Of a stretch of 64,000 bases of DNA, positions 1 to 64,000 are shown piece by piece. This stretch comes from Treponema sp. OMZ 798 (GTDB lineage Bacteria > Spirochaetota > Spirochaetia > Treponematales > Treponemataceae): contig NZ_CP051305.1 in the NCBI RefSeq assembly GCF_024181385.1, positions 682,001 to 746,000 of the forward strand. Reading direction: 5' to 3'. The translations under genes were made by a program, and so were the position numbers. Position 1 is the stretch's first letter. The number at the start of each line of letters is the position of its first letter. Below the pieces are notes generated by a model. The model was not told the origin of the DNA. It searched no databases and saw only the letters and a list, made by a program, of their open reading frames with translations.

Positions 1-2
1 TA

Positions 3-257
3 GATAAGGATAAGCTTGACCTCTCTCTTTTAAAACGCCAAAAGGCTATAATCCAATCTATGACCTTAAAGGAAAGAGATAATTTCCGCATCATAGGCCC
101 GCCCCGCCGTAAGCGAATTGCAAAGGGTTCCGGAACCTCTGTAGGCGATGTAAACAAGCTTTTAAAGCAATTTGAAAAGACCCGTCAAATGATGAGGAAG
201 GTATCAAAAAATAAGGGTTTGCAGGCTAAAATGATGTCGGGCGGATTTTTCGGATAA
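3..257 (+). CDS. ffh: Signal recognition particle protein Ffh, C-terminal end (partial)
   Basis: Only the last 84 residues lie in the window; the frame is open to the left edge. The segment matches the methionine-rich M domain of Ffh/SRP54, which binds 4.5S RNA and signal peptides. Visible family marks are an Arg/Lys-rich stretch (PPRRKRIAKGSG), the following GTSVGDVNKLLKQF helix, and a Met-rich end (MMRK, KMMSGGFFG). The protein delivers nascent membrane and secreted proteins to FtsY, whose gene lies near 48 kb here. It is followed at once by a hairpin terminator, so it ends its transcription unit. The identification is secure. Confidence 0.93.
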   Translation, partial: DKDKLDLSLLKRQKAIIQSMTLKERDNFRIIGPPRRKRIAKGSGTSVGDVNKLLKQFEKTRQMMRKVSKNKGLQAKMMSGGFFG

Positions 258-289
258 GTTATCTATAATAAAATTAAAAGAATAAAATT

Positions 290-325
290 AAAAGGCCTTG
301 AAGCTTTAAGCTCAAGGCCTTTTTA
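290..325. terminator. Bidirectional intrinsic terminator between ffh and the dksA-like gene
   Basis: A 12-bp perfect stem (AAAAGGCCTTGA at 290-301 with its complement at 312-323) has a 10-nt loop, with A-runs on the left and T-runs on the right. It therefore works as a rho-independent terminator for both convergent genes. Confidence 0.85.
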
Positions 326-341
326 GACGGTCACAGTTTAT

Positions 342-701
342 TTAAGGACGCATCTTTTTTTCGGATTTGGTTTGGCATTGAATGCATTTTAGGGCATAGG
401 GCAGGGCCTTTAGCCTGTCTTCAGGAATCTGCTCCTTGCAGGTAATGCATTTTCCATACTTACCCTCTCTTATCCTTTCCAATGCAGAATCAATCTTTTG
501 CAGCTTTTTTACATTATTTTCGCCGATAAATTCGAGCATATCTCTGTCGGTACTATACGAGGCCAGATCTGCAAAGTCTTTGGGAATGCTGTTTGCTAAG
601 GTTTCTGCATACTCCTCATCATTCCGCTGCAATGAAGCTAGTATTTCGTCCCTCTCTTTTAGCAAATATTCTTTCATTTCCTCAATAAACTTCTTTTTCA
701 T
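342..701 (-). CDS. dksA: DksA/TraR-family zinc-finger protein
   Basis: 119 residues. The N-terminal half is a charged helical region typical of the DksA coiled coil. The C-terminal half carries a four-cysteine zinc finger (C85-x2-C88 and C106-x2-C109), preceded by the family's ALERIREGKYGKC motif. DksA proteins enter the secondary channel of RNA polymerase and adjust initiation, often together with ppGpp. The acidic tip residues of E. coli DksA are not clearly matched, so the effect on polymerase is inferred. A ribosome site (GGAG) sits 6 nt before the ATG. The gene is divergent from infA with overlapping promoters. Confidence 0.85.
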   Translation of the reverse strand: MKKKFIEEMKEYLLKERDEILASLQRNDEEYAETLANSIPKDFADLASYSTDRDMLEFIGENNVKKLQKIDSALERIREGKYGKCITCKEQIPEDRLKALPYALKCIQCQTKSEKKMRP

Positions 702-714
702 ATACGTCTCCTAG

Positions 715-743
715 TTGACAATTTTTTTAATAGACTTTAGAAT
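715..743 (+). promoter_or_regulatory. infA promoter
   Basis: TTGACA at 715-720, a 17-nt spacer, and TAGAAT at 738-743. It lies about 65 nt before the infA GTG and overlaps the dksA-side promoter on the opposite strand. Confidence 0.65.
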
Positions 744-770
744 TATACGACTAAATTAAGCAAAAAGCAA
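742..770 (-). promoter_or_regulatory. dksA-like gene promoter
   Basis: On the minus strand the -10 box is TATAAT (742-747) and the -35 box, 17 nt upstream, is TTGCTT (765-770). The -10 boxes of the divergent dksA and infA promoters overlap, so the two genes probably compete for polymerase. Confidence 0.55.
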
Positions 771-808
771 ATGTTTTTTTGGAATTTATTCATTTTTTTG
801 GAGGTCTT

Positions 809-1027
809 GTGGCTAAGGAAGAAGCAATTGAAGTTGAAGGTATTGTTAAGGAGTCTCTTCCCAATACTATGTTTAGGGTTGAGTTAAAAAACGGTCATGT
901 TATTTTGGCTCATTTATCGGGAAAAATGCGCAAGCATTATATTAAAATTGTACCGGGAGATACGGTCAAAGTTGCCCTATCCCCCTATGACTTGACAAGA
1001 GGCCGAATTATCTTCAGAGAAAGATAA
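809..1027 (+). CDS. infA: Translation initiation factor IF-1
   Basis: 72 residues from the GTG at 809, exactly the usual IF-1 length, reading [13 protein letters not shown] at the start. The single S1/OB-fold domain has the typical [20 protein letters not shown] core and ends in GRIIFRER, close to the canonical GRIIYR. IF-1 occupies the ribosomal A site during initiation. The GTG start is chosen because GGAGGT sits at 800-805 and the length then fits the family; an ATG 30 nt upstream would add a non-conserved tail. Identification is secure. Confidence 0.96.
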
Positions 1028-1067
1028 GCACTCACCTTAGGGCTAAGCTCTCAATTAAAGGTAAGCC

Positions 1068-1586
1068 TTAATCGAATATCGCCATATAGCCTTTCCGTAT
1101 TCGGAGGACTCCCTCCGTAACAAGGGATAAGGCTAAAAGAAGCCCGAAAATTCCTAAAAAGATAATACTCTTAAAAAATAATAGACCGACTATTGTTAGT
1201 ATTATACCGCGTATAAGAATTTTGAAGGCTTCGCTTCGGCTGATCTTTTCTCTTTTCTTTGCATTCTCATTGCGGACATCTCTCCACTTTTTCCACCATT
1301 TAGAGCTGAAAAGATCTTCTCCAAAGGGACTTGTGTTTTGACTGTAAGTATAGGTTTTTCCTGATGAGTTAAAGGAGCTTGACATACTGAAGTTATAGTC
1401 CCTTCGCTTTTGAGGGTCGGAAAGCACGGAGTACGCTTCACTTATACGCTTAAATTTTTCTTCGGCTATCTTGTTGTCCGGATTTTTATCGGGATGATAT
1501 TTCATAGCCAAGGCTCTATATGCGTGTTTAATTTGGTCTTCATCAGCATTATTAGAAACATTAAGAATATTATAATAATTTTCCAC
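1068..1586 (-). CDS. Membrane-anchored J-domain protein (DnaJ-like)
   Basis: 172 residues. Residues 1-65 form a J domain ([20 protein letters not shown], then the HPD tripeptide in YHPDKNPDN) that would stimulate a DnaK partner's ATPase. There is no Gly/Phe-rich region, zinc domain or substrate domain, so it is not DnaJ proper. Residues about 120-160 hold two hydrophobic segments, suggesting membrane attachment with the J domain in the cytoplasm. The start is GTG, overlapping the TAG stop of the UMP kinase gene by one base (TAGTG), which implies translational coupling. No in-frame ATG precedes the HPD motif. The client is unknown. Confidence 0.85.
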
Positions 1587-2281
1587 TAGCCTATCACCGT
1601 TCCTTTAAATTCTTTACCATTGAGAATGTTTTCCAAATTCTCAATATCCTTGCCTGCCGCACATATTACCTTTAAGCCTGCTTTTTGAGCCCTTTGACTG
1701 GCTATGGGATCAAAGGGGGTATTTTTTCCCGGAATCCATTCGGTCCCGACTATTTTTATAAAATCTTCCCAAGATATTGAATCTATAGGTCTTGCTTCAG
1801 GATTTTTTTTGGGATCGTCAGTATAAACTTTGGCAATGTTTGAAAGGTTTACTACCAACTTTCCTCCAAAATTTTCTGCAAGGACTACGGCATCATTATC
1901 TGTCGAAAAACCCGGTTTCCAGCCTGCTGCAACCAGAATTTGTCCGCCGAATTTATCTATTGCCGTAGGGTCATACACCACGGGATTAGGGCAAAGATCT
2001 TCAAAAACTGCCTTTACAAGCTGGGCATTCAGTCTTGTTGCCATTATTCCTATCCAATCTGCCTCATCATTTTTTGCCGGGGCCTTTCTTAGATCACAAA
2101 CTGTTCTATATGCGTTTTGATAATCCCGGGCAGGAGCGCCTCCTCCGATTACCATAATGAGTTTTCGTGATGAGTCTTGAGAAAGCCAAGTTCTTATAGT
2201 TTTTGAAAATTTATCTAAAAAATCGAAATCAGGTTTATCCGGAGCTACTATAGAGCCCCCTACCGATAAAACAGTTACCAT
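1586..2281 (-). CDS. UMP kinase, archaeal-type amino acid kinase family
   Basis: 231 residues of the amino acid kinase fold, phosphorylating UMP to UDP. The N-terminal glycine loop ([10 protein letters not shown]), the [11 protein letters not shown] segment, the STDNDAV acidic region and the [13 protein letters not shown] loop match the archaeal/crenarchaeal UMP kinase type rather than the usual bacterial PyrH. A strong ribosome site (AGGAGGGAG) sits 2-3 nt from the ATG. It is translationally coupled to the downstream J-protein gene. It might be an additional or replacement UMP kinase; only the whole genome would show whether a bacterial pyrH coexists. Another amino acid kinase specificity is possible but less likely. 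Confidence 0.82.
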
Positions 2282-2393
2282 AATCTCCCTCCTAAAAGCT
2301 AAGCTATTGCGTGTTAAATATACTGCATTACCGTATCATCGGCAATAAAAAAAATATTTTTTTATTACGCCATGCATACTCTCAATTTGTATA

Positions 2394-3128
2394 CTAACAA
2401 CTGTACATAAAGAAAAGTTTCTTAAAAATTTCAGTTAAATGCATTGTATCGAATTCCGAGGCCCCTGCAGAGGATAAAAGCTCGGTAAAAAAGGTCTCGT
2501 TTATTTTTTTACCGCCCTTTTTAAATAAGCCCAGCCCCGAAAGATATTTACATATCTGTTCGGAATTTTCTTGAATCATCTTCATTGAGGCCTTTTTTAA
2601 GTAGATGTTTTTTTCCGCGTTCGGATTATTCTTTTCTGCTATATACAGGGAATAGCAAAGAATAAGCACGGCATGGGAAAGATTATAAGAGCCGAAAGCT
2701 TCTTCAGCAGGAATATTAACGGAAAAAGAGCATATATTGAGTTCCTCATCTATAAGACCTGTGCGTTCATTCCCGAAAACAAGGCCTAATCTGCCTCCGT
2801 AAAATCTTTTTAAGTCAAGACAGAGGTCTTCGGGGCTGATGCCCAGATCTTTACGTTTATGGCCGGTACGTCTGCTGGTTCCTATCAAGGTTGAGCAATC
2901 CGATGCCGCTTCTTTTAGCCCTTCGATGGTAGGAGGATAAAAATGAGCATTTCTCCACACGTGGGAAGCGTGAAGGGCCAGTTTTAAGACCTCCGTTTCA
3001 TCGTAATCTTCCTTGTTTCCCGTAATTCTCAAATCGTTAAAGCCGGTATTTGCCATAACCCTGCATACGGCTCCTATGTTTGCGCTTGTTTCCGGCCGGC
3101 AAAGAATAATTGTTTTTTCAAAGTTCAT
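2394..3128 (-). CDS. TrmJ-like SPOUT RNA 2'-O-methyltransferase
   Basis: 244 residues with all three SPOUT knot motifs: ETSANIGAVCRVMANTGF near the N-terminus (SAM/RNA arginine region), LVFGNERTGL near residue 135, and SYNLSHAVLILCY near 165. This is the TrmH group 1 family, whose TrmJ member methylates ribose 32 of several tRNAs. A C-terminal tail of about 65 residues resembles the TrmJ helical extension. Whether the substrate is tRNA or rRNA cannot be read from sequence. There is no Shine-Dalgarno before the ATG. A minus-strand TTGACA at 3158-3163 is placed so that transcription would begin at or next to the start codon, though its -10 (CAATAT) is poor. Confidence 0.85.
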   Translation of the reverse strand: MNFEKTIILCRPETSANIGAVCRVMANTGFNDLRITGNKEDYDETEVLKLALHASHVWRNAHFYPPTIEGLKEAASDCSTLIGTSRRTGHKRKDLGISPEDLCLDLKRFYGGRLGLVFGNERTGLIDEELNICSFSVNIPAEEAFGSYNLSHAVLILCYSLYIAEKNNPNAEKNIYLKKASMKMIQENSEQICKYLSGLGLFKKGGKKINETFFTELLSSAGASEFDTMHLTEIFKKLFFMYSC

Positions 3129-3324
3129 TTTTGTATATTGCTGTCATTCGGCTCTTATGTCAAGAGAAATTAAAAAAAAATCTTAAATTTTGGAAAATAA
3201 GCTACAACCCTATGAATATTAGCCGATACTGTAACTGTAAAAGAATTTCTTTGTTCTTGTATAGTATTCTTTGAATTATTAAAAGTACAAGTTACAGAAA
3301 AATAGATATTTTTTTGTTTTATGT

Positions 3325-3353
3325 TTGACTTTTTTTAAAATAAAGGGTATAAT
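3325..3353 (+). promoter_or_regulatory. Promoter of the STAS-domain gene
   Basis: TTGACT (3325-3330), a 17-nt spacer and a perfect TATAAT (3348-3353). It leaves a leader of about 48 nt that ends in a GGGAG ribosome site before the ATG at 3408. Confidence 0.7.
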
Positions 3354-3407
3354 ACACGTTAGAGATACTGGATTATTTCTTTATTTTGAAAGTAAATCGG
3401 GAGAATT

Positions 3408-3959
3408 ATGAGTAATAACAGTGTTATAGCCGGCTTTGATGATGAAAAAGATGACAGCTTGAAGATTCGGCTTCAAAGAGTAGATGGACTTGACAAATGC
3501 GTGGTTGTTTTTTTGAACGGCTACATTGATACCTATAACTCTGCGTTTTTTCAAAAGCGCATTGCAAAAATTATAGACGGCGGTTTTATACAGATTGTAT
3601 TTAACTGTGCAGCTTTAAACTACGTTTCTTCAACGGGTATAGGTTCGTTTACAGCCTTTTTAAAAACAGTAAAACCAAGAGGCGGGGATATAGTTTTATT
3701 GGATATTCAGCCGAAGGTATATGAAATATTCCAGCTTCTAGGCTTTTCGCAATTTTTTAATATTAAGGATGCCTTGTCTGATGCGGTAGCATTTTTTCAA
3801 AGCTCAAGTACAACCGCAAATGCGCAAGTGTTTCCTAAAATATTTGCTTGTCCTATATGTTCAAAGAAACTTAAGGCTACTAAGGCCGGACGTTTTAGAT
3901 GCTCGGAATGTAAAACCATATTGGCTATCGACAACAATGCTCAAGTATTCTTGGGCTAA
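3408..3959 (+). CDS. STAS-domain anti-sigma-factor antagonist with C-terminal zinc ribbon
   Basis: 183 residues. Residues about 18-125 are a STAS domain of the SpoIIAA/RsbV type, with the conserved phosphorylatable serine in LNYVSSTGIGSF. Residues about 145-175 add a four-cysteine zinc ribbon (CPIC ... CSEC), which is not part of ordinary SpoIIAA-like proteins. In the family, the unphosphorylated STAS protein binds an anti-sigma kinase and frees a sigma factor or other target. The zinc ribbon may target it to a specific partner. No kinase or phosphatase partner gene is adjacent. The gene is monocistronic, with its own promoter and a 3' hairpin. Confidence 0.82.
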   Translation: MSNNSVIAGFDDEKDDSLKIRLQRVDGLDKCVVVFLNGYIDTYNSAFFQKRIAKIIDGGFIQIVFNCAALNYVSSTGIGSFTAFLKTVKPRGGDIVLLDIQPKVYEIFQLLGFSQFFNIKDALSDAVAFFQSSSTTANAQVFPKIFACPICSKKLKATKAGRFRCSECKTILAIDNNAQVFLG

Positions 3960-3986
3960 ATCTTAAATCCTCTTAAAATACTTGAA

Positions 3987-4020
3987 GCTTATAGGCTCTT
4001 TCCTAACCGAGCTTATAAGC
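3987..4020. terminator. Hairpin between convergent STAS and GerMN genes
   Basis: A 12-bp inverted repeat (3987-3998 with 4009-4020, one G-U wobble) with a 10-nt loop. No clear T-run follows on either strand, so it may be a weak terminator or an mRNA 3' stabiliser. Confidence 0.5.
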
Positions 4021-4078
4021 TGAAATGCATATCTTTAAGTACACATTTAACCGTTTAAAATTATCTTGACTTATAAAA

Positions 4079-4996
4079 TTATCTTAAAAACGAATTAACC
4101 GATAGGGGGGAGCCTATCCATATACCCTCGGCTCCGAGGTACTCTTTTTTGTTGCCATTGATCAAAAATTGAACCGAGCTTACTGTTGAGAATTCGCATG
4201 CAGTGAAAACTATTTGTTCAAGCTGGGCTTGATAGGCTTCTATGCCGTATCTGTTAAATTGAAAGTCTTCGCTTATATTTACTTCTGCAACCCCGTTTTT
4301 CACCTCAATCGATAAAAGTTTTGTATCGGGAGGTATAAAGGAGCGGAAGCCTTGTTTTGCTTCTTCCGTTGTGGGGCCGTGTAGGAGGCTGTTTATGGCA
4401 TCGGTTAAGGGTGAATCCGTTTTTACAAGCTGCCTCATAACTGCCTTTCTTACCAATTTACCGTCCGAATCTATTTTGACCAAGTAAATTTTAGAGCTGC
4501 GTTTTTCGGATGCTTTTTCATTTTTTTGTTCAACCTTAGTTACATCTTTTTTAGATTCATCTTTGTTTTTGTTTTCGGAGCTTTTTTTGGCAGTTTTAGC
4601 TTCAGTCTTTGCATTTTTTTCGGTTGAGTCTTTAGGAGCAGGCTTTTTTTCTTCCTTAGGTTTATCGGCCTGAGCTTTTTCCGGCTCTGAAGTTTTCTTT
4701 ACCGTTTTTTGATCTTGTTCAGCAGGTTTTGCCGGTTCAGCCTCGGCTTTTTCTTCAGAAGAATTTTCTTCATCTTTTTCTGCCGCTCTTATTTTTTCTA
4801 TTTCGTTTTGAATGCCTTCAAGATCTACTTCAGTTTGTTTTTCTTCCGGCGGCTCTTTTTTTTGGAATATGCTTATTGCATTTGTTTTTTCAAAAACCCG
4901 GGCAATATTGTCTTTGTTGATAAAAAAGAGCAGGGCTATCAATAAAATAAATGCAAGCCAAAAAAAACAGCCTAAAGATGTATTTTTCTTTCCCAT
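4079..4996 (-). CDS. Membrane-anchored GerMN-domain protein
   Basis: 305 residues from the preferred ATG. Residues 9-25 are a hydrophobic anchor (FFWLAFILLIALLFF). Residues about 40-165 form a very long Glu/Lys/Ala-rich, low-complexity linker. Residues about 170-305 form a GerMN domain, recognisable from KIYLVKIDSDGKLV, LLHGPTTEEAKQGFRSFIPP and NGVAEVNISEDF. GerMN domains occur in spore germination GerM and in envelope proteins; the function here is unknown. An ATG four codons upstream (5008) has no ribosome site, so the second Met is chosen. The charged linker could span the periplasm. The anchored domain presumably acts at the peptidoglycan layer. Confidence 0.75.
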   Translation of the reverse strand: MGKKNTSLGCFFWLAFILLIALLFFINKDNIARVFEKTNAISIFQKKEPPEEKQTEVDLEGIQNEIEKIRAAEKDEENSSEEKAEAEPAKPAEQDQKTVKKTSEPEKAQADKPKEEKKPAPKDSTEKNAKTEAKTAKKSSENKNKDESKKDVTKVEQKNEKASEKRSSKIYLVKIDSDGKLVRKAVMRQLVKTDSPLTDAINSLLHGPTTEEAKQGFRSFIPPDTKLLSIEVKNGVAEVNISEDFQFNRYGIEAYQAQLEQIVFTACEFSTVSSVQFLINGNKKEYLGAEGIWIGSPLSVNSFLR

Positions 4997-5054
4997 AATT
5001 ACCCACATAATAATATATTTTAGAAAAAAATACTATACTTTTTATAAAAAAGTA

Positions 5055-5083
5055 TATACATAATGTTAAAAAAATTGTATAAT
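5055..5083 (+). promoter_or_regulatory. cmk-rpsA promoter placed for a near-leaderless mRNA
   Basis: A weak -35 (TATACA, 5055-5060), a 17-nt spacer and a perfect TATAAT (5078-5083). The ATG follows 8 nt after the -10 box and has no Shine-Dalgarno sequence, so the mRNA would begin within a few bases of the start codon. Confidence 0.55.
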
Positions 5084-5091
5084 CGTAGAAT

Positions 5092-7527
5092 ATGATAATA
5101 GCGATTGATGGACCTGCAGGCTCAGGCAAAAGTACCCTTGCAAAGATGCTTGCCGAACACTTGAACATTACATTTATGAATACGGGCAGCTTTTATAGAG
5201 CCTTGGCTCTGGCTGTGCTGCGCTCCTTCGGCGGAGGAGATGACGGAAGCGGAGGACAAGCTCCCGATCTTTCCGATGAAGAAAAATGGACCTCTTTTGC
5301 CGAAAAAACGGAACTGTTTTATAAAAAGGGGGCAATGTTCTTGGGTAATGAAAATGTCGAAGCCCATCTTCGAAGTGATGCCGTTGAATCCATTGTGGCC
5401 CCTCTTTCAGCTATAGTTCCTATAAGGCGTATATTAAATAAGAAAATTCGTGAAGAAGCCGCTAAGACGGGAGCCGTTTGTGAAGGCCGGGATATGACAA
5501 CCGTTGTGTTTCCTAATGCCGATATTAAGTTTTATCTTGATGCTTCTGCAGAGGCCAGGGCAAAAAGGCGCTTTGATCAGGGGACAAGCAATCTTTCACC
5601 GGAAGAAATAAAAAAAACAATCCTCGAAAGAGATGAAGTCGATAAAAATAAAAAAGAAGGGAGCTTAAAGATAGCTTCCGATGCCGTGTATTTAGATACG
5701 TCGGACTTAGATATAAATGAAGTTTATGCAAAAATGCTGGCGAAGGTGTCGGCAATAATGCCGGCAGCAAAGTCGGAAAATATCAATAATAAAGGGTTAT
5801 CTATGGAAAAGATGGAAGTGGTAAAGGATGTTGAAAAAGAGTCCAATGGAAGCATCCAAGCACAATTACAAGAGGAGTACTTAAATAATTTTGAGGCTCC
5901 GGAGGCGGGGACAATTAAAGAAGGTTATGTTGTTGCTGTAAACAACGGAACCGTTTTTGTCGATGTAGGCGGTAAATCAGAGGGGCATATTCCCTTGGAT
6001 GAGTTTGATGAAGAACCTAAGGTAAACGATAAGGTTAATGTTCTTATCGAAAAAACCGAAGGCTCAAACGGTCATTTGTCCGTATCAAAACTTAAGGCCG
6101 ATAGACTTATTCTTCAAAAAGAGTTTAAACAGGCTCATGCCGATAAGACTCCTATTGAAGGTACTATCTTAAAGCAGGTTAGGGCCGGTTATGAGGTAAA
6201 GCTCGGTGGCGGACTGACTGCCTTTTTGCCTTTAAGCCAGGCAGATGTATCCAGAGTCGAAAAGCCTGAAACCTTAGTAGGTTTAAAATCAAAATTCTAC
6301 ATCGAAAAGTTGAGTTTTAACTCGCGCTCAGGTGAAAATATTGTTGTAAACAGGCGCAGGTATATGGAAGAGCGTACCGAAAAAGAAAGAGACGCTTTTT
6401 TTGAAAATACAAAGATAGGCGACACCGTAAAGGGTACGGTAAAAAGCTTTACCAGTTTCGGTGCCTTTATCGATTTGGGCGGCTTTGACGGCCTCTTACA
6501 TATCAATGATATGAGCTGGGGTCATGTAACCCGTCCTAAGGACTTCGTAAAGAAGGGTGAAGAGATTGAACTAAAAGTAATCCGCCTTGATCCCGAAAAC
6601 AAGAGAATAAACCTCTCCTTAAAGCATTTTACTCAGGATCCTTGGCTTCAGTTTGAAGACAAGTTCCACGTTGACGACATTGTTACGGGAACGGTTACAA
6701 AGACAACCGATTTCGGTGCCTTTATCGAGTTGGATGAAGGAATCGAAGGTTTGGCTCACATCAGCGAATTCAGCTGGGTTAAGAAGATTAATAAGCCTGA
6801 GGATATCTTAAAGCCCGGAGATAAGGTAACATGTATGATTCTCGGCTACGATATTCAGGCCGGAAGAGTTTCTTTGGGGCTAAAGCAGGTTACGGACAAT
6901 CCTTGGGATACCATTGAGGAGCGTTACCCTGTAGGAACACGCTTGACCCGAAAGGTTGTTAAAATTACAAATGCAGGCGCCTTTATTTCACTTGAAGAAG
7001 GTATCGACGGATTTTTACACGCAGACGATATTTCGTGGATTAAGCGCGTAAAGCATCCGGGCAGCGAGCTTGAAGTAGATAAAGAAATCGAAGTTATCGT
7101 TATCGAATGCGATGCCGAGTCGAGAAGAATCCGCTTGGGTATCAAACAGCTTACCGATGATCCGTGGGAAAAATTCGGAGCCGCTTATAAGGTCGGTTCT
7201 ATTGTTGAAGGTGAAGTTTCCTCAATCACGGACTTTGGTGTATTTGTAAAGGTTCCCGGGGACATCGAGGGCTTAATCCATAAACAAAATTTGGTTGAGT
7301 CCAGGGATGAAACACCGGAAGAAGCTCTTGCAAAATATGCTGTAGGCGATAAGATCAAGGCTGTAGTAATCGAAATAAATCCGAGAAACAAAAAGACTGC
7401 TTTCTCCATTAAAGATTTTAAACGAAAACAGCAGCAGGAAGAAATTTCTCAGTATATGTCAACCGAACAAGAAGATGACGATTCATCTTATACTCTTGGA
7501 GACCTTTTAAAGAATAAACCGGAGTAA
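5092..7527 (+). CDS. cmk/rpsA: Bifunctional cytidylate kinase / 30S ribosomal protein S1
   Basis: 811 residues. Residues 1 to about 225 are CMP/dCMP kinase: a P-loop GPAGSGKST (7-15), an MNTGSFYRALALA motif, and CEGRDMTTVVFPNA. A Gly/Asp-rich insert (SFGGGDDGSGG) follows the first helices. Residues about 260-800 contain six S1 RNA-binding repeats; repeats 3-6 show the FGAFIDLGGFDGLLH pattern. S1 helps the 30S subunit bind and unfold mRNA. Kinase-S1 fusions are known in treponemes. An internal ATG at 5803 with AAAGGG upstream could yield free S1 of 574 residues, near the E. coli length. The sigma-54 activator gene follows after 13 nt, so co-transcription is likely. Confidence 0.95.
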   Translation: MIIAIDGPAGSGKSTLAKMLAEHLNITFMNTGSFYRALALAVLRSFGGGDDGSGGQAPDLSDEEKWTSFAEKTELFYKKGAMFLGNENVEAHLRSDAVESIVAPLSAIVPIRRILNKKIREEAAKTGAVCEGRDMTTVVFPNADIKFYLDASAEARAKRRFDQGTSNLSPEEIKKTILERDEVDKNKKEGSLKIASDAVYLDTSDLDINEVYAKMLAKVSAIMPAAKSENINNKGLSMEKMEVVKDVEKESNGSIQAQLQEEYLNNFEAPEAGTIKEGYVVAVNNGTVFVDVGGKSEGHIPLDEFDEEPKVNDKVNVLIEKTEGSNGHLSVSKLKADRLILQKEFKQAHADKTPIEGTILKQVRAGYEVKLGGGLTAFLPLSQADVSRVEKPETLVGLKSKFYIEKLSFNSRSGENIVVNRRRYMEERTEKERDAFFENTKIGDTVKGTVKSFTSFGAFIDLGGFDGLLHINDMSWGHVTRPKDFVKKGEEIELKVIRLDPENKRINLSLKHFTQDPWLQFEDKFHVDDIVTGTVTKTTDFGAFIELDEGIEGLAHISEFSWVKKINKPEDILKPGDKVTCMILGYDIQAGRVSLGLKQVTDNPWDTIEERYPVGTRLTRKVVKITNAGAFISLEEGIDGFLHADDISWIKRVKHPGSELEVDKEIEVIVIECDAESRRIRLGIKQLTDDPWEKFGAAYKVGSIVEGEVSSITDFGVFVKVPGDIEGLIHKQNLVESRDETPEEALAKYAVGDKIKAVVIEINPRNKKTAFSIKDFKRKQQQEEISQYMSTEQEDDDSSYTLGDLLKNKPE
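5791..5805 (+). promoter_or_regulatory. Candidate internal translation start for free ribosomal protein S1
   Basis: AAAGGG (5791-5796) lies 6 nt before an in-frame ATG (5803-5805), exactly at the kinase-S1 junction. The main start of the fused gene has no such site, which makes this one notable. Confidence 0.5.
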
Positions 7528-7540
7528 ATCTGTTCGTTCT

Positions 7541-9058
7541 ATGAGCACGGTTGAGAGCATTAAAAGAGATAAGCTTAATACTCTTATAAACACAAGCTTG
7601 CTGATAAACTCAAACTATTCAGATTTGAGTGTTCTTTTGGAAAAGATTGTAGAATCGGCAATGGATGTTGTGGAAGGGGAGGCTGCATCTCTTTTGATGC
7701 TTGAGCCGGACGGTGAAAGGCTTAGGTTTGAAATTGCAATAGGACCTAAGGGGATTGAAGCAAAAAAGATGGTTATTGCCTTGGACGGTATTGCCGGCTG
7801 GGTTATAAAATACAACCGCAGTGCTATCATAAATGATGTATTAAGCGATCCCCGTTTTGATCCTACCGTGCAGAAGGTTACGGGTTATAAAAACCGTAAT
7901 ATGATTGCGGTGCCTATGTGTATTAAAGACGAGTGTATCGGGGTTATTGAAGTCTTAAACAAGAGAGACGAAAAAGATTTTGATGCAGACGATTTAAACG
8001 TATTGGAGCTTTTTGCTACACAGACGGCTATAGCCTATGAAAATGCAAAGCACTATAAAAAGTCCCGGGAAGAAATTATTTGCCTCCAAGATCAATTGGA
8101 GCAGGATAGGGGCTACCACACCTTTATTGCAAAAAGTAAGGTGATGAATGAAAAGCTTGAGCTTTGCCGTAATATAGCGGCTTCCGATGCCTCCGTACTC
8201 ATATTGGGTGAAAGCGGTGTAGGAAAAGAGCTGATTGCCGAGCAGCTTCATTTGAATTCGAGGCGTGTTAATAATCCCTTTATCAGGGTAAACTGCGCAG
8301 CCTTACCCGAAGGCTTACTTGAAAGCGAACTTTTCGGTCATGTAAGAGGAGCCTTTACGGATGCAATCTCGGATAGAAAGGGCAGGTTTGAGCTCTCCGA
8401 TAAGGGAACTATTTTTTTGGACGAAATAGGAGATATCCCTTTAACCTTGCAGACAAAACTTTTAAGGGTCTTGCAGGAAATGGCCTTTGAAAGAGTAGGG
8501 TCAAATAAAACTCTTACGGTTGATACCCGGATAATTGCGGCTACAAATAAGAACATAGAAGAGCTTGTAAGGCAGGGAAAATTCAGATCGGATCTTTATT
8601 ACCGCTTAAACGTCTTGCCTATATATATTCCGCCTCTTAGAAACAGGAGGGAGGATATACCGGAGCTGGCCCATTTCTTTTTGAAGAAATTCAGCAAAGA
8701 GGTAAAAAAGCCTTTTTTAGGTTTTTCGCCTGATGCGGAAAAGCTTATAAATGCTTACTCTTGGCCTGGAAATATTCGGGAGCTTGAAAATGCCGTTGAA
8801 AGAGCCTGTGTTTTGGGTAAGCCGCCCTATATCGAGGAAAAGGACTTGCTTTTAAAAATTGAATCCTCTTCTTTTGAGCCTGAGGTTAATTACTCAAATA
8901 CGGATTTAAAATCAGCCGTAAATGATTTTAAAAAATCTTTTATCGTAAAAATTCTAAATGAGAATAAATGGAATCAAACAGCTGCTGCCGAAAAACTCGG
9001 AATACAGCGTACATATTTATCGAGATTGATAAAAGAGCTTGAAATTAAGGAGATATAA
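7541..9058 (+). CDS. Sigma-54-dependent activator with GAF sensor domain
   Basis: 505 residues of NifA-like architecture. Residues about 20-170 form a GAF ligand-binding domain. Residues about 200-435 form the AAA+ activator domain, with Walker A GESGVGKE (from 223), the sigma-54-contacting loop GAFTDA (270-275), and Walker B LDEIGDIP. Residues about 460-505 form a Fis-type helix-turn-helix (NQTAAAEKLGIQRTYLSRLI). It would hydrolyse ATP to open sigma-54 promoters in response to a small molecule bound by GAF. It has no receiver domain, so no histidine kinase partner is needed. Targets are unknown; I found no convincing -24/-12 promoter nearby. It lies between cmk-rpsA and a TPR gene that starts right after its stop codon. 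Confidence 0.92.
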   Translation: MSTVESIKRDKLNTLINTSLLINSNYSDLSVLLEKIVESAMDVVEGEAASLLMLEPDGERLRFEIAIGPKGIEAKKMVIALDGIAGWVIKYNRSAIINDVLSDPRFDPTVQKVTGYKNRNMIAVPMCIKDECIGVIEVLNKRDEKDFDADDLNVLELFATQTAIAYENAKHYKKSREEIICLQDQLEQDRGYHTFIAKSKVMNEKLELCRNIAASDASVLILGESGVGKELIAEQLHLNSRRVNNPFIRVNCAALPEGLLESELFGHVRGAFTDAISDRKGRFELSDKGTIFLDEIGDIPLTLQTKLLRVLQEMAFERVGSNKTLTVDTRIIAATNKNIEELVRQGKFRSDLYYRLNVLPIYIPPLRNRREDIPELAHFFLKKFSKEVKKPFLGFSPDAEKLINAYSWPGNIRELENAVERACVLGKPPYIEEKDLLLKIESSSFEPEVNYSNTDLKSAVNDFKKSFIVKILNENKWNQTAAAEKLGIQRTYLSRLIKELEIKEI

Positions 9059-9059
9059 A

Positions 9060-9788
9060 ATGGTTCTAGATGAAAATAAAGATTTGGCACAAAAAATCAA
9101 TGATTTTTTAGTCCAATATAGAAAAATAGTGCTTGGCGTTTTGGTTTGTATTTTGGTTGCCGTCGCAGGTATTGTTGTTTGGTTTGTAACAGCCGAAAAT
9201 TCCAGGAAAACTTCGATTACAAGCGTTGAAAAAATTATTTATGAGCTTGAAGATTTTAAGAGGGAAGATCGGGCTAAAAATTCTGTGACTGAAGATACTG
9301 CCGAACAGAGCGAAAAAAAGGTTTCGGAGGCTGTAAAGGAAGCTGAAGATAAGGCCATTGAAGAGTTAAAAGGCCTTGGTTCCAAATATGCTTCTTCTTA
9401 TGCAGGTTTTAGGGCAAATACGGTTATAGCCGAAATTTATTTTCAACGCAAGATGTATGAAGATGCTCTAAAATTCTATGAACTTGCAGCCGGAGCTGTA
9501 AAAGGTTCTTATGTTGAAGGTGTTGCATCTTTTAATGCGGCTGCTTGTGCCGATGAGCTTGGCGATAACGAAAAGGCCCTTTCTTATTACGAGAGAGCTT
9601 CAAAGGTTGAAAATTTTCCCCTAATCCCCAGGGCTATCTTTAATACCGGCCGCCTGTATGAAGCTTTAGCAAAGAAAGAAGATGCCATACTTTCCTATAA
9701 TAAACTTTTGGAAAAATATCCTCAAAATGAATGGGCTCTTCTTGCAAAATCTCGTGTAATTGTTCTTACAGGGAATGATAAGCAGTAA
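9060..9788 (+). CDS. Membrane-anchored tetratricopeptide protein (YfgM-like)
   Basis: 242 residues. A short cytoplasmic N-terminus is followed by one transmembrane helix (residues about 22-43, IVLGVLVCILVAVAGIVVWF). A charged region leads into three or four TPR-like repeats (YEDALKFYELAAG, EKALSYYERASK, EDAILSYNKLLEKYPQN). The layout resembles YfgM, a single-pass protein with periplasmic TPRs that links the Sec translocon to periplasmic chaperones; that function is inferred. The start is the ATG at 9060, 8 nt after AAGGAG and one base after the activator's stop codon, so the two are translationally coupled. Confidence 0.75.
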   Translation: MVLDENKDLAQKINDFLVQYRKIVLGVLVCILVAVAGIVVWFVTAENSRKTSITSVEKIIYELEDFKREDRAKNSVTEDTAEQSEKKVSEAVKEAEDKAIEELKGLGSKYASSYAGFRANTVIAEIYFQRKMYEDALKFYELAAGAVKGSYVEGVASFNAAACADELGDNEKALSYYERASKVENFPLIPRAIFNTGRLYEALAKKEDAILSYNKLLEKYPQNEWALLAKSRVIVLTGNDKQ

Positions 9789-9796
9789 TTGATTTT

Positions 9797-9829
9797 AAGG
9801 ATAAATTCGGTGTATGCCGGTTTATCCTT
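9797..9829. repeat. Intercistronic hairpin
   Basis: A 9-bp inverted repeat (AAGGATAAA at 9797-9805 with TTTATCCTT at 9821-9829) between the TPR gene and the lipoprotein gene. It lacks a T-run, so it may be a partial terminator or stability element. Confidence 0.45.
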
Positions 9830-9841
9830 AACAGAGGTCAT

Positions 9842-10507
9842 ATGCCTGGAAAAAAATTATTATTTTTTTTAAATATTTTTATTTTTTTCTCCTGCGGTAT
9901 AGACGATATTGATTATTTGGAGCCTCCAAAATTAATTCACAGCCCTACGGGACATAGTGATGAAGCTCAGATGTATTTTGAGTTTGAAACTTCAGATAAA
10001 GAAAATTTGAATGCTGCTCTAGGCTTTTTTAAGGGCTTTGAAGTTTATTACCGTATTTACGAATCTGAAGATGATTGCAAAAAATTAATAGAGAAGATGA
10101 TCCAATATACTGATTCAAATCCTGCCAACTCAGTTAATTATCTCTTGTCATCTTATAATTATAAGCTGTTAACATATCAGGGACACTCCTATCAAGATAG
10201 GCCTCTTGTTCCTGCTTCAGGCTCTCCCGCCAACCGTAAGGTAAGATTCCGTATTGAAACTGTGCTTACATTACCTAATGAGTTTTTTGTTGAGGGTGGA
10301 AGTTCTTCCAAGGTATTGCGCCAAAACGCTGAAGAATTTACTGGCGTAAAACCCGGTGACTATGATGTTCAATCTTCAAGTAATCCTTCTTCCGATTCGT
10401 TTTATGTCGCAGCCTTTGCAGCAACTTACGGCTTCGATAAAAACTTTAAGCCTCTTTATAGCAGCCTTATTTCATTGGGTTATGTTAAAATAAAAAAGAA
10501 TCCATAG
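9842..10507 (+). CDS. Hypothetical lipoprotein
   Basis: 221 residues. A short signal peptide (KKLLFFLNIFIFFSC) ends in a permissive spirochaetal lipobox with the lipidated Cys near residue 19. The mature part has no family I recognise. It contains a mid-section rich in Tyr/Asp, and the C-terminal half has a Ser/Asn-rich loop (DVQSSSNPSSDS). An AGAGGT ribosome site precedes the ATG. It lies just upstream of the solute-binding lipoprotein, which has its own promoter. The likely location is the outer or inner membrane, facing the periplasm or the surface. Confidence 0.7.
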   Translation: MPGKKLLFFLNIFIFFSCGIDDIDYLEPPKLIHSPTGHSDEAQMYFEFETSDKENLNAALGFFKGFEVYYRIYESEDDCKKLIEKMIQYTDSNPANSVNYLLSSYNYKLLTYQGHSYQDRPLVPASGSPANRKVRFRIETVLTLPNEFFVEGGSSSKVLRQNAEEFTGVKPGDYDVQSSSNPSSDSFYVAAFAATYGFDKNFKPLYSSLISLGYVKIKKNP

Positions 10508-10552
10508 CGTTTATTAAACATAAAAAAAAATACTTTAATTTCTCCATAATAC

Positions 10553-10581
10553 TTGCAATTCTCAATATGATATGCTAAAAT
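10553..10581 (+). promoter_or_regulatory. Promoter of the solute-binding protein / GGDEF-EAL operon
   Basis: TTGCAA (10553-10558), a 17-nt spacer and TAAAAT (10576-10581), followed by a leader of about 12 nt with GAGG before the ATG at 10600. Confidence 0.6.
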
Positions 10582-10599
10582 ATAGCACACGAGGCATTT

Positions 10600-12078
10600 A
10601 TGAAAATATTGAAGCTTGTCATTTTTTGTATTCTTTGTTTGCTTATAAGTTCATGCAATCGAATTTTATCTAAAGACAAGACCGTTAAGTATGATGTTGA
10701 TAAAGTTTTAAATAAAAATGAACCTATCACTATAAATATTTGGCATTATTATAGTGCAACTCAAAAAGAAAAATTTGACAGGCTGGTGGATAATTTTAAT
10801 GCTTCAGAAGGTGCAAAATACGGAGTCTATGTCCGAGGTATCAGGAGGGCGGGAAATGCAAGCGAAATATCTTCATTCTTGGCAGATGCCCTTTCGCAAA
10901 AACTTGGAGCAGATGAAATCCCCGATATTTTTTCGGCTTATCCCGATACAGCCTATGACTTCAACAAACAAGATCTTTTGTTGGATTTAGCAGATTTTTT
11001 TACTCAAAAAGAAAAAGACGAATATGTAAAAAGTTTTTTATACTCCTCCGGGTTTGGCGTAAAAGATGAAATTAAATTATTTCCGGTTGCTAAGGCTACC
11101 GAGGTTTTTGTTTTAAATAAGACTGCATGGAAACCTTTTGCAGAGGCTATGGGCGTTTCTTACCGTGATTTAGTTACCTGGGAAGGTTTAGTAAAGGTTG
11201 CGGAATTATATTATAAGTGGACTGATTCGTTAACTGCCGAGCCTAATGACGGTAAACCTTTTTTTGGGCGGGATGCCTTGAGTAACTATATTTTAACCGG
11301 TACTTATGAGCTTGGCCATAGTATTTTCAATGTTTTGGAAAACGGTGATGTTGATTTTGTATTGGATAAAAAATCCTTGCGTGCTTGCTGGGATAATTAT
11401 TATATTCCGTTTGTAAAAGGTTTTTTTACTGCAAAGGGCCGTTTTAGGGCCGATGATTTAAAAACGGGTGATATTATTGCTTGTGTAACCTCAACTTCAT
11501 CCTCAATTTATTTACCGTCAAAGGTTATAAATTCTGAGGGTAATTTTGAGCCTGTCGATTTAGAGGTTTTACCAATTCCTCATTTTAGAAATGCAAAGCG
11601 TAAAACCATTGTGCAGCAGGGAGCGGGTATGGCCGTATTAAAAAGCAACATAAAAAGAGAGACTGCTTCTATCCTATTTTTAAAATGGTTTACCGATATG
11701 CAAAAATATTCCGAATTTGCCGTTTCAACAGGTTATCTGCCTGTCAAGAAAAAAGAACTTGAAGCGGAACAGGTAACTGCTGCTTTTTGCAGTGACGGTA
11801 TATGTATTTTACCTGTAGTCCAGGATGCGCTTAAGGTAAGCATAGAAACAATGAAATCCTTAGATCTTTATTTTCAGCCGGCTTTTAAGAATTCGGATAA
11901 GGCAAGGAATATTCTTGCAGATTTACTTCAAGAAAAAGCAAAAGAAGATAGGGCTAAGGTACTTGAAAAGATTAAGGCCGGGAAAAGCTATAAAGAAGCT
12001 GTAACTGATTTCATTGGTGATGATTCCTTTGACGTCTGGCTTAAGCTGCTTGAAAAAAAATTACTTGATTTAAAATAA
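10600..12078 (+). CDS. Extracellular solute-binding lipoprotein (family 1-like)
   Basis: 492 residues. The lipoprotein signal peptide ends LLISSC, with Cys near residue 19. The mature protein starts with ITINIWHYYSATQKEKFDRL, the pattern of sugar-type ABC solute-binding proteins (an NIWHYY opening and long alpha/beta lobes). DEIPDIFSAYPD and AGMAVLKSNIKRETASILFLKWF are further family features. No permease or ATPase gene is adjacent. Instead, the stop is 12 nt before a membrane GGDEF-EAL gene. I infer that it binds a solute and passes the signal to that sensor, or that it serves an unlinked transporter. Confidence 0.82.
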   Translation: MKILKLVIFCILCLLISSCNRILSKDKTVKYDVDKVLNKNEPITINIWHYYSATQKEKFDRLVDNFNASEGAKYGVYVRGIRRAGNASEISSFLADALSQKLGADEIPDIFSAYPDTAYDFNKQDLLLDLADFFTQKEKDEYVKSFLYSSGFGVKDEIKLFPVAKATEVFVLNKTAWKPFAEAMGVSYRDLVTWEGLVKVAELYYKWTDSLTAEPNDGKPFFGRDALSNYILTGTYELGHSIFNVLENGDVDFVLDKKSLRACWDNYYIPFVKGFFTAKGRFRADDLKTGDIIACVTSTSSSIYLPSKVINSEGNFEPVDLEVLPIPHFRNAKRKTIVQQGAGMAVLKSNIKRETASILFLKWFTDMQKYSEFAVSTGYLPVKKKELEAEQVTAAFCSDGICILPVVQDALKVSIETMKSLDLYFQPAFKNSDKARNILADLLQEKAKEDRAKVLEKIKAGKSYKEAVTDFIGDDSFDVWLKLLEKKLLDLK

Positions 12079-12089
12079 TTGGAGTGATA

Positions 12090-15000
12090 ATGAAAAAAAG
12101 TAAAGGTAAACGAAAATATTCTACTTCCATTTTGTCACGGCTTTTGGTTCCTATGCTTTTTGTATTTGTTATTCAGGCAGCTGTAATGATGTCGATGTTT
12201 TTAAGCTCAGACATTCTTAAAAAATCCAGCGATAATGCCTATGGAGTTCTAAGTGAAAAAGTTTTAAACCGCAAAATACTGATCGAAAATGAAATGTCGA
12301 ATAGGTGGACAAGAATTACAGATTTGCATGAAAAGGTTTTAAAAGTAATTCAAGAAGAATTATCCCGTAATAATATTGAGCTTTATCAGCTTGCAGATAA
12401 TCCTGACTTGCAAAACAGTATTCTCGATATACTTCTGCCCCAGCTTATATATACCATAAGAAGGAACTATGTTACAGGTGTCTTTTTGGTGATCGATGCT
12501 CCCGCCCCTCTTGCAAAAACAAACGACTTTTTTTATCCGGGTTTATATATAAGAAATGAAGATCCTTCGTCTTATTCTTCAAGCAATGAGGATATAGTTA
12601 TATCGAGAGGTCCGGCAGAGGTTGTGCAAAATAATAATATTGCCTTAGGGGTTGATTGGTCTCCCTTTTTTACCATTTCACCTAACAGCCGGGATATTGT
12701 TTACAGATATTTTAATGCACCCATTGCAGCTGCCGTAAAATATCCGAATGAATCCGTCAAAAATCTGGCATTTTGGAATACTCTATTTAAGCTGGACCCT
12801 TTAAGTGATGAGGCAATTACATACTCTATTCCGATAATGGATGAAAAAGGAAATATTTACGGAATTCTTGGCATAGATCTTTCGGCAAAGTATATTCAGA
12901 CCTTTTTAGACTTTGATGAGCTTGATATTTCTAAAAAGGGAATGTACTGTATGGCTGTTCATGATATAAGTAATGATGCCGGAACTTTTTTGCCAATAGT
13001 TTTTAACAGCATTGCAAGTAATTTGAATTCCAGCCATATTCCTGCCTTTGAGGTTGAACGGACCGATTATAAAAGTGTTTATAGTATTGATAAGGGCTCA
13101 ATATTTACAGAGAGATATTGTTTGGCCATAGAACCCTTTCATCTTTATCAGCGTAACGGAATGTATGAAAATCAAGAATGGGTGCTTATAGGTTTGGCTC
13201 CTGAGGCCGGAATTCTTTCGTTTTCGGTAACACTTAAAAAAATATTTTGGCAGTCTGTTCTTGTATCGGGCTTTTTGTTCTTAGCCGGATCTTACTTGTC
13301 GAGTAAGCATATTTCCAATATGTTTACAAAGGTTGTATTAAAGCTGCAAAACAGTGATCCTAGAAAGATAGTAAATATCGAAAAAATGAATATAACCGAA
13401 ATAGATACTCTAATTGTTGCAATAGAAAAATTAAGTGCCAGTGTTTTTAATGCAGCTTCTCGGGTATCTACGATTATAGAAAAACTTCAAGTTCCTATAG
13501 GCGTTTTTGAACACAATATTTTAATGGGGACGGTTTTTTGCAATTCGATTTGGTTTAAGCTTTTTAATATTCAAAAATATTCAGGCGATTCCGTTTTGAA
13601 GACGGACGAATTTTATAAATTGTTGGATCATTATGAGTATTATATAAATACAAAGGATGATGCAAAGACTATCTATGCTATACCGACAGGGGCTCATGGA
13701 AAGGTTCGTTGGATTAGGTTTATGCAGACGAAGGAAAACGACAAAATTTTAGGTATAGCACTAGATATTACAAAGGAAGTTGAAGACCGCAAAAAACTTG
13801 AGCTTCAAATGAATTATGATGAGCTTACAGGTCTTTATAATAGAGCTGCCTTTGATAGAAAGATAACCGAAGTATTTAAACAAAAGCATTTAGGTATTTG
13901 TGCCCTTGTTATGTGGGACCTTGATAACCTAAAATATCTAAACGATTCTTTTGGCCATGCTTATGGCGATACGCATCTTATGGCGTTTGGAAAAAAACTT
14001 GCTATGCTGCAACAAGACCGCTGTCTTGTTTGCAGACGCTCCGGAGACGAGTTTTATACCTTCTTTTACACCTTTTCGACGTCGGACGAAATAAAGCTTA
14101 TTTTGACCGCTTTTTGGAAGGATATACAGGAAACGCCTATAACCCTTCCTAATGGAGAGACATCAAGGCTTCGAGTTTCTGCCGGTTTGGCTTGGTATCC
14201 TTATGATGCCGACAATCAAGCCGATTTGATTCGATATGCCGATTTTGCAATGTATGACGTAAAACACTCGTTTAAGGGCTCTTTACATGAATTTAACTTG
14301 GATGTTTATAAAAAAAATTATATAATGATCCATGGTACGGAAGCTCTCAATCAGATGCTTGAAAGGAATCTTATAGAATATGCTCTACAGCCGATTGTTA
14401 CTTCCGGTACGGGCGATATTTACGGATATGAAATGCTGATGCGTTCTTCGGCTCCGGAATTTAAAAGTCCGGAGGACATACTGCGTCTTGCTAAAGCACA
14501 GTCAAAACTGCATAAACTTGAAGAGCTTACTTTTTTTGGCTCTATGGATACCTTTGTTAAAAAGATCGAAAAAGGAGAGATATCTAAAAATGCGAAGATA
14601 TTTTTAAATACCATAAGTTCTCAAGTTTTATCGGATGCCAAATTCTTTGAATTTGAAGAAAGATTTAAGCCTTATCTTTCAAATATCGTTTTGGAAATCA
14701 CGGAATCAGAGCCTCTCAACACGAACTTTTATGATCTAAAAAATGAAAGAATCCGTAATTGGAATGCAATGGTTGCTATCGATGACTTCGGAAGCGGTTA
14801 TAGTAACGAGTCATCCCTTTTATTCCTATCGCCTCATTTGGTAAAAATAGATATGTCCATAGTAAGGGACGTTCATAAGAGCCTTGATAAGCAAAATGTA
14901 TTGGAAAACCTTGTTTCTTATGCAAAGAAGAGAGATATAATAATATTGGCCGAAGGTGTTGAAACAATCGATGAGATAGATGTATTGCTGCGCTTTGGTG

Positions 15001-15104
15001 TCGACTTGTTCCAAGGTTACTTTTTTGCAAAGCCGTCTTTCGATATTGTTCCTATACCTGAAGAAAGGATACAGGAGTTAAACAGGATTTTCTCTTTGTA
15101 TTAG
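12090..15104 (+). CDS. Membrane sensor with GGDEF and EAL domains (c-di-GMP turnover)
   Basis: 1004 residues. TM1 (about residues 14-36) and TM2 (about 385-405) bracket a periplasmic domain of about 350 residues, probably a Cache-type sensor. A PAS-like segment follows, then GGDEF (about 570-735) and EAL (about 750-995). The GGDEF signature reads SGDEF (651-655), a variant still compatible with activity. The EAL motif reads EML, keeping the catalytic Glu; LEITES, DDFGSGYS, KID, EGVE and QGYFFAKP are present, so phosphodiesterase activity is plausible. The start is the ATG at 12090, 5 nt after GGAG; a GTG two codons upstream overlaps that site. The 3' end overlaps the convergent rlmN gene by 27 bp. 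Confidence 0.9.
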   Translation: MKKSKGKRKYSTSILSRLLVPMLFVFVIQAAVMMSMFLSSDILKKSSDNAYGVLSEKVLNRKILIENEMSNRWTRITDLHEKVLKVIQEELSRNNIELYQLADNPDLQNSILDILLPQLIYTIRRNYVTGVFLVIDAPAPLAKTNDFFYPGLYIRNEDPSSYSSSNEDIVISRGPAEVVQNNNIALGVDWSPFFTISPNSRDIVYRYFNAPIAAAVKYPNESVKNLAFWNTLFKLDPLSDEAITYSIPIMDEKGNIYGILGIDLSAKYIQTFLDFDELDISKKGMYCMAVHDISNDAGTFLPIVFNSIASNLNSSHIPAFEVERTDYKSVYSIDKGSIFTERYCLAIEPFHLYQRNGMYENQEWVLIGLAPEAGILSFSVTLKKIFWQSVLVSGFLFLAGSYLSSKHISNMFTKVVLKLQNSDPRKIVNIEKMNITEIDTLIVAIEKLSASVFNAASRVSTIIEKLQVPIGVFEHNILMGTVFCNSIWFKLFNIQKYSGDSVLKTDEFYKLLDHYEYYINTKDDAKTIYAIPTGAHGKVRWIRFMQTKENDKILGIALDITKEVEDRKKLELQMNYDELTGLYNRAAFDRKITEVFKQKHLGICALVMWDLDNLKYLNDSFGHAYGDTHLMAFGKKLAMLQQDRCLVCRRSGDEFYTFFYTFSTSDEIKLILTAFWKDIQETPITLPNGETSRLRVSAGLAWYPYDADNQADLIRYADFAMYDVKHSFKGSLHEFNLDVYKKNYIMIHGTEALNQMLERNLIEYALQPIVTSGTGDIYGYEMLMRSSAPEFKSPEDILRLAKAQSKLHKLEELTFFGSMDTFVKKIEKGEISKNAKIFLNTISSQVLSDAKFFEFEERFKPYLSNIVLEITESEPLNTNFYDLKNERIRNWNAMVAIDDFGSGYSNESSLLFLSPHLVKIDMSIVRDVHKSLDKQNVLENLVSYAKKRDIIILAEGVETIDEIDVLLRFGVDLFQGYFFAKPSFDIVPIPEERIQELNRIFSLY

Positions 15105-16145
15105 GGCCTGTTTGATCTTACTTGCGGTAGATCCCAGTTGACCGCAAGCTCCTCCTATTTTTTGCCCTCGTTTTTGTCTGGTGCTTATGTTTAAGCCTGC
15201 TTTTTTTAGATAGTTTTCAAAATTACGGACTTCGGCTTCTGAAGGGCTTTTAAAATTCAAGCCTTCTACCGGATTCCAAGGTATTAAATTTATAAAACAC
15301 TCAAGGCCTTTTGCAAATTCCATAACCTGCTGAGCTGCCTTTTTATCGGTGTTAAGCCCCTTCATAAGGGCCAGTTCTAATGTTACTCTCTTATTTGATT
15401 TTGAATTAAAATATTTTATTGCTTGCTTTAATTCGTCAAGGCTGTTTGTTTTATTGACAGGCATAAGCTCTGACCTTAATACCTCGTCAGCTGTTGTCAG
15501 AGAGACTGCAAGACGCACTTCAGGCCCCTTATCTGCCATATCGTAGATACCCTCGCATAGGCCTGAAGTCGAAATTGTTATGCGTCTTTTAGAAAGGTTT
15601 CTTCCTTTGGGATGAGCAAGAATTTTTATTGCCTTATCTATTTCGCTCAAATTCAACATAGGTTCTCCCATACCCATAAAGACTATATTATCCAAGGCGC
15701 CGGCTTCTCTTTCCAAATGCAAAAACTGTTCTACGATTTCTGAAGCCGAGAGGTTTCTTAAAAAGCCTATCTGGCCGGTCTTACAAAATGCGCATTTCAT
15801 AGGGCAGCCTGCCTGACATGAAACACAGGCCGTTTTTCTTTTTGCTTTATCTGTCAATAATACGGTTTCTATGACGGAACCGTCATAAAGCTCTACAGCC
15901 AGTTTGATTGTACCGTCTTTGTCTTTTAAAGCTTCTTTTATTTTGGTCGAAAATAGAGAAAAATCTTTTTTTAGTTTAGAGCGCATGTCAAATGACAGAT
16001 TTGTCATGTCATCAAAGCTATGTACTCCTGAAGCTATCCAGCGAAAAATTTGTTCGGCCCGGAATTTTTCTTTTAAGCCGCAAAAGTTTTGAATCTCTTC
16101 AGGAAACATTCCTGAAAGAGATATTTCGTTTTTTTTAATGGTCAT
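15078..16145 (-). CDS. rlmN: 23S rRNA (adenine-2503-C2)-methyltransferase RlmN
   Basis: 355 residues of the radical-SAM RlmN/Cfr family. The iron-sulfur cysteines are in CPMKCAFC. The catalytic methyl-carrying cysteine appears near the C-terminus in IGGACGQLGS, and the other is in the VSCQAG region. The enzyme methylates A2503 of 23S rRNA and A37 of some tRNAs. Cfr would be an alternative, but core context favours RlmN. The start codon overlaps the end of the upstream TPR gene by 11 bp, indicating a coupled unit on the minus strand. The 3' end overlaps the GGDEF-EAL gene tail to tail. Confidence 0.93.
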   Translation of the reverse strand: MTIKKNEISLSGMFPEEIQNFCGLKEKFRAEQIFRWIASGVHSFDDMTNLSFDMRSKLKKDFSLFSTKIKEALKDKDGTIKLAVELYDGSVIETVLLTDKAKRKTACVSCQAGCPMKCAFCKTGQIGFLRNLSASEIVEQFLHLEREAGALDNIVFMGMGEPMLNLSEIDKAIKILAHPKGRNLSKRRITISTSGLCEGIYDMADKGPEVRLAVSLTTADEVLRSELMPVNKTNSLDELKQAIKYFNSKSNKRVTLELALMKGLNTDKKAAQQVMEFAKGLECFINLIPWNPVEGLNFKSPSEAEVRNFENYLKKAGLNISTRQKRGQKIGGACGQLGSTASKIKQALIQRENPV

Positions 16146-17382
16146 TTTTTGTCAGCTCAAACAGAAGATCCGAAACTGTTTGATTTTTAATTCCAAGTTT
16201 TTGGAAATCCATTAAAGTTTCTATTGCTTTTTGTTTTTCTTTTTTTTCTATATAGCACTGGGCAAGTTCAAGATATACCCTGTAGTTTGTATCTTCGGTA
16301 TCCTTAAGATGCTTTAGGGTAGTAATAGCCTGATCATATTTTTGCTGCAGCTTACACAATATTGCAAGACCTAACATTGCATATGAATCAAAGTCTATAT
16401 CGAGAGCTTTTTGATAGCTTTCCTTTGCCTTTTCAAAGTCATTCATACTGCGGTAGGCATCGCCTATTCGTGTTAAAATGACCTTGTTGTTAGGATCGAG
16501 TTCAAGTATTTTTTTCCAGTATACTATTGAGTTATATTGCTGATTTAAACCTCTGTAACAGTCAGCCAAGCCGAAAAGTCCGTAAAAGTTGTCGGGAGCA
16601 CGTTCAAGAGCTCTTTCAAAATAATATACGCCTCTATCAAATAATTTCATTTTTCGGTAGCAGTTTCCAATAGATGTTAAGATGCGGATGTCTACAAATT
16701 CTCCGCTTGATTCCATTACCTTTTCCCAGTAGACAAGTGCTTCCCTATATTTTTTAAAGTCATAATTTAGGTGTCCCAAGCCTATCAGGGCATAAGCGTT
16801 TTTCGGAGATTTTTCCAATACTTTTAGATACAGCTTTTCTGCCTTGTCAAATTCCTTGGTTTTTCGGTAAGCATCGGCAACCCGAGTTAAGACTGTAATG
16901 TTTTTATCGTCAAATTTAAGGTACTCTTCCCATATGGATATAGCTTTTGGAAATTGGTTCATGGATTTATAGCAGTCAGCAAGGCCGAAAAGAGCATAGT
17001 TATTGCTGGGATGATATTCAAGACATTGTTTGTAAAATTTTATTGCTTCATTGAATTTGTTGTTTTTACGCTCTGCATCACCTAAGCCTACTAATGCATA
17101 ATTATTTGTAGGATCAAGTTCCAATATTTTTTTAAAAACATTGATTGCTTCGGTAATACTGTTTCCTTTCAAAAGAGAGTAGGCTTGTTTTGAAAGTTCC
17201 GATATTTCAACCTGTTTTGAATCCTCGGGGCTGAATATGTCTTCACTAAAGGCCGGACCGGTTATAAAATCCGATTCCTCAAGAGCAGAAATTCCTTTAT
17301 CTAAATTGTTTTCAAAAATTTCTGTAGTCTTATCCGGAATATCCGTATTGGCTAATTTTTTTTCATATTTGATGTCTGACAT
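16135..17382 (-). CDS. Cytoplasmic tetratricopeptide-repeat protein
   Basis: 415 residues, with at least nine TPRs from about residue 70 to the end. Successive 34-residue units have consensus-like cores (ALVGLGDAERKNNKFNEAIK, YALFGLADCYKSMNQF, YGLFGLADCYRGLNQ). There is no signal peptide or membrane helix. TPR arrays are scaffolds for protein complexes; the partner is unknown. The start is the ATG at 17382, 5 nt after GGAGGATT. An upstream ATG at 17421 lacks a ribosome site. The gene is coupled to rlmN downstream. Confidence 0.85.
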   Translation of the reverse strand: MSDIKYEKKLANTDIPDKTTEIFENNLDKGISALEESDFITGPAFSEDIFSPEDSKQVEISELSKQAYSLLKGNSITEAINVFKKILELDPTNNYALVGLGDAERKNNKFNEAIKFYKQCLEYHPSNNYALFGLADCYKSMNQFPKAISIWEEYLKFDDKNITVLTRVADAYRKTKEFDKAEKLYLKVLEKSPKNAYALIGLGHLNYDFKKYREALVYWEKVMESSGEFVDIRILTSIGNCYRKMKLFDRGVYYFERALERAPDNFYGLFGLADCYRGLNQQYNSIVYWKKILELDPNNKVILTRIGDAYRSMNDFEKAKESYQKALDIDFDSYAMLGLAILCKLQQKYDQAITTLKHLKDTEDTNYRVYLELAQCYIEKKEKQKAIETLMDFQKLGIKNQTVSDLLFELTKNDH

Positions 17383-17438
17383 TAATCCTCCATAAATGTA
17401 TGTACTTACATCTAAAATCAATTAAACGCTGCTAATTT

Positions 17439-17741
17439 TTAAATCAGCATACGTATAATTTCCGCCAACTTATCCAGCAAAATACCTTCTTTATAGGTAT
17501 TATGAGCCAGATGATAAAATTTTAATGCTTTTAGGTGTTCATTTTGGTTTGCGTAGTAGTCGCCTATTCTTGCGAGGCCGTCCGAATAGCCGGTTGTAAT
17601 AAAAATCCTTTCTGCAGCAGTTATGTCCTTTTTATTGTAAAGTTCATTACCGCGAAGGTTGAGTTTTGCCTTTTGTTCTGCAGTCAAGGTTTTAACAGGC
17701 AATTCGCTTGTTTTTATAAAGCCTTCTTTAATTTTTTGCAA
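17439..17741 (-). CDS. Small TPR-like hypothetical protein
   Basis: 100 residues. The middle shows a helix-turn-helix pattern like a degenerate TPR (LNLRGNELYNKKDITAAERI and RIGDYYANQNEHLKALKFY), ending in a helical LLDKLAEIIRMLI. No catalytic motif is visible. The only suitable start is TTG at 17741, with AAAGGA about 8 nt upstream. It is 56 nt upstream of the larger TPR gene on the same strand and may act with it. Confidence 0.6.
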   Translation of the reverse strand: MQKIKEGFIKTSELPVKTLTAEQKAKLNLRGNELYNKKDITAAERIFITTGYSDGLARIGDYYANQNEHLKALKFYHLAHNTYKEGILLDKLAEIIRMLI

Positions 17742-17998
17742 TATTCTTTCCTTTAAATATACTTATATAAATATTTAAATTTTATATTGTACGACTGTAA
17801 AAATAGTAAGCATTGATTTCATAGAACTTTAAACATCACTAATTGCAAAATGTTACATTAAAGCCTTATTTATACAATCAATTACCGAATATTATACCCC
17901 GGCTTTTGGTTTAATTCAATAACTAATAGAAGAAAATTATAACCAAAGAGTAGAATTCGGAGCACTCCTTGGTTATTCGGGAAATTTATTTTTACATA

Positions 17999-18262
17999 TT
18001 ATTCATCAAAATCATCGTAATCCAAGTCATCATCGTCATCATATTCAAAGTCTTCGTCATCAAAGTCATCGTCGAAATCATCATCAAAGTCATCGTCATC
18101 ATCAAAATCGTCAAAGTCATCGTCAAAATCATCATCGTCGTCGAAATCGTCAAAATCATCATCAAAGTCATCGTCGAAATCGTCGTCATCAAAGTCATCA
18201 TTGTAGGAATCACTGAAAATTAAGGTATTATCGAATTTTTCCAATTCAAGATTTTCAAGCAT
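17999..18262 (-). CDS. Aspartate/phenylalanine repeat acidic protein
   Basis: 87 residues. A short ordinary N-terminus (MLENLELEKFDNTLIFSDSY) leads into a tail made almost only of Asp with regularly spaced Phe (units such as DDDF and DDFDDDDDF), ending DYDDFDE. An ATG with AGGGG about 7 nt upstream supports translation, and GAC/GAT and TTC/TTT codons alternate, so the protein sequence seems maintained. It could bind divalent cations, act as a nucleic-acid mimic, or be intrinsically disordered; I cannot choose. It is flanked by about 250 nt of AT-rich sequence on one side. The repetitive DNA may expand or contract. Confidence 0.55.
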   Translation of the reverse strand: MLENLELEKFDNTLIFSDSYNDDFDDDDFDDDFDDDFDDFDDDDDFDDDFDDFDDDDDFDDDFDDDFDDEDFEYDDDDDLDYDDFDE

Positions 18263-18370
18263 AAACAACCCCTTGTACTACTATTAGTTTATATCTATAT
18301 GATTATAATAGATGAGAGCTCGTATTTTTGTCAACTAGATAATATCAAATTCTTGTATTTTTTATATAAT

Positions 18371-19501
18371 TTATTGCCGGATTTTATATACCAATAATCC
18401 GGTGCGTCCTGTTTCGAAAAAGCTTTGTTCTTCCCAGGCCGAAATTATAATATCATTTTTGATTACAAAGTATGTATAAATAAAGTCTTGGGGTAGAGCA
18501 GGCAGTGAGATTTCCTTCCATTCTTGTGTTTCAGTATCTGTATAAAAGAGCCTGCCGGTTTCTAAAAGAACAGCTTTAAAAGGGTTTTGATTGTTTTCAG
18601 GCGTAAATTGGCATACGGAGGCTGTAATTTCAAAATCTCCGGCATATGAGTTATTGGTGTTTTGGTAAAAAATTACCTGTTTTGTATTTAAGTCTTCCGA
18701 AAATATCTCTGCTTTTATGTTTTTTCCGGTCATCTTCAAAATTTTTCCTATGCCGTCCTTATCTCCAACGAGGGAAGAAGGAGAAGATGCATTGATAAAT
18801 TCTTCTTGGCTTATTACGGAGTAAGTTCCTTTTAATAAGTCTTCAAAAGAAGAAAAAGAAAAATAGTCGAATGTTACATGGTCACCTTGTTCCGTTTTAA
18901 AAGCTGCAAACCATTTTTTATCGAATTCCAGCGCCGAGAGTTGTGAACCGGTTGTGAGTTTAAAATGTTCGGGACGGATGAGGCTTAAAAGCTCTCCGTT
19001 TACGCTATTATACCTAAGGAGACTTGAAGGGCCTTCATCGGGCAGAACAGGCGAGAAAATAGTATTGGTATACAGTCTTAAAAGGCTCCCAATGCCGGTT
19101 TTATAAAAGCCTTCAGCCGTTTTTGTATAAAATTCGCTTTTGATGTCTATTTTAGGCTCTTCTTCAATGGAGAATGCCGGTAAAATTCCTGCCTTATTTA
19201 CAAGAAAAAGGGGCGGATCATACATAAGCCCTAGGCCGGACACCCTTAAAGCTTCAGTCCACGGCATAAAACCTTGCTCCGGAACTTTTTCGGGAGAATC
19301 CGTTTGCTTTAAACACGGAGTTTCCGATTTTTCAGCTTGAGTAAAATAATACCAGCGTATGTTTAGCGATTTGGTTTCCGCCTCGGTTTTTTCCGTTAAA
19401 GAGACTGTTTCTGGTTCGGCCTCTTTGTTTGCACAAGCGGCAAATAAGAGGACCGAAGCCAGAAGTACAGGAAAAACCCGTACTTTAAGTAAATTATGCA
19501 A
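18371..19501 (-). CDS. Hypothetical lipoprotein
   Basis: 376 residues. The lipoprotein signal peptide runs to the lipobox LLFAAC (Cys at residue 23), and the mature protein opens [13 protein letters not shown] recognise no domain; the composition and regularly spaced aromatic residues suggest a beta-rich, perhaps propeller-like, envelope protein. The start must be TTG, overlapping the end of ridA by 8 bp, since no ATG or GTG precedes the signal peptide. It is therefore probably the last gene of a xseB-mutL-ridA unit. Confidence 0.65.
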
Positions 19502-19871
19502 GGGCTATTACTTCAATTTCGACGAGGGCGTCTTTAGGAAGGCGGGCAACCTGTACGGCTGATCTTGCAGGATGGTTTGATGAACCGAAGATTTCTGCAT
19601 ATACCTCGTTCATTGCAGCAAAGTTATTCATATCGCTTAAAAAAACGGTGGTTTTAATTACCTTATCGATGCTTGTTCCTGCCTGCTCCAAAATGGCCTT
19701 TACGTTAAGCAAGGATTGGCGTGTTTGGGCCTTAATACCTTCGGGGAAGGCTCCTGTAGCAGGATCCAAGGGAATCTGTCCCGATGTAAACACAAAACCG
19801 TTTGCCTTAATTCCCTGGGAATAGGGGCCGATAGCTGAGGGTGCCTTGTTTGTTGCGATAATTTCTTTCAT
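19494..19871 (-). CDS. ridA: RidA-family enamine/imine deaminase
   Basis: 125 residues, the full length of the RidA/YjgF/UK114 family. Diagnostic segments are [20 protein letters not shown] and the C-terminal [21 protein letters not shown], with the substrate-binding Arg in PARSAV and the Glu in VEIE. RidA hydrolyses reactive enamines/imines such as 2-aminoacrylate produced by PLP enzymes. A GGAG-like ribosome site (AAGGAG) lies upstream. It sits between mutL and a lipoprotein gene. Confidence 0.93.
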
Positions 19872-19940
19872 TTAAAACTCCTTAAAAACAAATTTTATGA
19901 AGCTATTTTACCTTTTTAAGGCCTCATAGTCAAGCATAAA

Positions 19941-21782
19941 TTATGTCCGCTTTATACGCTTAAAAAGTTCGGTGCGGTCGATTATAAAGTAGAGGGGGCG
20001 GCCGTGGGGGCAAAGGGGTTCGGGGAGGGCGAAGGTTTTTACTGCGATGTTGTATGCAGAGACGGGATCGATTATGTCTCCGTCTTTACAGGCTGCTCGG
20101 CAGGCTGAGCTTGCAAGGATGTGGTGCATGAGTCCGGACGGGTCCTTTCCTGCTCCTGCAAGGTCTTCTTTTAAGTCTTTTTCGGTGCCGTGCCATCTTA
20201 TGGGAACAGCCCTTATAATCCAAAGGCCTTTTTTTTCTTCATTTATACTAAAGCCTGCTTTTTGAAGCTCAGAGAGGTTTAATCTTATTATTTCATCGTC
20301 TTTGTCCGATTCCGTTTCGATGCGGTACGGAATTAAAAGTTCCTGCGAGGGGCCTAGACTTGCTTTTAAGTCTTCAAAAAGGATCCGCTCGTGGGCGGCG
20401 TGCCGGTCTATTATATAGAGGGCATTGTTTTTTTCGACGGCTATGAAGGTACCGCAAAATTGACCTAAAAATTTAAAGTCGGATTTTGGAAGATCTTGCG
20501 GGGCTGTCTGCACTCCATGGGTTGCGGCCGATGCTCCATGAGCGGATGCCTGCACTCCATGAAAGGCGGGCGATGTGCCGTAAGGAGAGACTGAAACCTC
20601 AATTTGTCTTATCGGAGAGGGCGGCCAATAGGTAGATGTATGGCCGGGCCAATAGGTAGATTTATTTCCCGGCCGATAGTTTTCTTTCAAGCCGGAGCTA
20701 TAGCTTTCGTTTAAATCGGCAGCTTCATAGTCCGTTTTTTCAAAACCTAAATCGGGCGTATATTCTGGTTCATAGCTTTCCTTTAAAAGATCCGATACCG
20801 TTTTTTGCCTATAAAAAGAACTGATGGTTGAGCTTAGACTGTGATGAATTTCTTTATAGTCTTCGAATTTAGCTTCCCTTTTTGCAGGATGGATATTGAA
20901 GTCGACTCTTTCGGGTTCTACATTTAAGAAGACAAAGGCCGCCGGAAAACCTCCGTTGGGAAAGTATCCTTCCGAGGCGTAGCAAACGGCTTGAACAAGA
21001 CCGTACTCGTTTATCCGCCTTCCGTTTACAAAGATGTAGATATTCCGCTTGTCTGAGCGGACTACCGCAGGGCTTCCTAAAACGGCTTTAAAGGAAAAGC
21101 CGTCTCCTTCTTGGTTTATCTCATAAAAAAGCTCTTCAGGTTCTTTAAAGCTCATGGCTGTAAGACATCTTTCTTTTAATGAAGAATGAGCCGGAAGGAT
21201 TAGTTTATTTATTCCGTCAGCTATATAGCGCATTTCTATATTGTAGTGGGGGAGGGCCTTTTCGACAAAGATCTGCCGGCATTGGGTCCCCTCGTATTGA
21301 GGCCGTTTTAAAAATTTTTTACGGGCAGGGAAGTTTTCAAAAAGGTTTTTAACTTCGACTGTCGTGCCCTTGTTTAGGCGGGCAGGGGAAATCTTTCCTA
21401 AGGAGAGTTTCCAGGCGGCAGGGCCTTCTCTGGTTGAGGTAATTTCGAGGGCGCTTACAGCCTGTATCGAAGAAAGGGCTTCACCTCTAAAGCCCAGGCT
21501 GCGTAAGTGGAGAAGGTCTTCGGCTTCTTCTATCTTGCTTGTGGAATGGGTATGGGTGCAAAGCTCCAGGTCTTCCCTTGTCATACCGCAGCCGTCATCA
21601 CTTACCCTGATTGTACTTATTCCGCCTTCTTCGATTTCTACTATGATTTGAGAGGCTCCCGCATCTATAGAGTTATCCAATAGTTCCCGCACAACGGAGG
21701 CCGGCCTTTCGATAACTTCTCCGGCTGCTATTTTGCTTGCGGTTTCTTTTGATAAGAGTTTTACGGGCTTGTATTCTCTCAT
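19941..21782 (-). CDS. mutL: DNA mismatch repair protein MutL, endonuclease type
   Basis: 613 residues. The N-terminal GHKL ATPase shows EVIERPASVVRELLDNSIDA, DDGCGM and FRGEALSSI. The C-terminal domain carries the metal-dependent endonuclease motif in the form DRHAAHERILFE (Arg for the usual Gln), plus CRAACK and CPHGRP. MutL would thus nick DNA itself, as in bacteria without MutH. The linker (about residues 370-430) contains imperfect repeats of STYWPG/STYWPP and HGVQ, a lineage-specific low-complexity stretch. The gene starts 11 nt after xseB and is co-transcribed with it. Confidence 0.95.
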   Translation of the reverse strand: MREYKPVKLLSKETASKIAAGEVIERPASVVRELLDNSIDAGASQIIVEIEEGGISTIRVSDDGCGMTREDLELCTHTHSTSKIEEAEDLLHLRSLGFRGEALSSIQAVSALEITSTREGPAAWKLSLGKISPARLNKGTTVEVKNLFENFPARKKFLKRPQYEGTQCRQIFVEKALPHYNIEMRYIADGINKLILPAHSSLKERCLTAMSFKEPEELFYEINQEGDGFSFKAVLGSPAVVRSDKRNIYIFVNGRRINEYGLVQAVCYASEGYFPNGGFPAAFVFLNVEPERVDFNIHPAKREAKFEDYKEIHHSLSSTISSFYRQKTVSDLLKESYEPEYTPDLGFEKTDYEAADLNESYSSGLKENYRPGNKSTYWPGHTSTYWPPSPIRQIEVSVSPYGTSPAFHGVQASAHGASAATHGVQTAPQDLPKSDFKFLGQFCGTFIAVEKNNALYIIDRHAAHERILFEDLKASLGPSQELLIPYRIETESDKDDEIIRLNLSELQKAGFSINEEKKGLWIIRAVPIRWHGTEKDLKEDLAGAGKDPSGLMHHILASSACRAACKDGDIIDPVSAYNIAVKTFALPEPLCPHGRPLYFIIDRTELFKRIKRT

Positions 21783-21793
21783 TAGGACTTCCT

Positions 21794-22030
21794 TTAGACG
21801 TTTTCCGTTACCGTGAACAGGTCAAGTTCAGGTTCTTCTTCAGGCAGTACGGGCTGATTTAATAATATTTCGATTTTTCCTTCCATCTTGTCTATATCTT
21901 TTTCAAGCCCTTTGGCAAGTTTTATGCCTTCTTCAAAAAGGGAAAGTGCTTTTTCCAATGGAATATCGGAAGATCGTATATCGTTGCTTATCTTTTCAAG
22001 CTTTTCAAGTCTTTCTTCAAATTTCTTCAT
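21794..22030 (-). CDS. xseB: Exodeoxyribonuclease VII small subunit
   Basis: 78 residues, the family size. The diagnostic helical core is FEERLEKLEKISNDI, LEKALSLFEEGIKLAK and a coiled-coil end. XseB assembles around the catalytic XseA subunit, degrading single-stranded DNA. XseA, often adjacent, is not in this window; xseB here heads an operon with mutL. No Shine-Dalgarno precedes the ATG. The promoter (TTGACC-N17-TAGTAT) ends 6 nt before the start, so the mRNA is probably leaderless. Confidence 0.9.
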   Translation of the reverse strand: MKKFEERLEKLEKISNDIRSSDIPLEKALSLFEEGIKLAKGLEKDIDKMEGKIEILLNQPVLPEEEPELDLFTVTENV

Positions 22031-22036
22031 ATGCAG

Positions 22037-22065
22037 ATACTATCCTTTTTTTTGATGAGGGTCAA
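22037..22065 (-). promoter_or_regulatory. xseB-mutL operon promoter, leaderless geometry
   Basis: On the minus strand: TTGACC (22060-22065), a 17-nt spacer and TAGTAT (22037-22042), then 6 nt and the xseB ATG. No ribosome site can fit between. Confidence 0.55.
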
Positions 22066-22110
22066 GTCTGTTTTACGAATTCGGATACTATCGATATAGA
22101 AACAATAGCG

Positions 22111-22139
22111 TTGACATAATTTATAAGTTTTGATAAGAT
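22111..22139 (+). promoter_or_regulatory. Promoter of the ABC exporter pair
   Basis: TTGACA (22111-22116), a 17-nt spacer and TAAGAT (22134-22139). The leader to the start codon at 22336 would be about 190 nt. Confidence 0.5.
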
Positions 22140-22335
22140 AATTATATACTGAAATTGTGATTTATCGATACAGGATTGAGAGGAAAATAAATTGAATAAA
22201 TAGACAAAAACAACCGCCGTTTACAGATTTTAACTTTCTTTAAAATTAGATAGTTTTCTCAAAAATTTAATTTTTTGGGCATTGCTGTATGGTGTGCTTT
22301 TTAAGTTGTAAACTTTTTTGTCTGGGAGTTCAATT

Positions 22336-24147
22336 ATGTTAAAGAATTTTATTAAGTGCATCTGCACTGTTTTTAAATACGGAGCCTTTCCGGCTGTAGT
22401 TTTAGTTTTTCTTTCGGTTTTTACGGGACTTACCCTTCCTTTTACGGTTTTATATACTCAAAAGCTAATAGATTCTATAATCTTATTTTTAGAAAGCTCT
22501 ATTGCTCTATCTTCCGTTTTATGGAATGCCGCTCTTTTAACCCTCATAATTCTTTTTATGAATCATGTGAATTTTATAAGCAATATAGCCTTTATCTATC
22601 TTGAAAAAAAATTGACTTATAATTTATCGGAAGCTGTTTTGACCAAGATGCTGAAGATAGACTTTGCATGTTTTGAGGATCCTGCCTTGCACGATGCCCT
22701 AAAGGAAATAAGGAACCGGCCTGCAAAAAAGGTTATAAATCTTTTTAAGGAATGCAGGGCATTCCTTTGCGACAGTATAAAACTTTTCGGAATGATTTTT
22801 ATCTTTGCAAAGGTTTCTCGTTGGCTTAGTTTGGGCTTTTTTGTTTTTTTGGCTTTGGATTTTATAAACGAATATATTGCAACAAAAAAAATCCAAGCCA
22901 TCTATGCTTCTCAAGTTTTTGATGAAAGAGAGCTTGAAGATTTAAGCTCCCTTCTTTCAAACAAGGAGGCCCTGCCCGAATTAAAAATATTTTCCGCAGT
23001 TCCGTTTATCGTAAAAAAGTTTAAGGATAAGTATAAGGTTTTGTTAAAAGAAAGAATATCGATTACCTTAAAATCTTACCGCTACATGGGGCTTGCTTCC
23101 ATAATAATGATAGCATGGTTTTCTTTTTTAATCTTCTGTTTAATCCGTTTAATTATAAAGGGCGAAATATCTGCCGGAATGTTTGCGGGGTTTATTACCT
23201 CGACAACGGAAATATATTATTTACTTGTATTTATGTCTCAAAGTTTTTGGGGCTTAATCGACGATAATAAGAGCATAGGCTTTTTATACACCTTTATGGA
23301 TCTTCCCCACGATGTTCATTATAAAGAGCTATGCGGTACGGAAAAAATTTTAGATAAAGAAATTATAGAGCAAAAAATTTTTGATAAAAAGAATACAATA
23401 AGTTTTGAAAATGTTTCTTTTTCTTATCCTAATTCGGAAAAGCAAGTTTTAAAAAATATTTCGTTTAGGATTGAGCCCGGCTCTCATATCGCCTTGGTGG
23501 GAAGAAACGGCAGCGGAAAAACAAGTTTGATTAAACTGATAACCGGGCTTTATAAGCCCTCAAGCGGAAGTATCTTTATAGGTACAAAAAACATAAAGTC
23601 CCTTTCCCGGGCGGAACTTCATCGGAATTTCAGTGTTGTGTTTCAAGACTATGCAAGTTATCAGATGAGCTTGCGCGAAAATGCCGCTCTGGGGTGTATC
23701 GAATTTTTAAACGATGATGAACACTTAAAAAAATCCCTTGCCCTTGTTTCCGATGATCCTGTCTTTGATGATTTGGATAAGCATCTCGGAAAACTGGAAG
23801 AATCCGGAGTTGAGCTTTCGGGAGGTCAAAGACAAAAACTTGCAATTGCAAGAGCTTGTGCCGCGAAAAGCGATTTTATAATCTTTGATGAGCCTACGGC
23901 TTCGTTGGATCCTTCTGCCGAAAGGGAGATGTATCAAAATTTGCAAAAAATTATAGACTCTTCCAATCAGGGGCGGGGTTGTATTTTTATTTCGCACCGT
24001 CTTGCAAGTGCAAAAATGGCAGATCTTATTTTTGTGCTCGACGAAGGAAAAATAATCGAAAAAGGCTCCCATGATGAACTTATTCAACAGGGCGGACTTT
24101 ATTCTAAGATGTACAAGGAGCAGGCTTCTTGGTACCGGGAGGTTTGA
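22336..24147 (+). CDS. ABC exporter half-transporter 1 (fused membrane and ATPase domains)
   Basis: 603 residues. Residues 1-320 hold about six transmembrane helices; residues about 350-600 hold the ATPase. Walker A is VGRNGSGKTS, the Q-loop is VFQDY, the signature is LSGGQRQ, Walker B ends FIIFDEP with the catalytic Glu, and the switch His is in ISHRLA. All ATP-binding elements are intact. The fold is that of type IV exporters for lipids, peptides or drugs; the substrate is not readable. The start is the ATG at 22336, 7 nt after GGGAG. It probably pairs with the second half-transporter at 24.3 kb. Proximity to feo genes does not prove a metal role. Confidence 0.9.
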   Translation: MLKNFIKCICTVFKYGAFPAVVLVFLSVFTGLTLPFTVLYTQKLIDSIILFLESSIALSSVLWNAALLTLIILFMNHVNFISNIAFIYLEKKLTYNLSEAVLTKMLKIDFACFEDPALHDALKEIRNRPAKKVINLFKECRAFLCDSIKLFGMIFIFAKVSRWLSLGFFVFLALDFINEYIATKKIQAIYASQVFDERELEDLSSLLSNKEALPELKIFSAVPFIVKKFKDKYKVLLKERISITLKSYRYMGLASIIMIAWFSFLIFCLIRLIIKGEISAGMFAGFITSTTEIYYLLVFMSQSFWGLIDDNKSIGFLYTFMDLPHDVHYKELCGTEKILDKEIIEQKIFDKKNTISFENVSFSYPNSEKQVLKNISFRIEPGSHIALVGRNGSGKTSLIKLITGLYKPSSGSIFIGTKNIKSLSRAELHRNFSVVFQDYASYQMSLRENAALGCIEFLNDDEHLKKSLALVSDDPVFDDLDKHLGKLEESGVELSGGQRQKLAIARACAAKSDFIIFDEPTASLDPSAEREMYQNLQKIIDSSNQGRGCIFISHRLASAKMADLIFVLDEGKIIEKGSHDELIQQGGLYSKMYKEQASWYREV

Positions 24148-24294
24148 TAAACAGTTCGGCAGAAATTCCGCCTCACTGTTTATCTGTCGAGTTTTGTACT
24201 TTCAGTACAAAACATCGCATTATTTTATGTGTGCTTAAAGCACACACTTGAAAAAACTTTTTTCAGGATTTAATAATCCTTGCAAAAAGTTTTT
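24146..24294 (+). repeat. Four consecutive hairpins between the two ABC genes
   Basis: Four inverted repeats fill the 161-nt gap. (1) 24146-24155 with 24175-24184, 10 bp, starting inside the stop codon. (2) 24191-24200 with 24204-24213, 10 bp, loop 3 nt. (3) 24229-24236 with 24238-24245, 8 bp. (4) 24252-24262 with 24284-24294, 11 bp, enclosing an inner 5-bp stem. Only A/T-rich stems with no clean terminal T-run follow, so read-through is expected. They probably modulate mRNA stability or the relative dosage of the two subunits. Confidence 0.7.
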
Positions 24295-24308
24295 ATGAGA
24301 GGAAATTT

Positions 24309-26135
24309 ATGAAAAATAATTATCTATACCGTTCTTTTAAATTTACATTCGGGGTGAGTCCGGTTTCACATATTTTTGTTTTAATTGAAGAGATTTGGCA
24401 GGCCTTGTTTCATTCCATAGCGGCTTTTCTTTTAAGCGGTTTTATCGATACAGTCATAGCTTATTCTCAAAAACAAGTTGAGGTCAAAGTTCTTTATTTT
24501 TATGCTCTGAGTTTTGCTTCTCTTTACATCTTACAGGAATTATGGGCTCTTGTGTATAACGGTGCAATGAATATCGGAATATATGAAAAGCCGAATAATT
24601 ATGCCAATCTTTTGATTGCCGAAAAAGCTTCACGGTTGCGCTTAATCGAATTTGAAGATGCGAATATTTTAAACATGTATAAGTATGCCAAGGATAATAT
24701 CGAAAACGAATATGTTCCTTATCTTGTAATGCGTATGATTTATATTCTGTGCCGATTTATCGAAATAGCTTCTTTGACTTTTGTAATCACCAAATTCGAT
24801 TGGCGGCTTTTCCTTGTCGCAGCCGTTTCGGTTATTCCGTATTTTATTACCCGCCTTATTCGGGGAAAAGAAATGTATAAATATAAATCGATCCAAATTC
24901 CTGAAGAAAGAAAATTGGATTATCTTTGGTCTCTTTTTACCGATAAGAGTGCAGGGAAGGAATTGCGCATTTCAAGATCCGATGAGTATATAAAAGAAAA
25001 ATGGCTTAAAAAAAACAAGGAAGTTTTTGATCCCGTTTGGAAGTTAAAGAAAAAAGATGCTTTTTCCGTTTTGTTTTGCGACATGCTTTCTTCTATAGGA
25101 TACGGTATTGCAGTTTTTTTCTGCCTTTATCTTGCCTTAAATAGAATTATCAGTATCGGAATGCTCGGAGCTGCAATAGGGGCTTTTACTATGATTCAGT
25201 TTTGTATGCGGAATCTTTTGGAAGCCTTAGGTTCGATTTCAATGTACGCCGCCCACACAAAGCACTTTTTCGATTTTTTGGATTTGCCCGAAGATCTTCC
25301 TTTAAAAGAATCGGAAGCTGTGTCTAAGGAATCGCCCGCCGAATCTAAAAATTCGGCTTGCAGTTTAAAAAATTGTATCGAATTGAAAAACTGCATCGAG
25401 CTTAAAAATGTTTCTTTTTCATATCCGAACAACGATAAAAAAGCCCTTAACCGTATAAGTCTTTCCATCAAAAAGGGTGAAACGCTGGCTCTCATAGGCG
25501 AAAACGGTTCGGGAAAAACCACTCTTTCTAAAATTATTTTAGGGCTTTATGAGGCCGGTACAGGGGAAGTCCTATGGGACGGTACCAATATAAATTCGAT
25601 AGATAAGACTGCTCTTTATAAAAATATTTCTCTCACCCTTCAAAAACCCGTTCAATATAATTTTAGTTTAAGAGAAAACGTCGCAATTTCCGATTTGACC
25701 AGGATAAACGAAGATAAAAAAATTATAGAGACCCTAAAAGAAAACGATGCCGATTATCTTTTAGAAAAAACGGGAGGCCTTGACGGAAGACTTGGGCGTA
25801 TTTTTAAGGGCGCCGAACTTTCAGGCGGAGAATGGCAGCGCCTTGCTCTAAGCCGCTGCCGCTTTAGGGAGGCAGATTTTTTAATCCTTGATGAGCCGAC
25901 TTCAGCCCTTGATCCTATCGAAGAAAGCCTTGTGTTAAAGCGCTTTATAAGCCTTATAAAAAACAAAACCGCCGTAATCATTTCGCATAGGGCGGGTTTG
26001 TGCAGGCTTGTAGACAGGGTAGCTCTTATGAAGGAGGGGAGACTCCTAGCCCTCGGTACTCACGATGAGCTTTTTTCTTCTTGTGATGAATATAGAAGGC
26101 TTTATTCCGCTCAAGCCGATTTATACAGGGATTAA
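24309..26135 (+). CDS. ABC exporter half-transporter 2
   Basis: 608 residues. The N-terminal six-helix membrane domain spans residues 1-325; the ATPase spans about 360-605. Walker A is IGENGSGKTT, the Q-loop LTLQKP, the signature LSGGEWQRLALS, Walker B LILDEP, and the switch His is in ISHRAG. A linker before the ATPase contains a short repeat (LKNCIELKNCIELKN), an apparent small duplication. The ribosome site is AGAGGAAA. With the upstream gene it most likely forms a heterodimeric exporter; the substrate is unknown. Confidence 0.9.
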   Translation: MKNNYLYRSFKFTFGVSPVSHIFVLIEEIWQALFHSIAAFLLSGFIDTVIAYSQKQVEVKVLYFYALSFASLYILQELWALVYNGAMNIGIYEKPNNYANLLIAEKASRLRLIEFEDANILNMYKYAKDNIENEYVPYLVMRMIYILCRFIEIASLTFVITKFDWRLFLVAAVSVIPYFITRLIRGKEMYKYKSIQIPEERKLDYLWSLFTDKSAGKELRISRSDEYIKEKWLKKNKEVFDPVWKLKKKDAFSVLFCDMLSSIGYGIAVFFCLYLALNRIISIGMLGAAIGAFTMIQFCMRNLLEALGSISMYAAHTKHFFDFLDLPEDLPLKESEAVSKESPAESKNSACSLKNCIELKNCIELKNVSFSYPNNDKKALNRISLSIKKGETLALIGENGSGKTTLSKIILGLYEAGTGEVLWDGTNINSIDKTALYKNISLTLQKPVQYNFSLRENVAISDLTRINEDKKIIETLKENDADYLLEKTGGLDGRLGRIFKGAELSGGEWQRLALSRCRFREADFLILDEPTSALDPIEESLVLKRFISLIKNKTAVIISHRAGLCRLVDRVALMKEGRLLALGTHDELFSSCDEYRRLYSAQADLYRD

Positions 26136-26161
26136 ATTTTTATTTTTTTTTAGTTTATACC

Positions 26162-26190
26162 TTGATTAAAATAAAAAAATAATGTATGTT
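26162..26190 (+). promoter_or_regulatory. Candidate feo operon promoter
   Basis: TTGATT (26162-26167), a 17-nt spacer and TATGTT (26185-26190), 32 nt before the first feoA start. I see no clear Fur-box palindrome. Confidence 0.4.
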
Positions 26191-26221
26191 CCTTGAAACA
26201 TTTTGTGAGAGGTCACTGACA

Positions 26222-26449
26222 TTGTTACCCTTAATTATTTTAAAGGAAGGCGATAAGGCCTCCGTGCTTAAATTTGACGGAACGGGGGCCGAATTTTCCC
26301 GTCTTCGCAGTCTTGGAATAGATATAAATACGGAAATAACCGTTGTTACTTCTCAGGCCGATAAAAAGGGGCCTATTTTGCTTTTGGTAAACGGTTCAAA
26401 ATATGCGGTAGATTATAATCTTGCTTCCAAAATATTGGTACGTTTATAG
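26222..26449 (+). CDS. feoA: FeoA-domain protein (first copy)
   Basis: 75 residues from a TTG start; GAGAGG lies 9 nt upstream. The SH3-like FeoA fold is recognised from LKEGDKASVLKFDGTG, a central LRSLGIDINTEITVV and a C-terminal LVNGSKYAVDYNLASKILV. FeoA binds FeoB's cytoplasmic part and promotes ferrous iron uptake. Two FeoA genes in tandem precede feoB here; the two may form a heteromer. The exact start is uncertain because no ATG is available after the ribosome site. Confidence 0.8.
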   Translation: MLPLIILKEGDKASVLKFDGTGAEFSRLRSLGIDINTEITVVTSQADKKGPILLLVNGSKYAVDYNLASKILVRL

Positions 26450-26470
26450 ATTAAGGTAAAGGAGGTTTAA

Positions 26471-26695
26471 ATGACTCTTGATGAATTGGAGCAGGGTAAA
26501 AAAGGAATTATCGAGGACCTTGAAATCAGCGGAATGACCCTGCAAAGGCTTATAAGCTTGGGCTTTACCCCCGGGGCTGAAGTTTCGGTTGTAAGAAAGG
26601 CTCCGCTTTTAGATCCTTTTGATATTTCAATCTGCGGTTCGCTTGTAGCAGTCCGTAAGGACGAAGCTAAAAAAATCATTGTAAAAGAAGTTTAG
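26471..26695 (+). CDS. feoA: FeoA-domain protein (second copy)
   Basis: 74 residues. FeoA/SH3-like pattern: MTLDELEQGKKGIIEDLEIS, then LQRLISLGFTPGAEVSVVRKAP and ISICGSLVAVRKDEAKKIIV, which is closer to classical FeoA than the first copy. The ribosome site AAAGGAGG is strong. It is 3 nt before feoB, so the two are coupled. The expected role is regulation or assembly of FeoB. Confidence 0.92.
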   Translation: MTLDELEQGKKGIIEDLEISGMTLQRLISLGFTPGAEVSVVRKAPLLDPFDISICGSLVAVRKDEAKKIIVKEV

Positions 26696-26698
26696 AAT

Positions 26699-29533
26699 AT
26701 GAAAAAAGAAAAAATAAATATTGCTTTTGCCGGTCAGCCTAACTCCGGCAAGTCAACCCTATTTAACATGATGACGGGAGCTCATCAGCATGTTGCAAAC
26801 TATCCGGGCATCACAGTAGAGAAAAAAACGGGAGAGTATTTTGCCCTTGATCAGTCGGTTTTTATTACCGACTTGCCGGGTACTTACAGCCTTACTTCTT
26901 ATTCGCCTGAAGAAAGGGTGACCCGCAATTTTATTCTGCGTGAAAAACCTGAGCTTTTAGTAAACATTGCCGATGCCTCAAATTTGGAAAGACATCTTTA
27001 TCTTACATTTCAGCTTTTGGAGATGAATTGCCCCATTGTTATGTATTTAAACAAGATGGACTCCGCAAAAAATGCAGGTCTTCAAATTGATGTAGACAAG
27101 GTTTCCTCCCTCTTAGGCATTTCTATAATTGCCGGTTCAGCCAAGAAAAAGGAAAAGGTAAACGAGTTAAAAGAACTTATTTCAAGAACGGCTGAGAGCT
27201 CTGAGCCTCAAAAGCCCTTTATGCTTACCTACGGTAAGGACATGGAATCCTATTTGGAAAAGATTGTCGAAAAATTAAGGGCCTCCGCAAAAGATGAGCT
27301 TTTTCCCATCCCCTTAAGATGGCTTGCAATCAAGCTTTGCGAAAAGGATGCTGCAGTTATCGAGGAAGAGGGTAAAAATTTTACAAACTTTGATTCCGTC
27401 TTAAATTTTATAAAAGAAATCGAAGCTGAGCACAAGGAAAAACATAAGCACAGCTTTGAAATCGAAATAGCCCTTGCCCGCTCGGCTGCAGCAAAGAAAA
27501 TTGTTGAAGCTGCGGTTTCAAAAAAAGAGCTTGAACAAAAAGCCGTCGAGACCTTAAATATTAAAAGAAAGGTTTCCGAGGCTGTTGCAGTCCTTATTCT
27601 TTGTTTTGTAACCTATGAGATTTTGGATTCGCTTTTTTTGCTTTTGCCGATTCCCATCTTTGCAAACAACATTCTCCGCTTTGTTCTTAGTCTGGCCGGA
27701 GCTCTTGCCTTTACGGGAGGAGCAGCTCTTATCTATACTAAGGGAGGGTCAGGCAGTATAAACTCGACCGACAGGATCGATAAGGTACTTTGTCACAAGG
27801 TTTACGGTCTTTTGATCTTGGTTGAGCTTGTTTTGGTCTTTTATTGGATAACCGTAGTTTTGGGTTATAAGATGACCGACAAGGTTTTCCCGATATTTAA
27901 ATTTGTGCGCACGGTAGTTTCTCAGCTTATTTATCCTGAAGGCCTTATAAACGAAGGTCCTTTGCGAGGTCTCTTTTTAAGCGGAATAATTGACGGTGCA
28001 ATAATGATTCTAAACTATGTACCCATATTTTTCTGCTTGTTTGCCTTAATAGCCTTTTTGGAAGATGTCGGATACATGGCTCGTCTTGCCTTTATCATGG
28101 ATAGGGTTTTACGCAAGTTCGGTTTACACGGGCAGTCAACCCTTCCTATGATTTTATCGGGTGTTATAATGGGGGGCTGCGTTGTTCCCGGTGTTATGTC
28201 CACAAGAACAATCAGGGATGATAAGTCTCGCTTGGTAACTATCCTAATCTTGCCTCTGCTTAACTGTATGGCAAAGATTCCCTTTTATGTTTTAATTACG
28301 GGAATATTTTTTACAAGCTATCAATGGATAGTGCTGGGCGGAATTTCATTCTTTACTTTGATTGTGGCCTTGATTGTTGCAAAATATTTCAGCCTCTATG
28401 TTGTTCACGGCAGGCCCGAACCCTTTGTTTTGGAGCTTCCGGCTTATAATATGCCGACTTTAAGAGGCGTTTTAATCCGCACCTTTGAACGCTTATGGAG
28501 TTTTATAAAAAAAGTTGCGACTACAGTAGTCGCCGTTTCGGTTATAATCTGGGCGGGTGTAAACTTTCCCTCTTTGAACACGGAAAAAACCGCTCAATAC
28601 GAAGCAAAAAAAGAAGCCTATATTCAGGACTTTGCAGGAAAACTAAATAATTCATATTCCCAATATTTTGCTTCCGAAAAAGGTTTTATAGAATTCCAGC
28701 GTTTAAACGAGAAGCTTTATCTATATGATGCCTTAAATTGGTTCGGCGGAGCTAAGGGGACGGAAAGGAATATAAACAGGCTTTTTTTACAAAATCCTGA
28801 AATGACAAAAATAGCCTTAAAAGGAAAAATCGATCTCGGCAGCAATATAGGTGCTTTTAAAAACTACCTTGACATGTATTCTGCCGCAAAAAAAGACTTT
28901 GATAAGGCCTATGAGGGTGCTCAAGAATTTCAAAAGCCTATTTTGAAGGCTTCGTTTTATGCTTACTGGCAAAAATTGAATCCTTACTTCTTTGCCCTTG
29001 TCAGAACCGGAAAGATAAAAATTTCAGGAACAGCTGTGGTCGATTCTGAGGCTGCCGCCGCAGCAAAGGCTATACGTCCTGCGAGTGCTGATTTAAAGCT
29101 GATCTCGGTTCAGCTGCGAAAAGAAACCTTGGAAAACTCTATTTTGGGCTACCTAGGAAAGGGTATGGAGCCTGTCACAAAATATGCAGGTTTTGACTGG
29201 AAGGTAAACATTGCTATTTTAGGTTCTTTCGCTGCAAAAGAAGCCCTTGTTTCGACCTTGGGCACTATTTACAGTGTGGAGTCTTCAAGCGAGGATTCGG
29301 GTAAGGTTTTGGAAGCCCGTATTCAAGATAAGGAGACGGGGTTAACCCCCTTAGACGGTCTTACCATTATGATTTTGATCGCCCTCTTCCCGCCCTGTAT
29401 TGCTACCGTTATGGCAACAAAGACCGAGACTCAAAGTGTAGGCTGGACCTTGTTCAGTGTTCTTTATCCTGTAGTGCTCAGTTCTCTGGTTGCCGTCCTT
29501 GTATTCCAGTTGGGAAGATTATTCGGCTTTTGA
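26699..29533 (+). CDS. feoB: Ferrous iron transporter FeoB with long extracytoplasmic insertion
   Basis: 944 residues, longer than the usual 700-800. The N-terminal G domain has GQPNSGKST (G1), DLPGTYSL (G3) and NKMD (G4). The membrane part has both Gate regions, including GGCVVPGVMSTRT and the later AAKEALVSTLGTIY. An insertion of about 185 residues (about 625-810, helical and Lys/Tyr-rich) lies between membrane helices and is not in E. coli FeoB. FeoB imports Fe2+ across the inner membrane. The gene is followed 35 nt later by genes for NikL- and NikK-like exported proteins, which suggests periplasmic metal delivery; that link is inferred. Confidence 0.94.
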   Translation: MKKEKINIAFAGQPNSGKSTLFNMMTGAHQHVANYPGITVEKKTGEYFALDQSVFITDLPGTYSLTSYSPEERVTRNFILREKPELLVNIADASNLERHLYLTFQLLEMNCPIVMYLNKMDSAKNAGLQIDVDKVSSLLGISIIAGSAKKKEKVNELKELISRTAESSEPQKPFMLTYGKDMESYLEKIVEKLRASAKDELFPIPLRWLAIKLCEKDAAVIEEEGKNFTNFDSVLNFIKEIEAEHKEKHKHSFEIEIALARSAAAKKIVEAAVSKKELEQKAVETLNIKRKVSEAVAVLILCFVTYEILDSLFLLLPIPIFANNILRFVLSLAGALAFTGGAALIYTKGGSGSINSTDRIDKVLCHKVYGLLILVELVLVFYWITVVLGYKMTDKVFPIFKFVRTVVSQLIYPEGLINEGPLRGLFLSGIIDGAIMILNYVPIFFCLFALIAFLEDVGYMARLAFIMDRVLRKFGLHGQSTLPMILSGVIMGGCVVPGVMSTRTIRDDKSRLVTILILPLLNCMAKIPFYVLITGIFFTSYQWIVLGGISFFTLIVALIVAKYFSLYVVHGRPEPFVLELPAYNMPTLRGVLIRTFERLWSFIKKVATTVVAVSVIIWAGVNFPSLNTEKTAQYEAKKEAYIQDFAGKLNNSYSQYFASEKGFIEFQRLNEKLYLYDALNWFGGAKGTERNINRLFLQNPEMTKIALKGKIDLGSNIGAFKNYLDMYSAAKKDFDKAYEGAQEFQKPILKASFYAYWQKLNPYFFALVRTGKIKISGTAVVDSEAAAAAKAIRPASADLKLISVQLRKETLENSILGYLGKGMEPVTKYAGFDWKVNIAILGSFAAKEALVSTLGTIYSVESSSEDSGKVLEARIQDKETGLTPLDGLTIMILIALFPPCIATVMATKTETQSVGWTLFSVLYPVVLSSLVAVLVFQLGRLFGF

Positions 29534-29568
29534 TGTTTTAAATTATAAATTTTAGAGGAGTTATATAA

Positions 29569-30108
29569 ATGAAAAAAATAAGCATTTTATTTGTTTTAAT
29601 GATGTGTTCTATGATGCTTTTTGCACATTCGCCCCTATTGACTGTTGAGGATAACGGCGACGGAACTATCTATGTTCAAGGCGGATTTTCAAACGGAGCT
29701 ACTGCTGCCGGTGTTAAGCTTTATCTTACGGATAAGGCTACGGGTCAAAAAATCTGGGAAGGAGAATTCCCCGATGTAGGCGAACTCAATCTGCCTATTC
29801 CGAGTGTTCCGTATACTGTAACATTTGATGCAGGTCCCGGTCATATTATTGTAAAGGAAGGACCTGAGCCCGCAGGCGGTTTCGGCAGTCAGGCTGCTGA
29901 TGCATCGGCAAGCGGAAACGAAGCTCCTGCAGAGGCTGCTCCGGCACAAAAACCTGTTGCTGCTGCCGGTTCCGTAGGATGGGTTCCCATGGATACCGTT
30001 TCGGCAATGCCCGCTGTCGGTCCCTCTTTTACGGCAATCTTGGCCCTTGTGCTTGCCGTGATAAATTCGGTACTGATTGTTATCCTGTTTAAAAAACAAA
30101 AAAGGTAG
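29569..30108 (+). CDS. NikL-like exported protein with C-terminal anchor (copy 1)
   Basis: 179 residues. The signal peptide ends MMLFA and the mature protein would begin HSPLLTVEDNGDGT, with His at the N-terminus. Residues about 20-105 form a small beta-sandwich with GGFSNGATAAG and FDAGPGH, the pattern of NikL/CbiL-type accessory proteins of nickel/cobalt transport. An Ala/Pro/Glu-rich linker leads to a C-terminal membrane helix (ILALVLAVINSVLIVILF) and a KKQKR tail. N-terminal His residues coordinate metal in related systems; here this is inferred. A paralogue without the anchor lies at 35.4 kb. Confidence 0.65.
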   Translation: MKKISILFVLMMCSMMLFAHSPLLTVEDNGDGTIYVQGGFSNGATAAGVKLYLTDKATGQKIWEGEFPDVGELNLPIPSVPYTVTFDAGPGHIIVKEGPEPAGGFGSQAADASASGNEAPAEAAPAQKPVAAAGSVGWVPMDTVSAMPAVGPSFTAILALVLAVINSVLIVILFKKQKR

Positions 30109-30117
30109 GTGTCAAAA

Positions 30118-31128
30118 GTGAAAAAATTATTTCTTTCCGTATTGCTATGCTGTACGGCTTTGAGCCTTTTTGCTCACTTTCAGATTATTTATACTCCGTC
30201 TTCCATAATAGAAGATTCAAATAATAAGGTTGATTTTATAATTTCTTTTACCCACCCATTTGAGTCTGGGCTTACAATGGATATAGGTAAGAATGAAGCC
30301 GGAGAAGTCAAGGGTTTAAAAGAATTTTATTCCGTTCATAAAGAAGCCAAGACCGATTTAATGTCCTTTTTAAAAAAAGGAGAATTTGAATCTTCGGAAA
30401 GCAAGGCCTTTGCGTATACCTTTGAATTTAATAAGGAAGCAGGTTTTAGAGGAGGCGGAGACTGGGTCTTGGTGGCCGTTCCTCATCCTTATTTTGAAGC
30501 CTCCGAAGACGGATATATCCAGCAGATAGCTAAGGTCTTTATCAACAAGGCCGGGCTTTCCACCGATTGGCAATCAAGGGTTGCCGAAGGTTATCCCGAG
30601 ATACTGCCTTTGGTAAAGCCTTATGAAATCTGGGAGGGCGGAGTGATTCGTGCCCTTGTTCTGGACTCCGAAGGAAATCCCGTGCCCTATGCTCAGGTTG
30701 AATTTGAAAATATGAACTATGATGTTGATATGGCAAACAAGAAATTTACCGGAGAACCCAAGCTGCAAAAATCCGGTGCCGGTATGATAATGGCCGATAA
30801 TACAGGCGTTTTCGAATTTATTCCTCCCTGTCCCGGATATTGGGGCTTTGCCGCCCTCGGTGTAGGTAAGGAAAAGGAATTCTCCGGCAAGGAACTTTCT
30901 CAGGATGCCGTTATCTGGTTTGAGGTTAGTAAGATTGAAGATGCTTCAGAAGAGGCTGTTATGCCTGTTGCCCAAGCTCCTGCTGCTGAAGCCGCAAAAC
31001 CTGAAAAAGCCGGTCCTAAGGATGGCTTTTCTCCTGCTGCCTTGATTATCGTAATTTTACTCTTTGTGGTTATGTTTGCGTGGCCTCCTATATTTAAAAA
31101 GATTTCGGATAAGGCCGAAAACAAGTAG
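30118..31128 (+). CDS. DUF4198 (NikK-like) exported protein with C-terminal anchor (copy 1)
   Basis: 336 residues from the GTG at 30118 (AGGTAGG about 8 nt upstream); a GTG three codons earlier is possible. The signal peptide ends LSLFA, then HFQIIYTPSS, again with a predicted N-terminal His. DUF4198 features include FRGGGDWVLVAVPHPYFE, a second beta domain after LVLDSEGNPVPYAQVEFEN, and GYWGFAALGVG. A C-terminal membrane helix (ALIIVILLFVVMFAW) anchors it. NikK/DUF4198 proteins accompany Ni/Co transporters as extracytoplasmic metal-binding parts. A close paralogue lacking the anchor follows the riboswitch. Confidence 0.75.
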   Translation: MKKLFLSVLLCCTALSLFAHFQIIYTPSSIIEDSNNKVDFIISFTHPFESGLTMDIGKNEAGEVKGLKEFYSVHKEAKTDLMSFLKKGEFESSESKAFAYTFEFNKEAGFRGGGDWVLVAVPHPYFEASEDGYIQQIAKVFINKAGLSTDWQSRVAEGYPEILPLVKPYEIWEGGVIRALVLDSEGNPVPYAQVEFENMNYDVDMANKKFTGEPKLQKSGAGMIMADNTGVFEFIPPCPGYWGFAALGVGKEKEFSGKELSQDAVIWFEVSKIEDASEEAVMPVAQAPAAEAAKPEKAGPKDGFSPAALIIVILLFVVMFAWPPIFKKISDKAENK

Positions 31129-31133
31129 ATAAT

Positions 31134-31170
31134 AAAAGCCGAGCCTCTTTGGGGGCTTGGCTTTTTTTTT
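31134..31170 (+). terminator. Terminator after the first half of the metal island
   Basis: A 10-bp stem (31136-31145 with 31154-31163, one G-U pair) is followed by nine T residues. It ends the feo-NikL-NikK transcript just before the cobalamin riboswitch. Confidence 0.85.
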
Positions 31171-31202
31171 AAAATGTTTATAATCATTATCGAGGTTATA
31201 GT

Positions 31203-31392
31203 CAAATAAGGTTCTTAAATAATTTTAAGATTAAAAGGGAAACAGGTGAAAAACCTGCACAGCCCCCGCTACTGTAATTGAGTTTGTTTATCATAATGCT
31301 TGTAATTTATTTATATGGTTAGAAGCATGAGCCACTGTTAATATGGGAAGGCGATAAACTTTAAATCATAAGTCAGGAGACCTGCCTATTTG
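31203..31392 (+). promoter_or_regulatory. Cobalamin (B12) riboswitch
   Basis: The core elements are present in order: GGGAAACAGGTG with its pairing partner CACCTGC-like region (about 31237-31259), GCCCCCGCTACTGTAA (from 31262), AGCCACTG (31330-31337), GGGAAGGCG (31345-31353), and AAGTCAGGAGACCTGCC (31370-31386). The closing stem pairs CAAATA..GG (31203-31211) with CCTATTTG (31385-31392). In known cases adenosylcobalamin binding turns down the downstream genes. The gene regulated here encodes a DUF4198 protein, pointing to cobalt or corrinoid acquisition. Confidence 0.93.
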
Positions 31393-31686
31393 TGTTACGA
31401 ATCCTTCGGAGGGAAGGAAAATCGGAAAACTAATTATTATATAGCTCTATCCATGTTTTTCGTTTTTTCTTTATTTATTCTCCGTGTATTTTTAATTAAG
31501 AGTTTCCTATAAATTTTTATTGGAGGGCTTGCTTTTTTTTAAGAAATAATATAGATTGTCAGCGATAATTTACATTTAAATTCGAAAAAAGATTTATCCG
31601 TGAGTTTTAAGGGGTGCCTTTTTACTCTATCTTTTTTTGAACTTAGATAATGAGTCTTTAGACTAGAATATGTATAGGAGTTTTAT
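31393..31686 (+). other. Leader between riboswitch and the second DUF4198 gene
   Basis: 294 bases, T-rich. A candidate expression platform is a stem CGGAAAAC (31423-31430) with GTTTTTCG (31455-31462), one G-U pair, followed by a T-rich run (31463-31474). It could act as a riboswitch-controlled terminator. A second T-run occurs near 31532-31540. An AGGAG ribosome site lies about 7 nt before the ATG at 31687. Confidence 0.4.
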
Positions 31687-32508
31687 ATGAAAAAAATTAC
31701 AGGAATAGTTTTACTTTTATTCTTTGTAGCTATGGCTTCATTTGCTCACTTTCAAATGATTTATACCCCGACTTCAATCGTTGAAGGCAACTCTGTTGAT
31801 TTTAAGATTGTTTTTACCCATCCTGCCGATGCAGGTCACACAATGGACATCGGTAAAAACGAGGCCGGTGAAATTAAAGGTTTTGAAAAATTCTTTTCGG
31901 TTCACAAGGAAAAGGTACAGGATTTGCTTCCCTCTTTAAAGAAAACAAAATTTGCTGCTTTAGAAAGTGAGGCTTCTGCTTATGACCTTACCTTGAGCAA
32001 GGATAACGGTTTTAGAGGAGGCGGAGACTGGGCTCTTATCGCTGTTCCCCATCCTTATTATGAAGGAGGATCTGAAGATATTTATATTCAGCAGGTTACT
32101 AAGGTATTTATAAATAAGGCCGGACTTGATACCGACTGGAGTGCAAGATGTGCCGAAGGTTATCCCGAAATAATGCCCTTGGTAAAACCATATGATGTTT
32201 GGGTAGGCGGCATTTTTAGAGGTACTGTTTTAGATTCAAAGGGTAAGCCCGTACCTAATGCAGAAATTGAAGTTGAATACATTAACTTTGATGTAAACAT
32301 GAAAAAGAGCAAATTTGAAAAGAAGGCAAAAACAAAGAATGCTGCTGCAGTAATTTTGGCTGATGCAAATGGAAACTTTTCCTTTGTTCCTCACAAGGCC
32401 GGATACTGGGGCTTTGCAGCTCTTGGTGCAGGTAATACAAAAGAATTTGCAGGTAAAGAACTTTCACAGGACGCTGTACTCTGGATTGAGGCAATGCCGG
32501 TAAAATAA
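31687..32508 (+). CDS. DUF4198 (NikK-like) periplasmic protein (copy 2, riboswitch-controlled)
   Basis: 273 residues. The signal peptide ends AMASFA, then HFQMIYTPTS, so His is again the predicted first mature residue. It closely parallels the copy at 30.1 kb (shared MDIGKNEAGE, FRGGGDWALIAVPHPYYE, AEGYPEIMPLVKPYDVW, GYWGFAALGAG, GKELSQDAVLWIE). It lacks the C-terminal membrane helix and so should be soluble in the periplasm. It is the first gene after the cobalamin riboswitch. Cobalt binding is the simplest inference; nickel, iron or zinc cannot be excluded. Confidence 0.78.
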   Translation: MKKITGIVLLLFFVAMASFAHFQMIYTPTSIVEGNSVDFKIVFTHPADAGHTMDIGKNEAGEIKGFEKFFSVHKEKVQDLLPSLKKTKFAALESEASAYDLTLSKDNGFRGGGDWALIAVPHPYYEGGSEDIYIQQVTKVFINKAGLDTDWSARCAEGYPEIMPLVKPYDVWVGGIFRGTVLDSKGKPVPNAEIEVEYINFDVNMKKSKFEKKAKTKNAAAVILADANGNFSFVPHKAGYWGFAALGAGNTKEFAGKELSQDAVLWIEAMPVK

Positions 32509-32519
32509 GGAATGTCCTT

Positions 32520-32702
32520 ATGACATTAGGAATGGTCTTGACTATTTCCATAGTTGCAGGCGTTATCATCTTACTCATCCGTAAATATTACAGGATATTT
32601 AAGGGTAAGGCTTCGGCCTGCAACTGCGGAGAAAAAAACATCAATCCTAAGAGCGGCTGCGGTTGCGGATGCTGTGGCTGTTCTATGGAAGAAAAAAAGT
32701 AG
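32520..32702 (+). CDS. FeoB-associated Cys-rich membrane peptide
   Basis: 60 residues: one membrane helix (residues about 6-20, VLTISIVAGVIILLIR), a basic stretch, then a Cys-rich tail (ACNCGEKN and GCGCGCCGCSMEEKK). This is the pattern of the FeoB-associated Cys-rich family, normally found next to feoB. Here it is separated from feoB by about 3 kb and lies within the riboswitch unit, 11 nt after the DUF4198 gene. The cysteines probably bind metal at the cytoplasmic side. Confidence 0.75.
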   Translation: MTLGMVLTISIVAGVIILLIRKYYRIFKGKASACNCGEKNINPKSGCGCGCCGCSMEEKK

Positions 32703-32782
32703 ACTAACTTGCTTTAATTCGGGGTTCTCTCGAATTAAATGTTAGATATATTTAACTTATTAACTTAAAGGAGTTTTATTTT

Positions 32783-33994
32783 ATGGTTAATAAAAGAATG
32801 GGTGCAAAGATTGCACTTATATTGGTTACACTTGCAGTTTTATTTACTGCATGTAAGTCTATGCCTGCTGTAGTGGAAGTAAGTCCCGATAAATTGGTAG
32901 CAGGACAAGAACTTGCAGCTTGGAAAGGTAAATGGGTTTCTACTTATACGGTAATGAATGATGAGTCATTGAATGCAGCCTATAAGAAGACTGCTGAAGG
33001 AATGCCTTATTATACTGAAGGCGGTTTGAAGGCTGCCGTCAAAGATATGTATGGAAGTTCTGTAACCGCTATGAAATTTAACGGTACCAATAAGGTTACT
33101 CTTACAATGCAGAAGAAAGACGGTAGTAAATCCAATGTAGTATGTGAATACAAATACATGGGTACGAAGGCTGTTCCCGGTTATGAGGGTTCACTTTGGT
33201 ATACGTTTGAAGCGGTAAACCCAGGAAAAGAATTGCAGGCTGTAAAAAATATGATTATTATGCCTCCTCATCAACACGGAGATGGTCCTCTTCATTGGCA
33301 TGTTCGTTTCGGCTACTACGGTTTTGATTGGCTTATAAACGGAGAAAAATCATGGCCTACCTTTGTTCCGGCCTCAACAAAAAAGAACGATATGTTAAAG
33401 GGTGCAGAATCTTCAATTGAAACTATGCCTAAATGGACGGATGCAGCTCCCTTTAAGTCTTATGCAGAACACGGAAGGTGGATCAATAGTCTCCTTGTTT
33501 TTGAAAATTCAAGCAAAGAGGTTATGGATGTCTATGCTAAGCTCATCAAAGAGTTTGAAGGAAAAAATCCTAAGGGCGGAGACTTTACCAGAGCAGAAAT
33601 TATTGCAGAATTGCAAAAAAGCGATGACAGTTTAAAAGATTTTACTCATCTTGAGTTTAATATAAAAGACGGAAAAAATGAGCTTATAGTTTTTAAAGGT
33701 TCGAAAGAAATCTTCAGATCAAACTATGTAAGAGTTGCGCCCGGCAAGGCAAAGGCTTATATGACAATGAAAGCCGAAAAGAAAGATGCCGGAATGTTCT
33801 CTCTTATATCCTTTGTAGTTGTTCATGGTGCTCCTAATTATCACTTCCATTTGTGGTACGGAGCAACCGAAGAGGATATTGCTGCTCAGAGAGGTACTCC
33901 TACCTGTTACAAGGTAGATGTTCCTGCCGATATCCGAGCTAGCGGTATTGAAAGATCCGCAAAAAGAACTCTTTCAGCATTAACCGGAAAATAG
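32783..33994 (+). CDS. Lipoprotein with two ZinT-like metal-binding domains (copy 1)
   Basis: 403 residues. The lipobox is VLFTAC. Domain 1 (about 40-210) matches ZinT: LAAWKGKWVSTY, CEYKYMG, a His cluster PPHQHGDGPLHWHVRFG, and SWPTFVP. Domain 2 (about 220-400) repeats the theme: FTHLEFNIKDGKNELIVF and VVHGAPNYHFHLWYGA. E. coli ZinT uses a His plus a following HxH to bind Zn/Cd; both domains here keep that arrangement. The ribosome site AAAGGAG is strong. The protein is a likely outer-membrane or periplasmic metal chaperone. It has a near-copy directly downstream. The metal could be cobalt given the upstream riboswitch. Confidence 0.8.
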   Translation: MVNKRMGAKIALILVTLAVLFTACKSMPAVVEVSPDKLVAGQELAAWKGKWVSTYTVMNDESLNAAYKKTAEGMPYYTEGGLKAAVKDMYGSSVTAMKFNGTNKVTLTMQKKDGSKSNVVCEYKYMGTKAVPGYEGSLWYTFEAVNPGKELQAVKNMIIMPPHQHGDGPLHWHVRFGYYGFDWLINGEKSWPTFVPASTKKNDMLKGAESSIETMPKWTDAAPFKSYAEHGRWINSLLVFENSSKEVMDVYAKLIKEFEGKNPKGGDFTRAEIIAELQKSDDSLKDFTHLEFNIKDGKNELIVFKGSKEIFRSNYVRVAPGKAKAYMTMKAEKKDAGMFSLISFVVVHGAPNYHFHLWYGATEEDIAAQRGTPTCYKVDVPADIRASGIERSAKRTLSALTGK

Positions 33995-34017
33995 TTCTGT
34001 TATTAAAAATGAAATTG

Positions 34018-34046
34018 CTGCCGATTGTTTAAATATAAATCGGCAG
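34018..34046 (+). terminator. Hairpin between the two ZinT-like genes
   Basis: A 9-bp perfect stem (CTGCCGATT at 34018-34026 with 34038-34046) without a strong T-run, so probably an attenuator or processing site within the operon. Confidence 0.5.
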
Positions 34047-34080
34047 CATTTAGTCATAATTTTATTTTAAGGAGATGTTT

Positions 34081-35304
34081 ATGTCTAATAAAAAAATCGG
34101 TGCAAAAATTGCACTTATTTTGATTGCTGTTGCGGTAGCATTTACTGCATGTAAGTCCATGCCTGAAGCCGTTAAGTCGGCTAAGGCTGAAGTTGAAAAA
34201 CTTATTCCCGGAAAGGAGCTTGCTGCCTGGAAAGGTGAATGGGTTTCGGTGGATGTTGTAAAAAATGATCCTTCTTTGAAAGAATTATACAAAGAAGCTG
34301 CATCAAAGAATTCAAATTATACCCAAGAGGGTATCAAAGATGCTATTGAAGGAAGAAGAAAGACGCCTTTTGCAAGGGTAAAATTTGACGGGACTAATAA
34401 GATAAGTTTTACCGTTATTGATGCAGACGGAAAACAAAAAGAGATCGTTGCCGAATATAAATATCTAGGCAAGGTTCCTATGCCCGGTTATGAAGGTTCT
34501 TTTTGGGAAACATTTGAGGCTGTAAAAAATGTACGCGGACTTACTATGGCCAAGTATATGATCTGTACTCATCCTCATAGCCATGACGGAGGACAGGTTC
34601 ACTGGCATGTAAGATTCGGCGAAACGAATATTGATACCCTTGTAAAAAAAGCCGATCCTTCTTATTGGCCTACCTATGTTGACGGTTCGACAAGCAATGA
34701 AAAACTTTTGGAAAATTTTAAAAAATCGATAGAAAATAGTGCTGCAAAACTTCCTGCACCCTTTGCCGTTTATGCTAAAGAAGGAAAATGGATGAACAGC
34801 TCCTTAATTTACGATAATACAAGTGCTGAAGTTAATGCTGCTTACGACAAAATCATCAAAGAATTTGCCGGAAAAAATCCTAAGGGCGGAGACTTTACAA
34901 AGGCCGAAATCATTGCCGAAATGAAAAAAGCATACGGAACAACAGAGCTTTATACTCACATCGAATTTGTTACCGAGAATGGAAAGAACGAATTTGTAAT
35001 GTATAAGGACGGAAAAGAAATTTACAGGGCAGCTTATAAGAGAACTGCCGAAAATGCCGCCAAACCCGGATCGCTTGCCGTTAAAACAGACAAAAAAGAT
35101 GCAGGAATGTTTAAAACGATTTCTCTTACGAGTGCAGGAGGAAGCCCTGCGCATTTCCACTTCTGGTATGGTATGACAGATGCCGATTTTGCTAAAATTA
35201 AAGAAAAACCGACTTGCATACCTGCAAATTCATCAAACGAAATGATTGCAAAGCGCGTTGAAGGTTCTTGCCGCAAAATTTTAAGCGGACTCATACAAAA
35301 ATAA
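34081..35304 (+). CDS. Lipoprotein with two ZinT-like domains (copy 2)
   Basis: 407 residues from the ATG at 34081 (AAGGAG 6 nt upstream); an ATG two codons earlier abuts the ribosome site. The lipobox VAFTAC is followed by the same KSMP as copy 1, and the opening segments are nearly identical, showing a recent tandem duplication. Domain 1 has HPHSHDGGQVHWHVRFG. Domain 2 has SPAHFHFWYG but lacks the first His seen in copy 1, so its site may be weaker or altered. A stem-loop follows the gene. Confidence 0.8.
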   Translation: MSNKKIGAKIALILIAVAVAFTACKSMPEAVKSAKAEVEKLIPGKELAAWKGEWVSVDVVKNDPSLKELYKEAASKNSNYTQEGIKDAIEGRRKTPFARVKFDGTNKISFTVIDADGKQKEIVAEYKYLGKVPMPGYEGSFWETFEAVKNVRGLTMAKYMICTHPHSHDGGQVHWHVRFGETNIDTLVKKADPSYWPTYVDGSTSNEKLLENFKKSIENSAAKLPAPFAVYAKEGKWMNSSLIYDNTSAEVNAAYDKIIKEFAGKNPKGGDFTKAEIIAEMKKAYGTTELYTHIEFVTENGKNEFVMYKDGKEIYRAAYKRTAENAAKPGSLAVKTDKKDAGMFKTISLTSAGGSPAHFHFWYGMTDADFAKIKEKPTCIPANSSNEMIAKRVEGSCRKILSGLIQK

Positions 35305-35311
35305 ATGGATA

Positions 35312-35342
35312 TTCCTCTAAGGTCTGATTGACTTTAGAGGAA
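35312..35342 (+). terminator. Hairpin after the second ZinT-like gene
   Basis: A 9-bp stem (TTCCTCTAA at 35312-35320 with 35334-35342), followed by a weak T-rich stretch (CTTATTTG). It may partly separate the last NikL-like gene from the operon. Confidence 0.5.
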
Positions 35343-35386
35343 CTTATTTGATATTATAATAAAAAATTTTAATAGGAGAAGGAAAG

Positions 35387-35725
35387 ATGAAAAAAAGAAC
35401 AGCTATTTTTATTTGTTTTTTAGTATTGGGAGCAGCTCTTTTGTTTGCTCATGCCCCGAGGTTGCTTTGCTATGACAATGGCGACGGAACCTTTACCTGT
35501 GAAGGCGGTTTTTCTGACGGCTCACCCGCTGCAGGTACCGAAATACGCATTGAAAACCCCAAGGAAAAGGATCCCAAAAAAAAGGTTATTCTTAAGACCA
35601 AGCTTGACAAAAACAATGAGGTTATCATTAAATATGCCGACATCAAGGTAAAAGACTTTGTGATTATCTTTGATGCAGGCCCCGGCCATATTGTAAAAGT
35701 AAAATCAAGCGATATCGAAAAATAA
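35387..35725 (+). CDS. NikL-like periplasmic protein (copy 2)
   Basis: 112 residues. The signal peptide ends ALLFA, then HAPRLLCYDNGDGT: a predicted N-terminal His and the same DNGDGT, GGFSDGSPAAG and FDAGPGHIVK elements as the protein at 29.6 kb. It has no C-terminal linker or membrane helix, so it should be soluble. It mirrors the anchored/soluble pairing seen for the DUF4198 proteins. An AGGAGAAGG ribosome site precedes the ATG. The metal is unknown. Confidence 0.65.
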   Translation: MKKRTAIFICFLVLGAALLFAHAPRLLCYDNGDGTFTCEGGFSDGSPAAGTEIRIENPKEKDPKKKVILKTKLDKNNEVIIKYADIKVKDFVIIFDAGPGHIVKVKSSDIEK

Positions 35726-35746
35726 GCCTTGGTTTTGCTGTTTATT

Positions 35747-35782
35747 AAAAAGGGACTTTGTTTTACACTGTCCCTTTTTTTT
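35747..35782. terminator. Terminator shared by the metal island and sufU
   Basis: A 10-bp stem (AAAAAGGGAC at 35747-35756 with GTCCCTTTTT from 35770) followed by a T-run on the plus strand and A-rich sequence on the other. It overlaps the last codons of sufU. Confidence 0.85.
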
Positions 35783-36206
35783 CGTTTAAAAGAACATCGG
35801 CTGAGTGCCAGCTTAAAGTTGCACATTTTATGCGGGCAGGCATTTGGGCAAAGTATTCCAAGATTTGAGCATCTTCCAGTTCTTCCTTTTCTTCTTCAGA
35901 AACTTCTTTCCCGTTCATCATCTTAAAAAATATTTCTACCTTGCGTTTGCCTTCTTCGGCTTTTTTTCCTTTTATAAGTTCGATGAGCATATTTGTAGAA
36001 GCCGTAGAAATTGCACAGCCCCTTCCTAAAAAAGAAGCCTCTTCGATGATTCCGTCTTTTTCCCTGATGAGGAGGGTAAGGTCATCACCGCATGAGGGGT
36101 TATGACCTCTTTCTATCTTTACGCCTTCTCCCGAAAGTTCCCGGCAGTTTTCTTTTTTTCGGGAATATTCCAAAATCATTTCCTGATAAATTGTATCTAT
36201 ATCCAT
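35763..36206 (-). CDS. sufU: Iron-sulfur scaffold / sulfur-acceptor protein SufU
   Basis: 147 residues of the IscU/SufU family. The three metal-ligand cysteines appear in NPSCGDD, GRGCAIS and RIKCATLSWH; the Asp after the first Cys is also kept. The insertion between the second and third Cys marks the SufU subtype, which takes sulfur from SufS using bound zinc. It lies 26 nt downstream of sufS on the same strand, as in many Firmicutes-type SUF systems. The other suf genes (sufBCD) are not in the window. Confidence 0.92.
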   Translation of the reverse strand: MDIDTIYQEMILEYSRKKENCRELSGEGVKIERGHNPSCGDDLTLLIREKDGIIEEASFLGRGCAISTASTNMLIELIKGKKAEEGKRKVEIFFKMMNGKEVSEEEKEELEDAQILEYFAQMPARIKCATLSWHSADVLLNEKKGTV

Positions 36207-36232
36207 TTATGTTTCCTTATCAATATTCTTTT

Positions 36233-37435
36233 TTAATCCTTTAAAAAAACGCTTTTTACTTTTTTTAAGGCCGTAATCATAACATCGATGTCTTCTTTTG
36301 TGTTAAAAATAGAAAAACTTGCACGGCAGCAGGAGTTTATGTTTAAGTGAGCCATTAGGGGCTGAGTACAATGATGTCCGCTTCTTACCATGACTCCGTA
36401 CTCGTTTAAGATATAGGAAGTGTCGTGCGAGTGTACATCTTTTACATTAAAGGCGATTATGCCTGCCCGCTCCGGAGCATCGGTTCCGTAGGTTTCAACA
36501 AAATCGAGTTTTTTTAATTCTGAAAGAGCATAATCGTCCAATTCTTTTACGGTTTTTTCTATATTGGCATAGCCGATTTTTTCTATATATTCTATTGCGT
36601 GTTTAAGAGAAACTATGGCGGAAGTGTCATGGGTGCCGCCCTCGTATTTATAAGGGGCTTCCTTAAACTCGCTTGAATCTTCCGTAACAAAATTGATCAT
36701 ATCTCCGCCGTATAAAAAAGGCGGCATCTTGTCTAATAGCTCTTTTTTCCCGTAAAGCACTCCGGCTCCGAAGTCGGAAAAAATCTTATGGCCCGAAAAA
36801 ACCAAAAAATCGCAGTCAAGGGCCGATACGTTCTGCCTGTAGTGAGCTATCGATTGGGCTGCATCGACTACAACAACGGCTCCGTTTTCATGGGCGAGTT
36901 TTATAACTTCTTCTACAGGGTTTATAATTCCTGTTGCATTTACCACGCTTGAAAGGGCAACAACCTTCGTTTTAGCCGAAAGTTTTGCTTTAAAGTCATT
37001 CATGTCCAAAGTGCCGTTTTTATTTAGGTAGATAAATTTTAGGGCTGCCCCCGTTTGTTTTGCAACAAACTGCCAAGGTACAAGATTTGCGTGATGGTTT
37101 GATACAGCCAATAGAATTTCATCTCCGCTTTTAAGCTGCGATAAGCCGTAGCAATAGGCGATGATGTTTAAAGCCTCTGTAGAATTTTTTGTAAATACAA
37201 TGCTTTCTATTTTATCTGCCCCGATAAATTCGGCCGTTTTTTTTCTTGTTTCTTCAACCAAAATGGAAGAAGCTATTGCAAGGGAATGAGAGCCCCGCCC
37301 CGCATTTCCGTTTGAGTGTAAAAAATATTCTTTAACGCCTTCTATAACTTGTAAAGGCCTTTGTGCCGTTGCCGCCGAATCCAAATAATGAATGTTAGGA
37401 TTTTGCATAAGCAAAGGAAAATCGCTTTTATACAT
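36233..37435 (-). CDS. sufS: Cysteine desulfurase SufS
   Basis: 400 residues of the class V PLP aminotransferase fold. The PLP lysine is in SGHKIFSDFGAG, the active-site cysteine in RSGHHCTQPLM, and the N-terminal NIHYLDSAATAQRP matches group II (SufS/CsdA) desulfurases. It removes sulfur from cysteine and hands it to SufU for iron-sulfur cluster assembly. AAGGAG lies 11 nt before the ATG. It is convergent with the metal-uptake island, so iron import and cluster assembly are neighbours. Confidence 0.94.
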   Translation of the reverse strand: MYKSDFPLLMQNPNIHYLDSAATAQRPLQVIEGVKEYFLHSNGNAGRGSHSLAIASSILVEETRKKTAEFIGADKIESIVFTKNSTEALNIIAYCYGLSQLKSGDEILLAVSNHHANLVPWQFVAKQTGAALKFIYLNKNGTLDMNDFKAKLSAKTKVVALSSVVNATGIINPVEEVIKLAHENGAVVVVDAAQSIAHYRQNVSALDCDFLVFSGHKIFSDFGAGVLYGKKELLDKMPPFLYGGDMINFVTEDSSEFKEAPYKYEGGTHDTSAIVSLKHAIEYIEKIGYANIEKTVKELDDYALSELKKLDFVETYGTDAPERAGIIAFNVKDVHSHDTSYILNEYGVMVRSGHHCTQPLMAHLNINSCCRASFSIFNTKEDIDVMITALKKVKSVFLKD

Positions 37436-37574
37436 CTATTTCTATGCTCCTTAAAGCCGCATTTAAAGTTCTATTCATTTTACAAAAAAATCGGCCTTTT
37501 GTCCAGCAATGGGGAAAAGCCTATAAGCCGCAAGACCGTTTATCTGCTTTCCGCAACCCCGACCTCTTGCAGAA

Positions 37575-37655
37575 ATGCTTATAAAAAATGGGGTAGTGTA
37601 CCACTCCGATTTAAAAGATATACAAAACGCTTACAAAATAGCTATGGAGGTATGA
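37575..37655 (+). pseudogene. 3' remnant of a HigB/RelE-type toxin gene
   Basis: The frame 37575-37655 ends SDLKDIQNAYKIAMEV, resembling the last helix of HigB-like toxins (a KDIxxAxxIA pattern), and lies directly before a cognate-type antitoxin gene. Upstream the frame is broken, and no full toxin of about 100 residues is found, so it appears to be a decayed toxin. Confidence 0.45.
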
Positions 37656-37656
37656 A

Positions 37657-37944
37657 ATGAAAGTTACTAAATGGGATATGGCAGATTACATAGAAACAGC
37701 CGAAGACGTACTAATTTATTTATCCACAGCCCTTGAAGAAGGCGAGCCTGCCGATGTTATAAATGTACTTGGAGCAATATCCCGTTCAAAAGGCATGACA
37801 CAGCTTGCAAAACAAATAGGCGTAAGCCGTGAAGCTCTTTATACTTCTTTGTCCGAAAAGGGCAACCCCTCATTTTCAACCGTCTTTAACATACTTCGAT
37901 CAATGGGCATAACGCTCCACGCACGCCTAACCGAAACGGCTTAA
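37657..37944 (+). CDS. HigA-like addiction-module antidote (orphan)
   Basis: 95 residues. It opens TKWDMADYIETAEDVLIYLS, then a helix-turn-helix (MTQLAKQIGVSREALYTSLS) and NPSFSTVFNILRSMGI, the pattern of the putative addiction-module antidote family paired with HigB/RelE toxins. GGAGG lies 7 nt upstream. Only a 3' toxin remnant precedes it, so it is now an orphan antitoxin or a regulator. Confidence 0.85.
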   Translation: MKVTKWDMADYIETAEDVLIYLSTALEEGEPADVINVLGAISRSKGMTQLAKQIGVSREALYTSLSEKGNPSFSTVFNILRSMGITLHARLTETA

Positions 37945-37962
37945 TTCCACATTCCTAATTAA

Positions 37963-37982
37963 GCATTCCTAATTAGGAATGC
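37963..37982. repeat. Perfect 20-bp palindrome
   Basis: GCATTCCTAATTAGGAATGC, preceded by a direct repeat of ATTCCTAATT at 37951-37960. It may be a terminator stem for the orphan antitoxin or a protein-binding site. Confidence 0.6.
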
Positions 37983-38036
37983 CCAATTATAAACCGCAAA
38001 AATAAAAAAGCTATTAACCAAAAATAAAAAAACAGC

Positions 38037-38065
38037 TTGACATATAATCAAAAAATGATTATAAT
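38037..38065 (+). promoter_or_regulatory. Toxin-antitoxin promoter with embedded operator
   Basis: Perfect TTGACA (38037-38042), a 17-nt spacer and perfect TATAAT (38060-38065). The inverted repeat TATAATCA (38043-38050) / TGATTATA (38056-38063) fills the spacer and enters the -10 box, a good autorepression operator. The toxin ATG is only 6 nt beyond the -10 box. Confidence 0.8.
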
Positions 38066-38071
38066 TTATAT

Positions 38072-38335
38072 ATGTATAGGATAATCCAAAAAAAGCGGAT
38101 AACAAAAGCTGTAGCAAAAATGCCGCAAAAAGAACAAGAACTATATGCCCAGCTAATACTGGATTTAAAAGAATCAGGCCCCGTGCAAACATGCTGGCCT
38201 AATTTCAGTTCTTTAGGCAAAAATAAATATCATTGCCACCTATCCTATCATTGGATTGCCTGTTGGAAAGAAACAATCAAAGGTATTGAAATGGAGGTAT
38301 ACTATGCAGGTTCACGTGAAAATGCCCCTTATTAA
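38072..38335 (+). CDS. RelE/HigB-type toxin
   Basis: 87 residues, basic. Its pattern (RITKAVAKMPQKEQELYAQL, then KNKYHCHLSYHWIACW and MEVYYAGSRENAPY) is that of RelE-superfamily toxins, usually ribosome-dependent mRNA endonucleases. The antitoxin frame begins inside its last codons. No ribosome site is present; the promoter geometry implies a leaderless mRNA. Confidence 0.82.
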   Translation: MYRIIQKKRITKAVAKMPQKEQELYAQLILDLKESGPVQTCWPNFSSLGKNKYHCHLSYHWIACWKETIKGIEMEVYYAGSRENAPY

Positions 38336-38660
38336 AATTGAAGGCGACATTCCGCCCGATTTATTGGCATTCGTAAAAACACAATACAAACATGTTACCG
38401 TCGAATATGATGACGATGACGAATACGAAGAGGTAACTGAAACCGAATGGTTTAAGAACATTCAAAAAAATATGACACCTCAAAAAACATTAAAACTTTT
38501 AAGAAACCGTGACAATCTTACACAGGCTGGACTTGCAGAAAAACTTTGTATCAATGTACAAAATGTTTCCGGAATGGAGCGGGGAGTCCGCCCTATAAGT
38601 ATAGCTATGGCAAAAAAACTGGGCGCCGTATTTAACACAAGCTACAAAAAATTTTTATAG
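38304..38660 (+). CDS. HigA/XRE-type antitoxin
   Basis: 118 residues from the ATG at 38304, 6 nt after GGAGG, overlapping the toxin by 32 bp. An acidic segment (YDDDDEYEEVTE) is followed by an XRE helix-turn-helix (NLTQAGLAEKLCINVQNVSG). In this family the antitoxin neutralises the toxin and represses the shared promoter. Order and overlap fit a type II module. Confidence 0.85.
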   Translation: MQVHVKMPLIKIEGDIPPDLLAFVKTQYKHVTVEYDDDDEYEEVTETEWFKNIQKNMTPQKTLKLLRNRDNLTQAGLAEKLCINVQNVSGMERGVRPISIAMAKKLGAVFNTSYKKFL

Positions 38661-38695
38661 TTTATTATGATACAATTTTGCCTTATTTTTCCATC

Positions 38696-38724
38696 TTGAT
38701 CTTTTTTATATTTTAGACTATATT
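38696..38724 (+). promoter_or_regulatory. Promoter of the 39-codon reading frame
   Basis: TTGATC (38696-38701), a 17-nt spacer and TATATT (38719-38724), ending 6 nt before an ATG. Confidence 0.45.
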
Positions 38725-38730
38725 GTTTCT

Positions 38731-38850
38731 ATGATAGCTAAATCTTACTTAGGCTTAAAGTTAAATCTTTCGCACTCTAATTTATTGCACACGGCTAGTG
38801 TGTTAAAAAATATTAGCCTGAGTTTACCCCCCCCCCAATTTCGCTATTAA
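38731..38850 (+). CDS. Possible 39-residue small protein with poly-C tract
   Basis: An ATG 6 nt after a plausible -10 box opens a frame beginning MIAKSYLGLKLNLSHSNLL. Ten consecutive C residues (38827-38836) encode three prolines near the end, before QFRY and a stop. No family is recognised. Slippage in the C-tract would change the last few residues. The case rests on the promoter geometry, which matches the window's other leaderless starts. Confidence 0.3.
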   Translation: MIAKSYLGLKLNLSHSNLLHTASVLKNISLSLPPPQFRY

Positions 38851-38900
38851 GTAGAATATCTCTAATTAAAGCTTTTAATATTTATTTTTCTCAATGTACA

Positions 38901-38938
38901 AACCGCAGAGTAGGCTTTATTCGGCTTTGCGGTTTTTT
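38901..38938 (+). terminator. Terminator upstream of the SUMF1 lipoprotein gene
   Basis: Stem AACCGCAGAG (38901-38910) with CTTTGCGGTT (about 38925-38933, one G-U pair), followed by six T. It would end the antitoxin/small-ORF transcript, or act as a leader attenuator of the next gene. Confidence 0.65.
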
Positions 38939-38972
38939 GTATAAATTTAATTATTTAAAAGGAGAATTAGTT

Positions 38973-40154
38973 ATGAAACAGACTAATTTCAAATTTAAGA
39001 CTAAGGTCTTAAATCGGGCAGTAAGTTTTACTGCATTGTTGTTGGCTGCAGGACTTTTTATCGGCTTATTAACCGGTTGTCCTACAGGTCAGGGAAAATC
39101 AGGCGGAAGTCAATCTTCCGAAGTAATTCCTAATACTCCCGGAAAGGCTTACACTGTGGAAGGTGTAACTTTTGTGATGAAGTCTATAAAGGCTGTAAGC
39201 GGTGCCGGGAATCAGCTGGGAGCAGAGTATATCTATAATAATGGATTACATGATATACAGCTTTCAGCCTACAACATAGGAGAAACTGAGGTAACGCAGG
39301 AGCTATGGAACAAAGTTATGGATAAAAATCCCAGTGTTTTTAAATCTAATCCTGCATCCGGAGAGGTACAACAAAGGCGTCCTGTAGAAAACATCAACTG
39401 GTACCATGCAATAGCCTTTTGTAATAAGCTCAGCCTAAAGCTTAATCTTGAACCTTGCTATACGGTAAAAGTTGGAGGAAGTCCTGTTGATTTTGATACT
39501 CTTACCTTTGATCAAATTCCCACAACCGATAATGCTGATTGGAATAAGGCTGAACTAGATATGAGTAAGAACGGCTTTAGGCTTCCGACGGAGGCAGAAT
39601 GGGAGTGGGCTGCTAAGGGAGGAAAAAAATATATATGGCCTAATACAAATCAAAAGGATAGGTTAATAGAATATGCTTGGTATTCAAATCTTGACGGTGG
39701 AGATTCGGATCTAAAGACCCATGAAGTTAAAAAGAAAAAGCCTAATTATTATGGCCTTTACGACATCGCAGGAAATGTAATGGAGTGGTGCTGGGATTGG
39801 CAGGAAAATATTAACGCCGGAGCTGTATTACCACAAGACTATTCCGGCCCTGAGAGTATGTTCAAAGATAAAAAATTAAATAAAGAGGTAATATTTATGG
39901 TAAATAATAAGCTAAGAGACGGAATATTTTTAATAATACGTGAGTTTAAAAATAATATAGGAAATAATAATTTTATCCCTATGACCAGTTTTGACTCAAA
40001 AATAAGTAAATATTTGGGGCAATATTCAAGAGAAGAAATTGGCTCTGAACTTGAAAAAATGCAGCAGGAAGGGCTTATCTTTTTTCGGAAAGATTCAGGT
40101 CTTGCTCATGGCGGTATCAGTCTTACTACTGAAGGAAGAGATATAATTTTTTAA
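38973..40154 (+). CDS. Truncated SUMF1-domain lipoprotein fused to a winged-helix-like tail
   Basis: 393 residues. The lipobox is GLLTGC. Residues about 45-300 are a SUMF1 (formylglycine-generating-enzyme fold) domain: YNIGETEVTQELWNKVM, PVENINWYHAIAFCNKL, FRLPTEAEWEWAAKGG and YGLYDIAGNVMEWCWDW. The expected ending (RGGSW with the active-site Cys region, and GFR) is missing. Instead, after about residue 308 the sequence becomes MVNNKLRDGIFLIIREFK ... ISLTTEGRDIIF, which looks like a small winged-helix protein. An internal ribosome site sits at the junction. This looks like a recombination chimera; the enzyme part cannot be active as formylglycine synthase. Confidence 0.7.
   Translation: MKQTNFKFKTKVLNRAVSFTALLLAAGLFIGLLTGCPTGQGKSGGSQSSEVIPNTPGKAYTVEGVTFVMKSIKAVSGAGNQLGAEYIYNNGLHDIQLSAYNIGETEVTQELWNKVMDKNPSVFKSNPASGEVQQRRPVENINWYHAIAFCNKLSLKLNLEPCYTVKVGGSPVDFDTLTFDQIPTTDNADWNKAELDMSKNGFRLPTEAEWEWAAKGGKKYIWPNTNQKDRLIEYAWYSNLDGGDSDLKTHEVKKKKPNYYGLYDIAGNVMEWCWDWQENINAGAVLPQDYSGPESMFKDKKLNKEVIFMVNNKLRDGIFLIIREFKNNIGNNNFIPMTSFDSKISKYLGQYSREEIGSELEKMQQEGLIFFRKDSGLAHGGISLTTEGRDIIF
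39897..40154 (+). CDS. Winged-helix-like small protein, in frame with the SUMF1 chimera
   Basis: 85 residues from an ATG preceded by AGAGG (about 9 nt), inside the chimeric frame. It is helical then beta-like (EEIGSELEKMQQEGLIFFRK and GISLTTEGRDIIF), as in phage- or transposon-borne winged-helix proteins. Probably it was once a separate gene and may still be translated alone. Confidence 0.4.
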   Translation: MVNNKLRDGIFLIIREFKNNIGNNNFIPMTSFDSKISKYLGQYSREEIGSELEKMQQEGLIFFRKDSGLAHGGISLTTEGRDIIF

Positions 40155-40194
40155 AATTAATATTAAAAAGAGCTAAGAACATACAGTTTATAAT

Positions 40195-40210
40195 CGGACA
40201 CGGATGTCCG
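40195..40210. repeat. Short hairpin
   Basis: CGGACA-CGGA-TGTCCG, a perfect 6-bp stem and 4-nt loop between the chimera and the convergent antitoxin gene; no T-run. Confidence 0.4.
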
Positions 40211-40280
40211 TGGTTCTATGCTTTGAGAGTTTGTGCTTGCCGCAAGCTCTAAGGTTAAAAATGCACAAGGAAGTCCATTT

Positions 40281-40592
40281 TTAACCGCCTTTCAGCACAC
40301 TTTCTACATATTGCGGATTAGCCGAAACAATTTTAAGGAGAGATAAGGCCGCTCCGTCAGGTTTACGCCGTCCTTGTTCCCAGTTTCGTAGGGTTCCTAT
40401 ACTGATATTAAGCATAGCGGCAAATTCTTCTTGCGTTTTATTTGTCTTATCACGTATTTTAGCAATATCTAAAGGCTCTATTTCAAAAACCCTTGAAGGG
40501 GGGATTTCTCCTTTTTCAATTAAAACAGCTTCTTTTACACTTTGGAGTAATTCAGTAAACATCTCATCACTCATTTTTTTTCTTTTAAACAT
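40281..40592 (-). CDS. HigA-like XRE antitoxin
   Basis: 103 residues. A C-terminal XRE helix-turn-helix (DIAKIRDKTNKTQEEFAAML, then ISIGTLRNWEQGRRKPDGAA) matches the NadS/HigA antitoxins that follow their toxin gene. It starts 9 nt after the toxin stop with GGGAG 5-6 nt upstream. It should bind the toxin and repress the promoter at 40.92 kb. Confidence 0.87.
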   Translation of the reverse strand: MFKRKKMSDEMFTELLQSVKEAVLIEKGEIPPSRVFEIEPLDIAKIRDKTNKTQEEFAAMLNISIGTLRNWEQGRRKPDGAALSLLKIVSANPQYVESVLKGG

Positions 40593-40601
40593 AAAAACTC
40601 C

Positions 40602-40910
40602 CTATAAATCTTTAATAAAACTTGCCAGCATATTTATTTGTTTTTTTGTAATATTCTCCGCATCGCTTTTTGAATAAGCAAATAGCAAATATATCTTTGT
40701 TTCTGTTTTTATAAAATAGATAATCCTAACACCACCACTTTTTCCCGTATTCTTTTTACCCCATCTTATTTTTCGTATTCCTGCGCCTCCTTTAATCAAT
40801 TTACCTTTTAATGGATTGCATACTAGATATTCTTTAAATTGTTTATATGTATCTTCATCCAGTAATTTATTTATTTGTTTTGTAAAAACAGGCGTTTCTA
40901 TAATCTTCAT
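40602..40910 (-). CDS. HigB/RelE-type toxin
   Basis: 102 residues of the RelE family: TPVFTKQINKLLDEDTYKQF, then GGAGIRKIRWGKKNTGKSGG and VRIIYFIKTETKIYLLFAYSK, ending with helix KKQINMLASFIKDL. These toxins usually cut mRNA on the ribosome. The only possible start is the ATG at 40910, 5 nt after a perfect -10 box and without a ribosome site, so the transcript should be leaderless. The antitoxin follows. Confidence 0.88.
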   Translation of the reverse strand: MKIIETPVFTKQINKLLDEDTYKQFKEYLVCNPLKGKLIKGGAGIRKIRWGKKNTGKSGGVRIIYFIKTETKIYLLFAYSKSDAENITKKQINMLASFIKDL

Positions 40911-40915
40911 ATCTT

Positions 40916-40944
40916 ATTATACGCCATTGGCGTAAGTCTGTCAA
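40916..40944 (-). promoter_or_regulatory. Toxin-antitoxin promoter with palindromic operator
   Basis: On the minus strand: perfect TTGACA (40939-40944), a 17-nt spacer and perfect TATAAT (40916-40921). The spacer contains TACGCCA-T-TGGCGTA (40920-40934), a 15-bp palindrome suited to an autorepressor. Confidence 0.85.
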
Positions 40945-41070
40945 TGCCGATTAAACACTTACTAAAATAAAAAGTTAAAACAAGCTGAATTTATAAAATA
41001 CGGCCAGATTAAAAAATTAAATCTAATAAAATATTTATGATTTGTTAAAGGGTGGTAAAAAGAAAAGAGA

Positions 41071-41144
41071 TGGGCGCTGACGGGATCGAACCGCCGACAT
41101 TCTGGGTGTAAACCAGACGCTCGTACCAGCTGAGCTAAGCGCCC
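41071..41144 (-). tRNA. tRNA-Val (anticodon TAC)
   Basis: 74 nt on the minus strand. The acceptor stem is GGGCGCT/AGCGCCC with discriminator A. The anticodon stem TCTGG/CCAGA encloses loop TTTACAC, giving TAC, which reads GUA/GUG. The T-loop is TTCGATC. CCA is not encoded. Confidence 0.96.
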
Positions 41145-41154
41145 GATGAGATGG

Positions 41155-41183
41155 ATAATATTACAAATCACAAAAAATGTCAA
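41155..41183 (-). promoter_or_regulatory. tRNA-Val promoter
   Basis: On the minus strand: TTGACA (41178-41183), a 17-nt spacer and TATTAT (41155-41160), ending 10 nt before the mature 5' end. A long imperfect inverted repeat (41183-41194 with 41216-41227) lies immediately upstream. Confidence 0.75.
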
Positions 41184-41252
41184 TACCTGTTTTATAAAAA
41201 AATGAATTTTTTTTGTAAAACGGGTATCGGTTTTGGAAAAGCCGGTTTTAGC

Positions 41253-42845
41253 TTATTTATTTAATTTTACAAGACCGGGAACGGGCCGGGGCTCGATAAA
41301 TTTTATAAACTTAAAGGGATGTATATCTATTGCGTTTGAATACCAGCCGCCTATGGAGTAAATGTCTATAATGTTTACGCTCAGACCATAGGATATCGGA
41401 ATAATGACGCTCTCGCCTAACAAAAGTTCCTCTGCCTTGCTTAACATCTCATACCTTTTTTTAAAGTTTTTTTCGGAATGGGATTTAAGTATTATGCGTT
41501 CAAATTCCGCATTTTTCCAGTCGGAATCGTTTAGGTTTGAAGCAGGGCGAAACATTTCCAAAAAGGCTGTAGGATCAGCAAAGTCTCCTATCCATGTGAT
41601 TGTTCCCAAATCGTAATCGTTTAATTTCAAACTGCCGTAATAGCTGGTGAAAGGTAGGCTTTTAACCTCGGTCTTTATGCCGATTTTTGACCATGCAGAC
41701 GATAAAATTTCGGCAAGCTCTTGATAGTAGGTGTCTTCAGGGATTTTTATAACGAGTTTTTTTTGTTCTTCTTTTAAGTTAAGCTTATTTATAATTTCTT
41801 GGGCTTTTTGAAGATTGTACTCGCTCACACCCTTGATTTTGGGATAGCCTGCAAGGGGAAAAATAAGGGTTTCAGCTTTTATCGGATAGCCCTTGCGCAA
41901 TTCCTCATATGGAATAGCTAAAAGAAGGGCCTTTCGTAATTCGGAATTTTTCACATTTGTGGATGATGCCTTAAAGAAAAAATACTTCGTAGAAAAAAGA
42001 GGATCTATGTTGACACTGCGTTGATCTCCTATTTTCGAAATCACATCGCTTCTCGAAAGCCAGTCCATTTCTCCCTTATTAAATTTTTCGATAGCAGCTT
42101 CTTTACTTAAGTCAAGGAAGATATTGATTTGAGGAATTTCGACCTTTTCTTTATCCCAATAGTTTTCGTTTTTTACCAAAATCAGCTCTTTTTCCGAAAA
42201 TTTCTTTATTTTGTAAGCTCCGCTTGATGTAGGTTTAAAGCTGTCTTTTAATTTTTCTATTTTTTCTATGTTAGAAAATTTTAAGGCCGCCGTAAGTTGA
42301 GAGTGCTCAACGGCCGAAAAGGCGTGATGACATAGAATATTGGGGAGGTGCTCAATTTCGGTATTTGTGTAAACCAAAAGAACATGCTCGCTTTCGGCTT
42401 TGATTCCGACCTGATTTTTATTCTTTAACTTTCCGTTACGGTAGTCTGCGGCTCCGTCTATGCAGTCTAAAAGAGAAGCATAAGGGTGATTCCCGGCCGG
42501 GTTTAAAAGATTCAGCCATGAGTCGGCAAAGGTTTGGGCCGTTATGGGCTTGCCGTTTTCGAATTTGGCTTCTTTTCTGATTGTAAAACGCCATGTTCTT
42601 CCGCCTGAAACAGTGTATTTTTCTGCCAGGCCCGGCACAGGCTGCAATGTGTAAGGGTCGTATACAAACAGCCCTTCATAAAGGGCTGTTAAGATTTGGG
42701 CTTCTCCTGCATCAAAGGCTGTATGGGGGTGAAGCATGGGTATTCCTGAGTTTATGGAAATATTAAGTTCCCGATATTGATTTTCTTGCGAAAACAAACA
42801 AAAGGATAGTAAAAACAAAAATAATGCTGTAAGCCTTTTTTTCAT
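41253..42845 (-). CDS. Oligopeptide-type ABC transporter solute-binding protein (family 5)
   Basis: 530 residues. A signal peptide (KKRLTALFLFLLSFCLFSQ) has no lipobox at the usual place, so the mature protein is probably periplasmic. The OppA/DppA-family core reads LNISINSGIPMLHPH, ALYEGLFVYDPYTLQPVPGLAEKY, WRFTIRKEAKFENGKPITAQ and ENYWDKEKVEIPQI. It binds oligopeptides or similar ligands for import. No permease gene is near. The start is the ATG at 42845, 7 nt after GGGAG; an ATG four codons upstream overlaps that site. Confidence 0.92.
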   Translation of the reverse strand: MKKRLTALFLFLLSFCLFSQENQYRELNISINSGIPMLHPHTAFDAGEAQILTALYEGLFVYDPYTLQPVPGLAEKYTVSGGRTWRFTIRKEAKFENGKPITAQTFADSWLNLLNPAGNHPYASLLDCIDGAADYRNGKLKNKNQVGIKAESEHVLLVYTNTEIEHLPNILCHHAFSAVEHSQLTAALKFSNIEKIEKLKDSFKPTSSGAYKIKKFSEKELILVKNENYWDKEKVEIPQINIFLDLSKEAAIEKFNKGEMDWLSRSDVISKIGDQRSVNIDPLFSTKYFFFKASSTNVKNSELRKALLLAIPYEELRKGYPIKAETLIFPLAGYPKIKGVSEYNLQKAQEIINKLNLKEEQKKLVIKIPEDTYYQELAEILSSAWSKIGIKTEVKSLPFTSYYGSLKLNDYDLGTITWIGDFADPTAFLEMFRPASNLNDSDWKNAEFERIILKSHSEKNFKKRYEMLSKAEELLLGESVIIPISYGLSVNIIDIYSIGGWYSNAIDIHPFKFIKFIEPRPVPGLVKLNK

Positions 42846-42918
42846 ATAATCTCCCATGAAAATTTTTATAGGAGCCTATTATATTGTTTTTTATATTATT
42901 ATTCAATCCGACTATATT

Positions 42919-44322
42919 TTAGATAACTCCGAGTTTTTTCATATGGCTTACCTCATCCGCCAGAGCTTGATATTCGGCCCTGTACTGGTTTGCCTTTATA
43001 ATCGAGTTTGTAATCGTTGTAATTTCTATCTTAATGCCTCGTATTTTGCTTCTAAGTTCGGGTTTTACGTTTTTATAGAATTCGTCAAGTCCTCCGAGCT
43101 GTTTTAACATTTCATTGCTGTCACTTATGTACTTTGAAAGGCTGTTAAAGAGAAGCTCATCCGGCATAGTTTTTATCTTTTGATTAACGGCCGAATTCGG
43201 CATCAAAATATTTTGGAATAAGGCTATTTTTTGAAGCACTTCTTTTTCAAAAACGGAATAGTTGATTGTTTGTTTTTTTGTATTTTGATTTATGTTATCC
43301 GTGATGATGATTGTTATATACTTTTCAGGAGGGTCTAATTTTAAAAGCTGCCTGAAAATTTCGGCAATTTTTCTAAATACGGTATTTTCAGCCTTATAGA
43401 CCAGTTCTTGATTAGTTTTAATTTTTTCCAGAGCAGCCTTTAAGTGAGGAGCCGAATTTGAAAGAACCTTTAAGCCCGATATTAAAATAGGCCTATGATT
43501 TACTTCTTGATTTGAAAAAGAGCTCTCCTTTGGTTTAACCTCAAGTCGTGATAAGATCTCCTGCTGTAATATGGCCGAGTCATCACCGTAATCTTCTCTG
43601 ATTATTTCGACTATAAGATCCGTATAAAAAGGCTTTTTTTTGAGCTTTAGTGTGAAAATCTTTTTTATTTCTCTTAATACATTTGAAGGATTTGCACAGT
43701 CGGCCTTGGTTATCTTTACTGACGGTATAATCTCTCTGCGTATTAAAAGTTTATATTCTTCCCGATGAAAGATCGACAGGCTTTTAAGCTGGGTATTGAT
43801 ATAGGTCTCGCTTTTGCCAAGATGGGCTACGGAATCCCTCAATAAGCTGTTTGATAACTGATCAGGTCCTTTAAAAAGGTTGTTTATTATATCGGCTATG
43901 GCCCTCGTATTTGTATGATTCGATGTATTTGTAAAATCAGACCAAATAAAGGTACTGTTTAGTTCGAGAAGTATGGAAATTCTTTTTGGGGTTAAAAACT
44001 CGGTATTAAACTGATAGTAGTTGTTGACAAATTCCAGCATCGTTTCATAGTGGGCCAAGCGGGTACCTATAACGCTGGCCTTTTCCGAATCTGCAAAGTT
44101 CTCTTTGCTGGGAATTTCAACCTCAGTCATTTTACTGTCATATTTATAAGGATCATCATGGATGACCCGTTTTTTTAAAAGAGTGCTTCTGATTGCGTGG
44201 AGTGCACTGCTTTGAATATTGTAGTTTTCCCTCACTTTGGGAAGAATTTGAGAGTTAAATTCATTCCTTTTTGTTTCAAGGATTACCGAAAGCTCCTCAA
44301 CAAAGTTTTTTCTATTTTCCAT
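42919..44322 (-). CDS. Hypothetical helical cytoplasmic protein
   Basis: 467 residues, almost wholly alpha-helical by composition, with no signal peptide, membrane helix or motif that I recognise. Charged helices at both ends (RKNFVEELSVILETKRNEFN and KANQYRAEYQALADEVSHM) suggest coiled coil. It is monocistronic on the minus strand, divergent from the Cas2-like gene. I cannot assign a function. Confidence 0.7.
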   Translation of the reverse strand: MENRKNFVEELSVILETKRNEFNSQILPKVRENYNIQSSALHAIRSTLLKKRVIHDDPYKYDSKMTEVEIPSKENFADSEKASVIGTRLAHYETMLEFVNNYYQFNTEFLTPKRISILLELNSTFIWSDFTNTSNHTNTRAIADIINNLFKGPDQLSNSLLRDSVAHLGKSETYINTQLKSLSIFHREEYKLLIRREIIPSVKITKADCANPSNVLREIKKIFTLKLKKKPFYTDLIVEIIREDYGDDSAILQQEILSRLEVKPKESSFSNQEVNHRPILISGLKVLSNSAPHLKAALEKIKTNQELVYKAENTVFRKIAEIFRQLLKLDPPEKYITIIITDNINQNTKKQTINYSVFEKEVLQKIALFQNILMPNSAVNQKIKTMPDELLFNSLSKYISDSNEMLKQLGGLDEFYKNVKPELRSKIRGIKIEITTITNSIIKANQYRAEYQALADEVSHMKKLGVI

Positions 44323-44395
44323 ACCACACTTATCGGCATTTTTGCCTTTTTTTTTAAGTATATAATAAGTAAAGATTTTTACTTATCTTAGGGGT

Positions 44396-44424
44396 TTGAC
44401 AAAGTTTGTCTTTTGTCGTATTCT
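44396..44424 (+). promoter_or_regulatory. Promoter of the Cas2-like/prfB unit, leaderless geometry
   Basis: Perfect TTGACA (44396-44401), a 17-nt spacer and TATTCT (44419-44424). The ATG is 7 nt later, with no ribosome site. Confidence 0.65.
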
Positions 44425-44431
44425 GTTGTAT

Positions 44432-44725
44432 ATGTTTGTTTCAGTTGTTATAGATCCGGGAGGAAGGGAATCGGCTTCTCATCTGGCAGAAGTTCTAACG
44501 GCCAACGGCTTTGAACGGGTTCAGCATGCTTGCTGGGAATCGGTAACAATAAATGACGAAGGACTTGTTACATTAAAGCAGGATATAGACCGAGTTACCG
44601 ATTATTACGACATCGTCCGTCTCTACCAATATCCTATTCAGGATGTATTGGCAATAACTACGCTTTATAAAAAAAAGTGGAGGAGGGTCCTTGTGCGCCC
44701 GCCTGCAAAAAAATTGGAGAAGTAA
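44432..44725 (+). CDS. Stand-alone Cas2-like ferredoxin-fold protein
   Basis: 97 residues. The opening MFVSVVIDPGGRESASHLAE, LTANGFERVQHACWESV, and DYYDIVRLYQYP follow the beta-alpha-beta layout of Cas2/VapD proteins (first strand ending in Asp, then a helix, then a strand). No CRISPR array or cas1 is present. It is 4 nt before prfB. A role as a nuclease or toxin relative is possible, but its basic tail (KKKWRRVLVRPPAKK) suggests nucleic-acid binding in general. The start at 44432 matches the promoter; an earlier in-frame codon lies inside the promoter. Confidence 0.55.
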   Translation: MFVSVVIDPGGRESASHLAEVLTANGFERVQHACWESVTINDEGLVTLKQDIDRVTDYYDIVRLYQYPIQDVLAITTLYKKKWRRVLVRPPAKKLEK

Positions 44726-44729
44726 CCTT

Positions 44730-45852
44730 ATGGAAGACTATAGATCAAATTTAGAAGAATTAAAAAACGATATCTCTAATATTTGGGGGCGTCTTTGACC
44801 CTGAGGCGGTAAAATCAAAGATTGCCGAAAAAGAAGCTATAACCTTAGCTCCCGATTTTTGGAATGACAGTAAAAAAGCCGAAAAAATCATGGGTGAGAT
44901 AAAGGCCCTTAAAAACAGAATCTATCCTTGGCAGGAACTCATGGATGAGGTTTCGGATTTGGAAGTTTTAATGGAGCTTTCAGATGAGTCGGGCAATGAA
45001 GAGCTGGCCGAAGAGATCAGCTCAAGCTATAATTCCGTTTACGAAAAATACAAAAAATTAAGTATATTGAGCCTCCTTTCAGGTGAGGTCGATAAAAACG
45101 ATGCCTATCTTACCGTTCATGCCGGAGCCGGGGGAACGGAGGCCTGTGATTGGGCAAGTATGCTGGTGCGTATGTATTTGCGCTGGTGTGAATCCCGCGG
45201 CTTTAAAACCGAAGTCATAGATTTGATTGAAGCTGAGGGAGGGATAAAGTCCGCTACCTTTCAGATTTCGGGTGATTTTGCCTTCGGTCTTTTAAAAAGC
45301 GAAACGGGAATTCACCGCTTGGTACGCATAAGCCCCTTCGATTCCAACGGCAGGAGACATACGTCCTTTACTTCCGTGTTTGCCTTTCCCGTTCTTGATG
45401 ATACGATAGAAGTCGATATAAGGCCTGAAGACCTGCGCATCGATACCTACCGTGCCGGAGGTGCCGGAGGTCAGCACGTAAACAAAACCGACTCGGCCGT
45501 CCGCATTACCCATATTCCCACAGGTATAGTTGTTGCCTGTCAAAGTCAAAGGAGCCAAATCAGCAATAAGGCCACGGCAATGAATGTTCTAAAATCAAGG
45601 CTTTATAATTATTATGAAGAGCAAAAAGAAAAAGAGAACATGAAATTTGCCGCCGAAAAAAAAGGTATTTCCTGGGGCAATCAGATCCGTTCCTATGTTT
45701 TTCAACCTTATACAATGGTAAAAGATCATAGAACCAAGTATGAAACCGGAAATATTCAGGCTGTAATGGACGGAGATATAGACGAGTTTATAAACAGCTT
45801 TTTAAATACAAAGATTGAAGATATGAGCATTGATGAGGACGATTCTCTATGA
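44730..45852 (+). CDS. prfB: Peptide chain release factor 2, with programmed +1 frameshift
   Basis: 373 residues after frameshift. Codons 1-22 (44730-44795) run into TGA at 44796-44798. The sequence GGGGGCGTCTTTGAC provides the internal Shine-Dalgarno and CTT-TGA-C slip site of RF2. Reading shifts by one base and continues to 45852. The shifted part shows the stop-recognition motif SPF (RISPFDSNG) and the catalytic GGQ (GGAGGQHVNK). RF2 ends translation at UGA and UAA and so controls its own synthesis. The ribosome site GGAG lies upstream. A naive call would begin at 44890 and lose the N-terminus. Confidence 0.96.
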
Positions 45853-46169
45853 TATGTATTGTATGCAAATCCGAATTTTTAGCAGCCGATATAAGGGCAA
45901 TATGTCTTTCTCATGTAAACGAAACAATTAAGATTTTGCCTCAAGTCTCCCTTTTGCATACATTAATAAGTGAAAATGTCCGCCTTGTTTTTTTTGACTC
46001 AAAGCTTTTTACCGATACTGCCGCTTTTCGACAAAAAAGTCCGGGTACCCAATTTGTCGTTATTTCTTCTATAGGGGATGAAGGTCTTGCAGAAAAGGCT
46101 CTTATCTGCGGGGCCTCAGACTTTTTATTATGCCCCTTTACCGAAAAAGGAGTTATAAACTGCTTATGA
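45849..46169 (+). CDS. Degenerate receiver-domain protein
   Basis: 106 residues, resembling a response-regulator receiver. The first strand is ICIVCKS, lacking the acidic pair. A third strand, VRLVFFDSKLF, keeps the phospho-Asp. The fourth is FVVISSIGDE. The end, ALICGASDFLLCPF, has Cys in place of the conserved Lys before PF. It is likely a pseudo-receiver that binds without normal phosphorylation. The ATG overlaps the prfB stop (ATGA), and its end overlaps the next gene the same way, so all three are coupled. Confidence 0.6.
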   Translation: MICIVCKSEFLAADIRAICLSHVNETIKILPQVSLLHTLISENVRLVFFDSKLFTDTAAFRQKSPGTQFVVISSIGDEGLAEKALICGASDFLLCPFTEKGVINCL

Positions 46170-47740
46170 GCTCTTCCTTTAAATTGAAAAAGCTTATTTT
46201 TTTATCGGTCTTTTTTTTTATAGTTTCTTTTTTGTTTGCACAAAAAACTGAAGATGAAAATTCCGATTGGACTATTGCCGTTTCCGAATTCAAAACGGAA
46301 GGACTTCCTTCCTCTTATCAAAGCTATAAAACGATAGTGCCTCAAATGTTTTTAATCTACATGGATACCGGCTCAAAAAGAATAGTACCCTTTGAAGAAA
46401 AAAAAATGCGGGCCTTGATGGAAGCTTCAAACAAAAAACTAAAACTTATAAAAGAAAGGGCAAAACTTATTAAGGACAGGGATGAGCTTTTTTTATCCGT
46501 TGAAGATAAAAAAGTAAAAGATGAAAAAGAAAAAAAACTTACGGAGGAAATTTTAAAAAAAGAAAAAGGTATTTACGATGCCGGTATAGATATCAAAATA
46601 GAAGAAAACCGTTTTTTTACTTCAGGTCAGCCTAAAAATATAAGCTTGTGGAAATATGGGGAGACTCTGTACAAGATGTCTGAAAATGCCGACTTAGGTG
46701 AAAGCTTAAAAAAAGAAAATATATCGGCTCTTATTTACGGCTCGGTAAAAGATATTTCCGGTTATATGGTTATAACCGCTTATTTGGATACAGGACTTTC
46801 CGGAATGAAGGTTCACGAATTTTCAGGGGCCGGAAGATACGACGATGTTGAAAAAGTCGTAGAAATGCTGGTGCGTCAAATATACACAATTATTCAAAAT
46901 ACAAAAGAAGTAAAAGTCTTCTTTGAGGTAAATCCTAAAAACGCCAAGGTTTATATTGACGGTAAGCTTATACGGGACTTTTCAAAACCCGTAACATTGC
47001 GTGAGGGATTTTATCAAATAGGGGCTTCTGCTCAAGATTATGTTGAGGAAGCAAAAAAAATAGAGCTAAAAAATAAAGATGCCTATACCTTAAAGATTAA
47101 TTTAAAAAAAGAAAAAACCGAAACAATAGGTTTTAATCTTAAAAGCGGTTCCCCCAATTTATTTTTTAAATCCCAATATTCCATTCGAATACCCGGAATC
47201 ATAACCATCCCTAAAATGAAATCTATTTTTGAATTTGAAGAAAAGGGGGTGCATACCTTCGGAGTTCTTGAGCCTTCAAATAATAGTTTTTCACGGCAAA
47301 ATGTTCAAAATATGATAATAAAGTTAAACAAAAAAAATGTAAAAGATTCGATAGAAACTCAACGGAAAATTTTATATTGGTCTTTAGGCGCCTTGTACAT
47401 AAGTTTGCCCATAACAATGATTTTAAAATCCAGAGTGGATGATGAGGTATATGCTTTTAAAAGCGGTAAGGTTCCTTATCAACAGTCCAAGGTTGAGCGT
47501 ATAAACAGGCTGGGCATGACTCAAAATGTTTTTCAGGGAATTACGATTGCTTTGGGAGTTAATTATTTTATACAGTTAATAATCTATCTTGTAAAGGCAG
47601 ATAGGGCCTTACCCCGAAAGATAAAACCTAACTACTCCGATCCTGTTTATGAAGAAACTGCTCTTGATAAACCTGCCGGAGATCAGTCTATAGCCGATAA
47701 ACCTATTATTAAAGATGAGGAGAATAAAAATGAAGAATAA
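46166..47740 (+). CDS. PEGA-domain envelope protein
   Basis: 524 residues. A signal peptide or N-terminal anchor (KLIFLSVFFFIVSFLFAQ) is followed by a domain with WTIAVSEFKTEGLP, as in proteins that use a CsgG/LpoB-like fold. A Lys/Glu-rich coiled stretch spans about 95-150. A PEGA repeat (FFEVNPKNAKVYIDGKLI) lies near residue 255. Two C-terminal membrane helices (WSLGALYISLPITMIL and FQGITIALGVNYFIQLIIYLV) close it. PEGA domains often sit on S-layer or envelope proteins. The function is unknown. It overlaps ftsY by 11 bp. Confidence 0.7.
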   Translation: MSSSFKLKKLIFLSVFFFIVSFLFAQKTEDENSDWTIAVSEFKTEGLPSSYQSYKTIVPQMFLIYMDTGSKRIVPFEEKKMRALMEASNKKLKLIKERAKLIKDRDELFLSVEDKKVKDEKEKKLTEEILKKEKGIYDAGIDIKIEENRFFTSGQPKNISLWKYGETLYKMSENADLGESLKKENISALIYGSVKDISGYMVITAYLDTGLSGMKVHEFSGAGRYDDVEKVVEMLVRQIYTIIQNTKEVKVFFEVNPKNAKVYIDGKLIRDFSKPVTLREGFYQIGASAQDYVEEAKKIELKNKDAYTLKINLKKEKTETIGFNLKSGSPNLFFKSQYSIRIPGIITIPKMKSIFEFEEKGVHTFGVLEPSNNSFSRQNVQNMIIKLNKKNVKDSIETQRKILYWSLGALYISLPITMILKSRVDDEVYAFKSGKVPYQQSKVERINRLGMTQNVFQGITIALGVNYFIQLIIYLVKADRALPRKIKPNYSDPVYEETALDKPAGDQSIADKPIIKDEENKNEE

Positions 47741-48608
47741 AAGTTTTGCTGCCGGATTAAAAAAACTATTCGGTTTATATAAGGGCCCGGATGAATCTTT
47801 TTTTGAAGATTTAACCGATACCCTGATAGAAGGTGACATAGGAGCAAAAACAGCTCTCGAAATTGAAGCCTCTTTAAGAGATTTATGTAAAAAGGAAAAG
47901 CTTGTTTCTGAAGGCGATGTTTTAAACGGTCTTTATAATATTTTATTACCCTATGTAAAGGTAACCTCCTTAGAACCTGAGAAGGGTAAGGTTTCTATTT
48001 ATCTTGTTCTGGGTGTAAACGGGGTAGGAAAGACAACCTCAATAGGAAAGATGGCTTCTTATTATAAACAAAAATGCGATATTCCCATCATTTTGGCTGC
48101 CGGAGATACCTTTAGAGCAGCTGCCATAGAGCAACTGAAATTTCATGGTGAAAAAAATGATGTGAGGGTGGTTGCTCATCAGCATGGCGGAGATCCCGGT
48201 GCCGTTATCTTTGATGCAGGGGATGCCATGGCTGCTGCAGGAGGCGGCCTCGTCCTTGCAGACACGGCAGGGAGACTTCACAATAAAGAAAACCTTGTAA
48301 GAGAGCTTCAAAAAATAGACAGGATTGCAAAGTCAAAGGCCTCTGAGGGCTGCTATAAAAAGATATTGGTTTTGGATGCAACAACAGGCCAAAACGGTCT
48401 AAGGCAGGCCGAAGTCTTCCATGAAGCTATAGGAGTGGATGCAGTTTTTTTAACAAAGTATGACTCTACGGCAAAGGGCGGTGTTGCCGTTACGGCAGGA
48501 AAAGAGCTCAATCTTCCCATGCTCTTCGTCGGAACCGGCGAAAAGTATGAAAACATATCTCCTTTTTCGGCTGAAAATTATGTAAAGGAATTTATCGGAA
48601 AAATATAA
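47730..48608 (+). CDS. ftsY: Signal recognition particle receptor FtsY
   Basis: 292 residues, with only a short N-terminal N domain before the GTPase. G1 is GVNGVGKTTSIGKMA, followed by DTFRAAAIEQLK, DTAGRLHNKENL and TKYDSTAKGG. FtsY receives the SRP-ribosome complex at the membrane; its partner Ffh is at the left edge of the window. There is no long acidic A domain, as is usual outside proteobacteria. The start is the ATG at 47730, 8 nt after AGGAG, inside the previous gene's last codons. Confidence 0.95.
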   Translation: MKNKSFAAGLKKLFGLYKGPDESFFEDLTDTLIEGDIGAKTALEIEASLRDLCKKEKLVSEGDVLNGLYNILLPYVKVTSLEPEKGKVSIYLVLGVNGVGKTTSIGKMASYYKQKCDIPIILAAGDTFRAAAIEQLKFHGEKNDVRVVAHQHGGDPGAVIFDAGDAMAAAGGGLVLADTAGRLHNKENLVRELQKIDRIAKSKASEGCYKKILVLDATTGQNGLRQAEVFHEAIGVDAVFLTKYDSTAKGGVAVTAGKELNLPMLFVGTGEKYENISPFSAENYVKEFIGKI

Positions 48609-49334
48609 ATGAGTTTAAAAAAACTATTATTTTTTGTTTTTATTTTATTTTCTCTTTTTATTTTTGCAGACGGAACGGAAAATGCCGATGTTCAGTCGCC
48701 CCCTGCGGCAGCGGAAAGTGCCGATGTTCAATCGCCTCCTGCGGCAGCAGAAAGTGCCCATACTCAATCACCTTCCGGTAACGAAAATCAAAATTTATCC
48801 GAAAACGAAAAAGAGCCGGAAGAACTTGATAAGGGTTTTTACTCCATTCAAAGCTCAGGGCTTACGGCCTGTTTTGAAGATCGATGGTTTTTTGAAAAAC
48901 TGGATGATGACGGCAGACCTCTTATGTCCGTTTTATATGAAAAAGATAAACTCATAGAAAAAAAGACATATACCTACAAAGACGGATATCCCGAATCTTG
49001 CGAAGTTGTTTTATCCGATAAACTTATCAAAATAAAATATAATAAAAAAAGAATGGAAACCGAAAAAATTATTTACGATGTCGAAGGTAAAAATGAACTT
49101 GAAAAAAATATTTATACCTACGATGAGAATAATTTATTAATTGAATCCTTTTTAAAAAAAGATGGGATTGAATATATTTCAAAATTTGAATACGGGTCTG
49201 AAAATAAAACAAAATCCAAAACAGATTTTGTAAACGGAAATAAAATTTCTTACACCGAGTATATGACGGATAAAAAGATAGTCCATTTATTCGAATACGG
49301 AAAAGAAATCGGAGTAGTAGAGGAAGAAACATAA
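48609..49334 (+). CDS. Exported hypothetical protein with N-terminal tandem repeats
   Basis: 241 residues. The signal peptide ends SLFIFA. A 36-bp repeat (48684-48719, 48720-48755, then a partial copy to about 48773) encodes ADVQSPPAAAES units. The rest has antiparallel repeats of the kind KKTYTYKDGYPESCEVV and KNIYTYDENNLLIESF, similar to YD/MORN-like surface repeats. It starts directly after the ftsY stop. The repeat number may vary between strains. Probably periplasmic or outer-membrane. Confidence 0.65.
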   Translation: MSLKKLLFFVFILFSLFIFADGTENADVQSPPAAAESADVQSPPAAAESAHTQSPSGNENQNLSENEKEPEELDKGFYSIQSSGLTACFEDRWFFEKLDDDGRPLMSVLYEKDKLIEKKTYTYKDGYPESCEVVLSDKLIKIKYNKKRMETEKIIYDVEGKNELEKNIYTYDENNLLIESFLKKDGIEYISKFEYGSENKTKSKTDFVNGNKISYTEYMTDKKIVHLFEYGKEIGVVEEET

Positions 49335-49335
49335 G

Positions 49336-50616
49336 ATGAAAAAGCGTAATTATAGATGGATTTTTTTTGTTTTACATAGATTTAACTCCGCAGATACAAA
49401 GGGCCGCTCCTCAATCGCTACTCTTTTTTCTATATTGGGGATTGCCTTCGGAGTAATGGTATTGACTGTAATTCTATCAATAATGAACGGTCTTCAAATG
49501 GGTTATATCGATACAATTATGCAGGTAAGCTCAGGGCATATAAGGTTATACGGCGAAAAAGAAGATTTAACAAAAGCCGAAAATTTAAACCTTCATGAAG
49601 CCTTTTTTATTTTTCAAGAATCCCAAACTCTTATGCAGGGAAATTACGGCAGGCAGCACGGCGTTTTAATCCGCGCAGTGGAAGAAGATATAATGCAAAA
49701 AGATAAGGGCTTTTGTGAGGCCTTAAAAATATCTTATGGGTCCTTTAACATCTTAAAAGAAGATGCCGTTATTTTGGGGTATGAGCTGGCCCGCCAGCTT
49801 GGCGTAAAGGTTGGGGATAACGTAAATATTATAGCCGCCTCAGGCTCATCCGAGACAAGCCTTTTTCCTGAAAATCAAGACTTAACTGTTACGGGTATTT
49901 TTAAGACCGGATATTATGAGGTCGATTCTTCGTTTGCTTTTATATCGTTAGAAAGCGGAGAAAAACTATTCGGAAAAGAATCAAAGCTGTATGCCTCCGT
50001 CAAACTACAAAATCAAAACAATGATGCCGCCTATATATCATCCCTAAATGCTTCCTCGATTAACTTAAAATCGGAATCATGGCGCTCTTATAATCATGCT
50101 TTTTTCGGGGCTCTTAGAATAGAAAAAAATATGATGATGCTTTTGGTGTTTTTGATTTTCTTGGTTGTGTCGGTTAATATCTATAACGGAATGAGACGTT
50201 CAATTTATGAAAGACGGGAGGAAATTTCCGTATTGTCATCTCTTGGTGCATATTCAAAACACATTCAGGCTCTTTTTATTGCAAACGGATTTACGATAGG
50301 TTTGATAGGGGCAAGTGCCGGCCTTTTATTGGGTCTTTTGCTCTCGGTTCAAATAAATTCCATTTTTGCTTTAATAGAAAATATAGTCAATTCGGTCTTG
50401 ACCTTTGTATTTATCTTATTTCAAAGTTCGTCCGATGCGGATTTTGCAGTATTCAGTCCTGTCTATTTTTATATGGAAACCGTTCCTGTCAGAATATTTT
50501 TTAATGAAATTTTGCTCATTTTTTTATTCGGCATTTTTTCGTCATCCGCTGCCGCAATGGCAGCTTCAAGGCGCATATTAAAATTAAAGCCTGCGGAGGT
50601 ATTACGCTATGAGTAG
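49336..50616 (+). CDS. lolC: LolC/LolE-type ABC permease (first)
   Basis: 426 residues. The layout is that of lipoprotein-releasing permeases: helix 1 (IATLFSILGIAFGVMVLTVILS), a large periplasmic domain (residues about 55-265), then three C-terminal helices. The FtsX-like motif ERREEISVLSSLGA is at the cytoplasmic loop. With LolD it should extract lipoproteins from the inner membrane. MacB-like efflux is the alternative; the flanking pair of two permeases and one ATPase favours LolCDE. Confidence 0.82.
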   Translation: MKKRNYRWIFFVLHRFNSADTKGRSSIATLFSILGIAFGVMVLTVILSIMNGLQMGYIDTIMQVSSGHIRLYGEKEDLTKAENLNLHEAFFIFQESQTLMQGNYGRQHGVLIRAVEEDIMQKDKGFCEALKISYGSFNILKEDAVILGYELARQLGVKVGDNVNIIAASGSSETSLFPENQDLTVTGIFKTGYYEVDSSFAFISLESGEKLFGKESKLYASVKLQNQNNDAAYISSLNASSINLKSESWRSYNHAFFGALRIEKNMMMLLVFLIFLVVSVNIYNGMRRSIYERREEISVLSSLGAYSKHIQALFIANGFTIGLIGASAGLLLGLLLSVQINSIFALIENIVNSVLTFVFILFQSSSDADFAVFSPVYFYMETVPVRIFFNEILLIFLFGIFSSSAAAMAASRRILKLKPAEVLRYE

Positions 50617-51289
50617 GAATATTGTTTTAATTTCCAATTTAACCAAAACATTTTCTTCGGCAAGCGAAAAGCTCGTTATATTCGATAAGCTTAATTTTTC
50701 CATTGAAGAAGGGAAAAAGATTTCGATTACCGGAGAATCAGGTTCGGGTAAAAGTACCTTTTTAAATATCTTGGGCGGCCTTGAGTCGGCAGACAGCGGA
50801 GAAATCCTGGCAGGCTCTTATAAGGTTCATTCCCTCGATGAAAAATCCCTCACCGAGTACCGAAGTTCATTTTTAGGTTTGGTTTTTCAGTTTCATTATT
50901 TGTTAAAAGATTTTACCGCTCTTGAAAACGTAATGCTTCCTGCCCTGATTGCAGGAAAGCCTAAAAAAGAAATAAAAGAAAAAGCTCTCTCTCTCTTGGA
51001 GGATGTAAAGTTGGCAGAACGCAAAGGCCATTTTCCTTCTCAGCTTTCCGGAGGAGAAAGACAGAGGGTTGCAGTTGCCCGCTCCTTGATAAACAGCCCC
51101 TCTCTTATTCTTGCAGATGAACCCACCGGAAACTTGGACCCTGCAAATGCCGAGACCGTTCAAAACCTTTTATTTTCTGTTGTCGATAAACACAAAAAGA
51201 CCTTGGTGCTTGTTACCCACGATCAAAAAATAGCCTCAATGACGGATATTTCTTATAAACTTTATAAGGGCAATTTGGAAGAAGTATGA
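50609..51289 (+). CDS. lolD: LolD-type ABC transporter ATPase
   Basis: 226 residues. Walker [10 protein letters not shown]-loop LVFQFHYLL, signature [15 protein letters not shown], Walker B LILADEP and H-loop VTHD are all intact. FQFHYLL is typical of LolD/MacB ATPases. The gene overlaps both neighbouring permease genes by 4-8 bp. It powers the transporter formed with them. Confidence 0.92.
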
Positions 51290-52623
51290 AAAATTTAGTC
51301 TTTATAAAAATGGCATTTAGATTTTTAGGCATAGGTTCGGGAAAGACGGTTTCCAATGCCCGCAAAAGCTTGTTCGGTGCCGTTTTGGGTATAGGCATAA
51401 GTATAATTCCGCTCATTGTCGTTTTAGTTGTCTCTGACGGTATGATTCAGGGAATCACTTCCCGTACAATAGAGCTTGGAACCGGACACCTTCAAGCCAT
51501 AGATATGCGGCCCTTATCAACTTATAAAAATGCCGAAACGGAGAAGGATGCCCGTTCATTAATTCTTGAGTTTTATGAGGGTAACTTTATCGAAAATGCT
51601 TGGATCGAAAGACAGGGAAACGGTCTGGTTATAGGTAAAAACGGAAGAAGCGGAGGAACTATCCGTGCAGTCGAGCCCGAATTTTTTACTCAAAATATCA
51701 AGGCTCTTAACCTGATAAGAGTAATATCCGGTTCTCTCGAATTTGAAAATAATAAGTCGGCAATTTTGGGAGCTAAGATAGCGGAAAAACTCGGCTTAAA
51801 AGTAGGGGATACATGCAGGATTATAACCTTAAATAAAAACGAAAAAGGTAAAACTATTCCCCGTGTAAGTGCATTTAAAATTTCAGGGCTTATATCTTCA
51901 GGTTACCAAGAGTTGGATGCCCTATGGGTTTTTATTCCCCTATCTGAAGGCTTAAAGATTATGCCGATGACTTCTTCTTTAACCTCAATAGTGGTTTCGA
52001 CAAAGGATCCCTTTGATGATGATAAGATGCAGGCCCTTCAATTAAAATTAAGCTCAATATTACCGGAAACTTTTTCTATATATTCTTGGGCCGACTTAAA
52101 TCGCCCTGCCTTTACCTCCTTTAAAACTACAAAGAATATTTTGCTTTTTATCATGTTTTTGATAGTTTTGGTGGCTTCTGCCAATATTTCTTCAGCAATT
52201 GTTATGCTTGTAATGGAAAGAAGAAGGGAGATAGCCATCCTCAAGGCGGCCGGAGCCCATCCTTCCTCCATAAGTCTTGCTTTTTTGCTTGCCGGCCTTT
52301 TAACAAGTTTAGGCGGGATTATTTTAGGAATGCCCTTAGGTATTTTAACCGCCTTGCATATAAACGAAATTTTTGCCTATGCCGAGAAGATTTTAAACTA
52401 TCTTCAAAACTTGTTTTATGTCTTCTTTTACGGGGGCGGAAAACCTCTTGAAATTCACCTTTTGGACCCGGCCTATTATTTGGAGCATATTCCCGTAAAA
52501 TTAAATTTTTTTGACCTTTACATAATAGCCGTTTGTATGTTAATATTATCAGTAGTAGTGTGTTTGGTTCCTGCAGTACGGGCAGGAAAAGAAAAGCCGA
52601 TAGAAATTATGAGGAAATTATGA
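51286..52623 (+). CDS. lolE: LolC/LolE-type ABC permease (second)
   Basis: 445 residues with the same plan as the first permease. A hydrophobic opening helix (FGAVLGIGISIIPLIVVLVV) follows VSNARKSL; the periplasmic domain contains GSLEFENNKSAILGAKIAEKLGL; the cytoplasmic loop reads ERRREIAILKAAGAHP. It probably forms a heterodimer with the upstream permease. It overlaps lolD by 4 bp (ATGA) and mcsA by 4 bp. Confidence 0.83.
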   Translation: MKNLVFIKMAFRFLGIGSGKTVSNARKSLFGAVLGIGISIIPLIVVLVVSDGMIQGITSRTIELGTGHLQAIDMRPLSTYKNAETEKDARSLILEFYEGNFIENAWIERQGNGLVIGKNGRSGGTIRAVEPEFFTQNIKALNLIRVISGSLEFENNKSAILGAKIAEKLGLKVGDTCRIITLNKNEKGKTIPRVSAFKISGLISSGYQELDALWVFIPLSEGLKIMPMTSSLTSIVVSTKDPFDDDKMQALQLKLSSILPETFSIYSWADLNRPAFTSFKTTKNILLFIMFLIVLVASANISSAIVMLVMERRREIAILKAAGAHPSSISLAFLLAGLLTSLGGIILGMPLGILTALHINEIFAYAEKILNYLQNLFYVFFYGGGKPLEIHLLDPAYYLEHIPVKLNFFDLYIIAVCMLILSVVVCLVPAVRAGKEKPIEIMRKL

Positions 52624-53123
52624 TTTGCGATATGTGTAAATTAAACGAAGCTGCGGTTTCTGTGGAACAAGTTGCAGACGGTGTGACTAAAAATATTTAT
52701 CTGTGTCCGGCTTGCTCACAAAGGCTCGGGTTTGGTATGTTTTCTGAAACTATTGATATTTCCATAACAAAACTCCTTGGATCTAATGATATCGACAATG
52801 ATGACTGCAAAAAATCGGGGCAATGTCCTATATGCGGATTAAGTTTTAGAGACATAGAATCTAAACAAATTATAGGATGCACGGAGTGTTTTTCGTTTTT
52901 TAAAACCGAAATTATGGAAATATTGGGAAAAAAGAAGAAAAATCTAAAGTATTCGGGCTTTACCTCGGATGATCAGGTCCCTGAAACCTTTTTTGAAACT
53001 CATAGTTCTCAAGAATTACGTGAAGAACTAAAAAAAGCTGTCGAAATCGAAGATTATGAGAGGGCTGCCGCCTTAAGGGATGAGATCAAAGCTTTGGAGA
53101 AAAACCATGATATCAAGACTTGA
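52620..53123 (+). CDS. mcsA: McsA-like zinc/UVR protein
   Basis: 167 residues. The N-terminal half has four Cys-pair motifs (CDMC, CPAC, CPIC, CTEC) for zinc. The C-terminal end has a UVR motif (ELREELKKAVEIEDYERAAALRDEIKAL), as in UvrB/UvrC/ClpC-associated proteins. McsA activates the McsB arginine kinase and, with it, ClpC. The start is the ATG at 52620, overlapping lolE; it also overlaps mcsB by 17 bp. Zinc or redox sensing is expected. Confidence 0.9.
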   Translation: MICDMCKLNEAAVSVEQVADGVTKNIYLCPACSQRLGFGMFSETIDISITKLLGSNDIDNDDCKKSGQCPICGLSFRDIESKQIIGCTECFSFFKTEIMEILGKKKKNLKYSGFTSDDQVPETFFETHSSQELREELKKAVEIEDYERAAALRDEIKALEKNHDIKT

Positions 53124-54180
53124 TGGCTGGTATACGGAAAACGGTCCCAACACCGATATTGTCCTATACAGCCGTTGTGATATAGCCCGCAATATATCGG
53201 GTTTTTTGTTTCCGAACAAAATTAGTCTTTGCGACTCGGTTGATGTTGTTTCGCTTGTTTTTTCTTTTTTTTGCTCTTTGGGTGATTCCGCTTATTTTAA
53301 AAAATTAAAACTTAGAGCAATAGATCCGCTTTCCATCAAATTACTTGAAGAAAAAGGAATTCTTCTTCCCGATATGCCTGAAAAGATAGAAAAGGCTGTT
53401 TTAGTACATGAAAACGGTTCTCTTTATATAGGCTTGAACCTTGAAGATCATGTAAACATAACTTCTTTTGCTGCCGGAATGGACCCTGAAGAAGTTTATG
53501 CAAGGGCCTCCTTTATGGAAGTCAAAATGAGGGAAAAAATTAAATTTGCGGAAGATAGGGACTTAGGTTTTTTAACTTCCAACCTTATGGAAATCGGTAC
53601 AGGGGTAAAATTTTCGGTTTTATGCTCTCTGCCGGGTGTCCTTTATTCCAACTGTCTGGGCTCGGTTTTGGAATTAACAAAACAAAGTAATCTTAATGTT
53701 GCCGGCTACTATTCGCCTAATTCCAAAAATTCCATAGGAGCTCTTTTTTTGATTTCAAGTGCCGTATCGGCAGGCGATAATGAGGATATTCAAACGGCGG
53801 ATTTTATCGCAGGTGTAAATACTATCATTGAAATTGAAAGAGAGAAAAGAAAAAATTTTCTGAATGAAAATACATTAAAGGTTGAGGACATGCTTCGAAG
53901 AGCTATTGCAATAGCTCAAAGTGCAAAGCTTATGGATTTTAAGGAAGCTGCCGATATAGTTTTTAAAATAAAGTTCGGCTTAAATATGGGCTTGATTACA
54001 GGTATTACCAATGAAGAATGTAACTCGATGATTTTTAAATCCCAAATGGGACATCTTGCTTTTTTATTGCTTAACAGCCATATGGGTTTAGCCGATAGAA
54101 ATTTAAGCGATTTTTCGATAGAAGAATATAGGGCTCGTACCATTCAAGAACTTTGCTCAAAAGTCCGAATTATAATGTGA
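53107..54180 (+). CDS. mcsB: McsB-like protein-arginine kinase homologue, probably inactive
   Basis: 357 residues of the phosphagen-kinase-like McsB fold, recognised by order (mcsA-mcsB-clpC), GWYTENGPNTDIVLYSR and LGFLTSNLMEIGTGVKFSVL. Key residues differ from B. subtilis McsB as I recall it: SSRIRLAR becomes YSRCDIAR (D25 for Arg), EEDHIRI becomes LEDHVNI (N117 for Arg), LTSCPTNVGTG becomes LTSNLMEIGTG (N159 for the catalytic Cys), and GEGSEA is lost. It may serve as a ClpC adaptor or regulator without kinase activity. It starts inside mcsA and ends 8 nt before clpC. Confidence 0.8.
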   Translation: MISRLDGWYTENGPNTDIVLYSRCDIARNISGFLFPNKISLCDSVDVVSLVFSFFCSLGDSAYFKKLKLRAIDPLSIKLLEEKGILLPDMPEKIEKAVLVHENGSLYIGLNLEDHVNITSFAAGMDPEEVYARASFMEVKMREKIKFAEDRDLGFLTSNLMEIGTGVKFSVLCSLPGVLYSNCLGSVLELTKQSNLNVAGYYSPNSKNSIGALFLISSAVSAGDNEDIQTADFIAGVNTIIEIEREKRKNFLNENTLKVEDMLRRAIAIAQSAKLMDFKEAADIVFKIKFGLNMGLITGITNEECNSMIFKSQMGHLAFLLLNSHMGLADRNLSDFSIEEYRARTIQELCSKVRIIM

Positions 54181-54188
54181 GGTGTTAT

Positions 54189-56687
54189 ATGTGTCAAGGT
54201 CTTTCACAAGATGCTCATAAGCTGCTTACTCTTTTCGGTCAGCAGGAAGCCAGACGGGTTAATGCGGATCTGTTTCAACCCGAGCATATTTTATCTGCCC
54301 TAATCCGCAATAAGGTAGGCAGAGGCTACATAATTCTTCAAAAATTAAATATCGATATTCTCAATTTACAGCTTTTTATAGAACAAAACACTCCTATCCG
54401 TACAGGAGATAGGATCATAGGTGAAATTCCTCCTTCCCGAAGAATTAAAACTCTGGTAGATCTTGCAACAATAGAGGCAAGGACCATGAGGCAAAGTGTT
54501 GTCGGTACGGAGCATATTCTTGTAGCTCTTGCCAGAGAGGAAAATTCCATAATATCCGATTTCTTTATGAGGTATAATATCTTAACTGAAGATATAAGGA
54601 TGATGATATTAAAAATAACGGATCAGATGGAAACTGTCCGGACATCTAAAACAGCCGACGTATCTAAATCAAAACCATCAGCTCTTTCCGAATTCGGGCG
54701 AAACCTAACCGATATTGTCAGCTCCGGCAGCCCGGATCCTATAATAGGCCGCGAAAAAGAAATCAGAAGGCTCATTCAAATTCTTTCCCGAAGAACAAAA
54801 AATAATCCGATCCTTGTAGGAGAGCCCGGAATAGGAAAGACATCCATTGTTGAAGGTTTGGCCTTTGCCATAATAAATGAAAACGTACCTCACGATTTGC
54901 TCAACAAAAGTATTATTTCTTTAGACCTAGGCTCGGTAATTGCAGGAACAAAGTACAGAGGTCAGTTTGAAGAAAGGTTAAAGCAAATTATAAATGAGAT
55001 AAAAGAAAATAAAAATATAATTTTGTTTATAGATGAAATTCATACCCTCATCGGTACGGGCGGCTCTCAAGGGGCTATGGATGCAGCCAATATTTTAAAG
55101 CCTGCCCTAGCCAGAGGCGAAATACAATGTATCGGGGCTACAACAATTGACGAATACAGAAGATATTTTAAAAACGACTTGGCTCTTGAGAGGCGCTTCC
55201 AATTAATCCAAATAAAGGAGCCTAATCCTGAAGAAACCTTTGATATAATATGCGGTATAAAACATAAGTATGAAGAACACCACAATGTACTTTATGAGCC
55301 TGAAACCATAACAAAGATCATTGAGTATGCAAAACGGTATATCCCTGACAGATTTTTCCCTGACAAAGCTATTGATGTATTGGATGAAGCAGGCGCGATG
55401 AAAAAAACCGTCCTTGACAAAAGACCCGGCGAGCTTTTTGAAATAGAAGACAAGATAAAGGTTTTAATGCTTGAAAAAGCCGAGATGGTTGAGATGCAAA
55501 ACTACGAAAAAGCCGCCTTAATTAGAGATGAAGTCTTAGATCTAAAAAACGACATATATCAAATTAAAAATAAGTGGATGACTTCTTATCAACATCCTAT
55601 ATCCTATGTCGATGAAAACGATATAGCAGAGGTTGTTGCAATGATGACGGATATTCCCGTAAATAAATTAAGCCAAGATGAGGCTGAGCGGATGCTTCAC
55701 ATTGAAGAGGAATTAAAAAAATCGGTTGTAGGTCAGGATGAACCCATATCGATTTTATCCAATTCAATCAGAAGGTCCCGCGCAGGTATTTCATCTCCTG
55801 ACAGGCCCATAGGTTCATTTTTATTTTTAGGGCCTACAGGTGTCGGAAAAACTCTTCTTGCAAAAACTCTTGCCGAATTTTTATTCGGCACAAAAGAGGC
55901 CTTAATCAGAGTCGATATGAGCGATTATATGGAAAAACATAATGCTGCCAAACTTATAGGTGCTCCTCCCGGATATGTCGGTTTTGATTCCGGAGGATTT
56001 TTAACCGAAAAAATAAGACGCAATCCTTATTCCGTTTTGCTTTTGGATGAGGTTGAAAAAGCTCATCCGGATGTCTTTAATATTCTTTTGCAGATTTTAG
56101 AAGAAGGAGAGCTTAGAGACAGCCGCGGGCATATTGTAAATTTTAAAAACACCGTTATTATTATGACCAGTAATGCAGGCTCAAAGTCCATCATAAAGGA
56201 AAACCGGCTGGGCTTTAATCCCACGGGAGATGGAGTAATGGCCTATTCCGAAATACAGGCTAGTGCTCTTAACGAAATAAAAAAATTCTTATCGCCTGAG
56301 TTTATAAACAGAATTGATGAAATGCTTGTTTTTAGACCTCTCGATAAAGATGACATCAAACGAGTATTAAAACTTGAGCTTAAAAAATTTGAAGATAGAA
56401 TTGCAAAGTTAGATCTGTATATTGAGCTTTCAAAAGAGGCTGAAGATTTCTTTGCAGATAAGGGATATGATCCGGCTTACGGTGCACGCCCTATGAGAAG
56501 GCTTCTTCAAAATAAGATAGAAGATGCCTTATCGGTTAAAATAATAAGCGGAGAGTTCTCAAAGGGTAAAACCGCCCTTGTAGATTTTTCGGCAGAAGAT
56601 GATGACATAATAATCAGCATTAAAGAAAACACCGATTATGAAAATGCTTACAGCGCATCGGTCGAATGCAAAACCGAATCCAACTGA
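54189..56687 (+). CDS. clpC: AAA+ unfoldase ClpC
   Basis: 832 residues. An N-terminal double Clp repeat ([27 protein letters not shown]) is followed by D1 with GEPGIGKTS and [13 protein letters not shown]. The middle domain bears a UVR motif ([19 protein letters not shown]), and D2 has [24 protein letters not shown] and sensor-2 GARPMRR. ClpC unfolds proteins for ClpP, often those marked by McsB. The ATG at 54189 follows GAGGTG by about 5 nt. With mcsA-mcsB it forms the usual stress operon, though no CtsR gene is here. Confidence 0.94.
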
Positions 56688-56699
56688 TGCGCCGCATTT

Positions 56700-57974
56700 T
56701 TATATTGAAGTATTATCAGGTATTATAGAATTTTTTACTATAACGTATATTCCGTCTATAACATGATAGAAGCCGTAGTCGCCGTCGGGAGGTGTTTGGT
56801 CCATACCTATGGATACGTTATTGCCTATACGAACATTTTTGTCTATTATTGCAGAGCGTATACGGCAATGATTTCCTATGCCCAAGTTAGGCCCTCCTTC
56901 TTTTAAGCGGGCTTCTTTTTCTTCATGGGTTTCGTAATAGTCGGCACCCATACAGATGGAGTCTTCTACAAAGCTGCCTGATTCTATAATTGAACGGACT
57001 CCTATGACAGAATGATTTATGGTTGCATTTGTGATAACGCAGCCGTCACTGCACATAGACCTGCTTAAATGTGCATAGTTTACCTTTGATGGAGGTAAGT
57101 TTCGGTTATGTGTGTATATCGGGCTGTCGGCATCATAAAAGTCGAATTGAGGTTTTATTTCGGTGAGGTCAAGGGTTGCATCATAAAAAGACTTGATTGT
57201 TCCTATATCTGACCAATATCCGTTATGAGGAAAGGCTGAAACCTTGTATCCCCCGTTTATTGCTGCAGGAATTACTTCTTTTCCGAAGTCGGTATGATCG
57301 CTGTCTAAACATTCTTCCATAACTTTTGCACCAAAAATATAGATACCCATAGAAGCCAGATATTGTTTATTCGGATCATCAGGCTTGATAAGAGATTTTC
57401 CGGGAATTTTCCAATCGTCTATATTTTTTTCGGTGCCCGGTTTTTCCATAAACTCGGTAATTACCGAATCCGAGTTTACCTTCATAATTCCGAAACCTGA
57501 AGCATCTTCCCGTGTTACGGGTGTGCAGGCAACGGTAATATCGGATCCCGATTCTTTATGAAAATTTAAAAATTTTTTTAGATCCATGCGGTACAGCTGA
57601 TCTCCTGCAAGAATCAAATAATGAGAGGGATTTTGATGTCTGAAATGATGAAGATTTTTTCTGATAGAGTCAGCCGTTCCTTCATACCATCCCGTATTAT
57701 CAAAAGTTTGTTCGGCTGCAAGAATTTCGACAAAGCCGTTTGAAAAACTGTCGAAGGTATAGGCCTTTGCAATATGGATATGCAAAGATGCCGAGTTAAA
57801 CTGTGTTATAATATAAATGTTCCTAAAACCGGAATTTATACAGTTCGAAAGAGGGATATCGATAATTCGATGTTTACCTCCGAAAGGTACGGCCGGTTTA
57901 GACCGATGCATAGTAAGCGGATAAAGACGTGTTCCTTTTCCGCCTCCCAATATTATGGAAAGAACTTTTGCCAT
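56700..57974 (-). CDS. glgC: Glucose-1-phosphate adenylyltransferase GlgC
   Basis: 424 residues. The pyrophosphorylase signature LGGGKGTRLYPLT is followed by KPAVPFGGKHRIIDIPLSNC, then ILAGDQLYRMD, GFGIMKVN and EFMEKP for ATP and glucose-1-phosphate. A C-terminal left-handed beta-helix (VITNATINHSVIGVRSIIE) completes it. It makes ADP-glucose for glycogen synthesis. The ATG at 57974 follows AGGAGG by 6 nt; a second ATG two codons upstream abuts that site. A -10 like sequence (TATAAT at 57993-57998) lies upstream. It is convergent with clpC. Confidence 0.95.
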   Translation of the reverse strand: MAKVLSIILGGGKGTRLYPLTMHRSKPAVPFGGKHRIIDIPLSNCINSGFRNIYIITQFNSASLHIHIAKAYTFDSFSNGFVEILAAEQTFDNTGWYEGTADSIRKNLHHFRHQNPSHYLILAGDQLYRMDLKKFLNFHKESGSDITVACTPVTREDASGFGIMKVNSDSVITEFMEKPGTEKNIDDWKIPGKSLIKPDDPNKQYLASMGIYIFGAKVMEECLDSDHTDFGKEVIPAAINGGYKVSAFPHNGYWSDIGTIKSFYDATLDLTEIKPQFDFYDADSPIYTHNRNLPPSKVNYAHLSRSMCSDGCVITNATINHSVIGVRSIIESGSFVEDSICMGADYYETHEEKEARLKEGGPNLGIGNHCRIRSAIIDKNVRIGNNVSIGMDQTPPDGDYGFYHVIDGIYVIVKNSIIPDNTSI

Positions 57975-58082
57975 AGGCATCCTCCTGCCTACATTATATA
58001 ATGCTTTTTAAAATTTTACCAGACTAATTTATTAATTCTTTATAAATTTCCTTTTTATATTTACACCGGCTTTAAACAATAC

Positions 58083-58111
58083 TTGACATAGAACCTAAGA
58101 CCAACTAAACT
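58083..58111 (+). promoter_or_regulatory. Omptin gene promoter, near-leaderless
   Basis: Perfect TTGACA (58083-58088), a 17-nt spacer and TAAACT (58106-58111). The ATG at 58122 is 10 nt beyond the -10 box; the earlier ATG at 58113 would lie upstream of the transcription start. Confidence 0.55.
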
Positions 58112-58121
58112 AATGCTTGGT

Positions 58122-59120
58122 ATGAGGGATTTTTACAGGCGGATAATTATTTTTCTTATTCTTTTTATAAGTGCTAAAACTGTCATAGGTGAAGAAGGAA
58201 GATATTCATTTAACCTTTCTGTTTCTCCGTCTTTGATAGCAGGCTCCGGTTTCGAGTATGTCTTTAGAAGTGATTCACTAATTAAAAGCAAGCTTGATTG
58301 GCCTATTTTGCCTGCCGGAGGCCTTACTGCCTGTACCGAATTTAAACTTAAAAACGGCTTTTACCTTTCCTTTTTTTCTTCATTTATAATTCCTTCTTAT
58401 TCCGGAAAGATGTTTGATTATGACTACCTTAATCCCTATGATCCTTCAATGTTAACTAAATTTTCGGAGCACAAGGCCTATATTAAAAAGGGTCTGGATT
58501 TAAGTTTAAACCTGGGTTTTATGAAACCTCTTGTTGTGTATAAAACATATTCGGATAAAAAAATAAAAATCTATTGTTCCCCTTCCATAGGAATAAGGTA
58601 TATTTTAAATTCATGGGATGCAGTAGACGGCTATCGTAAGTATCCTCCTGATACAAATCCGCCAAGTCCGGTTTTACCCGATACTCCTATAACTCCTATG
58701 ACAGGACTAGGAATCAGGTACAGCCAAACCTTTATTTTGCCTAGTATAGGAATTCTATTTAGATTTGAGCTTCCACGATATTGGAAGATTGATTTGTCTA
58801 CTCAGCTTTGTCCTAATGCCCTAGGCTTTGCAGAGGATTTCCATTATATGAGGGGTGTTGAAGGTTTAAAATTTGTAGATGTTTTTAAAAAGAAAAATCT
58901 GTCTTTTTATTTATATCTTTCGGCAGAGAAAAAGCTTTCAAAGTTTTTTTCTTTTTTTTCTTCCGTTGATTACACCTCGATAACGGCTTATAACGGAAAA
59001 TCCTTTGTTTATTTTCTTAAGTCCGGATTATTAAAAGAGGTGTCTGCTTCAGGGTCTGCCGGGGCTTCCCTGCATTATGCCCGTATCAATTTAGGCTTTA
59101 TATTTTATATACTAAAATAG
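58122..59120 (+). CDS. Omptin-like outer-membrane beta-barrel protease
   Basis: 332 residues. A signal peptide (RIIIFLILFISAKTVIG) leads to a beta-barrel of about ten strands with alternating aromatic residues. Omptin marks: KSKLDWPILPAGG near residue 60; an acidic pair D99-Y100-D101, aligning with D83/D85 of OmpT; and D239-F240-H241-YMR, aligning with the Asp-x-His of the OmpT catalytic site (DEHYMR). OmpT-family enzymes cut between basic residues at the cell surface. The N-terminal basic residues match the family, but overall similarity is distant. The start is chosen from promoter position. Confidence 0.68.
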   Translation: MRDFYRRIIIFLILFISAKTVIGEEGRYSFNLSVSPSLIAGSGFEYVFRSDSLIKSKLDWPILPAGGLTACTEFKLKNGFYLSFFSSFIIPSYSGKMFDYDYLNPYDPSMLTKFSEHKAYIKKGLDLSLNLGFMKPLVVYKTYSDKKIKIYCSPSIGIRYILNSWDAVDGYRKYPPDTNPPSPVLPDTPITPMTGLGIRYSQTFILPSIGILFRFELPRYWKIDLSTQLCPNALGFAEDFHYMRGVEGLKFVDVFKKKNLSFYLYLSAEKKLSKFFSFFSSVDYTSITAYNGKSFVYFLKSGLLKEVSASGSAGASLHYARINLGFIFYILK

Positions 59121-59141
59121 ATTTTTACGGTGAGTTTTAAT

Positions 59142-59171
59142 AAAAAACCCGAACCCCTTTTGGAGCTCGGG
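59142..59171 (-). terminator. Terminator of rlpA
   Basis: Stem CCCGA/TCGGG (59148-59152 with 59167-59171), extended by CC/GG in the loop, with a T-run on the minus strand (A-run 59142-59147). Confidence 0.75.
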
Positions 59172-59198
59172 AAAAATTATTTTAGGAGGTTCTATGTT

Positions 59199-59954
59199 TT
59201 ACCAACTTTCTTGGCGTAATATATAATCGTTAAAAGAATTGAGCTCAAGCACTCTTTTTACTTTTTCGAGGTCCTGAGGTCTTATTCCGTATAAAACAAC
59301 TCTGGTGGTCGTTTCCGTTTTTTCATAAGCAGGTTCAAAACCTATCTTTCTTAATTTTTTGACAAGCCTTAGGGCATTTTCTTCACGCTTAAATGCTCCC
59401 AGCTGAATTCGCCATAAAATTCCCGGTGTTTCCGAAGCTTTAGCAGGCGTATAAACAAGGCTTTGATTCCTTGTATTAAATTCCGTATAATTTGGAGCTT
59501 GTACAGTCTTTTTTTCCGTTTTTACCAAGTCCTTTGCTCTCGTGCCGGTTTCTTCTTTAGTTTTAACATCCGTAAAAGAACCCATATCATTCGGATTTAT
59601 CTTTTTTAGGCTTACTCTTACAACTCCGTGGGCTAACATATCCAAGGCGGCGGCTGCAGCCTTTGAAACATCTATTTCGCGGTTGCCTACAAAGGGACCT
59701 CTATCGTTTATTCTTACGATGACCTTTTTTCCGTTTTCTAAGTTTGTAACCTCAACAAGGGTACCGAAGGGAAGGGTCTTATGAGCCGCCGTGTAAGCAT
59801 TCATATCAAAGATTTCTCCGTTTGCGGTAGGCCTTCCGTTAAAGGCTTCCCCATAGTACGAAGCATAAGTTTCCTCGCTTATAATTTCTCCCTGTCCGGT
59901 TAAAAAATGAGTAAGAGCTAAGGACAAAATTAATATAAGGATTGCTTTTTTCAT
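59199..59954 (-). CDS. rlpA: RlpA-family septal/peptidoglycan protein with SPOR domain
   Basis: 251 residues. A signal peptide (KKAILILILSLALTHFLTG) is followed by a DPBB domain (residues about 30-115: ASYYGEAFNGRPTANGEIFD, LPFGTLVEVTN, VIVRINDRGPF), then a Ser/Thr/Lys-rich linker, and a C-terminal SPOR domain (WRIQLGAFKREENALRLVKK). RlpA cleaves glycan strands lacking stem peptides and SPOR binds such strands at the septum. It has GGGAGG upstream of the ATG. Confidence 0.93.
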   Translation of the reverse strand: MKKAILILILSLALTHFLTGQGEIISEETYASYYGEAFNGRPTANGEIFDMNAYTAAHKTLPFGTLVEVTNLENGKKVIVRINDRGPFVGNREIDVSKAAAAALDMLAHGVVRVSLKKINPNDMGSFTDVKTKEETGTRAKDLVKTEKKTVQAPNYTEFNTRNQSLVYTPAKASETPGILWRIQLGAFKREENALRLVKKLRKIGFEPAYEKTETTTRVVLYGIRPQDLEKVKRVLELNSFNDYILRQESW

Positions 59955-60015
59955 TTAATTCCTCCCGAATTAAAATCTTATATATTCAGTATCGGAAGAA
60001 AAAAAAAGAAGATTA

Positions 60016-60048
60016 GAAAAAAAGCCTTAAACCGTTTTGGTTTAAGGC
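60016..60048 (-). terminator. Terminator of tRNA-Leu
   Basis: A 10-bp stem (GCCTTAAACC at 60024-60033 with 60039-60048), preceded on the plus strand by an A-run that forms the T-run of a minus-strand terminator. Confidence 0.8.
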
Positions 60049-60052
60049 CTTG

Positions 60053-60136
60053 TGCTGAAGACGGGAATTGAACCCGTACGGCATTACTGCCAAGGGATTT
60101 TAAGTCCCTAGTGTCTACCTATTCCACCACTTCAGC
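60053..60136 (-). tRNA. tRNA-Leu (anticodon TAA)
   Basis: 84 nt on the minus strand. Acceptor stem GCTGAAG/CTTCAGC with discriminator A. The anticodon loop CTTAAAA gives TAA, reading UUA/UUG. A long variable arm (class II) is present. CCA is not encoded. Confidence 0.96.
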
Positions 60137-60175
60137 AGATGTGGTATACTATCATAAATTTTAAAGGAGGTCAAG

Positions 60176-61117
60176 ATGTTTTCTGACTCTCATGCACATT
60201 TTTTTATGATTTTTAAACGAAATGAAGGCGATCCTTCGTTTTTACATACAATGGAAGAGCGCAAATTCAGGTTTGCTATGGACATAGGTACAGAGCCCGG
60301 AGATCTGGGGCCCAGACAGAGGTTTATTTCGCAAGTTTTTGAAGAAAAAATGCCCGGGCAAATGCCTGTTTCTTTGTCCTGCCCGGAATCCTTGCATTTG
60401 CCCTCATTTTTACACTTTGCGGCAGGTCTTTGGCCCCATGCTTCAAGCATTGCCGAGCCTGAAAAAGCTCTCAAGGCTTTAAAAGCCGACATTGACACTC
60501 TCTTTTTGCAAAAGGCCGAATCGGAAAAAACTCATCCGGGTAAGCCCTTTTATTGCTCCCTTGGAGAATGCGGGCTTGACCGCTTTTGGAACGGCCCTGC
60601 CTGCGAAAAAAGAGGAGAGAATTTAAACCCCGATGAACGAGGAACTGCCAACATAGAAGGGGAGGAGTTTCTATTTAAAGAACAGCTAAAAATTGCAAAA
60701 GAAAAAAATCTTTCGGTCATAGTTCATTCAAGGGATGCTTATGAAGATACCTTAAAATGTATTGATGAGATAGGCCATCACAAGGGGATAATTCACTGCT
60801 ATTCCTACGGTCTTAAAGAGGCTTATTCCTTTTTGGAAAGGGGCTGGTATATTTCCTTTCCCGGAAACATAACCTATGCAAAAAAGCAGGCCGATAAGGA
60901 CAGGATTGCCGAGCTTGTGAGGGCAATTCCTGCCGATAAGCTCTTGCTTGAAACCGATGCTCCCTATCTTGCTCCCGTTCCTTTTAGGGGAAAGATAAAT
61001 ACTCCTCTTTTGATAGAATACACCTATGCTGCCGTTTCAGAAATCTTAGGTAAGTCTATGGAGGACTTGGCCGAGCAGGTTTATCAAAACTGCTGTTCCT
61101 GTTTTTTGGTAAAGTGA
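60176..61117 (+). CDS. TatD-family metal-dependent hydrolase
   Basis: 313 residues. The metal-site motifs are SDSHAHF (the HxH pair), SLGECGLDRFW, VIVHSRDAYEDTL, IIHCYSYG and LLLETDAPYLAPVPFRG, as in TatD/YcfH-type DNases. An insertion of about 40 residues lies between about 110 and 155 (LFLQKAESEKTHPGK, ENLNPDERGTANIEGEE). AAAGGAGG lies 6-7 nt before the ATG. TatD proteins act as 3'-5' exonucleases or as general hydrolases. Confidence 0.9.
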   Translation: MFSDSHAHFFMIFKRNEGDPSFLHTMEERKFRFAMDIGTEPGDLGPRQRFISQVFEEKMPGQMPVSLSCPESLHLPSFLHFAAGLWPHASSIAEPEKALKALKADIDTLFLQKAESEKTHPGKPFYCSLGECGLDRFWNGPACEKRGENLNPDERGTANIEGEEFLFKEQLKIAKEKNLSVIVHSRDAYEDTLKCIDEIGHHKGIIHCYSYGLKEAYSFLERGWYISFPGNITYAKKQADKDRIAELVRAIPADKLLLETDAPYLAPVPFRGKINTPLLIEYTYAAVSEILGKSMEDLAEQVYQNCCSCFLVK

Positions 61118-61166
61118 AAAGTGTAAAGCTTTTTCTTTTATAAATGGTCTCTTGTGAATCTAAAAA

Positions 61167-61207
61167 AAGGCTGCCCTCCCGTGACGGAAGGACAGCCTTA
61201 TTTTTTT
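61167..61207. terminator. Bidirectional terminator between TatD and OmpA-like genes
   Basis: A 15-bp stem (61167-61181 with 61185-61199, two internal mismatches) between an A-run and a T-run, serving both convergent genes. Confidence 0.85.
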
Positions 61208-61233
61208 ACTTAAAAAGTTTTAAGTTTTACTTG

Positions 61234-64000
61234 TTACTGCTTAATCAAAATAAATTCTACTCGGCGGTTTTTCCACCAGTTGTCTCTATCGCTCAAAGAA
61301 GCTACAGGTTTTGAGCTTCCCATTCCGACAGAAGAAAGGCGGGAACTTCTTACTCCCTCCTTTATGAGGAATTGACGCACAGCGTCTGCTCTCAGCTTTG
61401 ATAAGGGGAGAAGGGCCGCCGTTTCTTCTTTTTCGGTACCGGTAGTCGTGTTTGCGTGTCCTTCAACCTGAACCTGATATTCGGGGAATTTGTTTAGGAT
61501 AACGGCAATTCTTTTTAGGATATTCTTATTTTTATCGACAATTGCCTGATCGAGACCGTTAAAGTCGGCCGCATTTGCTCTAAAGATAATCGAAGGTACG
61601 GCTATTTTAAGTTTATCCCCGTCCCTTATAACAAGGATGTCTACAGGAATATAGCCCCTGTAAACCGAAGTTAATCCTACCTTATCGGTCACGGTAAAGG
61701 TAAAAGGATAGTCGGTTGCAGACTGAACGGTTTCGCCTGAAAGAGAGCGGCCGTCCCAGATAAGTTCCTTTGTTATCTTTTCCTTTCCGGAAGTTTGCCA
61801 GAAAAGTTTGCCTCCGTTTTCTTCAGGCTCGGCAATTTCAAACTTCCAGTTTTCGATACCGGCCTTCGAATCGGCTTTTAGACTTATGTATAGATCGTCA
61901 TCGGTGCCGTCATTGTCGGGACTAAAGTACTTGGGACTTGTACTGACACCTATTTTCGGAGCCTGAGTTGAAAGGATGAAGGCATCGGTAAAGGCCGTTA
62001 CAATATCGCCTTTTTTGTACTCTATGTACATGGTTGCCATGTACCTGCCGTCAGGAGCCTTAGAGCTTCCGCTCTTGCCGTCCCATACAAGTTTTTTAGG
62101 CAGCTTTTCTTCTTTTTTGGAGCTCCATTCGGCAAAAAACTTTCCGCTTTCCACATCCGAAACCTGTATATTCCAGTTGTCGATTTCGGCATCAATATTG
62201 GTAAGAACCGAAATGTTTTGAACATCCTTTATTCCGTTGCCTGTGGGAGAAAATACCTTATGTTCGGCGGTTATGTAGCCCTTGGCCTGACGGCGGTCTA
62301 CAATGATGCCTTCAAGTTTTTGGACGGTTTTGTTTCCGGCCTCATCTTCGGCTTCGGCTATGTAGGTGTATTTTTCGTCAGGCACCTTATTGCCGGTATC
62401 GTCATCTGCTTCCCAGATAAACTTATCCGCCTTATCCTTCCACCTTAGGGTTTTTACCGTTTTGTTTTTTGAATCGACAAATCGGCCTGTCCATTCTTTT
62501 TCGGAAGAAGAAATTTGATCTATGGGAAGGTTGGGCTTGTTGTTTCCTTCTACAGGAGAAAAGGCCAAATAGGGAGCCGAAATTTGAATTTCGGGATAAA
62601 CCGTGTCTATCATTATCGACGAAATAATTGATTTTGCCTTGTTTTTATTTGCAAGCTCAACTTCAAATTCGGCAGAGTAAAGGCCGTCAGGTACTATCGG
62701 TTTCTCATCAGCTTGACCGTTCCAAGTTATTTTCTTTGGAGAGGTATTGCCCTTGTAGGTCTTGATAAGCTTGCCCTTTGAATCTTTAATGTTTACCGCG
62801 TATGAGTCTACCTTAGTTTTTGATTTTACGACAGGATAGAATTCTATGCTGTCCTTTACCCCGTCGTTGTTGGGAGAAAAGGCCGTATAATTTGATTGAA
62901 GAATTATATCGGCTTTTTCGGTATTGAGCTCTACAAGTACGGCATTTGAAAGAGCTTCGTTTTGAGCCTCGTCAACTCCCCTTAATACATAGATGTACTT
63001 ACCGTCTTCGGCAAAGCTGCCGTCGGTTTTTCTTCCGTTCCACTCAAATTGAGGCGGGAGTTTATCGCCGAAGCTGTTTGTAAAAATCGGTGTGCCGGCA
63101 GGTTTGCCTGCAAGGATATCGGCAGTATTGCCTGCAAGGCTGTCTTCGCTTGAGGCCCTATATATTTCTGCAATCCATGTTCCCGGTTTTTCTTCCTTGT
63201 GAGTAAAAATGAGAGTATCGAGCTCTCCGTCCCCGTCGGGAGAAAAGAGCTTTTGAGATGCAGAGGCTTCGGCCTTGGGCGGTGTAATGTCCAAGGTGAA
63301 TGATGGTGTTTGAGTTGAAGGAGCATGTCCGTTTATATACCTTGCTGAAATAAAGGCCTTGTACGAGCCTTCCGGCAAGAGCTTTCCTTCCTCGTCCTTT
63401 CCGTCAAAGGTTTTAGGCTCGATTTTTGACGGGCTGCCTGCATATGTTTTTACGGCTGCTCCAGCCTGATTTTTTACTTCAATCTTCCATTCTTCAAGAC
63501 CCTTGGTAATCGGAATAGAAGGAATGAAGTTTATCTTGTTATTCGATTTGCTTGCAGGAGAAAAAGCATTTTTATCGATATTTATGTTAATCGAGGGTTT
63601 GTAGGTGTCTACAATTATATTTGAAAGATTAGAGACCGTTTTGTTTTTTGCCCTGTCCATGGATTCTATTTTGTAGCTGTAAACTCCGTCCGGTACAAAA
63701 ATTCCTGCATCGTCTTTTCCGTCCCAGCTTAAGGGAGAAAGAGCCTTATCCTTAACTTGAATTGTTCTTATAACCTTGCCTTGGGCGTTGCTGATACTTG
63801 CCGTCCAAAGGTCTTCATTTGAACCTGTGTTATCAAAGATAAAGACATCCTTGTTTCCGTCACCGTCAGGACTGAAAATGAGGGCATCCTGAGTTTGCGG
63901 TTTATTAAATGTAAGAGAAGGAGGCGTTTTATCGATATGAGCCGTGTAAATTTGAGACTCCGATTTATTTTTGTTGTCATCCTGCGCTCTTATTATAAAA
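61234..64000 (-). CDS. Large Ig-like repeat protein with C-terminal OmpA domain (N-terminus beyond window)
   Basis: At least 922 residues; the frame is open past the right edge. Several Ig-like repeats (FlgD/CHU type) each start with an acidic loop: FSPDGDGNKDVFIF, FSPDGDGELDTLIF, FSPNNDGVKDSIEF, FSPTGNGIKDVQNI and FSPDNDGTDDDLYI. Each repeat closes with WDGK/WNGK, like WNGQADEKPIVPDGLYSAE. The last 115 residues form an OmpA domain (VQVEGHANTTTG, LSKLRADAVRQFLI, SRLSSVGMGSSKP, NRRVEFILIK) that binds peptidoglycan. It is probably a cell-envelope structural protein with calcium-like loops. Confidence 0.88.
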   Translation of the reverse strand, partial: FIIRAQDDNKNKSESQIYTAHIDKTPPSLTFNKPQTQDALIFSPDGDGNKDVFIFDNTGSNEDLWTASISNAQGKVIRTIQVKDKALSPLSWDGKDDAGIFVPDGVYSYKIESMDRAKNKTVSNLSNIIVDTYKPSININIDKNAFSPASKSNNKINFIPSIPITKGLEEWKIEVKNQAGAAVKTYAGSPSKIEPKTFDGKDEEGKLLPEGSYKAFISARYINGHAPSTQTPSFTLDITPPKAEASASQKLFSPDGDGELDTLIFTHKEEKPGTWIAEIYRASSEDSLAGNTADILAGKPAGTPIFTNSFGDKLPPQFEWNGRKTDGSFAEDGKYIYVLRGVDEAQNEALSNAVLVELNTEKADIILQSNYTAFSPNNDGVKDSIEFYPVVKSKTKVDSYAVNIKDSKGKLIKTYKGNTSPKKITWNGQADEKPIVPDGLYSAEFEVELANKNKAKSIISSIMIDTVYPEIQISAPYLAFSPVEGNNKPNLPIDQISSSEKEWTGRFVDSKNKTVKTLRWKDKADKFIWEADDDTGNKVPDEKYTYIAEAEDEAGNKTVQKLEGIIVDRRQAKGYITAEHKVFSPTGNGIKDVQNISVLTNIDAEIDNWNIQVSDVESGKFFAEWSSKKEEKLPKKLVWDGKSGSSKAPDGRYMATMYIEYKKGDIVTAFTDAFILSTQAPKIGVSTSPKYFSPDNDGTDDDLYISLKADSKAGIENWKFEIAEPEENGGKLFWQTSGKEKITKELIWDGRSLSGETVQSATDYPFTFTVTDKVGLTSVYRGYIPVDILVIRDGDKLKIAVPSIIFRANAADFNGLDQAIVDKNKNILKRIAVILNKFPEYQVQVEGHANTTTGTEKEETAALLPLSKLRADAVRQFLIKEGVRSSRLSSVGMGSSKPVASLSDRDNWWKNRRVEFILIKQ

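What the first reader, a model, noticed from the sequence alone, without database searches (positions are those of the whole stretch)
26222..35725. Metal island built from mirrored gene pairs around a cobalamin riboswitch
The order is feoA-feoA-feoB, NikL-like 1, NikK-like 1, terminator, cobalamin riboswitch, NikK-like 2, Cys-rich peptide, ZinT-like 1, ZinT-like 2, NikL-like 2. The NikL and NikK families each appear twice, once with a C-terminal membrane anchor (first half) and once without (second half). This suggests one iron-linked, membrane-tethered set and one cobalamin-repressed, soluble set. I know of no described system with this composition; no NikMNQO/CbiMNQO core is in the window.
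Basis: partly seen in the sequence, partly recalled or inferred. Interest (0 to 1): 0.85.

Follow-up and report, generated by a model that had tools for sequence, protein, structure and literature searches.

The report
B12-switched metal-capture island in Treponema
In an oral spirochete close to Treponema denticola, the genes for two surface proteins long called hemin-binding proteins sit in a metal-handling gene island whose second half is led by a vitamin B12 sensor RNA, which points to cobalt or a similar metal rather than hemin as their cargo and makes that idea testable.

Summary
In detail: feoA-feoA-feoB, NikL1, DUF4198-1 (NikK-like), terminator, RF00174 cobalamin riboswitch, DUF4198-2, Cys-rich membrane peptide, two ZinT-like lipoproteins, NikL2. 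By position and homologue names the ZinT-like genes are T. denticola HbpA/HbpB, published as hemin-binding. The ZinT-like proteins are tandem duplications of the ZinT fold. DUF4198-2 models onto a Ni-bound DUF4198 structure and onto Zcp (Co, Zn, Cu forms), its mature N-terminal His at the metal site. The riboswitch sits before DUF4198-2 in 5 of 8 DUF4198-bearing genomes (145 searched); two relatives keep the whole run without it, with no B12 synthesis. T. putidum keeps only the riboswitch-led half and has no FeoB. CbiM lies 69-73 kb from the island in 3 of 4 full-island riboswitch genomes. Published data: TDE_2054-2059 change together, and TDE2055, 2056 and 2058 co-precipitate with the porin MOSP; matching these to the island rests on gene order. 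Best reading: a B12-repressed divalent-metal (probably cobalt) capture relay evolved from an iron-linked operon. B12 control and the metal are inferred. Nothing seen in ten literature searches reports this riboswitch; the 2003 B12-element survey could not be read.

The parts
26186..26449 (+). feoA-1 (FeoA domain)
   Evidence: PF04023 56.6 bits
26471..26695 (+). feoA-2 (FeoA domain)
   Evidence: PF04023 76.9 bits
26699..29533 (+). feoB, Fe(II) transporter, 944 aa
   Evidence: TIGR00437 474.5 bits, above cut-off
29569..30108 (+). NikL1: signal peptide, His directly after the likely cleavage site (LFA|HSPLL, judged by eye), C-terminal membrane anchor
   Evidence: NF058648 E 6.3e-11, below cut-off; alignment
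30109..31128 (+). DUF4198-1 (NikK-like), likely mature N-terminal His, C-terminal membrane anchor
   Evidence: PF10670 125.5 bits; alignment A2
31134..31165 (+). intrinsic terminator ending the feo unit
   Evidence: 14-pair stem plus T-run
31157..31184 (+). candidate promoter of the riboswitch unit; TATAAT at 31179-31184
   Evidence: as a class, promoter-like hits are no more than chance: 36 found, 30.2 expected; TTTATAAT kept in 6 of 6 aligned leaders, the window's included
31192..31403 (+). cobalamin riboswitch aptamer
   Evidence: RF00174 99.2 bits, E 1.4e-23; same place in 5 related genomes
31402..31475 (+). candidate expression platform: hairpin TCCTTC-GGAGG-GAAGGA from 31402, then CGGAAAAC (31423) pairing with GTTTTTCG (31455) and a U-run (candidate regulated terminator)
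   Evidence: motifs kept in the 6 aligned leaders; folds; positions; inferred, the pairs hardly vary so there is no covariation support
31687..32508 (+). DUF4198-2 (NikK-like), no anchor; likely mature N-terminal His21, with His45, Met53, His73 invariant
   Evidence: PF10670 139.9 bits; 30 of 30 aligned; AF2 pLDDT 91.8; PDB 9gcb, 9mhn etc.; TDE2058 in T. denticola by order
32520..32702 (+). Cys-rich small membrane protein, perhaps a divergent FeoB-associated Cys-rich membrane protein
   Evidence: PF12669 listed for 5 of 5 orthologues tested, best E 0.0014, window copy E 9.8, all below cut-off
32783..33994 (+). ZinT-like lipoprotein 1 = HbpA-type (tandem ZinT, two tri-His motifs H163/H171/H173 and H348/H354/H356)
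   Evidence: PF09223; AF2 pLDDT 88.8 and PDB ZinT/AdcA; N/C halves hhalign 96.6%; names of homologues
34075..35304 (+). ZinT-like lipoprotein 2 = HbpB-type (tandem ZinT by alignment; first His of the C-motif replaced by Gly)
   Evidence: PF09223; alignment A1
35312..35342 (+). terminator-like hairpin after HbpB
   Evidence: 13-pair stem
35387..35725 (+). NikL2: His after the likely cleavage site (LFA|HAPRL, judged by eye), no anchor
   Evidence: NF058648 E 5.9e-8, below cut-off; alignment

Best explanation
The island is an envelope divalent-metal acquisition operon (feoA-feoA-feoB, NikL, DUF4198, DUF4198, Cys-rich peptide, one or two tandem-ZinT lipoproteins, NikL). In the denticola/putidum lineage it is split by a terminator, a promoter and a cobalamin riboswitch. 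The second half works as a B12-repressed capture-and-relay unit. When cobalamin is plentiful the riboswitch stops transcription (or translation) of DUF4198-2 to NikL2. When it is scarce, lipoproteins HbpA and HbpB take up M2+ at the outer membrane next to the porin MOSP through ZinT-type tri-His sites. Soluble DUF4198-2 and NikL2 then carry the ion across the periplasm on N-terminal-His sites to an inner-membrane carrier: CbiM-Q-O-NikL elsewhere in the genome, or FeoB. The relatives of the window make their own corrin, so cobalt is the cargo that best explains the B12 control. Shown here: anatomy, predicted folds, conservation, split, genome-wide context of relatives. Shown by others: metal binding of DUF4198 relatives, and (with gene identity inferred from order) co-variation of the operon and co-precipitation with MOSP. 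Inferred: repression by B12, cobalt as cargo, the order of transfer, and which carrier is used.
Against: G035 and T. lecithinolyticum keep the whole protein set with feo but have no CbiC, CbiM or cobalamin riboswitch, so the proteins are not cobalt-specific by descent; these two do have one plug-domain protein each. G058 has CbiC and CbiM but no riboswitch at the island, and no CbiQ or CbiO beside its CbiM. T. putidum's CbiM is interrupted, so the CbiM link is not kept there, and its ZinT start region looks frame-shifted. The Cys peptide, if related to PF12669, points to FeoB. hbpA/hbpB transcripts of 1.3 and 2.6 kb, induced by low iron, are reported (Xu 2001, recalled, not read), which suggests promoters inside the unit and iron control. 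The trtA effect on the unit is strong and unexplained; other oral bacteria shift TDE2054-2056 both up and down. MOSP co-precipitation lists are long and may hold bystanders. The expression platform is only a candidate.
Confidence: 0.5

Rival explanations
1. The island serves iron(II) and/or zinc throughout. FeoB is the inner-membrane carrier for both halves, and the riboswitch only adds a metabolic input, raising Fe/Zn capture when B12-dependent metabolism fails.
For: feo genes head the island in 7 of the 8 genomes with DUF4198 (all but T. putidum). The same set exists without CbiC or any cobalamin riboswitch in G035 and T. lecithinolyticum. The Cys peptide weakly resembles the FeoB-associated family. 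SufU/SufS lie next door. DUF4198 genes respond in zur and Fur-linked Caulobacter data (PMC4176598, PMC11870441, passages). hbp transcripts are low-iron induced (Xu 2001, recalled).
Against: In T. putidum the riboswitch-led half persists with no FeoB. In G044 an insert of about 1.5 kb separates feoB from NikL1. A cobalamin riboswitch is not known to me to control iron or zinc uptake as such (recalled).
Confidence: 0.3
2. HbpA and HbpB are tetrapyrrole binders. Their ligand under B12 control is a corrinoid (B12 or precursor), and hemin binding reflects that chemistry; DUF4198-2 and NikL2 are accessory.
Against: Both halves keep ZinT tri-His motifs, 14 of 22 (N) and 18 of 22 (C) complete, with the last two His of the C-motif in 22 of 22. 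The DUF4198 partner belongs to a metal-ion-binding family. PMC5643300 judged heme uptake improbable.
Confidence: 0.12
3. The riboswitch is real but mostly silent for the downstream genes: hbpA/hbpB and NikL2 are driven by internal promoters and other regulators (TrtA, iron).
For: 1.3 and 2.6 kb hbp transcripts (recalled). A terminator-like hairpin follows HbpB. Loss of TrtA lowers the unit 9- to 30-fold.
Against: Six neighbouring genes, including a probable leader ORF (TDE_2059), change together. The riboswitch and leader motifs are conserved in 6 of 6 leaders, and the riboswitch stays with DUF4198-2 in T. putidum, which lacks the first half.
Confidence: 0.1

Closest known systems
NikKMLQO / CbiMNQO ECF transporters (Rodionov 2006, recalled; Zhang 2009, PMC2667541)
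   Same: NikK (DUF4198) and NikL pair; in five proteobacteria NikKMLQO operons are next to B12 biosynthesis genes or preceded by B12 riboswitches
   Different: No M or Q gene in the island or the window; K and L are duplicated; feo and tandem-ZinT lipoproteins are added
T. denticola HbpA/HbpB hemin-binding lipoproteins (TDE2056/2055)
   Same: Same position and gene order in G051 (taken as ATCC 35405 from its length, recalled), same family by homologue names
   Different: Shown here as tandem ZinT domains led by a cobalamin riboswitch with DUF4198 and NikL partners; cargo probably a metal ion
ZinT (YodA) and the AdcA C-terminal domain
   Different: Two ZinT domains in one lipoprotein; different gene neighbours
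DUF4198 metalloproteins: IsDUF4198 (PDB 9gcb) and the related Zcp (9mhi-9mhn)
   Same: Fold and, for 9gcb, the N-terminal His
   Different: Cobalamin-riboswitch control; anchored and soluble copies side by side
FeoA-FeoB with FeoB-associated Cys-rich membrane protein
   Same: feoAAB heads the island; small TM plus Cys-rich tail peptide
   Different: PF12669 score below cut-off; the peptide is encoded in the riboswitch-led half, not next to feoB

Membership tests
Cobalamin riboswitch (RF00174) | Aptamer sequence and structure above gathering score | tested here: met
   99.2 bits against 31.5, whole model 1-189
Cobalamin riboswitch (RF00174) | Expression platform linking aptamer to gene control | tested here: inconclusive
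   Conserved hairpin and U-run 3' of the aptamer in 6 leaders, but nearly invariant so no covariation
Cobalamin riboswitch (RF00174) | Binds cobalamin and lowers expression | not testable with these tools
   Needs bench work
NikKMLQO ECF transporter | K and L components | tested here: inconclusive
   K: PF10670 well above cut-off; L: NF058648 E 6e-11 and 6e-8 but 42.6 and 32.9 bits against a cut-off of 100
NikKMLQO ECF transporter | M, Q and O genes in the same locus | tested here: not met
   No CbiM or CbiQ in the window; CbiO only generic ABC hits. CbiM is 69-73 kb from the island in 3 of 4 full-island riboswitch genomes and 0.9 Mb in the fourth; the order CbiQ-O-M-NikL was checked in G034 and G017
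ZinT (PF09223) | ZinT domain | tested here: met
   58.7 and 52.8 bits against 27; PDB ZinT/AdcA, E 4e-9 to 2e-8 for ZinT-1
ZinT (PF09223) | Tri-His metal site (ligands recalled) | tested here: met
   H163/H171/H173 in ZinT-1; all three kept in 14 of 22 aligned
HbpA/HbpB of T. denticola | Orthologous genes in the same order | tested here: met
   G051 order and strand; TDE2055/2056 names; G051 taken as ATCC 35405 and TDE numbers assigned by order
HbpA/HbpB of T. denticola | Hemin binding | not testable with these tools
   Published for the T. denticola proteins (recalled), not for this strain
DUF4198 N-terminal-His metalloproteins | His as first residue after the signal peptide, at the metal site | tested here: met
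   H21 in 30 of 30 aligned, after Ala (27), Ser (2) or Gly (1); aligned range to 9gcb starts at model 21 and chain 1. Cleavage site judged by eye, no signal-peptide predictor was run
FeoB-associated Cys-rich membrane protein (PF12669) | Model above cut-off | tested here: inconclusive
   Best E 0.0014, 19.3 bits against 27; window copy E 9.8
Feo system | FeoA and FeoB | tested here: met
   PF04023 twice; TIGR00437 above cut-off

The most novel reading that the evidence does not exclude
A TonB-independent, B12-repressed outer-membrane cobalt (or corrinoid) acquisition route: porin-associated tandem-ZinT lipoproteins hand the ion to soluble N-terminal-His chaperones, built by planting a cobalamin riboswitch in the middle of an iron-uptake operon. 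The classic T. denticola hemin-binding proteins would then be cobalt-capture proteins.
Probability: 0.3. Interest if true: 0.8.

Novelty: new variant of a known kind. Interest (0 to 1): 0.6.

Why it matters
Two surface proteins of a periodontal spirochete have been filed as hemin-binding since 2001 (recalled), and a 2017 paper doubted it. A cobalamin riboswitch in front of them gives a direct reason to test cobalt or corrinoids. It also addresses how treponemes without TonB receptors move scarce metals across the outer membrane, what orphan NikK/NikL proteins do (left open in the 2009 survey, PMC2667541), and how a riboswitch can rewire part of an existing operon.

Tried and rejected
Considered and rejected or left open: (1) That the island riboswitch is a recent copy of the gdhA, btu or nik riboswitch of the same genomes: mean aptamer identities between groups are 56-61% against 88-96% within groups, so no recent copy. 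(2) That the ZinT-like proteins are single-domain: the N/C halves align at hhalign probability 96.6% (E 5.7e-10) against at most 0.46% in 20 column shuffles. (3) That the Cys-rich peptide is a soluble metallothionein-like peptide: a membrane helix and a PF12669-like order fit better, but all scores are below cut-off. (4) That one inner-membrane carrier is kept in all riboswitch genomes: FeoB is missing in T. putidum, its CbiM is interrupted, the riboswitch-led Nik-like solute-binding protein is full-length in only 3 of 9, and the riboswitch-led BtuC orthologue in 4 of 9. No single partner fits all, which counts against a fixed K-M-L-Q-O complex. (5) Foldseek rows below the nine ZinT/AdcA entries for the Hbp model have TM-scores by query length of 0.19 or less in the rows shown and were taken as noise.

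Led nowhere: search of the window's own genome (none held); the genome-contig scan with one protein found no relative, the alignment scan found three loci; NCBIfam gave nothing usable for the Cys peptides; the paper search with NikK and DUF4198 was swamped by words beginning with 'nikk'; PMC8167434, opened for hbp, does not mention it. In the 145-genome survey the 145 were drawn from a larger family; 10 of the 23 genomes with an A1 match have only weak single-ZinT-domain matches and were not counted as tandem ZinT; 7 of the 15 genomes with a DUF4198 match are below the family cut-off and were not counted. A1 used 20 of 46 homologues plus two window proteins; A2 used 28 of 120 listed homologues (1767 in all) plus two window proteins. 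Of the papers, PMC12724145 section 7, PMC12537917 section 6 and the first part of PMC5643300 section 9 were read; PMC3914990, PMC2667541, PMC2628430, PMC7160235, PMC11870441, PMC4176598, PMC12077055, PMC3931704, PMC4947327 and PMC8167434 were seen as passages; the rest as listings. No supplementary file was seen.


Full report
WHERE IT IS. The window is from a Treponema close to T. denticola. Treponema-type TD-1 and TD-2 RNAs are present, ZinT-1 is 99% identical to a protein named T. denticola (P0001), and the island proteins are 89-100% identical to genome G034. No whole genome is held for the window itself, so genome-wide statements come from relatives.

OBSERVATION. The riboswitch scores 99.2 bits against a gathering score of 31.5. 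NikL1 and DUF4198-1 end in a membrane segment; NikL2 and DUF4198-2 do not. The label 'soluble set' fails for the ZinT-like proteins (lipobox Cys in 22 of 22 aligned; SpII in PMC5643300) and for the Cys peptide, which has a membrane helix.

RELATIVES. In 145 Treponemataceae genomes drawn from a larger family, DUF4198 above cut-off occurs in 8, and all 8 have the tandem ZinT beside it. Full-length tandem ZinT occurs in 13 of 145, so 5 have it without DUF4198; 10 more have weak single-domain matches. A cobalamin riboswitch of any kind occurs in 66 of 145, 64 above cut-off. The order feoA-feoA-feoB-NikL1-DUF4198-1-riboswitch-DUF4198-2-Cys-ZinT-ZinT-NikL2 is in G017, G034, G044 and G051. G044 is not intact: its NikL1 reads in two frames, and about 1.5 kb with transposase-like frames (label recalled) lies between feoB and NikL1. 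G035 and T. lecithinolyticum (L003; one ZinT) have the same run with no riboswitch and short gaps between the two DUF4198 genes (for L003). G058 has the run with one ZinT, without riboswitch and with only a remnant of DUF4198-1. T. putidum (L001) has riboswitch, DUF4198-2, one ZinT whose signal-peptide region looks frame-shifted, a TD-1 RNA and NikL2, but no match to the Cys peptide there, followed by the same SufU/SufS genes as the window. Its only DUF4198 is DUF4198-2 and it has no FeoB (best match E 3e-4). One gain of the riboswitch in the denticola/putidum line is simpler than several losses; this assumes a species order that I recall, not one computed. The DUF4198-1 copies of G035 and the denticola group form one clade (support 1.00), so that duplication is older than their split; the two T. 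lecithinolyticum copies group together (0.87), so its history may differ.

GENOME CONTEXT. Over 9 genomes scored in full, cobalamin riboswitches are in 6 (18 sites). They precede gdhA (6 of 6), the island (5 of 6), a BtuF-C-D-like operon (4 of 6: G017, G044, G051, G058) and a Nik/Opp-like ABC operon (3 of 6: G001, G017, G044); the genes were named by family search in G017 and matched by their protein starts in the others. G034, closest to the window, has only gdhA and the island. CbiC and CbiM occur in the same 6 and not in G035, T. lecithinolyticum or T. vincentii; CbiC is in two frames in G044, and CbiM in T. putidum is interrupted by 1180 bases with a 388-codon open stretch. In G034 and G017 CbiM sits in a CbiQ-CbiO-CbiM-NikL locus without DUF4198 and without riboswitch; in G058 CbiM and NikL stand without CbiQ and CbiO nearby. 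By coordinates CbiM is 73, 69 and 70 kb from the island in G034, G017 and G051, but some 0.9 Mb away in G044. The window has no CbiM, CbiQ, NikA-like, BtuC-like or GdhA gene. No TonB-receptor plug domain was found in 7 of 9 genomes, including G001, G017, G034, G044, G051 and G058; G035 and T. lecithinolyticum have one each.

LEADER. Six leaders (the window and five genomes) share the TATAAT box just before the aptamer, the aptamer, a hairpin TCCTTC-GGAGG-GAAGGA (one base differs in T. putidum) and a CGGAAAAC/GTTTTTCG stem followed by U-rich sequence. This looks like a regulated terminator; the start codon is 219-324 nt from the aptamer, which suits termination better than blocking of the ribosome site. 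The stem hardly varies, so there is no covariation proof, and in one of the six (G044) the lowest-energy fold of the region is a different one.

PUBLISHED DATA THAT BEAR ON IT. Loss of the regulator TrtA lowers TDE_2054-2059 by log2 -3.22 to -4.90, six neighbours together; no gene just above 2059 is in the printed table, which shows 29 of 153 lowered genes (PMC12724145, section 7 read). TDE2054-2056 have values of +2.43 to +2.98 with P. intermedia and -1.86 to -2.85 with red-complex species (PMC3914990, passages). TDE2055 and TDE2056 are among 49 candidate partners of outer-membrane MOSP, TDE2058 among 20 of periplasmic MOSP (PMC5643300, first part of section 9 read); the authors doubted heme uptake and proposed zinc. 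NikK/NikL: B12-linked NikKMLQO in five proteobacteria, and orphan NikK/NikL of unknown role (PMC2667541, passages; its main text does not name Treponema). Ten paper searches gave no title, abstract or passage that I saw reporting this riboswitch before hbp; not every listed paper was opened. Xu 2001 (low-iron-induced 1.3 and 2.6 kb hbp transcripts, hemin binding) and Rodionov 2003 (B12-element survey) are recalled and were not read.

READING. The protein set is probably older than the riboswitch link and was iron-linked. In the corrin-making denticola group its second half came under a cobalamin riboswitch, which makes cobalt the most likely cargo there. The strongest facts against are the riboswitch-free relatives without B12 synthesis, G058 without the riboswitch, the lack of one constant inner-membrane partner, and reported iron control. 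I give 0.5 to the cobalt relay, 0.3 to iron/zinc with B12 as side input, 0.12 to corrinoid binding and 0.1 to a mostly silent riboswitch; these overlap a little.

Noticed in passing
L043 2881-4617 (G017), also L046, L048, L050, L052, L054: A cobalamin riboswitch precedes glutamate dehydrogenase (309-314 nt before the start) in 6 of 6 riboswitch-bearing genomes of the nine checked. T. denticola also has B12-dependent methylaspartate mutase (TDE2236 in PMC3914990; B12 dependence recalled), so B12 may choose between two glutamate routes.
   Followed up: partly
L042, L045, L053: A Nik/Opp-like ABC transporter operon led by a cobalamin riboswitch occurs in G001, G017 and G044 of the nine genomes; candidate cobalt importer.
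   Followed up: partly
L044, L047, L049, L051: A BtuF-C-D-like operon with a cobalamin riboswitch, followed in three of the four by an NhaC-like antiporter gene.
   Followed up: partly
window 24142-24300 and 40194-40290; L001 11392-11519: TD-1 and TD-2 RNAs overlap on opposite strands upstream of feo, and in T. putidum a TD-1 sits inside the island between ZinT and NikL2.
   Followed up: no
window 35763-37435 (-): SufU and SufS iron-sulfur genes converge on the island; the same two genes follow NikL2 in T. putidum.
   Followed up: partly
window 37657-38335: HI1420-type antidote gene, with further small ORFs on both sides; looks like a toxin-antitoxin locus.
   Followed up: no
window about 31150-31170 and 31522-31545; same in L036, L039, L040: A GGGGGCTTGCTTTTTTTT-type string occurs both just before the aptamer and again about 350-400 nt downstream in the leaders of G017, G044 and G051, with a diverged version in the window; possible trace of how the riboswitch segment entered.
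   Followed up: no
window 22318-26135: Two tandem ABC exporter genes of MsbA/type I class directly upstream of feo; matched next to feo in G017 and G044 but not in the stretch read of G034 or G051.
   Followed up: no
L069 5380-7153 (T. putidum); G044:C1:2411354-2411939; L039 9690-11162: CbiM interrupted by 1180 bases with a long open stretch in T. putidum; CbiC over two frames in G044; transposase-like frames (label recalled) between feoB and NikL1 in G044.
   Followed up: partly
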